Positions 1-32,769 of a DNA stretch of 32,769 nt are shown here, in pieces. This DNA is from Candidatus Zhuqueibacterota bacterium (GTDB taxonomy: Bacteria > Zhuqueibacterota > Zhuqueibacteria > Residuimicrobiales > Oceaniaggregativiventaceae): positions 1 through 32,769 of the forward strand of contig WJMF01000012.1 of assembly GCA_014728085.1 (NCBI GenBank), in the 5' to 3' direction. The number at the start of each line of letters is the position of its first letter. Within the stretch, counting starts at the first letter, position 1. Position numbers and translations under genes: made by a program. The notes beneath the pieces are model-generated. The model had not been told where the DNA came from. It was given only the letters and a program-made list of their open reading frames with translations, and did no database searches.

Positions 1-120
1 CTGGTCTAAACAGGAAAAAGATTTTACTTTGTGCTCTCCCTTATATTTTTTGACAAACTTCCTAAAAAATTTAAGTGGGAGATAATCCATGATTTGGGAA
101 AAAACAAATTTACCAGACAT
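1..120 (-). CDS. IS4-family transposase, N-terminal fragment running off the left edge
   Basis: Reading the minus strand from an ATG at 118-120 gives 40 codons with no stop up to the window edge. The peptide (starting MSGKFVFSQIMDYLP, later KYKGEHKVKSFSCLDQ) resembles the DUF4372-type N-terminus of IS4-family transposases and parallels the start of the complete transposase at 155-1324 (KYKGNHRVRKFSCWDQ there). It is therefore a second, different IS4-type element. Only 21 bases separate its start codon from the end of the complete element at 142, so that element has landed in its leader and probably removed its promoter. Whether the rest of the gene is intact cannot be seen. Confidence 0.75.
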   Translation of the reverse strand, partial: MSGKFVFSQIMDYLPLKFFRKFVKKYKGEHKVKSFSCLDQ

Positions 121-141
121 TTCGTCATTCCTTTTAGTTGT

Positions 142-1463
142 CACTAGTGTCCGGTTAAAAGTCAAATAAATTCAATTGGTTATAATTCTCAGATGCGATA
201 GTTGATTTATCGCTCGTTGTAACTATTTGAAAAATATCAACTTCATCAAACGGTGAAGTGCCGAGAATATCCAAAAAAGTGTAAAGTGAAATATTCAATT
301 TCATCTTTTCTCTCAAGATTGCTGCGCTGACATAGACACAAACGGCAATCCAAATTTGGCTCTTGACAGCATTTTCAGACGTGCCGAAAAATGTTTTTAT
401 CCGTAAATGTTGCTTGATCCATTTAAAGAAAAGTTCGACTTGCCATCGGCTTTTGAATAATTGAGTAATAACCAAAGCTTCATGAGCAAAATTGTTTGTG
501 ATAAACGTAAATAGGCGGTCAGTATTTGAATCGAAATAGCGCACTCTTCTGAGGTGCTCAGGATAATAATCGGATGTTTTTGTACCTGTGAGTTTAATTG
601 TTTGATCACATTTTAACCCTGTCGACTTTACTATTTTATGAGAATAGACTCTGCGATATTTCATATTTCTTTTTGCACGGATGACAAAAAAGGCGCCTAA
701 AATATGCAGTTGATATAAACGGTAAAAATCATTGTATGTCCGATCCATGATGTAAAAAGAACCGGATTCAGGTACGAGAACATCAAGTATATTGACGTCG
801 TGAAACTTGCCGTCTGTAATCTCTATAAAATCAGGGATATGCGTCATGACATCAAGCAGCGTATGCAGTTTGACGGCGCCTTTGGTTTTCCTGAATTTGG
901 CCCACGGAAACAGGTTTAAACACAAATCAATTGTGCTTGAATCGAGCGCATAGACTGTTTCCGAAATGTCAAATTCAAATTTATCCTTTTGACAAATATC
1001 CTTGGCCATACTGATAAGGACCTGGGCAAAGTCAGCATATATTCTCCAGTCTCTGGCTTCATTCGCATCAGCCAAAGTGCTTAGTGAAATATGACATCGG
1101 AACCCCATATGGTAGAGTTTATTTTGTCTTGACTGGAGAACATTGACTGTTGATCGAAGACTTGCACGTGACGTCAGTTGGGCAAATGCCATGCAAAGGA
1201 ATTGATCCCAACACGAGAATTTTCGAACTCGATGGTTTCCTTTGTATCGATCAACACACTTTTTAAATTCATACTTTGGCATGTGCGCTATGAATTGTGA
1301 AAAAACAATATTTGCAGAATACATTTCTTGTCTCCCAATTTGGCATGAAAGACAAGATAGTGTTGAAGTTTGATTTCAGGTAGAAAAATGTTTTGCGCGC
1401 ACATTAATCATTGTATATTAACAAGTTACTGACCACGATGTGAAAGTTAACCGGACAGTAGTG
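142..1463 (-). mobile_element. Complete IS4-family insertion sequence with terminal inverted repeats
   Basis: The two ends form an inverted repeat of 17 bases with one mismatch: CACTAGTGTCCGGTTAA at 142-158, and its complement at 1447-1463 with a C/G difference at the sixth base. The 1322-base element contains a single transposase gene that fills most of it, and the transposase stop codon lies inside the left inverted repeat. I could not find a convincing target-site duplication: the left flank ends TTTTAGTTGT and the right begins AGATAGTAAA. Either the flanks have rearranged since insertion or my end positions are off by a few bases. Confidence 0.8.
155..1324 (-). CDS. IS4-family (DDE) transposase
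   Basis: The 389-residue protein has the usual length and order of IS4-type transposases. The N-terminal DUF4372-like DNA-binding part includes FSCWDQFLCMAFAQLTSR at about residues 36-53. The DDE core follows: first Asp in YALDSSTIDL (about residue 127), second Asp in YIMDRTYNDF (about 190), and the Glu in SRWQVELFFKWIKQHL (about 290). This last stretch matches the YREK-type signature, with Phe or Leu where the Tyr would be. It should excise and insert its own element by cut-and-paste. The frame is intact and all catalytic positions are present, so it may be active. It is alone in the element. Confidence 0.92.
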   Translation of the reverse strand: MYSANIVFSQFIAHMPKYEFKKCVDRYKGNHRVRKFSCWDQFLCMAFAQLTSRASLRSTVNVLQSRQNKLYHMGFRCHISLSTLADANEARDWRIYADFAQVLISMAKDICQKDKFEFDISETVYALDSSTIDLCLNLFPWAKFRKTKGAVKLHTLLDVMTHIPDFIEITDGKFHDVNILDVLVPESGSFYIMDRTYNDFYRLYQLHILGAFFVIRAKRNMKYRRVYSHKIVKSTGLKCDQTIKLTGTKTSDYYPEHLRRVRYFDSNTDRLFTFITNNFAHEALVITQLFKSRWQVELFFKWIKQHLRIKTFFGTSENAVKSQIWIAVCVYVSAAILREKMKLNISLYTFLDILGTSPFDEVDIFQIVTTSDKSTIASENYNQLNLFDF

Positions 1464-1817
1464 AGATAGTAAATAAAAAAATCTGACATTATCTATTATT
1501 GTAGACACAACATAAAACCCGTATATTACAAATAACCTATGGTAGCGAGTTTCGTGTAAAAAAAATTCACTCCTGATGTACGATTAAAACAATTAAGATA
1601 ATTCTTACCAATCGTTATATCAAAGATGCTAGCAAAGAACCGGGGATCAGGCGAAACATGCTCTCAGGGTGGAAATGATATTAATCGAGACTAAGAAAAT
1701 GCATATTGCGGCAAAAGCTGATCATCCATCTCTCATGCAACGAATTCGTATGCTTGAGAGGGATGAATGAGTGGGAGAAATCCCTGATCATCGTTTTTGT
1801 TACTGAGGAACCAAACC
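1464..1817. other. Intergenic stretch with a hairpin and a doubtful 31-codon ORF
   Basis: This AT-rich stretch lies between the IS4 element and the S1-domain gene. Around an EcoRI-type GAATTC centre, arms at about 1723-1743 and 1746-1766 form a long imperfect hairpin (CATCCATCTCTC pairs with GAGAGGGATG). A short ORF from ATG 1675 to TGA 1770 (31 residues, ending IRMLERDE) overlaps the hairpin. A +1 reading of the following bases stays open (EWEKSLIIVFVTEE), so this may be the remains of a longer gene. I do not recognise it. The Shine-Dalgarno of the next gene, TGAGGA, is at 1804-1809. Confidence 0.4.
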
Positions 1818-2993
1818 ATGAACTGGGAAAAAATCGCACAAACCTATGCTCCCGGTCAAAGCGTCAGAGTGATCATCGATAAAGTGGAGCATTACGGCAT
1901 TTTTGTCAGGCTGGCAGATGGTACGCCCGGGTATGTGAAAAGAAGCGAAGCACTGTACAGCGAACGTGTCGTTGACCTGACAAAATATTTCTCACCTGGC
2001 GAGGAACGCGATGCTCTGGTCATCGCTTTGAATGCCAAATACGGCAATCTCGATCTCAGTTTTAAAGGTGTGTTGCCGAATCCGTTGACTGGTTTTTGTA
2101 AGCGCCACCAGACGAACGGTATTGTCGAGGGCGAGGTGGTGCAGGTGACCGACAATTATGCTCTGGTGGAAGTTGAAGAGGGTGTTACCGGATTATTACC
2201 CAGGGAAGAGCTGTGGATTCGGTCGCAGCCGCTGCCGGACGTCCTAATGATCGAGGACAGGGTTCGCTGCATGATATTGTCCCTGGAGGAGAGCAAACGG
2301 CCGTTGCTGAGCATCCGTGCCCTGTTTCTCGAAGAGCAGGACAATTCCAACAAACAGAGCACCTATACGCTGGAGGATAGCATCTCGGAATCGTTTCGTA
2401 TTTCACAGTGGGAATTGAAAAAACAAACCGAATACGAATACCAGCCATCGGAAGAGATAATACAAGCTTTTCAAAAGGTCTTGCTCGTCGATTTAAATGA
2501 TACTGTGATTAAACCGCTCTCTCTATTGCTGGACAGCTATGGATTCCAAACCCGAATGATCGTCACACAGAAAAAAGTCACCGCCGATGATACGAATCTG
2601 TTCATCCTTTCCGTAGCGGCGGCAATCGATGCCGACAGTCGCCGATTCCTGCAAGCGGATGATCTTTCGAAACGGACCATCCTCTTCGGCACATCGGAAC
2701 AGTTTGCCGCCAAGCAGAAAGCGTTGCAGGCGCTCAATTGTCCTTACCGGATCACGCTTCCCGTTTCCCCGGCTGCTATTTTTACCGTCATGCAGGCAAT
2801 GTCAATCGGTTCCCCATACCATCAGGATGCTTATGATACAAAAAAAACATCGACTGAAAAAACGTTGTTTTATCAAAAAATACTGGGGTCGGACCAAGAA
2901 ATGTTATTGAAAATCAACAGCTTAGGTGCTGAAAATGGTGAAAAATCGCTCTTAGAGTCCCTTTTTTGGCCCCAAAAAGACTATTTTACGTAA
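1818..2993 (+). CDS. Two-S1-domain RNA-binding protein with a degenerate receiver-like C-terminal part
   Basis: I chose ATG 1818 because TGAGGA stands eight bases upstream; an in-frame TTG at 1797 lacks this. The protein has about 391 residues. Two S1/OB-fold RNA-binding repeats are visible: one near residues 13-45 (VRVIIDKVEHYGIFVRL) and a second near 100-135 (GIVEGEVVQVTDNYALVEV). From about residue 222 (KVLLVDLNDTVIKPLSLLLD) the pattern resembles a response-regulator receiver. However, the strand that should carry the phospho-acceptor Asp reads LFILSVAAA, and the usual KP pair reads LPVSP, so it cannot be phosphorylated normally. The last 35 or so residues (from GSDQEMLLKIN) are encoded by dispersed repeat R1, which probably replaced the natural C-terminus. 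Function beyond RNA binding is unknown; a truncated signalling protein is possible. Confidence 0.7.
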   Translation: MNWEKIAQTYAPGQSVRVIIDKVEHYGIFVRLADGTPGYVKRSEALYSERVVDLTKYFSPGEERDALVIALNAKYGNLDLSFKGVLPNPLTGFCKRHQTNGIVEGEVVQVTDNYALVEVEEGVTGLLPREELWIRSQPLPDVLMIEDRVRCMILSLEESKRPLLSIRALFLEEQDNSNKQSTYTLEDSISESFRISQWELKKQTEYEYQPSEEIIQAFQKVLLVDLNDTVIKPLSLLLDSYGFQTRMIVTQKKVTADDTNLFILSVAAAIDADSRRFLQADDLSKRTILFGTSEQFAAKQKALQALNCPYRITLPVSPAAIFTVMQAMSIGSPYHQDAYDTKKTSTEKTLFYQKILGSDQEMLLKINSLGAENGEKSLLESLFWPQKDYFT

Positions 2994-3010
2994 AAATTGC
3001 ATCTATTTGG
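2885..3010 (+). repeat. Dispersed repeat, copy R1 (right part deleted)
   Basis: Starts with GGGGTCGGACCAAGAAATG and continues through CTCTTAGAGTCCC and TTTTTTGGCCCC, matching copies at 22618, 25117, 26130 and 26927 in the same orientation. After the ACTATTTTACG segment it jumps to AATTGCATCTATTTGG, which in the full copies comes about 80 bases later, so this copy has an internal deletion. It forms the 3' end of the S1-domain gene. Confidence 0.8.
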
Positions 3011-3031
3011 CTTGTCCGGACTCGGGCAAGC

Positions 3032-3203
3032 GTTAGTGATATTGATTTCATGAAAGCCATGATCCCCCACCACTCGATTGCTATTTTTACCAGTGAACGA
3101 GGAAAAAATACGGGATTATCGGGTTCAGGAACTCGCTGAAGAGATAATTAAAGGGCAACGCAGAGAAAACAAGGAAAAAACCAATACAGAGATTGTATTT
3201 TGA
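3032..3203 (+). pseudogene. DUF305-family protein remnant, frameshifted
   Basis: One frame reads DIDFMKAMIPHHSIAIFTSER and, after a single-base shift, a second frame reads KIRDYRVQELAEEIIKGQRR. Joined, they match the typical DUF305 core (a methionine/histidine-rich FMxxMIPHH segment followed by a helix with LAxEII). DUF305 proteins are usually exported ferritin-like or metal-related proteins of uncertain role. The shift lies in a run of six A at 3103-3108, so one extra A explains it. No signal peptide or upstream half remains. The second frame ends in TGA at 3201-3203, overlapping the start of the phosphopantetheinyl transferase. Confidence 0.7.
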
Positions 3204-3883
3204 CCAGTTTACTTTTTTGTTCATTAGGAGACAAGCTTTCAGATTCATCTTTCAATGAGTATCTGTCTGAATTGTCTCCCCGAGAACGCGAGCATATCCA
3301 AAAATTTCGTCATTGGCAGGATCGTCAGCGTAGTTTGCTGGGTAAACGGATGATCCGGCGGGTTTTAAATTCCTATGGCATCACACATCTGGATTTTCTG
3401 TGCTACGATCAATATGGCCGTCCTTTTCAATCCCAAAAAAGGGGTGTTGATTTTAACATCGCCCATTCCGGCAATTGGGTAGTGTGTGGGGCGACGGATG
3501 GCGGCCGTATTGGGGTGGACGTTGAGGTTATCAAACCCATCGAATTGGATATCGCCAAATATTATTTTGCCGCCGAAGAAGTACGCTATCTCTATCAGCA
3601 AGAGGAGCATGTACGCCCGGAGATTTTTTATCACCTCTGGACGCTCAAAGAAGCCTATATCAAAGCCAAAGGTAATACCTTTCATAATCCGCTGGATCAA
3701 TTTTGGTTCGATATAACAGAGGCGAAAACACCCCGATTTCACCTGAAAAATCAGACCGATCCGCATTCATGGTCTTTTCGGTCTTTGTTCCTCGACGATC
3801 ACCATATTTTTTCTGTCTGTCTTCCCGGGCATGATCCTGTAAATGAACCTGAAATCATCCGGGATATTACTGCGTTGAACTGA
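3200..3883 (+). CDS. Sfp-type 4'-phosphopantetheinyl transferase
   Basis: The enzyme moves the phosphopantetheine arm of coenzyme A onto the serine of carrier proteins. Its 227 residues fit the Sfp/Gsp class. Visible motifs are the GRPF block followed by FNIAHSGNWVV (about 85-95), the metal-binding GVDVE (105-109), and WTLKEAYIKAKG (147-158) with the catalytic Glu-Lys. The only start in frame after the upstream stop is TTG 3200, with a weak ribosome site, and it overlaps the stop of the DUF305 remnant. It converges on the NRPS-PKS operon whose last gene ends at 4163. It is therefore the likely activator of the five carrier domains there (three PCP in two NRPS genes plus one ACP counted with the fourth PCP-type site in the PKS-NRPS line). 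A separate role in fatty-acid synthase activation cannot be excluded. Confidence 0.92.
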   Translation: MTSLLFCSLGDKLSDSSFNEYLSELSPREREHIQKFRHWQDRQRSLLGKRMIRRVLNSYGITHLDFLCYDQYGRPFQSQKRGVDFNIAHSGNWVVCGATDGGRIGVDVEVIKPIELDIAKYYFAAEEVRYLYQQEEHVRPEIFYHLWTLKEAYIKAKGNTFHNPLDQFWFDITEAKTPRFHLKNQTDPHSWSFRSLFLDDHHIFSVCLPGHDPVNEPEIIRDITALN

Positions 3884-4162
3884 CAAATTTTGTATTGCAG
3901 CGCACTGCTTTCGGGTAGAGCATCTATCCAGCCTTTTATGTAAAAACTCGTAATTGTTATTTGGATATCACCCGGCCGGTAACGGCTATCCGCATTTTCT
4001 GATTTTGAAAACCGGGAAATCCTCCATTGCAGTGAATGAATTGTCAATTTTGTGATTAATGTATCGGGTGTGTGCAATGCCTGTGCATAGTGTCTAATAC
4101 CCTGTTTGCCATATTTTTCGCCTGTTTTCTGAAACCTGCTTTGAACCTGCAGAGCATAAATT

Positions 4163-7100
4163 TCAGGTATGGATATGATCCGTATCGAGCAATCCTGACA
4201 AGGCCTCTATTCCTGATCGTTTGAATTTATCTGTATTGTAAATAATGTTGAATAACAACTGATCATCGATAATGATGGCAGTGATCTCCAGCGAATACAT
4301 CCTGTGATGGCGGGGACTGAACGCTGATCCTCTCATGGTCCTTTGTATTGAGAAGTGTTTTAGCTGCATTTGACCGCTCATGTTTCCGAGAAAAACGAAT
4401 GCTGTTTCCGGACATTGCCGCTGAACAAGAATTGGATCGGCACAGAGATAACGCAGTACTCCATAGCCCAGCCCATTATTCGGCATGCGCTTTAACAGAT
4501 CTGTAATGTAAGCGACCATATCTTGCATGTCGTGCGATTGCGGATGCATCTTTAGGGGAATGATACTCGAGAACCATCCCATGGTATTTGTCAATTGGAT
4601 CTCCGGTATTACGGCCTCTCTTCCATGTCCGGCAATGGTGAGTTCGACTTTATCGTTTCCGCTCCATTTTTGCAACGCCCAATAGAGATGTGCCAAAATA
4701 ACCGGGTATAAACCACCCAAACCCTTTTGAGCTCTTTCAAGGAGTGTCGCAGTTTGCCTGGTTGTCAGATGAATTTTTTTGTTTTCAAAATTGACATATT
4801 GTCTATCAAATTTTGCCTTGCCGGGGAGTTTGAACCCATAATCTCGGGTCATCTCATGCCAAAAGGGTATTTGTTTTTTCAGGTTTTTGCTTTGGCTGTA
4901 CTCGGCCAGTTTTTTGCTCCACGTCCCGAAAGAGGAGGACTGGATTAACCTGACAGGCTGCCCTTGTTTCAAAGCGTCATAGCACTGATCGATCTCCCGT
5001 ACCAGGATAGTAAGGGAAGTATAATCACAGATGAGATGATGCAGGACGAAATAGAGATGATCAACATCAGAGGTTCGAAAAACAGCCGTTTTTATCAAGG
5101 GAGGAGTGTTCAAGCGAAAATTTTGCAGTTCTCCAATAACCGTGTTTATTACCTCATTCGGTTTGTCGTCTGATCTCAAGTCGTACAATTTTGTTTTTAT
5201 GTGCGGTTTTTCCTCTATAACCTCCTGATAAGATTCTACTTTGTTTGAAATATATCGCATTCGAAATACATCGTGTGAAAGCATGATCTCGTTCAGGGCT
5301 TTATCCAGCAGGTCGATATCTACTCTTTCATGGCATACGAGTGTAGCGGATTGATTGTAGTGATGCCGGTCTATCTTGACCTTTTCAAAGAACCAGTGTT
5401 GAACAGGGGTCAGGGGCACGCGGCCGCGGACGTGCAAATTTCGGTCTGTTGTTTGATAATCGGTTATTGCCAGGGCCAGATCTTTCAGACAGGGGTGATG
5501 AAAAAAATCCTTTACCTGCAAATGTTTTTTGTTTTTGTTGAGCAGGGAAATGACATGCATGATCTTGAGTGAATCTCCGCCGAGGCGGAAAAAGTGGTCA
5601 AACCGATTGGTAATCTCGATGTGCAGTGCTTTTTCCCAGCAAGCGGCCAATAGCTTTTCATTTTCCGTATCGGGCTCTGCGCAGGCAGGGATAGCGGTAT
5701 GAACGGGCCTGGGTAATCGATTTTTATCGATCTTGCCGCTCGTGGTCAGAGGAAAAGACTCGATATATTGTATCTTCCGGGGTATCATATAATCGGGGAG
5801 AGAGGTGGCGAGTTCGTTACGAATGGACTCTTCTTCAATTTCTTTTTCGGCGGTATAATAGAGCACGATGGTGTTTGATGATCCGCTTTCCGAACGGAGC
5901 ACAGCGCAGCACTGTTCGATTGTATCGATGCAATTGGCAGCTGTTTCTATCTCTCCCGGTTCAATTCTGTATCCCCTCATTTTGATTTGCTCGTCAATGC
6001 GACCGGTAAAATGATAGAGTCCCTTGTGGTCCATATATCCGAGATCACCGCTACGGTAATATCGTTCACCTCCAAGGTGCTCGAGGTAGAGGAATTTTTT
6101 ACTCGTTAATGTGGGGCGATTGATATATTCTCCAGCCGAAGCGTCACCACCGATAAGAATTTCACCGCTGACACCGGCCGGTAGGAGACGAAGCGTCCTG
6201 GGATGCACGATAACCATTTTAACGTTCGGGATGGAACGCCCGAGTGGAATGCTTTTTTTGCGATTTTCTTTTCCCGTTATCCGATAACAGGTTGCTGTAA
6301 CACTGGCCTCCGTAGGTCCGTAAAGGTTATAATAGCGGCAGCAGCCAGCCAGTAACTGTGCATCCGCATGATGTGCCGGCTCTGCTGCAGAGATGAGAAT
6401 GCGCAGTCCGGATAAAATTTTACTTGCTGTTCGAGACATATATGAAGGTGTTATACACATCGAGGTGATTTCTTTTGCCGATATGAGCTGTTCAATGGCT
6501 TGCTGGTTAAGCAAGGTCTCTTTTTTTTGTATAACCAGGGTGGCCCCTGCAAATAGTGTGAAAAAAATTTCCCAAAGCGAGCCATCAAATGAAGGAGAGA
6601 AAAATCGTAAATGCCTGTCCCGGCTGTTTATGCCAATGATCTCTATCAATGAGAGAATCATGGATAGAAATCCCTTATGCCTGAGTAATACCCCTTTCGG
6701 TTTGCCGGTTGATCCCGATGTATAGATCAAATATGCCGGATCATTCGATTTGACCTCAATACGGGTTTTATCACAGGTTATGTCTTTATCGGGTGATGTT
6801 GAAATATGCAATAATGTTACGGAAGAATCCAATTGTTTAGTCTGAAAGGGATCATCAATATCGGTCAGGATCTGTTTGCAGTTCGCATCATGCAGTATGT
6901 GTGATATCCGACCCGAGGGCAAATCGAAATCAATCGGCAGATAAACACCTCCTGCCGCCATGCAGCCTAAAAGCGCGGAAATATGATTTTCGTCTGAGCG
7001 GGTCATCACCGCTATTCTGTCACCGGCTCTGATGCCCGACTGCACCAGTTTTGACTGTATTGTCATAACCAGTGCTGCCAGTTCCTGATAGGTGATCGTT

Positions 7101-8632
7101 CGCTTTAGAGTTTGGATGGCGATATTGTTTTTGAATTGATCCGCCCGGGAAAAAAAGAGCGACGGAATCGAATCATTTGGTGTATTATCGTTTCTTTCAA
7201 AATATAAAAAACGACAGATTTCATCTCTGCTGACCGTTTCGTATGAATAGAGCATTTGACCCGGATTGTCGACTACCTGTTCCAGTAAATAGAAATATCT
7301 CTGCGTCAGATCCTGTATTCGTTGTTTCGAATATAGGTCCTCCTGATATATGATTTCCATTTGCCAGGTATGTTGTTGCTGAACTATATTCACGATCATG
7401 TCGAATCGCGAGCGGGGGGCAACGGGCACTCTGTCGATCGTACATCCGGAAAGTTTTATCTTTTCTGCAGCAATATTTTGTACATTGAACATGATTTGAA
7501 AAAGCGGATTGTGATCGAGCGAACGCTCGATATTCAGCTGTTGCAACAGTTTTTCAACAGGAATCTCCTGATTTGCAAATGCATTTCTGATTTGCGCGAT
7601 GGTTTGCTGCAGCCACCGTTCGAGCGGTATATTTTCAAATTCGAATCCGAGGATCAGAGTGTTGATGAAAAATCCTGCAATATCTCTGAATTCTTTTTTC
7701 GTTCGGTTGGAAACCGCTGTCCCGAGCAGGCGATGTTTTTGTCCGTAAAGAAGGAAAAGCAGCAAGGCAAAAACCGATATCAGGACCTGAAATGAGGTGT
7801 ATGAACGTTCTATATTGAAATCATCGAGTCGCTGAATCAGGCTGCGGGGAAAAGGGATTGTCAGAACTTTTTGTTTCCTGATTCTGCTCGGTCTGCCGGC
7901 GACATCGAATGGTATTGTATTGGATTCAGGTGCATTGCCGATATAGTTTTTCCAGAATTGCATCATTATTTGGAGACGCTCTCGAGTTACCCATTTTCTT
8001 TGCCACAGGGCAAAATCAATATATTGCCATTTGGATTCGCCGGATAATTGTTTGTGTTCATAAAAAGACAGGAGATCGCGAATGATGAGGTTCATCGACC
8101 ATGCATCGCAAACGATATGATGGATACACAGGACAAACAGCATAGACTCTTTTCCGGTGCGATAGAGCGCAAGTCGCAACAGAGGAGGAGTTGAAAGATC
8201 AAACGGTAAGCGGATGAGGTTTTCCGCCTCTTCAAGTGCGGCTTTTTCCGGCAAGACGTCCTGAACCTCGATTACAGGGATGTCAAGAGTCGGATTTTTT
8301 TCAATGACCTGATAGACGGCTTTCTCTTCGCTGTGAAAACCGGTTTTCAGTACTTTGTGTTTTCTGATCACCGCATGAAATGCACTTTTGAATCGTTCTA
8401 CGTCCACATCTCCTTTGATTCTATATGCCGTCCCGAGATTATAACTCGTATCCTTTGGATAGAGCTTGTTGAGGAACCATAATCTTTCCTGAGAAAATGA
8501 AACGGGATATTTTTCTCCTGATACAGGCTCGACAGATTTCATCTCAACATTATTTTTATTCAATATCAGTTGATTCAGTAAATCTTTTTTGTTATCGGAC
8601 AAGCGTTTGTATTTATTCAAGAGATCGGTCAT
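4163..8632 (-). CDS. Nonribosomal peptide synthetase, C-A-PCP-E (last gene of the assembly line)
   Basis: Domains in order over 1489 residues: condensation (about 45-480, motif HHIVCDAWS near 170), adenylation (500-970, IYTSGSTGKPKGV near 632, LYGPTEASVT, KMRGYRIEPGEIE), carrier protein (990-1055, LGGDSL) and epimerization (1065-1480). The last domain shows LTPVQHWFFEK, HHLICDYTS (near 1197), GHGRE, TNTMGWFSS and GLGYGVLRYL, the E-domain series. Two departures from consensus are notable: the first Glu of EGHGRE is Ala, and Trp after HHxxxDxxS is Leu. My reading of the adenylation pocket is D-G-W-C-I-A-L-V-T, which I cannot assign. It starts at ATG 8632 with GGAGA seven bases upstream, overlapping the PKS gene by 20 bases. 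No thioesterase or reductase follows. Confidence 0.93.
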   Translation of the reverse strand: MTDLLNKYKRLSDNKKDLLNQLILNKNNVEMKSVEPVSGEKYPVSFSQERLWFLNKLYPKDTSYNLGTAYRIKGDVDVERFKSAFHAVIRKHKVLKTGFHSEEKAVYQVIEKNPTLDIPVIEVQDVLPEKAALEEAENLIRLPFDLSTPPLLRLALYRTGKESMLFVLCIHHIVCDAWSMNLIIRDLLSFYEHKQLSGESKWQYIDFALWQRKWVTRERLQIMMQFWKNYIGNAPESNTIPFDVAGRPSRIRKQKVLTIPFPRSLIQRLDDFNIERSYTSFQVLISVFALLLFLLYGQKHRLLGTAVSNRTKKEFRDIAGFFINTLILGFEFENIPLERWLQQTIAQIRNAFANQEIPVEKLLQQLNIERSLDHNPLFQIMFNVQNIAAEKIKLSGCTIDRVPVAPRSRFDMIVNIVQQQHTWQMEIIYQEDLYSKQRIQDLTQRYFYLLEQVVDNPGQMLYSYETVSRDEICRFLYFERNDNTPNDSIPSLFFSRADQFKNNIAIQTLKRTITYQELAALVMTIQSKLVQSGIRAGDRIAVMTRSDENHISALLGCMAAGGVYLPIDFDLPSGRISHILHDANCKQILTDIDDPFQTKQLDSSVTLLHISTSPDKDITCDKTRIEVKSNDPAYLIYTSGSTGKPKGVLLRHKGFLSMILSLIEIIGINSRDRHLRFFSPSFDGSLWEIFFTLFAGATLVIQKKETLLNQQAIEQLISAKEITSMCITPSYMSRTASKILSGLRILISAAEPAHHADAQLLAGCCRYYNLYGPTEASVTATCYRITGKENRKKSIPLGRSIPNVKMVIVHPRTLRLLPAGVSGEILIGGDASAGEYINRPTLTSKKFLYLEHLGGERYYRSGDLGYMDHKGLYHFTGRIDEQIKMRGYRIEPGEIETAANCIDTIEQCCAVLRSESGSSNTIVLYYTAEKEIEEESIRNELATSLPDYMIPRKIQYIESFPLTTSGKIDKNRLPRPVHTAIPACAEPDTENEKLLAACWEKALHIEITNRFDHFFRLGGDSLKIMHVISLLNKNKKHLQVKDFFHHPCLKDLALAITDYQTTDRNLHVRGRVPLTPVQHWFFEKVKIDRHHYNQSATLVCHERVDIDLLDKALNEIMLSHDVFRMRYISNKVESYQEVIEEKPHIKTKLYDLRSDDKPNEVINTVIGELQNFRLNTPPLIKTAVFRTSDVDHLYFVLHHLICDYTSLTILVREIDQCYDALKQGQPVRLIQSSSFGTWSKKLAEYSQSKNLKKQIPFWHEMTRDYGFKLPGKAKFDRQYVNFENKKIHLTTRQTATLLERAQKGLGGLYPVILAHLYWALQKWSGNDKVELTIAGHGREAVIPEIQLTNTMGWFSSIIPLKMHPQSHDMQDMVAYITDLLKRMPNNGLGYGVLRYLCADPILVQRQCPETAFVFLGNMSGQMQLKHFSIQRTMRGSAFSPRHHRMYSLEITAIIIDDQLLFNIIYNTDKFKRSGIEALSGLLDTDHIHT

Positions 8633-11600
8633 CTAAATTCTCCAAAAATATTTTTGCCTCTTCTTCAGACAGGTTTTCAAGCGTATCCAGAATCGTTTCG
8701 GGCAACCCTTTTGCATTGAGTTTGATGGTTAAAACCGCATCACATAACTCTGCTGGGGTAGGATTTGCCAGTACCCGATCCACAGGCAAATCGATATCAT
8801 AGAGTGACGAAATACGTGCGTTCAGCTGCGCAGCCGCCAAAGAGTTACCTCCCAATTCAAAAAAATTGTCTGTCATGCCAACCAGCTCCACTCCCAACAG
8901 CTCTTTGAATAGCTGCACGATATCTCGTTCAAGATCGGTTTGCGGCGGCACCAGATCCGGCTGTGCCTGACGGGTAGACGATTCCTGATCTTTACGGCGG
9001 GACGCCATGTCGGCCAAAATGGTATTGAGGTCGGGATGCCGGTGACTGACTATTACCTGATACGGGAGCCTGGCGGAAAAAAGCCTTGGGAGAAGCGTTG
9101 TCAGCTCATTTTCTCGCATTATACTTTTACGGTTTCCCGGCCATGCATCAACATGACACTTTTCGGAGAGATCCAGGCCGGGAAAATGTATACAGAATAC
9201 TTTTGTGCCCCGGGCTGCCAGTTGATCTGCCACTGCATCCATTGCTGCATTTGCGGCGATATAGGCAGCCATGCCGAATCCACCAAGAAAAACCGAAAGC
9301 GACGAAATGAAAATCATAAACTCCGGATTCCGGCCATAGTCGAGGGCGGCCAAGCCTTTTGCCCCCTCCAGTTTGGGTGTTTGATGTTGTTGAATATTTC
9401 TCCTGTCGACATGTTCAATGGCTTTCATGGTCGTCATGTCGGTTAGACCCGCTGCATGAATAACCCCGTGGATGTGGCCCAGCCCGGTACTGGATTCCCG
9501 GACCACTTTATTCATTTCGGTTTCATCCTCGACAAATGCCTGAAAGGTGAGGATTGTAGAGCCATGCTGTTGTTCGAGCATTTCGAGTTTTTTAATGATT
9601 TTTGTGGTCCGGCTGTCCGGATTCTCCAATACCCAATGCCGCCATTCCTCCCGTTTCGGAAATGGCTCGCTGCGCGTCAATATTAGGTTGGCTTTATATG
9701 TCCTTGCAAGATACTCAGCCAGAAATAGTCCCAATTTGCCGAGGCCGCCGGTGATCAAAATGGTACTTTCTTGCCGGAAGAGGGGGGAGGCAGCCTGTTT
9801 CCCGAAGACAAGGGGTGCGATCTCGCGACTCCAGATTTTTTTCCCTCGTAAAGCGAGTATTGTGTTTCTATCTGCATGTTGAAAAATCTTCGAGAGTGCC
9901 GAGTCATGCAATGCAAAAGAGTCAGGGAGGTCTACAAAAGTGAAAGCGAGCTCGGGATATTCATAGGGCATTGCCATAAGAACCCCCGTCAGCATGGAGG
10001 CATCGGCATTGATTTTTTCATTACCCATGACGTTAAAGCATAGTCTGCAGACAGCGATCATACGGCCATGCCGATGTTCGTGTTTGCAAAGATTACGGAG
10101 CAGCCTGATTGCGTAGATCATATAATTGTCGTTTTTTTTTTTGTTCCCGGCACTCCAGCCATAGACCACCGTAACAGAGTTAGACAGCCGGGGCGATAAT
10201 GCGGTAAATAATTCTGCGAAATCCTTTTCCTGCTCGGGATCGATGTGAAACGTCTCTTCGTGCCGCGACCAGGCGCCCTGTAATACGGTGACCGGTTCAT
10301 ACCCGTTTTCTCTGCATCCTTTGGAGAGAGGAGCACCGGGGAGATCAAAGATCAAAACCAGAGAAGGTTGAATAAACCGATCCTGCATCAAATATTCCCG
10401 CCAGACAGGCGTATAGAGCCGGACTCTGTTTTCAACCGGCGTTTTCGTTGTTTGCTGTTTTACCGGTTCTTTCCAGCACCGATGTTCTTCGAACGCATAT
10501 CCTGGTGTCGAAATAGACAGCCCCCGGGAACCATTGATGCGCGACCACTCTATTTCCACACCTCTTTGCCACAATTGTCCGATAGTGTTATGAAATGTTG
10601 GATCCCCTGAGTTGAATTTTGCAGGCAAGCATTGCAGCGTGGTATACGCGTCTGATGGCCCCAGCGTATTTTGTATGAATGAAGACAATGACGATCCGGG
10701 GCCGCACTCGACAAACAAAAGGTGCTCATTTGCCAAATGAGTGCGAACGGATTCTATGGTTTTTTGAAAATTGACGAACTTTATCGTCTGGGATGTCCAG
10801 TAACCGGCATTTGAAATGTGTTCGGCGTCCGCGATTCCTTTTACTACTCCCGAGGCAAATGGTATTACAGGCACTTGAAAAGCAATCTGTGAAAGAAAGC
10901 TTTTATAGTCGGATTCAATTTCTGCAATATGTGATGTGTGAAAGGCCTTGTCGGTATGAATAGAGATCGATGCTGTCTTGTTTGCTTTCAGCCAACGCGC
11001 AAAGGCCCGTATCTCACCCGATTGCCCTCCCACCACCGTAGCCTGGGGAGAATTGATGGTTGCGATTTGAATAGAGTGTTCACCTTTTGCATATTCGAAT
11101 AACAAGTTCCGTACCCGTTGTTCGGATTCCATGACCAGGTGCAACCTGCTTTCGGGAAGATTTTCCAGCAGCCGGCCTCTTTGCATGAGCATGGCAAGGG
11201 CCTGTTCACAGGAGAAAACGTCTGCAATCGAGGCCGCGGCATACTCGCCGACGCTGTGCCCGCATACCACGTCCGGCAATATGCCAAGATCGAGCAACAA
11301 GCGGGCAATGGCCTGCTGCGTTATGAACAGCAGGATTTGCACGGTTGCGGCGTTTCGGGACAGGTCAAAGTCCTGATTGAGCAAAAAATCCCGAACATCG
11401 AGATTGTGTTGATCCTGAAGGATATACAGACACCGGTCGACCTCGTTTTTGAACGCAGAAAACTGCCCGTATAATTCCTTGCACATACCCGCATACTGGC
11501 TACCCTGTCCGGGAAAAATAAAGACAATTTTATAATTATTTGACGCTTCAATGATCTTTTGTTTTGTTGAGAGTGCTTGAGCGGCATTCGACATCGAGTC

Positions 11601-13109
11601 GTTGACGATAAATGAGCGTTTGTCAAATTGACATCTGAATTCGCCCATGGTTTGTGCATAATCATCGATCGAGTCGAGGCCGGCCTCCGCAAACCGCGAA
11701 TGCTTTTCCATCTGATTTTGCAGAGATTTTTCAGATTTGGCGGTAAACGGAATCAGATAAAAACGTCGTTTCAGCTCGTCGCCTGCGTTTTGACGATTCG
11801 GGGGCTCCTCCAGAATCATATGTGCGTTCGTCCCTCCGATACCAAACGAACTGACTGCAGCGCAGGTGGCTGTATCATGATTTTTTAACACTGATGGAGT
11901 AGTGTTGAATGAAAACGGAGTGCTTTCCATACCGATTTCAGGATTTGGTTTATTAAAATGGAGCGTCGGTGGAATCTCTTTGTGATAGAGCACCAGTGCA
12001 GCTTTGATGAGCCCGGCGACACCGGCTGCTGCATTGAGGTGTCCCATATTCGACTTTATCGATCCCAATATGATTTCATTCCCCTTCGAAAGAGCTGTTT
12101 GATAGGTTTGTTGCAACGCCGAAAATTCAATCGGATCACCGAGGTGTGTTCCGGTCCCGTGAGTTTCAATATAGCGAACCTGATCAGGATGCGTCTCCGA
12201 GACCATCAGAGCTTCATCGATGACGCGTATTTGCCCATCGATACCCGGAGCCGTAAAACCAACTTTGCCCGAACCGTCATTTCCGGTTGCCGAGCCTCTG
12301 ATAATCGCATAAATATGGTTCTGGTCATGCATCGCCTCTGTGAGCCGTTTCAGCACGACAATTCCACAACCGTTTCCTGGCACGGTGCCGTTGGCATCGG
12401 CATCGAAAGGTCTGCATCGTCCGTCCGGAGAAAAAATCATACCCTCATGGGCCAGGTATCCTGCTTTGGCGGGTATATAAAACGAAGAGCCTCCTGCAAG
12501 GGCGATATCACATTCTCCGTTGAGCAGACTCTGGCAGGCGTAATGCACAGCTACAAGCGATGTTGAACAAGCAGTCTGAATATTGACCGCAGGACCCTTT
12601 AGATTCAGACGATAGGCGGTGTTGGTGACCATAAATTCTTTTTCATTGGTAAAAAGAATTTGAAACAATTCAGCCGCAGATCGATCAGAATAATGGGAAC
12701 GTAAATTCCGGTAGAGATACATGTTGAATCCGGCTCCTGCAAAGACCCCGACATGGCCATTATCCTTTTCAGGGTGAATACACGCATCTTCGAGGGCATG
12801 CCAGGCGCATTGCAAAAAAATGCGACTCTGTATATCAGTGGTTTCGGCTTCGATGCGAGTCATATCGAAAAAAGGATAATCAAAATAATCTATACCCCGG
12901 ACGATTGCGCCGGCGGGGACATATTTGGGATCATTGATTACCTCTTTGGAGAGGCCTGAATGCAAAAGCTCTTCTTCCGAAAAACGATGAATGGATTCCC
13001 TGCCTGTTTTCAGATTTTGCCATAATTGTCTGTGATCATCTGCGTCCGGAAAACGAAGCGCTATGCCGGTGATGGCGATTTTGTTGTCAAGATTATCGAT
13101 TTTTTGCAC
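8613..13109 (-). CDS. Type I polyketide synthase module, KS-AT-KR-ACP
   Basis: The ketosynthase (about 10-435) has the active Cys in QTACSTSLVAVH and the two His in HGTGTHLGD and SNMGHLNAA. The acyltransferase (about 540-830) has FPGQGSQYAGM and GHSVGEYAAA, and AFH in KAFHTSHI, which points to malonyl-CoA. The ketoreductase (about 1105-1290) has GGLGKLG, SSLS and YIAAN with the Lys in QTPKLEGA, so it looks active; LTD at the LDD position hints at B-type. The acyl carrier protein (about 1385-1455) has LGGNSLAAAQ. There is no dehydratase, enoylreductase, methyltransferase or thioesterase, so one beta-hydroxy two-carbon extension is predicted. The start is GTG at 13109 with GAGGA six bases upstream, overlapping the upstream NRPS by 17 bases. 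Confidence 0.94.
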   Translation of the reverse strand: MQKIDNLDNKIAITGIALRFPDADDHRQLWQNLKTGRESIHRFSEEELLHSGLSKEVINDPKYVPAGAIVRGIDYFDYPFFDMTRIEAETTDIQSRIFLQCAWHALEDACIHPEKDNGHVGVFAGAGFNMYLYRNLRSHYSDRSAAELFQILFTNEKEFMVTNTAYRLNLKGPAVNIQTACSTSLVAVHYACQSLLNGECDIALAGGSSFYIPAKAGYLAHEGMIFSPDGRCRPFDADANGTVPGNGCGIVVLKRLTEAMHDQNHIYAIIRGSATGNDGSGKVGFTAPGIDGQIRVIDEALMVSETHPDQVRYIETHGTGTHLGDPIEFSALQQTYQTALSKGNEIILGSIKSNMGHLNAAAGVAGLIKAALVLYHKEIPPTLHFNKPNPEIGMESTPFSFNTTPSVLKNHDTATCAAVSSFGIGGTNAHMILEEPPNRQNAGDELKRRFYLIPFTAKSEKSLQNQMEKHSRFAEAGLDSIDDYAQTMGEFRCQFDKRSFIVNDSMSNAAQALSTKQKIIEASNNYKIVFIFPGQGSQYAGMCKELYGQFSAFKNEVDRCLYILQDQHNLDVRDFLLNQDFDLSRNAATVQILLFITQQAIARLLLDLGILPDVVCGHSVGEYAAASIADVFSCEQALAMLMQRGRLLENLPESRLHLVMESEQRVRNLLFEYAKGEHSIQIATINSPQATVVGGQSGEIRAFARWLKANKTASISIHTDKAFHTSHIAEIESDYKSFLSQIAFQVPVIPFASGVVKGIADAEHISNAGYWTSQTIKFVNFQKTIESVRTHLANEHLLFVECGPGSSLSSFIQNTLGPSDAYTTLQCLPAKFNSGDPTFHNTIGQLWQRGVEIEWSRINGSRGLSISTPGYAFEEHRCWKEPVKQQTTKTPVENRVRLYTPVWREYLMQDRFIQPSLVLIFDLPGAPLSKGCRENGYEPVTVLQGAWSRHEETFHIDPEQEKDFAELFTALSPRLSNSVTVVYGWSAGNKKKNDNYMIYAIRLLRNLCKHEHRHGRMIAVCRLCFNVMGNEKINADASMLTGVLMAMPYEYPELAFTFVDLPDSFALHDSALSKIFQHADRNTILALRGKKIWSREIAPLVFGKQAASPLFRQESTILITGGLGKLGLFLAEYLARTYKANLILTRSEPFPKREEWRHWVLENPDSRTTKIIKKLEMLEQQHGSTILTFQAFVEDETEMNKVVRESSTGLGHIHGVIHAAGLTDMTTMKAIEHVDRRNIQQHQTPKLEGAKGLAALDYGRNPEFMIFISSLSVFLGGFGMAAYIAANAAMDAVADQLAARGTKVFCIHFPGLDLSEKCHVDAWPGNRKSIMRENELTTLLPRLFSARLPYQVIVSHRHPDLNTILADMASRRKDQESSTRQAQPDLVPPQTDLERDIVQLFKELLGVELVGMTDNFFELGGNSLAAAQLNARISSLYDIDLPVDRVLANPTPAELCDAVLTIKLNAKGLPETILDTLENLSEEEAKIFLENLDDRSLE

Positions 13110-16100
13110 TATATATCCTCGCTCTGCTTTGTAATCGTTTTTGACGTTGATTGGTTTTTATGGCGGTTCTTGATCGGCCTGCTCTCTTGTTATCCGGTTG
13201 CTCTGTTGGTGTCTGAGCGATGATTTCGTCTATTTTTCTTGCCATTTCCCGAATGGTTACAAATTGAAACAGATCTGCTATTTCGAGTTTGATATCGAAT
13301 GCTTTGCACAATTTGTTCTGAAGCGCAACGATTAAAAGCGAGTTGCCACCCATCTCGAAAAAGCTTGTGTCTGGATCAATATCATAGCTCTGCAGGGTTT
13401 CTTCCCAGATTTTTAAAATTCGGCATGCTGTTTCCGACAATTCCTGTTTTTTCTTTTTGTTTACGGATTTTGAAACCGGTTCCGGTAAAGCCCGGAAATT
13501 GATCTTGCCGTTCATGTTGAGGGGGACTTTGTCGATTTGGATGAAACGGTTGGGAATGACGCCGTCATATATATATTTTCGCAATTCAGTTCGAATCAAA
13601 ATCGGATCGATTTCAGAGTCAGCGACATAATAGCAAAGAATTTCCTGATGTAACTCCTGCTGTCTGATGGTAATCACAGCATCCTTTACAAGTCCCGACT
13701 GCAGCAATACCTGGCGGATTTCATCCGGTTCTATTCTGATCCCCCTGATCTTGACTTGCTTATCCAGACGTCCTCTGAAATAAAGGTTGCCATCTTCTCC
13801 CCACATTGCCAGGTCTCCGGTTCGATAGAGTTTTTCCCCTTTCCGGAATGGGTGAGGAATAAACCGTTTGGCTGTTTCCCGGGGATCATTGATGTAACCC
13901 AAAGAGACCTGATCGCCACCGACAAAAATTTCACCAACGACCCCCACCGGCTTTTTACACAAATGCTCGTCCAAAATCAGGATTTCGTTATTCCACAGAG
14001 GTTGCCCGAGGGGAATTTCCCTGATTTCCGGTTTCCGGCAAACAGGATAACAGGTTACGCCCATGGTAGTTTCCGCAGGGCCGTACGCATTAATATATCT
14101 GCAACCGTATTTGGCCAGTGTGCCGTCATCTGCCAGGGCGGGTTCTCCTCCGCTAATAATGTTTTTAATACTTGCAATCCTCTCAAAGCCCAGCAGTTTG
14201 ATCAATGACGGGGTAAAAAAAGCAATGGTGATGCCTTTTGATTTGATGAACCGGAGCAGCCGGTCAGGATCATGCTTGATCGAATTATTTGCAATAACCA
14301 GCGTAATGCCGAAGAGCAGAGGAAAGACAATTTCCATGATGGCTGCATCGAATGATAATGCCGTATGGTGCAAGAATTTATCTTTGTTTCCCAGGCTGAG
14401 GATTTCTTTTAGTGCATTGCAAAAAGAGTACATGTTTCGATGGGTAATCATGATCCCCTTGGGCCGGCCGCTGGTGCCGGAGGTGAAAAGAATAAAAGCC
14501 TTGTCAGTCGGATTGACGGGCACATAGTGAGTGGCCGGGGATAGCGCATCCGAGGTTTCGATATCCAAAATCGTGACTGTTGCTGCAAGAAATTTCAAGC
14601 TCTCTATGCAAGTGCTGTTTGTAATCACTATTTTGCACCCGCTTTGCAAAAGCATGTGCCTGATGCGCTCTTGAGGCAATGCCGGATCGATGGGTAGCAT
14701 GGCATATCCTGCATCCAGAATTCCCCACAGCGAGACGACGAAATCTACCGAGCGTGGCAGAAAAACGCCAATAACCTCACTTCGATCAACGATGGATGAA
14801 AGAGCACCTTTTATGCGTTTTACCCTGTCATCGAGCACGGCATAGGTTATGAGTTTCTCATCTTCTTGAACGGCGATTCGGTCTGGGGTGGCTTCAACCT
14901 GATTTCTGAACGCAGTGGCAAGCGCGGAAGAGAGATCGAAAGGTTTATGACGGTATGCAAGGCCCTTCAGGATATCCAGTTCGTTTTCAGGGATCATTTC
15001 AAGCTCACAAATTCGCTCGTTCGGATGGCTGGTGGCGCTTTTGATAAGCCGCAACAATTGACCGGTCAATCTCTCCATCCTCGATTCATTAAAAATCGAT
15101 TTGTTGTATTCGAGGATACATTTTAGATATTGACGGCTCTCTATAAACACAAGAGAAAGATCGACACGGCTTTTGTCGATGAGGAGGTCGATCTGCTCCG
15201 GATATGCATTTCCAAAGCTGATTCCGGCCAAAAGGGGCCGATGATGCGATATCAGAATATCGGTTATCGGATTATGGCTGAGATCGTGTTTTTTGACACA
15301 ATCGGCAACCAACTGATCAAACGGATAAGCCTTGTTCTTGAGATCGTTCGCCAGGGTATCGAATACATTTTTTGCAAAACCGATAAAGGACTGCTGTGGA
15401 TCGATCGTGTCGGTTGAAATTATGGTGTTGATATAAAGGCCGGGTTGGTTTTCCAATTCGGTTCGGTTTCGTCCTTCGGTGGGGATGCCCACGGTGATTT
15501 GCCGGTCATCTGTAAGTTTATGCACGATGATTTTAACAATGGCCAGCAATAGTGAAAAGAGGGTGAGGCCGTTTTCTCCGGCAAGTGTGGTCAGAGCGTG
15601 ATACTGCGGGGTTTCGATCTCGAATATCTTTTGTTTGCCGTCGAACCGTTTCACCCGGGGACGAGGCCTGTCTGCCGGTAAATGATTTCGGGGCAGTCCT
15701 TTGGCGAGTTTGTTTTTCCAGTATAATTTTTGTTTCGGCGGAATGAGTTCTTTATGTTTGGCGACCTGCCATAGGCAGGTGTCGTGGTACTGAAGTACCG
15801 GCGGGGCGGGCCGGAACTGTTTGTCTTTTAGCAGATGTTCGTAATAACTTGCCAGAATGTCCATAATTCGCCTGATGCCCCAGCCATCTGCGATGATGTG
15901 ATGGATATTGACAAAAATATAGCATCTGTTCTTGAATGTAGAGGATTCAAAGCGTATTATTTTGAGCAGCGGACCCTGATCGAGGGCGAATGGCTTTCTG
16001 CTTTGGTGCGTGGAATATTTTAAGATAAAATTATGTGCATCGACTTTATCGGGTATGTTGACCCGTTGTATATAGCTTTGTATTGAAATGGATTCAGGCG

Positions 16101-19100
16101 GCAATATTTTTTGAAATGGTTGATTCTTTTTTGTGACAAAAATTGTTCGCAGAATATCATAGTTTTTTATGAGTAAAAAAAGCGCGCGAGAAAACAATTC
16201 CGTATCGAAAGAACCGGTAATTTTTAAACATGTCGGCATATTGTAGACATAATTGCCTGGATCGAGCTGTTGCATGAACCATATCATGCGCTGTGCACCT
16301 GACAATGGATACAATGTCGCGCCGTCGGTATCGAATTCGATATATGACGTGGTATCCATTTTCCCGAGGTCGTGCCGGACGGAGAGGCGTTTGTTTGTTT
16401 TTATCGAGTCGATGTGTTGCGATATCTCTCTGATTGTCGGGTTTTGGAACAAAATGTTGACGCTGAGCTCGATGTCGAACTGGTCATTGATGCGATTGAT
16501 CACCTGAATGGCCGATAAACTATGACCGCCGCATTCGAAAAAGTTGTTTTCTACGGAAACGGAGTCGATTTTGAGGATTTCGCACCATATCGTGTGGACA
16601 TTGTGTTCGATTCCGGATTGCGGTGGTTCGATAGCGGCTGCATCCATACCATGCTTAAAGGGATCAGGTAACCGTTTTTTGTCGATTTTATTGCTGGGGG
16701 TCAACGGAAAGGTTTCGACCAAACAGAGCCTCGATGGAATCATATACGCTGGCAACCTCTCCCGTAGCCATGCCCGTATTTGAGTAGCTTTAATATCGTG
16801 GTCTGACTGGATATAGCCCACCAATTCCGGCATTTCTCCGGCGCGGCTGACAGAGGTTATGCAGACATTTTCTATCTGACGGTGTTCTGCCAGGACCGTT
16901 TCGATTTCTTTCGGCTCCACCCGAAATCCGCGAATCTTGAGCTGCTGATCTTTCCGACCAATGAACATGAGCGAGTCATTTTCCAACCGTTTTACCATAT
17001 CACCGGTACGGTAGAGCATCTGACCCGATTGAAAGGGAGATTTAATAAAAGCTTTTGCGCTCTCCGCTTCATTCAAGTAACCGATGGCCACATGGGGGCC
17101 GCCGACATAGAGCTCGCCGGGAATGCCATTCGGGACCAGTTGCATGTCATGATCGAGAATATACAGAGCTGTTCCTGGCAGAGCTTTGCCTATTGACGGG
17201 TTTGTAAATTTATGGCATTTTTCCGGGGGTATGATTTCCTGAGTGACCACATGCGTTTCCGTGGGACCGTATTGGTTCATTATTGTGCATCCGGTTTTTT
17301 GAGCCAAAAGGTTGAGATCAGGAGTTATATGCATCGCTTCTCCTGCCTGTATTATGTACCGGAGATGACTGTCATGCAGAAGAGGATTATCGGTGGTGAG
17401 CAGTTTGAGGGCGGTGAAGGGCATAAAAAGGATTTCGATCTTCTGATCAATGATAAATTTTGATAACCATGCAAAATCCAGTCGTTTTGATTTGGGGAAA
17501 CAATAAAGGGTGCCCGCTGATGCCAGCGAAAAGAGCATTTCCTGTAAGGATACATCAAAGCCGATGGGTGCGTATTGCAGAATTTTCTTTCTGGCTTGGA
17601 TTACAGACATTTGAAAGGTGATTAGATTATGCAAACATCCATGGGTCTGGATGACTCCTTTGGGCTCGCCAGTGGAACCGGAAGTGAAGAGGATGTACGA
17701 GGGAGCCCTTTGATAAAGGGAAAATCGGGGCGTACATTCAGCCTCGGGTTTGATTTGTGCGATATCAATTATGGTGGTTTGCGGTAATGCTCTTTTCAGG
17801 GTTTGTACAGGGCTCCCCGCAGAGAGGATCGTTTTACACCGGCTTTTATGCAGCAGCGTTTGAACGCGCTGCACAGGGGTTTCAGGATCGATGGGCATCA
17901 CGATTTTATTGCTCATGAGAATTCCGAGCAGAGCAGAAATATAATAAAACCCGCTATGGCAAAGCAGAGCCACGGGCTCGTGTTCTTTTTTACGATTTTG
18001 CAGCAACGTTTTGACAACGCCGGCGGCCAAGGATACGGTTTGAAAAAATGTGTATGAGCCGCTGTTATCTTTTATGGCTTGGCGTTCGGGATGGGCCTGA
18101 AAGGTGTGAATAATTGAATTCAAATAATCTGTTTCTGTGGAGAGGGCTGAAACCGGAGCAGAATCTGCTAAAATCCGTTGTTTCTCCTTGTCGCTTACAA
18201 TTGAGAAGCTTGAAATCGTACGCTCGTGTGCAAGAGGCAGAACCATCTGTTTCAGCAGGTTTTTATAGTGTTCACAGAGTCGATTAATGGTGCGCTGTTG
18301 AAAATGTGATTGGTTGAATTCAATAAAGCCGCCAAGAGATGTATTCGTCTGTACCAGCGTAAAATTGAGTAGATAAATTTGAGCAACACGATCGATCTGA
18401 ACAGGCGAAAGCAGGGTGTCGTTGACCCGGGATTTTGAGATTTCCCCTGCGACCGATATGTCTGCGCCTTTTATCCGCTGAAAGGAAAACAGGGTGTTAT
18501 ATAATCCTTCCTGCGTTCTTTGAGCATCCAGAACCAGTTTTCTCATTTCCAGGACAGGAAGGGCTTTGTGAGCAAGGCACTCCTGCCAGGTAGTGTCGAG
18601 GCGCCTGACAAATTCGGACAACCGTTCTTCGCCGGAAGGTGCCAGCTTTAGCGGAATTGTATTGAGCATGCAACTGAGAACCTTGAAATCTTTTTTGCTG
18701 GTTCGCATGGAAACCGGAATAGCGGTGGTGAATGGTTGGTGGTTGCCGTATTTGTACAACAGAATCTTAAACACCGCAAGGAATAGTACAAACGGTGTTA
18801 CACCATACTCTTTTGCTCTCTCCCTGACACTGTGCGCCAGCCAGTCCGGCAACGAAAATGGTATTCGCCCCCGAAAACCGGCGGTGTTGTTATTGACAAG
18901 ATGGTCTTGGGGTAAGACAGGAAGATTCAGAGTTCCATTCAGGTGTTGACTCCAGAAACGGGTCAAATTGTGGCGCTTGTTTCGCAGCCTCTCAGCCATT
19001 TCAAAGTGTAAGGATCCTAAATAAGCCAGGCTGGCATGGGGGGGCGGATTTGCCTCCTGCAATTCCGGCATTTTTAACAGATCAATAAACTCGCTGATGT

Positions 19101-19659
19101 ATCGTTGAGCTGAATAGAGATCAAGGAGAATATGATGACAACTTAATAACAGATAATACTCTTGTTTTTCCGTTATAAATACGCGTGTTCGAAATCTCAA
19201 ATCTTTTTCAAGGTCAAAAGGTTGATTGGCTTCCTGGTTCAAACACTCGGACAGATCCCGCTGCCTGCACCGGATCGTTTTAAAATCCGGCTTCTGGTCG
19301 TCTAGTATCCGCCCAATGAATCGGTTTTCTTTTTTTTCGATGCGCGTACGGAGAATTGCATAGCTTGTCAAATGAGCTGCACATTGCTGAATATGAGCAA
19401 GATCGGGTTTGATCTTGAAACGGTAGGCTCTGGAGAGAAGACAAGAGCCGGGACTGTTTTTATTCAGAAACCAAAACAGTTCCTGGTATGGTGACAGAGC
19501 GTAAACATGATTACGTTGGTCGGCTATGGTTTCTTGCTTCATTGCTGCGTTTGCTTCCATAGACATTTTTACGTGATTGTTTTTAAGATGATGCTTTGTA
19601 TACGAATCTATTACCGTTGGCTGGTGGCCGTATCGGGTATTATGCAAATTTAATGCCAT
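13093..19659 (-). CDS. Dimodular nonribosomal peptide synthetase, C-A-PCP-C-A-PCP (first gene of the assembly line)
   Basis: Over 2188 residues: C1 (about 50-490, HHILLDLYS near 172), A1 (520-1000, FTSGSTGEPKGV, NQYGPTETHV, LKIRGFRVEPKEIE), PCP1 (CGGHSLSAIQ near 1040), C2 (1110-1545, HHIIADGWG near 1250), A2 (1570-2050, FTSGTSGRPKGI, NAYGPAETTMG) and PCP2 (MGGNSLLIVA near 2101). A basic tail of about 30 residues, rich in Arg and Lys, ends the protein and may be a docking segment to the PKS. Pocket residues read by eye are D-V-Q-F-I-A-Q-V-V for A1, close to published proline codes, and D-A-M-F-I-G-A-M-G for A2, aliphatic-looking. Beginning with a C domain means the first residue is probably N-acylated or that an upstream partner exists elsewhere. 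ATG 19659 follows GGGGG by four bases. Confidence 0.93.
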   Translation of the reverse strand: MALNLHNTRYGHQPTVIDSYTKHHLKNNHVKMSMEANAAMKQETIADQRNHVYALSPYQELFWFLNKNSPGSCLLSRAYRFKIKPDLAHIQQCAAHLTSYAILRTRIEKKENRFIGRILDDQKPDFKTIRCRQRDLSECLNQEANQPFDLEKDLRFRTRVFITEKQEYYLLLSCHHILLDLYSAQRYISEFIDLLKMPELQEANPPPHASLAYLGSLHFEMAERLRNKRHNLTRFWSQHLNGTLNLPVLPQDHLVNNNTAGFRGRIPFSLPDWLAHSVRERAKEYGVTPFVLFLAVFKILLYKYGNHQPFTTAIPVSMRTSKKDFKVLSCMLNTIPLKLAPSGEERLSEFVRRLDTTWQECLAHKALPVLEMRKLVLDAQRTQEGLYNTLFSFQRIKGADISVAGEISKSRVNDTLLSPVQIDRVAQIYLLNFTLVQTNTSLGGFIEFNQSHFQQRTINRLCEHYKNLLKQMVLPLAHERTISSFSIVSDKEKQRILADSAPVSALSTETDYLNSIIHTFQAHPERQAIKDNSGSYTFFQTVSLAAGVVKTLLQNRKKEHEPVALLCHSGFYYISALLGILMSNKIVMPIDPETPVQRVQTLLHKSRCKTILSAGSPVQTLKRALPQTTIIDIAQIKPEAECTPRFSLYQRAPSYILFTSGSTGEPKGVIQTHGCLHNLITFQMSVIQARKKILQYAPIGFDVSLQEMLFSLASAGTLYCFPKSKRLDFAWLSKFIIDQKIEILFMPFTALKLLTTDNPLLHDSHLRYIIQAGEAMHITPDLNLLAQKTGCTIMNQYGPTETHVVTQEIIPPEKCHKFTNPSIGKALPGTALYILDHDMQLVPNGIPGELYVGGPHVAIGYLNEAESAKAFIKSPFQSGQMLYRTGDMVKRLENDSLMFIGRKDQQLKIRGFRVEPKEIETVLAEHRQIENVCITSVSRAGEMPELVGYIQSDHDIKATQIRAWLRERLPAYMIPSRLCLVETFPLTPSNKIDKKRLPDPFKHGMDAAAIEPPQSGIEHNVHTIWCEILKIDSVSVENNFFECGGHSLSAIQVINRINDQFDIELSVNILFQNPTIREISQHIDSIKTNKRLSVRHDLGKMDTTSYIEFDTDGATLYPLSGAQRMIWFMQQLDPGNYVYNMPTCLKITGSFDTELFSRALFLLIKNYDILRTIFVTKKNQPFQKILPPESISIQSYIQRVNIPDKVDAHNFILKYSTHQSRKPFALDQGPLLKIIRFESSTFKNRCYIFVNIHHIIADGWGIRRIMDILASYYEHLLKDKQFRPAPPVLQYHDTCLWQVAKHKELIPPKQKLYWKNKLAKGLPRNHLPADRPRPRVKRFDGKQKIFEIETPQYHALTTLAGENGLTLFSLLLAIVKIIVHKLTDDRQITVGIPTEGRNRTELENQPGLYINTIISTDTIDPQQSFIGFAKNVFDTLANDLKNKAYPFDQLVADCVKKHDLSHNPITDILISHHRPLLAGISFGNAYPEQIDLLIDKSRVDLSLVFIESRQYLKCILEYNKSIFNESRMERLTGQLLRLIKSATSHPNERICELEMIPENELDILKGLAYRHKPFDLSSALATAFRNQVEATPDRIAVQEDEKLITYAVLDDRVKRIKGALSSIVDRSEVIGVFLPRSVDFVVSLWGILDAGYAMLPIDPALPQERIRHMLLQSGCKIVITNSTCIESLKFLAATVTILDIETSDALSPATHYVPVNPTDKAFILFTSGTSGRPKGIMITHRNMYSFCNALKEILSLGNKDKFLHHTALSFDAAIMEIVFPLLFGITLVIANNSIKHDPDRLLRFIKSKGITIAFFTPSLIKLLGFERIASIKNIISGGEPALADDGTLAKYGCRYINAYGPAETTMGVTCYPVCRKPEIREIPLGQPLWNNEILILDEHLCKKPVGVVGEIFVGGDQVSLGYINDPRETAKRFIPHPFRKGEKLYRTGDLAMWGEDGNLYFRGRLDKQVKIRGIRIEPDEIRQVLLQSGLVKDAVITIRQQELHQEILCYYVADSEIDPILIRTELRKYIYDGVIPNRFIQIDKVPLNMNGKINFRALPEPVSKSVNKKKKQELSETACRILKIWEETLQSYDIDPDTSFFEMGGNSLLIVALQNKLCKAFDIKLEIADLFQFVTIREMARKIDEIIAQTPTEQPDNKRAGRSRTAIKTNQRQKRLQSRARIYSAKNR

Positions 19660-20075
19660 TTACCCCCGATGTTTTTGCGAGCTAAGCTCAATGTTTTTGA
19701 ATTATTAGAGAGGTAAGACAGAAAAAATATTGGCGTTTTCCCTTTAATGTGGTGAAATACCGCAATAAGTTCAGATTCATGGGATGTTTTTGAATGAATG
19801 TGAACACTTGTCCTGCAACCGATAACAGTAATGCCATCATGTCATGGCGCTTGATTTTGACGCATTGGGGAAAGGGGCAATACCTTTCGTTATTTTTACG
19901 ACCTGTCAATACGCATTACATTACCCTATCTGTGGTTGGAGTTGAATTTACGCTATGACAGGGCTTTCCGTTGGGGGTGGAAAACGTTTTGGATATTCTT
20001 GCCTCCGGCGGTTATTGCCAAATCAATGTTCAGTTGATATATTAACCCGACTGCCGGCATACAGACTCTGTTAAC
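19660..20075. other. Non-coding stretch upstream of the NRPS-PKS operon
   Basis: No convincing gene is seen on either strand. The promoter of the three-gene operon must lie here, reading leftwards, but I found no -35/-10 pair good enough to mark. The right part (19950-20075) may be further decayed coding sequence of the surface-protein remnant that follows. Confidence 0.4.
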
Positions 20076-20590
20076 GGATGCACAAATACAACCGGTTTCC
20101 GTATGCCTACCGGCTCCGTTGATGGTTATATTTTTAAAAGCAATGCAAATGGCGTTGCCAGCTGGGCAGAAGATCAGGTAAACGATGCAGATGCTAATGC
20201 AAACAACGAAGAGCCTCTTGCCGGTAATGGTATCAATATCGATGGTTCCACTCAAAGGAGGGTGAATATCAATGCATCGGCATGTAATGACCCTCTGGAA
20301 CATTTGATCCGGACCGGTACACAATTTGAAGTCAAACCAGGGCTTGGGTAAGAGCCTACGTGAATTATGCGGTCTCGTTATCATATGGGCTCGATACAAT
20401 CTCTTATAATACCGACTCCGATGGTAACTATGCATGGGATCCCGGAGGTTATTTTAATACCGGTTCCTCCGAGTTTGTTGCGCCGCGCTCTGGTTACTGC
20501 GACGTCTCCACAACTGTGATTGCCACACCGTCATCCTCCTGTACACCTGAACAGTTTCGCCCTTTGATGGGATCGTACCCGGCATTGTGA
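20076..20590 (+). pseudogene. Remnant of a C1q-like / tail-fibre-like surface protein
   Basis: One frame (20076-20351) gives TTGFRMPTGSVDGYIFKSN followed by GVASWAEDQVNDADAN. This is the short linker pattern that recurs in repetitive bacterial surface and fibre proteins (DGYxxxSxxxGxASW). A second frame (about 20348-20590) gives VRAYVNYAVSLSYG, then WDPGGYFNTGSSEFVAPRSG, which resembles a C1q/TNF-like beta-sandwich (a D-GG-FD-T-FTAP-GY pattern). The two pieces are in different frames, with stops at the join near 20350, and there is no start with a ribosome site. I read it as a decayed fragment of a longer gene whose 5' part is gone. Identification rests on pattern only. Confidence 0.45.
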
Positions 20591-20861
20591 ATTCTATTGC
20601 CGTTTTACCGATTGAAAGAATTTACCATTACTGTTGACTTTGAAAAAAAACAATAATACCTTACCTTAAAAGCCAATATCAAGCGATCAATTATTTTTAT
20701 CGATTCCGTTGATACAAATTCAAAACATATTCTACAACCCTGTAATCTACTACCGGGTTCTGGCTTGCTTTTGGTAAGTCCCCTACCAATCTGCATCGCT
20801 TGTTGACAACAAGAGTGAACATCCATAGCAACAGATAACCTCACAACTTTACTGGAGATTG

Positions 20862-21764
20862 ATGAGAATCGTATTGATCTACAACAGCCTTTCAGGTGAA
20901 ATAAAGAAAGAGCCGGAGCTGGTTTCCCGAATGCAGAAGCTGATAAATGAGAGCCTGACGCCGAATGACGAGCTCATCTCCATGAATGTTCAGAATACAG
21001 AACCAAACTCAGCCGATGGCGAGCAGCTGGTAAAAGGGTGTGATGTGATCTGTATTGCAGGCGGAGACGGCACCATATCAACAACCATCGATCAGACCAT
21101 CAAGCACAAAAAGTGCTATGCCATTCTGCCTCTCGGTACGTTTAACAATTTTGTCGGTGCGCACAATATTCCGCTAAGGCTCGAAGACGCCGTTGCTGTT
21201 GTTTTTGAAGGGAAAAAAGATAAAGTAGATCTTGCCCAGGTTAACGGCAGAGTCATCATTAACAACTCTTCTGTGGGCATTTATCCCAAGTTTGTGTTTA
21301 TACGCCAGACAAGCCAGGGCGAGTATGGACTGGGCAAAAGCATGGCCATGTTTTTTGCTTTTATTAAGGTGCTCTTTCTATTTCCTCTTATTCGAGTACA
21401 CCTGAGCAGTGATGATATGCAGAAATCCGGAAAAACGAGTATCGCACTTGTTTCCAATAACCGGTATGAATTGAATCTGCTGCAAGTCGGAATGAGAAAA
21501 TCTCTCAAGGAGGGCAGGCTCTATGTTTATATGGCCAAGTGCACAACCAGATGGTGCGTGCTTAGAATAGCGCTTAAAGCCCTGTTGAGCAAACTCGATC
21601 AGGAAAAGGATTTTATCCTTTACTCAGCGAAGGAGATTCGACTGGAGAGCCGTAAAAGCAGAATTAATGTCGCTTTGGATGGTGAGGTTTACGAAATGAA
21701 AACTCCGCTTGTATACACGATACACCCCAAAGAATTGAAAATTATGGTAACGAAGAATGAATGA
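20862..21764 (+). CDS. Diacylglycerol-kinase-type lipid kinase
   Basis: The 300-residue protein has the glycine-rich nucleotide loop of the DAGK catalytic family, AGGDGTISTTIDQ (GGDGT at about 67-71). Next comes PLGTFNNF, where YegS-type enzymes have PLGTxNDFA, and near the end VALDGEVYEM, the conserved DGE site. It should phosphorylate a lipid such as diacylglycerol, or a sphingosine-like substrate, at the inner membrane face; the exact substrate cannot be read. ATG 20862 was chosen because GGAG stands four bases before it; a TTG three bases earlier would be too close. Its stop overlaps the start of the phosphoesterase by eight bases, so the two are co-translated. Confidence 0.88.
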   Translation: MRIVLIYNSLSGEIKKEPELVSRMQKLINESLTPNDELISMNVQNTEPNSADGEQLVKGCDVICIAGGDGTISTTIDQTIKHKKCYAILPLGTFNNFVGAHNIPLRLEDAVAVVFEGKKDKVDLAQVNGRVIINNSSVGIYPKFVFIRQTSQGEYGLGKSMAMFFAFIKVLFLFPLIRVHLSSDDMQKSGKTSIALVSNNRYELNLLQVGMRKSLKEGRLYVYMAKCTTRWCVLRIALKALLSKLDQEKDFILYSAKEIRLESRKSRINVALDGEVYEMKTPLVYTIHPKELKIMVTKNE

Positions 21765-22545
21765 TTATCCCGTTTTGGCCCACATATCCGATCTCCATTT
21801 TGGCACCGAGGATAAGTTTGTTGCCGAAACACTTGTACATGACATCAACGAGTCAGCTCCTGATCTTGTAATCCTGAGCGGCGATCTTACGCAGCGCGCA
21901 CGAAAGGGGCAATTTAAAAAAGCAAAGACTCTGCTTGATGCTATCGAGCCTCCCGTGGTTGTTATTCCCGGCAACCATGACATTCCGCTGTTTAACCTGA
22001 TGGCTCGTTTTCTTTTTCCCTACAGGAATTATGAAAAGTATATCTCGAATGAGGAATATCCAATTTACCAATCAGAGCATCTGGCAATTGCGGGGGTGGA
22101 TACGTGTTCACCTTTTCGTCACCAGAGCGGCAAAATAAAGCAGGAAGATATTGATTATCTTGTAAATTTTTTCTCCGCTAGCGGCGAAGAGGTGATAAAG
22201 GGTGTGGTTATTCATCATAATCTTTTTCCCTACAAGGGGATGAAATCGGGAAGCGCACTCAAGGGGGCCGATTTTTTTCTTCACGAGATGAACCGCTGCG
22301 GCGTTGATCTGGTATTCGCCGGTCACCTTCACCGCTCTTTCGTCTCGACTTTCAGTCAACCCGAGGTGAATAATCATCTTATCGTGCTGCAGGCCGGCAC
22401 TGCCATATCCAAACGACTGCGTAAAGAGGAGAATTATATGCTAATCATAAAACCAGCCAGAGACGATATTGCTGTAGAGTTTAGAACCTTTAAAGCCGGC
22501 AAGTTTCGTTTACGGCGGCAGCAGATATATAGTCGCAAGGTTTAG
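21757..22545 (+). CDS. Calcineurin-like metallophosphoesterase
   Basis: All metal-site blocks of the family are present in order over 262 residues: SDLHFG (11-16), SGDLTQRA (41-48), GNHDIP (72-77), the His pair in VIHHNLFP (153-154) and AGHLHRSF (188-195). This arrangement fits the CpdA-like branch, which hydrolyses phosphodiesters or phosphomonoesters with two metal ions. No signal peptide or membrane segment is seen, so it is probably cytoplasmic. It overlaps the lipid kinase gene and is presumably translationally coupled to it, which suggests a lipid-phosphate or related nucleotide substrate rather than cAMP. That last step is inference. Confidence 0.9.
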   Translation: MNDYPVLAHISDLHFGTEDKFVAETLVHDINESAPDLVILSGDLTQRARKGQFKKAKTLLDAIEPPVVVIPGNHDIPLFNLMARFLFPYRNYEKYISNEEYPIYQSEHLAIAGVDTCSPFRHQSGKIKQEDIDYLVNFFSASGEEVIKGVVIHHNLFPYKGMKSGSALKGADFFLHEMNRCGVDLVFAGHLHRSFVSTFSQPEVNNHLIVLQAGTAISKRLRKEENYMLIIKPARDDIAVEFRTFKAGKFRLRRQQIYSRKV

Positions 22546-22617
22546 GATGAAGCGATGAGCGGGCAGGGGGGCTACAAATAAGTTGCTTTTGGCATTTTAC
22601 AGGTCGTGTGGAATACC

Positions 22618-22796
22618 GGGGTCGGACCGGCGTCTGTTGTTCAAAAACAACAGCTTAAGTGCTAAAAACGGTGAAAAACCGCTCTTAGAGCCCCTTTTTT
22701 GGCCCTGAAAAGACTATTTAAAGAAAAACTCTCTTACAAACACCGTTTTCATTTTAACCGGAAATGCCGGGAGCAAAAAATTAGAGCAAAAAATTA
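22618..22796 (+). repeat. Dispersed repeat, copy R2
   Basis: Begins GGGGTCGGACC, then has a locally different stretch up to AACAACAGCTTAAGTGCT. It rejoins the family at CCGCTCTTAGAGCCCC, TTTTTTGGCCCTGAAAAG, CTCTCTTACAAACACCG and GGAAATGCCGGGAGC. The CTTTTTTGGCCCTGAAAAG part can fold and, lying after the phosphoesterase, might end transcription. Confidence 0.8.
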
Positions 22797-22797
22797 G

Positions 22798-23161
22798 GGG
22801 TCGGACCAAATTATCTCATTTATTAACAGCATGATAGCCGCAAAAAAACCTGAAAAACAAGCCTTAGAATGCATAAAATGCACTAAAATCGCATTCTAAG
22901 GGGAGATTAGATATCACGAACGAACCACTATAGTATATTTTGAACCCAACATGACAGATTGTGAACCGGTGTCATCAATCATCCGGTACTTTGGTTCTTA
23001 TTAATCTGTTCAGGATAATTCGTCCGAATGGGGGATTTAGTTCAATGCATTTTTATTTCTTATAAACCTTTTTTGAACCAAAAAATGCATTTTAAGGGCT
23101 GTTTTTGATGAAAAATTTATCCTAATCAAAATATTAACATCAATTTAATTTGGTCCGACCC
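22798..23161. mobile_element. MITE-like element with 16-base terminal inverted repeats
   Basis: GGGTCGGACCAAATTA at 22798-22813 is repeated exactly in inverse at 23146-23161. The arms also resemble each other further in: AAAAACAAGCCTTAGAATGC near 22853 against an inverted GCATTTTAAGGGCTGTTTTT near 23088. Inside the left half, CCTTAGAATGC (22862-22872) pairs perfectly with GCATTCTAAGG (22891-22901). No ORF of any size is contained. Its ends share the GGGGTCGGACC start of the R repeats. Its right end stops the IS256-type transposase remnant, which suggests insertion into that gene. Confidence 0.65.
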
Positions 23162-23572
23162 TCTATTACCAATGCTTCAGGAAAATCCTGAGTGGAAATA
23201 CCTTTCAGATAGAGTACCGGGATAAGATTATCAATGCTCGGGACGCGTCGTAAATATTTTGGTAAAATGTCGCTTTGAAATTTTATGTCCGGATAGCGTT
23301 TTTGTAACTTTCGATCGTCAACACGGGGTTGTTTAATTTTAATCGGCACCATGCCCGTCATGATCGAACGTTCTTTATGATGGCCATTCCGGACTGCCAG
23401 GCGGTACCCTTGTTTATTTCGTTTTGATGACATATTTTCAAAAGTCGTCAATTTCTGCTTCCAAGGCTATTGCAAGAAGTTTACGAGCACCGTCATGAAT
23501 AATTTCTTCTAAAACGGTTTTTGAATCAGTTTTTGCTTGACTGGAAGTAAATTGTGAATTATCTTTTGACAT
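23161..23572 (-). pseudogene. IS256 (Mutator)-family transposase, N-terminal remnant
   Basis: From ATG 23572, preceded by AGGAGGA, the minus strand reads MSKDNSQFTSS and on to ALEAEIDDF. After a one-base shift at a TTTT run near 23441 it continues ENMSSKRNKQGYRLAVRNGH, then KIKQPRVDD, DILPKYLRRVPSIDNLIPVL, YLKGISTQDFPEAL. This is the characteristic N-terminal half of IS256-family transposases (YRNGH, P-R-V-D, LPxYLRR, LYLKGIST). The reading ends at the MITE-like element, and the catalytic DDE half is missing. Frameshift plus truncation make it inactive. Confidence 0.85.
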
Positions 23573-23694
23573 AAGGCGTATCCTCCTATGATTTGAGTGA
23601 TTCGTGGTGGAACTTGCTCAAGTCAAAGGATACGCTTTTTTTATTTATTTGTCAATCCACAACATTTGAATATAACTCCGTTGAAAAAATCCAA

Positions 23695-23743
23695 AGTGTA
23701 CCACCCACTAACAATAAAGTGCCCACCGATAAAGTGGTACACT
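23695..23743. repeat. Perfect 10-base inverted repeat, possible IS end
   Basis: AGTGTACCAC at 23695-23704 is matched by GTGGTACACT at 23734-23743. Between and after them GCCCAC, GCCCGC and CTGGTACAG recur. Such repeated GTGGTACA/GCCCAC blocks look like the multi-repeat ends of IS21-type elements, but no transposase is attached. It could equally be an operator upstream of the ATPase gene that starts at 23854. Confidence 0.4.
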
Positions 23744-23853
23744 GTCAACTGCCCGCGACTGGTACAGTTTAAAGCGCCCCATGACAGTACGTGTAAAAAA
23801 GTACTTGCAATTACCATAAATTGTGAGTACACTCCAAAAATAAAGGTAAATAG

Positions 23854-25080
23854 TTGGAGTCTAATCCATTGCGAGAGAATTTTAAAAATACATATTTCCG
23901 GCTACTCAAAAACACAACTTTCAATACGCACCGGTATTTATTCGATTCGTTTACTATCGACAGCCGCTTAACAGGTTTGGTAGGTCCTCGCGGTACCGGC
24001 AAGACAACTCTGCTTCTCCAATTTATTAACGAGCGAATTGAAAATAAGCGGCAGTGCATTTATTTATCCCTGGATAATATTTATTTCACCCAGATCACAT
24101 TACTGGATTTTGTAAATGAACTGTACGAAATAGATGGTATTCGCTATTTTTTTCTGGATGAGGTGCACAAGTATTCAAATTGGAATCAAGAGCTAAAGAA
24201 TATTTATGATTCTTACCCGGACGTAACCGTTGTTTTTTCAGGTAGTTCGAGCATGGATTTGATGCGCGGCACCTATGATCTTTCAAGGAGGGGTACGCTA
24301 TTCAGAATTGGCGGCATGTCTTTTCGAGAATATCTTGACTTTAAGTTGGGGATGACAATATCTGCTGTCAGCTTTGACGACCTCATTCATAATCCAGAAC
24401 ACATGGTCGATCAATTATCAGCGATCGATAGATTACGGGGACATTTTCTCGAGTATCTCGATACTGGTTACTATCCCTTTGTTTTGGACGATGAGGTGAA
24501 TTACCATCAAAAATTACTGAACGTTATAGATAAAACGATTTATGAGGATATTTCCAATTTTTATAATCTCAAGACGGAAAATTTAGTCAATTTCCGAAAG
24601 ATACTTTCGTTCATGTCAACGATTCCACCGGGGCAGCTAAATCGAAACAGCATTTCAAAACATATCGGCCTGGATAATAAAACGGTAGAAAACTATTTAA
24701 ACATTTTGCATGAAACGGGGCTTGTCTGTCTTATTCGCGAAAACAAGGCTGGTAGCCGTTTGCTAAAGGGAACTGAAAAGATATATCTGGACAATTCTAA
24801 TATTTACAAGGCCATTGTTGATGAAATTGGTTTTGAGTACAATAAGGGGACGGTAAGGGAAATATTTTTTGTAAAAATGCTGCAAAACGCGAATGAAAAG
24901 GTTTATTTTAGTAGAACAGGTGACTTTGAGGTACAAGATTATTACTTTGAAATAGGAGGGAGGGGCAAATCGGTAAGGCAGATAAAGGATCATTTGGACA
25001 AATCCTTTGTTGTGAAAGACGATATTTTATATCCCGGCAAGCATGAAATTCCATTGCATCTGTTTGGTTTCCTTTATTAA
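23854..25080 (+). CDS. AAA-type ATPase of the AAA_14/DUF4143 kind
   Basis: The 408-residue protein has a Walker A motif GPRGTGKTT (44-52), a Walker B motif RYFFLDEVHKY (97-107) and a sensor-like VVFSGSSSMDL. The C-terminal part contains a winged-helix-like ISKHIGLDNKTVENYLNIL and the DUF4143-type run ending in YFEIGGRGK. Such ATPases are widespread, variably present and of unclear role; a nuclease-like C-terminal fold has been proposed for relatives. The start is TTG 23854, directly after an in-frame TAG, with AAAGG upstream; a second TTG at 23869 is possible. Its base composition is more AT-rich than the NRPS region, and it is surrounded by element ends, so horizontal arrival is likely. Confidence 0.85.
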   Translation: MESNPLRENFKNTYFRLLKNTTFNTHRYLFDSFTIDSRLTGLVGPRGTGKTTLLLQFINERIENKRQCIYLSLDNIYFTQITLLDFVNELYEIDGIRYFFLDEVHKYSNWNQELKNIYDSYPDVTVVFSGSSSMDLMRGTYDLSRRGTLFRIGGMSFREYLDFKLGMTISAVSFDDLIHNPEHMVDQLSAIDRLRGHFLEYLDTGYYPFVLDDEVNYHQKLLNVIDKTIYEDISNFYNLKTENLVNFRKILSFMSTIPPGQLNRNSISKHIGLDNKTVENYLNILHETGLVCLIRENKAGSRLLKGTEKIYLDNSNIYKAIVDEIGFEYNKGTVREIFFVKMLQNANEKVYFSRTGDFEVQDYYFEIGGRGKSVRQIKDHLDKSFVVKDDILYPGKHEIPLHLFGFLY

Positions 25081-25116
25081 GGCAGCACATAACGAGCCTG
25101 TCGCAAAAGTAATATC

Positions 25117-25310
25117 GGGGTCGTACCAAGAAATATTACTGAAAATCAATAAATCAGGCGCTGAAAATAGCGAAATACCGCTCTTGGAGCCTCTTTTTTT
25201 GGCCCTAAAAAGACCTTTTTAAATAAAACTCTTTTACAAACGCCGTTTTCATCCTAAACGGAAATGCCGGAAGCAAAGAATTGCATCTCTTTGCGTCATT
25301 ATTCATTATG
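25117..25310 (+). repeat. Dispersed repeat, copy R3 (full length)
   Basis: Starts GGGGTCGTACC (one change from the consensus) and ends TTGCGTCATTATTCATTATG. It contains CCGTTT-(7 bases)-AAACGG at 25243-25261, a perfect small hairpin, and the common CTCTTGGAGCCTC and TTTTTTTGGCCCTAAAAAG blocks. Together with R5 (26927) it heads a duplicated segment that includes the peroxiredoxin start. Confidence 0.85.
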
Positions 25311-25403
25311 AAAAATAGTTCTAACCGATCCGAGCGGGCGAAAATTAAGCACAAAGATCCAGGAGGAGAAGAAAAAAATAATAACATGATTCTGGTTACT
25401 GTA

Positions 25404-25573
25404 GTATAACACCTCCCCGGGTGTCCGAAGGACCCCGGGTGTGGTGCGGCGCCCGGATTTTCACTCTGACTGAATGGATTTTATACCTGAAGCTCATGTT
25501 AGGCCTGGTGCAATCAAACACCCGGGGATGCACTATCGCGCAACACCCGGGGTTTGGTCGCTTTTTCAGTCTT
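25404..25573. repeat. CCCCGGGTGT inverted-repeat element
   Basis: CCCCGGGTGT occurs at about 25416 and 25433, and its inverse ACACCCGGGG at about 25528 and 25552. The left pair also folds locally (CCCGGGTGTCC with GGACCCCGGG across GAA). The segment contains no gene. The related segment near 27200-27225 joins CTGGTTAC directly to CAGTCT without it, so it looks like an insertion of about 160 bases. Exact ends are uncertain. Confidence 0.55.
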
Positions 25574-25647
25574 TGACAGGAAGCCCTTTAGCGAGGCTTT
25601 ATCTCTCAACCCGGGTCCGGGATAAACAATGAACAGAGGAGAACCCT

Positions 25648-26115
25648 GTGGCCAAAGTCGATATGAATACAAAGGCACCTAATTTTACCCTGAAGGATTT
25701 CGAGGGAAACGAGGTATCGCTGAGTGATTTTTCCGGTAAACAAAACGTGCTCATTGTCCTGAACCGCGGATTCATGTGACCGCATTGCCGTGAGCATATG
25801 GCGCAGTTGCGCAAGGATTATGAGGAGTTTGTAAAAAGAGAAACCGAAATAGTGGTGATCGGCCCGGAGGATGCAAAGGCATTTCAAAAATACTGGGCAA
25901 AGAATAAGTTGCAATTTATCGGCTTGCCCGATCCCGAACACCACGTCCTAAAGCTCTATGGACAACAAGTAAAGCTGTTTAAATTCGGCAGAATGCCGGC
26001 ACAAATGCTGGTGGACAAATCGGGTGTGCTGCGCTTTGTCCATTATGGTCAATCCATGTCCGATATACCTGAGAATGAAGCGCTGCTGGCTGGTATAGAT
26101 TCGGTGAATGCGTGA
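25648..26115 (+). CDS. Selenocysteine-containing AhpC/TSA-type peroxiredoxin (in-frame TGA read as Sec)
   Basis: From GTG 25648, with AGAGGAGA about seven bases upstream, the frame reads MAKVDMNTKAPNFTLKDFEG (GTG read as Met). It continues LIVLNRGFM, then TGA at 25777-25779, then PHCREHMAQLRKDYEEF and on to the stop at 26113-26115: 155 residues with TGA at 44. Peroxiredoxin-like proteins have RGFxCPxCR here, so TGA replaces exactly the peroxidatic Cys, giving a U-x-x-C motif. The sequence after TGA stays fully conserved in character (GLPDPEHHVLKLYG, GRMPAQMLVDKSGVLR), which a pseudogene would not. It should reduce peroxides in the cytoplasm with thioredoxin-like partners. Without Sec recoding the gene would be split and called only from ATG 25798. 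The Sec machinery (SelA, SelB, SelC, SelD) is not in the window. Confidence 0.85.
25780..25822 (+). promoter_or_regulatory. Candidate bacterial SECIS element
   Basis: Directly after the TGA the RNA can fold in two ways. In one, GCCGU (25787-25791) pairs with AUGGC (25798-25802) around a GAGCAU loop, extended by CGCA/UGCG further out. In the other, GCGC (25801-25804) pairs with GCGC (25809-25812) around AGUU, supported by CAUA/UAUG outside. The second puts a loop G about 26 bases after TGA, in the range for SelB-dependent elements. Folding was done by eye only. Confidence 0.5.
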
Positions 26116-26129
26116 ACCGTTGGAACGAT

Positions 26130-26240
26130 GAGATCGGACTTGTGTTGCAAAAATCAATAACTCAAGTGCAAAAATATAAAAAATCGCTCCTGGAGCCTCT
26201 TTTTGGCCTTGAAAAGCGCCTTTCAGGAAAAAGAAATCTC
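26130..26240 (+). repeat. Dispersed repeat, copy R4 (degenerate)
   Basis: Matches the family at AAAATCAATAACTCAAGTGC, TCGCTCCTGGAGCCTC and TTTTTGGCCTTGAAAAGCG. The GGGGTCGGACC start is eroded to GAGATCGGACT and the right part is lost. It follows the selenoprotein gene by about 15 bases, and its TTTTTGGCC hairpin may act as a terminator. Confidence 0.65.
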
Positions 26241-26269
26241 AAGACCCGGAGAGTAAAAGAGAGGGGTAT

Positions 26270-26554
26270 CTAGGCGAGGGGCTTTTTTGAATGATGTACA
26301 GCGAGAATGGCGATTGTGTTGGTCTCGATATCTATCTTATAGACGATTCTATATTGACCTTTAACGAGTTCTCGAATGTTTTCGTCGGAAAATTCAGGAA
26401 CGATTCTGCCGAGTCGTGGGAAATCACTCAGATTTTGAATGGAACGTTTGATTTCAATGGCCCATTTTTTTGCCGCTTTTGGCTTGTCCCTTGAAATATA
26501 TTTTACTGTATTGACTACATCATTTTGGGCACTGTTTGAAAAGAAGATGTTCAT
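26270..26554 (-). CDS. RelE/ParE-superfamily toxin
   Basis: The 94-residue protein (MNIFFSNSAQNDVVNTVKYI) shows the ParE pattern. It has a helix pair with KPKAAKKWAIEIKRSIQNL, then FPRLGRIVPEF and IRELVKGQYRIVYKID, ending in the short strand IAILAVHHSKKPL. The combination LxxFPxxGRxVPE and RELxxxxYRIVYxI is typical of the family, whose members attack gyrase or the ribosome. I prefer ATG 26554; a TTG at 26569 overlapping the antitoxin stop would add five residues. The antitoxin gene lies immediately upstream and shares its promoter. Confidence 0.88.
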   Translation of the reverse strand: MNIFFSNSAQNDVVNTVKYISRDKPKAAKKWAIEIKRSIQNLSDFPRLGRIVPEFSDENIRELVKGQYRIVYKIDIETNTIAILAVHHSKKPLA

Positions 26555-26565
26555 ATTTCCATAGA

Positions 26566-26841
26566 TCAATTGATAATTTGATCGATTTCACTAAAAACAG
26601 TCTCAGCTGGTACTATGCGTCCCTCGCGATAATCTTCAAGACCGAGAGCGACTTTTCGCATAAATTCAATCTGATCCTGCATTTCCTGATATTTTTCCGC
26701 GTCCATGATGACGGCAGCACTCTTGCCGTGTTGCGTCAAGATGATTGGTTTTTTATGAACCCTGATTTCGTTAAGGTATTTTTTTATGTTGTTGCGGAAA
26801 TCAGTCAAAGGAGTGATATTTCGAATGTCAATACTGCACAT
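26566..26841 (-). CDS. Phd/YefM-family antitoxin
   Basis: This 91-residue protein begins MCSIDIRNITPLTDFRNNIK and continues KKPIILTQHGKSAAVIMDAEKY. That is the standard N-terminal DNA-binding fold of Phd/YefM antitoxins (TPLTDFR...PIxLTxxGKxxAVxxDxxxY). The C-terminal part (REGRIVPAETVFSEIDQII) would wrap the toxin. ATG 26841 has GGAGG five bases upstream. It precedes the ParE-type toxin and ends within a few bases of its start, so the two form a coupled operon, expected to repress its own promoter. Confidence 0.9.
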   Translation of the reverse strand: MCSIDIRNITPLTDFRNNIKKYLNEIRVHKKPIILTQHGKSAAVIMDAEKYQEMQDQIEFMRKVALGLEDYREGRIVPAETVFSEIDQIIN

Positions 26842-26866
26842 AAAACCTCCATTATTATTACCTTTT

Positions 26867-26895
26867 AATGTACAGAATTAAATACGTGCAGTCAA
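26867..26895 (-). promoter_or_regulatory. Sigma-70-type promoter of the toxin-antitoxin operon
   Basis: On the minus strand TTGACT (26890-26895) and TACATT (26867-26872) are separated by 17 bases and lie 26 bases before the antitoxin start. Spacing and position fit a normal housekeeping promoter. Confidence 0.65.
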
Positions 26896-26926
26896 GTTTT
26901 TTTCTGGGGGATGTTGGGGGGGTGAT

Positions 26927-27119
26927 GGGGTCGGACCAAGAAATGTTACTGAAAATCAATAGTTTAGGTGCTGAAAATAGTGAAAATTCTCTCTTAAAGC
27001 CTCTTTTTTGGCCCTAAAAAGACTATTTTAAGAAAAACTCTCTTACAAACGCCGTTTTTATCCCAAATGGAAATGCAAGGAGGAAAAAATTAGATCTCTT
27101 TGCGTCATTATTCATTATG
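26927..27119 (+). repeat. Dispersed repeat, copy R5 (full length)
   Basis: Begins GGGGTCGGACCAAGAAATG, identical over this stretch to R1, and ends TTGCGTCATTATTCATTATG like R3. It carries CTCTTAAAGCCTC, TTTTTTGGCCCTAAAAAG and the CCGTTT/AAATGG hairpin, where one pair has become G-U instead of G-C, so pairing is kept. Confidence 0.85.
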
Positions 27120-27209
27120 AACAACAATTCAATCCGGCCCGATCAGGGGAGAAACGCAGCAAACCGCAAAGATCGCAAAGAAGATGAAGAAAAATGATAC
27201 TATTCCTCT

Positions 27210-27234
27210 GGTTACCAGTCTCTGACTGGTAACC
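27210..27234. repeat. Perfect 10-base hairpin
   Basis: GGTTACCAGT (27210-27219) and ACTGGTAACC (27225-27234) pair without mismatch around a five-base loop CTCTG. It lies in the duplicated segment upstream of the truncated peroxiredoxin copy. No T-run follows, so it is not an ordinary terminator. Confidence 0.6.
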
Positions 27235-27308
27235 CTTTAGGGAGGCTTTGCCTTTCAACCGGGTCCAGGCGCGGGCCCGGGACAAACAATGGATCAGAGA
27301 AGTTGTTT

Positions 27309-27452
27309 ATGGTCAAAGTGGATTTGAATACAGAGGCACCCGATTTTACCCTGAAAAATTTTGAGGAGAACGAGGTTTCTCCGGTTACCCGTTTTTCAGC
27401 ATCTGTGAAAACACAGTTTAAACGCAACACTGCATTTTACAGTCAGAATTGA
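27309..27452 (+). pseudogene. Truncated duplicate of the selenoprotein peroxiredoxin
   Basis: ATG 27309 opens a 47-codon frame whose first 24 residues (MVKVDLNTEAPDFTLKNFEE and NEVS) copy the N-terminus of the gene at 25648. After that it diverges (PVTRFSASVKTQ) and stops at 27452, well before the Sec/Cys active site. The upstream sequence is duplicated too: CCTTTAG-GAGGCTTT, CAACCGGGTCC and GGGACAAACAATG correspond to 25586-25630. No catalytic residue is left. Confidence 0.8.
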
Positions 27453-27695
27453 TCAACCACAAAGTAAAAAAAGTTCAAATTCGCTCTGCTGATGAATGAA
27501 GACAGGGTTGTGGTTTTCAGAGAATATGCTTACCTTTCAAGAAATCATTACGATGATCGGCAAGATGCACTGCTCTGGTGTGGATTTTACAAGACACTAT
27601 TCGCCGAAAAGCAATGGCTCTTTTGCCTTCTCCTCACCCCTGAGCAGGGATAGCGTTTCAGCTTCTCCTTCTTGATCACAACAGTCGCATTGGAA

Positions 27696-29516
27696 ATGAA
27701 AAAAGAACTCACCTTCCTCGGTATATTCAGTGTTTCAGCCGGAGCGATGATCAGCTCCGGACTGTTTATCCTTCCCGGAATGGCCTTTGCCAGGTCAGGG
27801 CCCGGGGTCATCATTTCATACGCATTGGCCGGACTTTTCGCGCTTGTCGGTGTATTCAGCGTCATTGAGCTTGCCACAGCCATGCCCAAGGCAGGAGGGG
27901 ATTATTACTTTATCCACAGGAGCCTGGGCCCCATGATCGGAACGGTCTCGGGGATCATCGGCTGGATCGCTCTTTCCCTCAAGAGCGCCTTTGCGATTTA
28001 CGGTATCTCGGAAACTGTTCGGCAATTATTTGGTACAAGCCCTTTTCTTACGATCATCGTTTGCTGTGCCGGTTTTGTTCTTATCAATATCGTGGGTATG
28101 AAATTCGCAAACTTTTTTCAAACCTGGCTGGTGGCTGGTCTCCTTGTTTTATTGGGGATATTCATCGTCTTTGGTATTGGTAGCATTCAGCCAGGAAAAT
28201 ATACCCCTTTTATACCGCATGGTGTGAACTCGGTGTTTTTTACAGCAGGATTTATTTTTATCTCCTACGGCGGCCTTGTAAAGGTGGCAAGCGTTTCAGA
28301 GGAGGTAAAAGACCTGAAAAAGAACCTGCCCAGGGCAATGCTTTCTTCTATTATCATCATAACGCTTTTATATGTGATGATCATTTTCGTGATCACCGGC
28401 GTTATCGAGTCGGAAACCTTGGCCGGCGCCTCAACCCCGGTGGCTGATGCCGCCCGTTTGACAATGGGCTTTGCGGGTTTTGTGATTATCTCCATTGCTT
28501 CCCTGCTTGCTTTTATTACCACAGCAAACGCCGGTATTCTGTCCGCCTCCCGTTATCCGCTGGGCTTGAGCAGAGATTCGCTATTGCCTTCGCTTTTTCA
28601 AAAGCAGAGCAAAAGGTTTCATACACCGGCGCTGTCGGTGATCATCACCGGAATCATTATCTTCTTATCCCTGCTGTTTCCGATACAGACACTGGTAAAA
28701 TCAGCTTCTACAGTAATCTTAACATCATTTGTTTTGACCAACCTGGCCGTCATTATTTTTCGGGAAGGCGACATAACCCATTACAAACCAAGTTTTACTG
28801 TTCCCTTTTATCCATGGACTCAGGTGTTTTCCATACTCCTTTTTTCCTTTTTTATCGTCGAGCTTGGTCTGGAGGCCATTGAAATCAGTCTCGGACTCGT
28901 TTTATTCTCTCTCGGGCTGTACTGGTTTTACGGACGAAAAAAGTCCGAAAGCGAATACGCCCTTTTACACCTGGTGGAACAGATAACACAAGCAGATCTT
29001 ACCACCGGGATTTTAGAGTCTGAATTGAAAGAAATCCTGGGCAAAAGGGATAATGTCAAAAAACAGATTCTGGACCAGTTGGTTGCTGAAGCGGAGATAC
29101 TCGACCTCGACGGTCCGATGGACCTTATCGACTTTTTCCGAATAACCGCCGAAACGATTGCGGATCAAACAGACATGACTGTAGAGGAAACTGCGCAAAA
29201 GCTCTATGAGCGGGAAAAGCTCTGTTCAACCGCTGTTGCAAATTCCTTTGCTGTTCCCCATCTTATTCTCAAGGACAAAGATAAAATGCTCCTGGTGTTG
29301 GCAAGATGTAAAGAAGGCATCCGTTTTTCGGAAAAGCATAAAAAGATCAAAGTTGTGTTTTTATTTTTCGGCAGTGTGGCGCAAAGAGACGAAAACCTGA
29401 AAGCCATTGCTTCCATGGCCTGCCTTGCCAGGAACAGTTCGTTCATGGACAAAATGATGAATGCAGAGGATACGGAAGCCCTTCGGGAATTGATCATTGC
29501 AAGTAAAATTGAGTAA
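27696..29516 (+). CDS. APC-type amino acid permease fused to a PTS EIIA-like domain
   Basis: From ATG 27696 the protein has about 606 residues. The first ~410 are very hydrophobic with about twelve membrane segments. They start with GIFSVSAGAMISSGLFILPG, the APC-superfamily signature for amino acid/polyamine transporters, with IELATAMPKAGGDYYFI following. The remaining ~170 residues are soluble and contain YEREKLCSTAVANSFAVPHL, matching the type-2 EIIA/PtsN phosphorylation site in which the His (about residue 522) takes phosphate. This suggests transport gated by nitrogen-PTS phosphorylation. The substrate cannot be inferred. An in-frame TTG at 27672 is an alternative start; neither has a good ribosome site. 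Confidence 0.85.
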   Translation: MKKELTFLGIFSVSAGAMISSGLFILPGMAFARSGPGVIISYALAGLFALVGVFSVIELATAMPKAGGDYYFIHRSLGPMIGTVSGIIGWIALSLKSAFAIYGISETVRQLFGTSPFLTIIVCCAGFVLINIVGMKFANFFQTWLVAGLLVLLGIFIVFGIGSIQPGKYTPFIPHGVNSVFFTAGFIFISYGGLVKVASVSEEVKDLKKNLPRAMLSSIIIITLLYVMIIFVITGVIESETLAGASTPVADAARLTMGFAGFVIISIASLLAFITTANAGILSASRYPLGLSRDSLLPSLFQKQSKRFHTPALSVIITGIIIFLSLLFPIQTLVKSASTVILTSFVLTNLAVIIFREGDITHYKPSFTVPFYPWTQVFSILLFSFFIVELGLEAIEISLGLVLFSLGLYWFYGRKKSESEYALLHLVEQITQADLTTGILESELKEILGKRDNVKKQILDQLVAEAEILDLDGPMDLIDFFRITAETIADQTDMTVEETAQKLYEREKLCSTAVANSFAVPHLILKDKDKMLLVLARCKEGIRFSEKHKKIKVVFLFFGSVAQRDENLKAIASMACLARNSSFMDKMMNAEDTEALRELIIASKIE

Positions 29517-29589
29517 ATGGAATTGCAATAAATTTACGAATAATGCCAATAACCGGTGTTGTTTAAGGGTGCCAAAGGAATGATATGAA

Positions 29590-29814
29590 ATGAACATCTT
29601 TATCCTTGACTATGATATTCAGAAATGTGCCGAGTACCATGCCGATCAGCATGTTGTTAAGATGATTCTCGAGAGCGCTCAAATGCTTTGCACCGTGTTG
29701 AACAAGTATGGTATTCAAGCACCCTACAGATCGACTCATCTTCATCATCCCTGTACTTTATGGAGCGGCGATTTTATTGCATCTGCTCTGCGTTTTTGCT
29801 TGCGGATAAGATAA
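29590..29814 (+). pseudogene. Conserved hypothetical protein, apparently C-terminally truncated
   Basis: The 74-residue reading MNIFILDYDIQKCAEYHADQ, then HVVKMILESAQMLCTVLNKY and HLHHPCTLW, matches a conserved family found in phages and bacteria. I know it only as hypothetical: an N-terminal MNIFxLD, CAxYHxDxHVVKMxxESAQML, and HPCTxW. In that family the protein continues well beyond HPCTxW with a helical part; here it changes to SGDFIASALRF and stops. A deletion or frameshift near 29765 is likely. AAGGAA lies about nine bases before ATG 29590. No function is assigned. Confidence 0.55.
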
Positions 29815-30314
29815 ACCGCCGAGTTTGCAGAGATGCGCCGAGAAAGACAAAAATGCATAAAGGAATAAACGGAAAAGTACAAGCATATCCAGTTCATGAA
29901 TTGTGATGATATTGAGCAATATTTTAAAAAAAGGAGAGAAAACCTTTTTTTTTCTTTTCAACCTTGGCAGCAAAATGATCCCCCCCATACCTGAACCTTA
30001 TGATCTTATTTAGAGGAGGATAAAATTTTAATAATTTTATATTTATATCAGATTCCAGGTGGAATAAGGTAATAAGGTAAATTGAGGAGGATCCGGTTGG
30101 CTACTAAGGTTGAAAAGATTGAAATAATGTATTTCTATACCTTGAAAGCAGTAAATCAAAATCATCAGGACGATACCAAAACCAGGAAAATGTTTTATCT
30201 GAAATGAGATCAGCCTGAACCAATAGAATTATAAACAACATTTCAACTCGGTCCGATCCTGGAATAATTATGATTCTGAGTCCAGCTTTTGATAAACAAA
30301 CCCGGTAAGAATAG
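29815..30314. other. Intergenic stretch with one doubtful small ORF
   Basis: AT-rich and repetitive (AATAAGGTAATAAGGTAA at about 30063). A TTG at 30097 preceded by GAGGAGG at six bases opens a 36-codon ORF to 30207 (ATKVEKIEIMYFYTLKAVNQ at its start). The ribosome site is the strongest in this part, but I recognise no family. A lone CGGTCCGATCC at about 30249 recalls the inverse of the R-repeat start. Confidence 0.3.
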
Positions 30315-30617
30315 ATGATAGACGAACACGCGTTTTTTAAGCTTTTAAACGAGAATCCGTTATTTCTGGGCTATTTCACCTCTCCGGAATGCGCGGTATG
30401 TAAAAGTCTGCTTCCCAAACTCGAGGCCGCACTCGAACCCCTTGATCAGGTCTCTTTTCATATTTTAAATTGTCAGGATGAAAAATGGTTGTGTGGTCAG
30501 CATCTCGTCTTTAGCGTTCCGACGCTGTTGATTTTCTATCACGGCCGTGAGGTAAAGCGCTTTAGCCGGTTTATCTCTGTTGCCGATGTTCCGGATTTTG
30601 TCGATAAGATGCTTTAG
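30315..30617 (+). CDS. Thioredoxin-like protein
   Basis: The 100-residue protein has the thioredoxin layout: YFTSPECAVCKSLLPKLEAA with a C-A-V-C redox pair (Cys 26 and Cys 29), and the cis-proline loop FSVPTLLIF with Pro 69. It lacks the Trp before the CxxC of classic thioredoxins and has Glu there, and the AV dipeptide differs from GP, so it is a divergent member. It has no signal peptide, hence a cytoplasmic disulfide reductase is likely. A link to the selenoprotein peroxiredoxin 4 kb away is possible but unproven. Confidence 0.85.
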   Translation: MIDEHAFFKLLNENPLFLGYFTSPECAVCKSLLPKLEAALEPLDQVSFHILNCQDEKWLCGQHLVFSVPTLLIFYHGREVKRFSRFISVADVPDFVDKML

Positions 30618-31070
30618 CGCTTCCACCTGATCGAAGAATGAGATTCCCCTGGTGAAAATGTATACCTGCCGGGGCGATGCATTTTACCCTCATGATGCAA
30701 CAGACACTCTATCTTCTCCAGATCCTTCCACCCCGGTAAAAATAATCCACAAGGCGTTATACCCATTCAGCAGCATCAACAGAATTGGTTGATTTTCTAA
30801 AAAAACAATAATATCTTGTTTCTAGCTTGACGAGCTTTCTGGTTTATCAACGGGTGATTTTGAGTTTGGCCTTAAAAACCACAGAGAACGCGAAGAATCG
30901 CCGAGAAAAGAATAGAAAAAATGACAGATGTGATTTTGAATGGGTAAGAGGGTTGGAACTTTGGTTAAGCACCTGGAAACTGTAACCCAAAAGTCTGACG
31001 AAATTGAGCTCCAGGTTTTCGGGTTTTTCTCAGCGAGCTCTGTGGTTAAAAATATCGAGGTTACACGATA
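30618..31070. other. Intergenic region containing a MITE-like inverted repeat
   Basis: No gene is seen. AACCACAGAG at 30877-30886 is exactly inverted at 31038-31047, and GCCGAGAAAA just inside the left arm matches an inverted TTTTTCTCAGC inside the right arm, giving an element of about 171 bases. Similar ACCGCAAAGATCGCAAAG debris occurs near 27154. The element ends about 25 bases before the next gene and may carry its promoter. Confidence 0.45.
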
Positions 31071-31871
31071 ATGATATTTCTTTCTTCTTTATTTTATACA
31101 AAAATGTGCAACGGATTTATGCGTAAACATTTTATTAAAGCGGTTATTTTCATTGCTTGTATTTTACTTTTGGGATGTGCAAGGGAAAAATTGGTCATGC
31201 AAGAAAATATAGAAGAAACGGAAAACGAAAAGTCAAACCGGGAAAACAATCGATTCACTTACCTCGCGTTGGGGGACTCGTATACCATCGGCGAGAGCGT
31301 TGAGACGTCGCAGCGATATCCGGTGCTTTTGGTAAACAGGCTGCGTCAAGTGGGCTATTCCGTCAGCGATCCCGTTATCGTTGCGAGAACCGGCTGGACC
31401 ACGGATGAACTGGCGGCAGGGATTACGGCAAGCGGGGTTACCGGCCCTTTTGATCTGGTCTCGTTGTTGATTGGCGTCAATAACCAATATCGCGGACGCG
31501 ATGTCGATACCTATCGCACCGAGTTCTGCGCCTTGCTGCAGCAGGCTGTCGATTTTGCCGGCGGAAAGGCCGAAAAGGTGTTCGTGCTATCTATCCCGGA
31601 CTGGGGGGTGACCCCATTTGCCGCATCATGGGACCGCGAAAAAATCGCCAGGGAGATCGATCAATACAATGCCGTCAATCGCGAGGAAACCTGCAAGCGC
31701 GGTATTCTCTATGTCGATGTCACGCCTGTTTCCCGTCAGGCATTGGAGGACCCTTCCCTGATTGCTGAAGACGGTCTGCATCCGTCGGGAAAGATGTATG
31801 CCGCCTGGGTCGAGCGGGCCTTGCCCGGTGTTATACGAATTTTAAACCAGGGGAAAACGACGACCCCATGA
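31071..31871 (+). CDS. SGNH-hydrolase lipoprotein (GDSL-like esterase)
   Basis: The N-terminus has a lipoprotein signal: basic MRKHFIK, the hydrophobic AVIFIACI, then LLLGC with the lipidated Cys (residue 36 from ATG 31071). ATG 31119 gives the cleaner 20-residue signal but has a poorer ribosome site. SGNH blocks follow: YLALGDSYTIGES (Ser at about 70), RTGWTTDEL for the Gly block, LLIGVNNQYRG for the Asn block, and EDGLHPSGKM with Asp and His near 240. It should act as an esterase or deacylase anchored in the cell envelope. Its stop overlaps the start of kynureninase (ATGA), so the pair is co-translated, an odd partnership. Confidence 0.85.
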   Translation: MIFLSSLFYTKMCNGFMRKHFIKAVIFIACILLLGCAREKLVMQENIEETENEKSNRENNRFTYLALGDSYTIGESVETSQRYPVLLVNRLRQVGYSVSDPVIVARTGWTTDELAAGITASGVTGPFDLVSLLIGVNNQYRGRDVDTYRTEFCALLQQAVDFAGGKAEKVFVLSIPDWGVTPFAASWDREKIAREIDQYNAVNREETCKRGILYVDVTPVSRQALEDPSLIAEDGLHPSGKMYAAWVERALPGVIRILNQGKTTTP

Positions 31872-32769
31872 ACAACGATCATAACACTGATAAAACATAT
31901 GCACTGGAGCTGGATGCGCGCGATCCGCTGCGCCATAGTCGCGATCGTTTCTATATTCATCCCGGCGAAATCTATATGGATGGCAATTCTCTCGGTTTGC
32001 TCTCCAGGGATGCTGAGGCAAGCCTGCTACGCATCGTGGATGAATGGAAACGACTGGGCATTAACGGCTGGATGAAAGCGGAAAAACCGTGGTTCTACTA
32101 TGCTGAAACATTGGCCGGACAATTTGCCCCCCTCGTCGGGGCCGAATCCGAAGAGGTTATTTTACATTCCTCAACAACGGTCAATATTCACGCCCTCGTC
32201 GCATCCTTTTATTCACCGCGGGGAACAAGACGGAAAATTTTGATTGAAAAAAATGCTTTTCCCACCGATAGATACGCCATTCAAAGCCAGCTGCAATTAC
32301 GAGGTTTTGATGCGAAAGCGGATTTGATAGAGGTGGAAAATCCGGATGATGGATTTCTGGATGAAGGAAAGGTTATCGATGCCATGACGGAGGATGTCGC
32401 TCTCGTTTTTTTGCCGTCGGTGTTGTATCGCAGCGGTCAGCTGCTCGATATCGCCCGGCTGACAAAAGAGGCTCACAGGCGCGGCATTGTCATCGGCTTT
32501 GATTGTGCGCATTCCGTCGGTGCTGTGCCGCATGCGTTGTCCGAATGGCAGGTCGATTTTGCCTGCTGGTGTACCTACAAGTACTGCAACAGCGGTCCCG
32601 GCGGTGTGGCGGGATTGTACGTGAATAAAAAGCATTTCAACAAAACACCGGCCCTGGCCGGCTGGTTTGGGTCTGCCAGGGAAAAACAGTTTGATATGTC
32701 CGATCATCTCGAGCCTGCCGCAAGTGCGGCTGCCTGGCAGCTGGGCACACCGCATGTTCTAAGCCTGGC
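31868..32769 (+). CDS. kynU: Kynureninase (partial, runs off the right edge)
   Basis: ATG 31868 overlaps the previous stop by four bases. The open frame (about 300 codons) contains IYMDGNSLGLLSRDAE near the N-terminus, GINGWMKAEKPWFYY, FPTDRYAIQSQL, VIGFDCAHSVGAVP and FACWCTYKYCNSGPGGVAG. The Lys of CTYKYCN (about residue 238) should bind pyridoxal phosphate, and the Asp of FDCAHS contacts its nitrogen. Kynureninase splits kynurenine or 3-hydroxykynurenine into anthranilate or 3-hydroxyanthranilate plus alanine, in tryptophan breakdown or de novo NAD synthesis. Other kynurenine-pathway genes may follow outside the window. Confidence 0.92.
   Translation, partial: MNNDHNTDKTYALELDARDPLRHSRDRFYIHPGEIYMDGNSLGLLSRDAEASLLRIVDEWKRLGINGWMKAEKPWFYYAETLAGQFAPLVGAESEEVILHSSTTVNIHALVASFYSPRGTRRKILIEKNAFPTDRYAIQSQLQLRGFDAKADLIEVENPDDGFLDEGKVIDAMTEDVALVFLPSVLYRSGQLLDIARLTKEAHRRGIVIGFDCAHSVGAVPHALSEWQVDFACWCTYKYCNSGPGGVAGLYVNKKHFNKTPALAGWFGSAREKQFDMSDHLEPAASAAAWQLGTPHVLSL

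Follow-up and report, generated by a model that had tools for sequence, protein, structure and literature searches.

A gene-less 364-bp element in Candidatus Zhuqueibacterota, very probably a non-autonomous derivative of a TIRtron-like transposon

Contig WJMF01000012.1 of the Candidatus Zhuqueibacterota assembly GCA_014728085.1, analysed here over its entire length of 32,769 nucleotides (the window), carries a gene-less element of 364 bp at 22798-23161 (+). This element is very probably a non-autonomous derivative of a TIRtron-like transposon, with ends that are recognised by a Y1 (HUH) transposase of the REP-associated type. Sequence comparison offers four grounds for this explanation: homology of both ends in their proper order, ends of the same kind that bracket transposase genes, no target duplications, and many inward-facing pairs of ends. 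Against it count a home assembly in which no cognate transposase was found, a weak excess of the terminal core in some genomes free of the transposase clade, eight of 69 transposase loci that are coreless, a full-length relative that is itself shortened, and a complex junction. Other genes of the window include a 4'-phosphopantetheinyl transferase (3200-3883, +) and three very large genes of 1489, 1498 and 2188 aa (4163-19659, -), which by reading are putative NRPS/PKS genes.

The element is bounded by perfect 16-bp inverted repeats (22798-22813 and 23146-23161) which enclose a spacer of 332 nt, and the ORF list of the window holds no ORF of at least 80 aa wholly within it. As single-stranded DNA it folds at -49.9 kcal/mol, compared with -32.1 ± 4.75 for shuffled sequences, none of 100 of which equalled it, the inverted ends themselves supplying part of this stability. 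The length, perfect ends, folding and absence of a gene given in a preliminary description are all confirmed by repeat, fold and ORF analysis, and the MITE-like character proposed there is supported. The terminal 11-mer GGGGTCGGACC, described as common to the element and to the repeats R1, R2 and R5, is whole at the left end only; on the right a T comes after the 10-mer. With up to one mismatch, GGGTCGGACC occurs seven times in the window versus a mean of 1.15 and a maximum of 4 in shuffles.

The left end module (22798-22902, +) is composed of the core GGGTCGGACC and about 95 nt more, and is 79% identical to the upstream end of G001:C41 (L172), a 1-kb element with a Y1 (HUH) tyrosine transposase gene in a genome of the same family. 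For the right end module (23057-23161, -) the identity is 70% with the downstream end of G001:C41 and 72% with that of G008:C193. These values are ungapped over 105 nt; the crossed pairings (left with downstream, right with upstream) are only 49-56% identical. Within the left end, the inner 95 nt reach an identity of 0.768 with G001:C41, compared with 0.303 ± 0.045 (maximum 0.463) for shuffles. The G001:C41 transposase gene is itself shortened (a 186-aa frame), and there is one core mismatch at the ends of that element. Since both ends match those of a gene-bearing element, and in the right order, the 364-bp element reads as an internal-deletion derivative of a transposase-bearing transposon, with both ends kept and the gene lost. 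A full-length element would supply the Y1 (HUH) tyrosine transposase of REP-associated type; the enzyme would recognise an end module of about 100 nt, with the GGGTCGGACC core at its outer edge and subterminal boxes, and would move whatever stands between two inverted modules. We infer that mobilisation takes place in trans and by a single-strand mechanism.

Two structural features were also considered. A subterminal hairpin is not claimed as a general feature of the family: at transposase-bearing loci, RNAalifold with arm-swap controls revealed no covariation in 61 ends on the upstream side and 65-66 on the downstream side. The hairpin is clear only among some G008 ends (at least 13 of 14 pairs in 13 of 50; 0.4% in shuffles, 11.5% in the arm-swap control), and the signal is weak in G001 (2 of 29 ends) and in the home genome (2 of 18). 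IS608 possesses guide pairing between flank and interior. Comparable pairing is not claimed here, the 48 scans having produced a few z values near 4, uncorrected across scans, versus 95% maxima of about 3.2-3.5.

The home assembly comprises 5.19 Mb and is 97.87% complete. It contains 17 exact copies of the 11-mer versus 2 of the reversed pattern, and 26 of the 10-mer versus 14; the latter excess is modest, so that some single sites are due to chance. Inward pairs of exact 10-mer cores less than 400 bp apart number five: the 364-bp element and those on contigs C88 (296 bp), C134 (226 bp), C137 (237 bp) and C155 (226 bp). Further paired ends, for which a genome search had been suggested, are thus present. 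The home-genome ends are alike over about 100 nt beyond the core, and a sequence model of 36 ends, with which 150 of 2594 first-look candidates were scored, identified at least 37 places in this genome at E ≤0.1, of which 18 had served for training and 19 were new to the model. Several of the new matches complete inward pairs (C83 twice, C137, C27, C112), some with weak partners (E up to 0.05). Among the listed places in seven genomes, 24 of 38 core pairs less than 500 bp apart point inward (binomial p 7.5e-7 against 0.25), compared with 2 that point outward and 12 with both cores in one orientation. Inverted repeats around a non-coding 332-nt spacer could also denote an invertible segment, that is, a promoter switch flipped by a recombinase. 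However, members of the family are scattered over many unrelated sites, whether as single ends, as ends in tandem or as elements with a gene, and the home-genome copies have no long inner sequence in common; we find this reading scarcely credible.

The R repeats of the window, all on the forward strand, are incomplete members of the same kind. R1 (2886-2990), R2 (22619-22796) and R5 (approximately 26928-27145) open with the 11-mer, at 2885, 22618 and 26927 respectively, and R3 (approximately 25118-25336) opens with it at 25118 with one mismatch in the core. R1 is a left end module only. R2 combines a left end module with some of the body of a different member; it matches R5 up to its own position 168, its right part being absent where the 364-bp element starts. 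R3 and R5 have a left end and a decayed right end, which in R5 aligns with the right ends of the C155 and C137 elements and in R3 chiefly with that of C155. The four repeats score 64-79 bits with the end model (all were in its training set) and, judged by their sequence, belong to the end family of the 364-bp element. A further end-module fragment at 26150-26223 (+), outside the training set, matches model positions 25-100 with 26.6 bits. The proposal that one transposase acts on both the element and the R repeats holds as a statement about the family, which has in common an end module of about 100 nt extending beyond the 11-mer. The two are, however, different subtypes with ends 46-56% identical. 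The transposase class (Y1/HUH) had not been identified in the preliminary description. Just ahead of R5 lies a gene pair for a ParE-like toxin and a Phd/YefM-like antitoxin (26270-26841, -).

The last 36 or so codons of an S1-domain ORF (1797-2993) consist of R1, so that the C-terminus of this ORF apparently derives from an old end fragment. Whatever their origin, the copies might now act as RNA structures or terminators at gene ends, a role that the position of R1 at the end of this ORF and the good folding of the 364-bp element would suit. We consider it unlikely: the copies are truncated and decayed, and the region 22300-24100 gives no Rfam match at E ≤1.

The transposase was reached through the ends. 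A Y1_Tnp gene lies within each of two long core pairs, one in G063 and one in G001. Core counts versus those of the reversed-pattern control are 37 and 5 in G001, 64 and 4 in G008, 12 and 0 in G063, 10 and 3 in G018, 9 and 1 in G002, and 4 and 0 in G003. At least one core site, often a single one, is present in 48 of 119 genomes, and a mild excess is also seen in genomes with no match to the clade (e.g. G015, 4 versus 0; G110, 7 versus 2; G007, 4 versus 1). When the G001 protein was compared with the 119 genomes, six matches exceeded 190 bits (query included), all in G001, G008 and G063, the next reaching at most 83 bits. Five of these six close relatives have cores on both sides (one core mismatched) and one has a core on one side; at 27 distant RAYT loci there is no exact core, and a core with a mismatch at three. 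The NCBIfam model for REP-associated tyrosine transposases scores 67.8-86 bits in five proteins, two of which lie above its cut-off of 80.

Since two of the six close relatives had been found via core pairs, the independent test is a search of named genomes by protein only. This retained 80 of 569 relatives, judged by record title mostly from Deltaproteobacteria/Desulfobacterales and Gammaproteobacteria, but also from Nitrospirota, Aminicenantes and others; 69 had enough flanking sequence. Inverted GGGTC[A/G]GACC cores are present on both sides of the gene at 54 of the 69 (upstream 57, downstream 58, neither 8), the upstream core lying mostly 107-138 bp ahead of the matched start. The reversed pattern is found on both sides at none of these loci, upstream at two and downstream at one. 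At least two of the 80 loci (L190, L228) match proteins in the query alignment, without which the core counts fall by at most two on each side, and a few loci share one genome. At four Gammaproteobacterial loci (L202, L227, L232, L244) flank and core form one palindrome of the CGCGCGGGTCAGACCCGCG type, nearer to a REP than the others. In the phylum of the window the clade occurs in three of 82 genomes, which are the three that built the profile, and among viral contigs there is one partial relative. A relic of a clade transposase (55 residues with a stop, 53% identical) is located at G003:C295 9055-9219, in a genome of the same family that still has core sites.

The transposase-bearing elements of other genomes supply the autonomous counterpart with the same ends that the preliminary description called for; none was found in the home genome. 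Because no cognate clade transposase was found in the home assembly at its 97.87% completeness, the 364-bp element is probably immobile now. The home genome has three Y1_Tnp genes, of which only that on C189 matches the clade proteins. The 364-bp element might be a REP pair (REPIN/BIME) of this resident RAYT. Yet the C189 protein is just 27-30% identical to the clade; its gene stands, by eye, amid other palindromes (GTGCGTCGCACC), with no GGGTCGGACC within the locus read; and the ends lack a GTAG head. A relationship of this kind is very improbable, and the C189 RAYT (L032, G000:C189, 1000-2551), with its dense GTGCGTCGCACC-type palindromes, apparently represents a classic REP system separate from the family of the 364-bp element.

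The right end of the element adjoins an IS256 remnant (23162-23678, -; Pfam Transposase_mut), which covers residues 1-135 of 423 in two frames, with DNA similarity over 23180-23678. The reference is an intact copy on C131 (423 residues from the first Met). Residues 1-45 and 52-135 are retained in different frames, ending at the 364-bp element, and residues 136-423 have no convincing match within the window. A second transposase gene of the window (DDE_Tnp_1/DUF4372) lies at 155-1324 (-). The perfect inverted ends and the adjoining IS256 fragment would also suit a MITE that derives from a DDE insertion sequence (IS256 or some other) and is mobilised by cut-and-paste, a process that duplicates the target, for IS256 over about 8-9 bp. 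Against this, none of 37 elements, the 364-bp element included, is flanked by direct repeats of at least 5 bp (two of 39 candidate pairs had been dropped beforehand as coding-like sequence of the home genome), and the gene between the same ends is Y1_Tnp, by which a DDE origin is largely refuted; it is highly improbable, and IS256 is unlikely to have moved the element. For the Y1 class target duplication is not expected, according to the text of PMC2817692.

The intact IS256 copy continues for about 286 residues beyond the junction, which is therefore no natural IS256 end. That the right end of the element coincides with the loss of the IS256 frame, as had been described, is correct in that the frame is cut there, but this is no clean interruption: the left flank is truncated R2 and not the remainder of IS256, so that a deletion or rearrangement is needed as well. 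The junction with R2 and IS256 is unexplained by a single insertion. The simplest history would be insertion into IS256 followed by a deletion from the left edge of the element into R2; alternatives are insertion into R2 with a later change on the right, and recombination between two copies.

Gene-less and gene-bearing elements differ in their outer flanks. In the 37 elements the left flank resembles the reverse-complemented right flank no more than after permutation (97 of 259 positions, permuted 93.1, p 0.29). At 52 transposase-bearing loci (among L190-L269) the same comparison gave 179 of 416 versus 117.6 ± 9.1, a value attained in none of 20,000 permutations, and still 151 of 376 versus 109.1 after five loci (four look-alikes and the strongest match) were dropped. 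Palindromic targets, longer ends or the flank stutter described below could each contribute to this likeness.

Immediately to the left of the 364-bp element a 13-nt sequence stands twice in tandem (22771-22796, +), touching its left end. Such a stutter, defined as a perfect copy, 0-5 nt further out, of the 6-14 nt of flank that end at the core, was found at 61 of 253 ends, compared with a mean of 1% (maximum 2%) elsewhere in these flanks and 0.2% in shuffled flanks, in a test that was designed after examples had been noticed. By group it occurs at 2 of 19 ends in the home genome, 0 of 28 in G001, 15 of 58 in G008, 40 of 131 at the named loci and 4 of 17 elsewhere. Among 39 core sites in loci unconnected with elements there is one, G063:C30, which continues like a true end. 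A second count gave a copy at a gap of 0-5 nt in 51 of 248 ends versus about 2.7 expected. In 38 ends with gaps of 1-5 nt the gap corresponds to the first bases of the element at 73% on average (at least 70% in 23), and in 46 of 76 cases, drawn from 40 loci, flank and element prefix together account fully for the period of 7-31 nt. In longer versions, partial ends with the same flank tag ahead of them stand in tandem (3.83 matches out of 8 versus 2.31 ± 0.14 permuted, over 78 pairs with chance cores included). There is a clear stutter in L200 (Delta proteobacterium NaphS2), a record not labelled as a MAG, which makes assembly error alone unlikely.

We put forward, tentatively, that the stutters are scars of the transposase, left by an abortive cycle of nicking, extension and resealing. 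The enzyme would nick a single strand in the flank, at about 6-14 nt from the core; extension from the resulting 3' end would run through the flank and then for 0 to about 100 nt into the element; and the covalently bound enzyme would reseal the displaced strand. The product would read flank-prefix(N)-flank-element, a tandem copy made without movement of the element. A more ordinary alternative is that replication slipped at the G-run. If the transposase origin is true, the Y1/HUH transposases of this clade begin rolling-circle-like synthesis and often abort it, and they nick outside the conserved core.

Among known systems the closest is the TIRYT/TIRtron of Di Nocera et al. (2013, PMC3733652), in which long inverted repeats, and not REPs, flank a RAYT-like Y1 gene. 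In the text of that paper the TIR families are dispersed, often as dimers or clusters, and a GGGGWSAS motif is common to some but not all TIRs. Here too full-length members have a Y1 gene between the same inverted ends (54 of 69 loci, control 0 of 69), and the end repeats are dispersed and occur in dimers or clusters. The core GGGGTCGG fits GGGGWSAS at seven of eight positions; the GGGGTCAG variant fits the motif yet is rare (GGGTCAGACC 7 times versus 85 for GGGTCGGACC). Other differences from the published text are the Y---NM motif, the distinction of left from right ends along about 100 nt, and the flank stutter, although the sequences in the figures and supplements of Di Nocera et al. may overlap with ours. 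In their text, Quentin et al. (2018, PMC6006769) assign 20 of 26 TIRYTs to TnpAREP subclass 2.1, equivalent to RAYT group 1, and describe Y---NP throughout class 2 and a C-terminal HTH domain in subclass 2.1. The clade described here has the same Y1/HUH core, but its catalytic motif is Y---NM in 74 of 80 loci, whereas 23 of the 27 distant RAYTs have Y---NP. No HTH or DnaA model matched five proteins up to E 10, in a search with filters that lose weak matches.

As with REPINs or BIMEs and their RAYTs, the gene-less copies are inverted pairs of recognition units, which in those systems are thought to be moved in trans by the RAYT (PMC2817692; PMC3116915). The units here measure about 100 nt, in contrast to palindromes of 20-40 nt, and have no GT[AG]G head, the ends beginning with GGGGTCGGACC. 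With IS200/IS605 (IS608) the family has in common the Y1/HUH fold (Pfam Y1_Tnp) and the lack of target duplication; IS200/IS605 elements are without terminal inverted repeats in the text of PMC2817692, whereas the 364-bp element and its relatives have terminal inverted ends. As far as these texts go, the 364-bp element is of a known though little-studied kind (TIRYT/TIRtron) but belongs to a clade with Y---NM. The text of the open-access literature, figures and supplements aside, gave no account of a Y---NM clade with this core, nor of deletion derivatives resolved into left and right ends, nor of the stutter; of the matches listed in a literature search by the core and its variants, none is by its title on these elements.

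How REP-type tyrosine transposases cut, and how their repeats spread, is largely an open question. In the present family, copies with and without the gene, whose left and right ends can be recognised, occur in several phyla. Its flank duplications are frequent and sharply located, and with their help one could test directly where the nick falls and what becomes of the 3' end.
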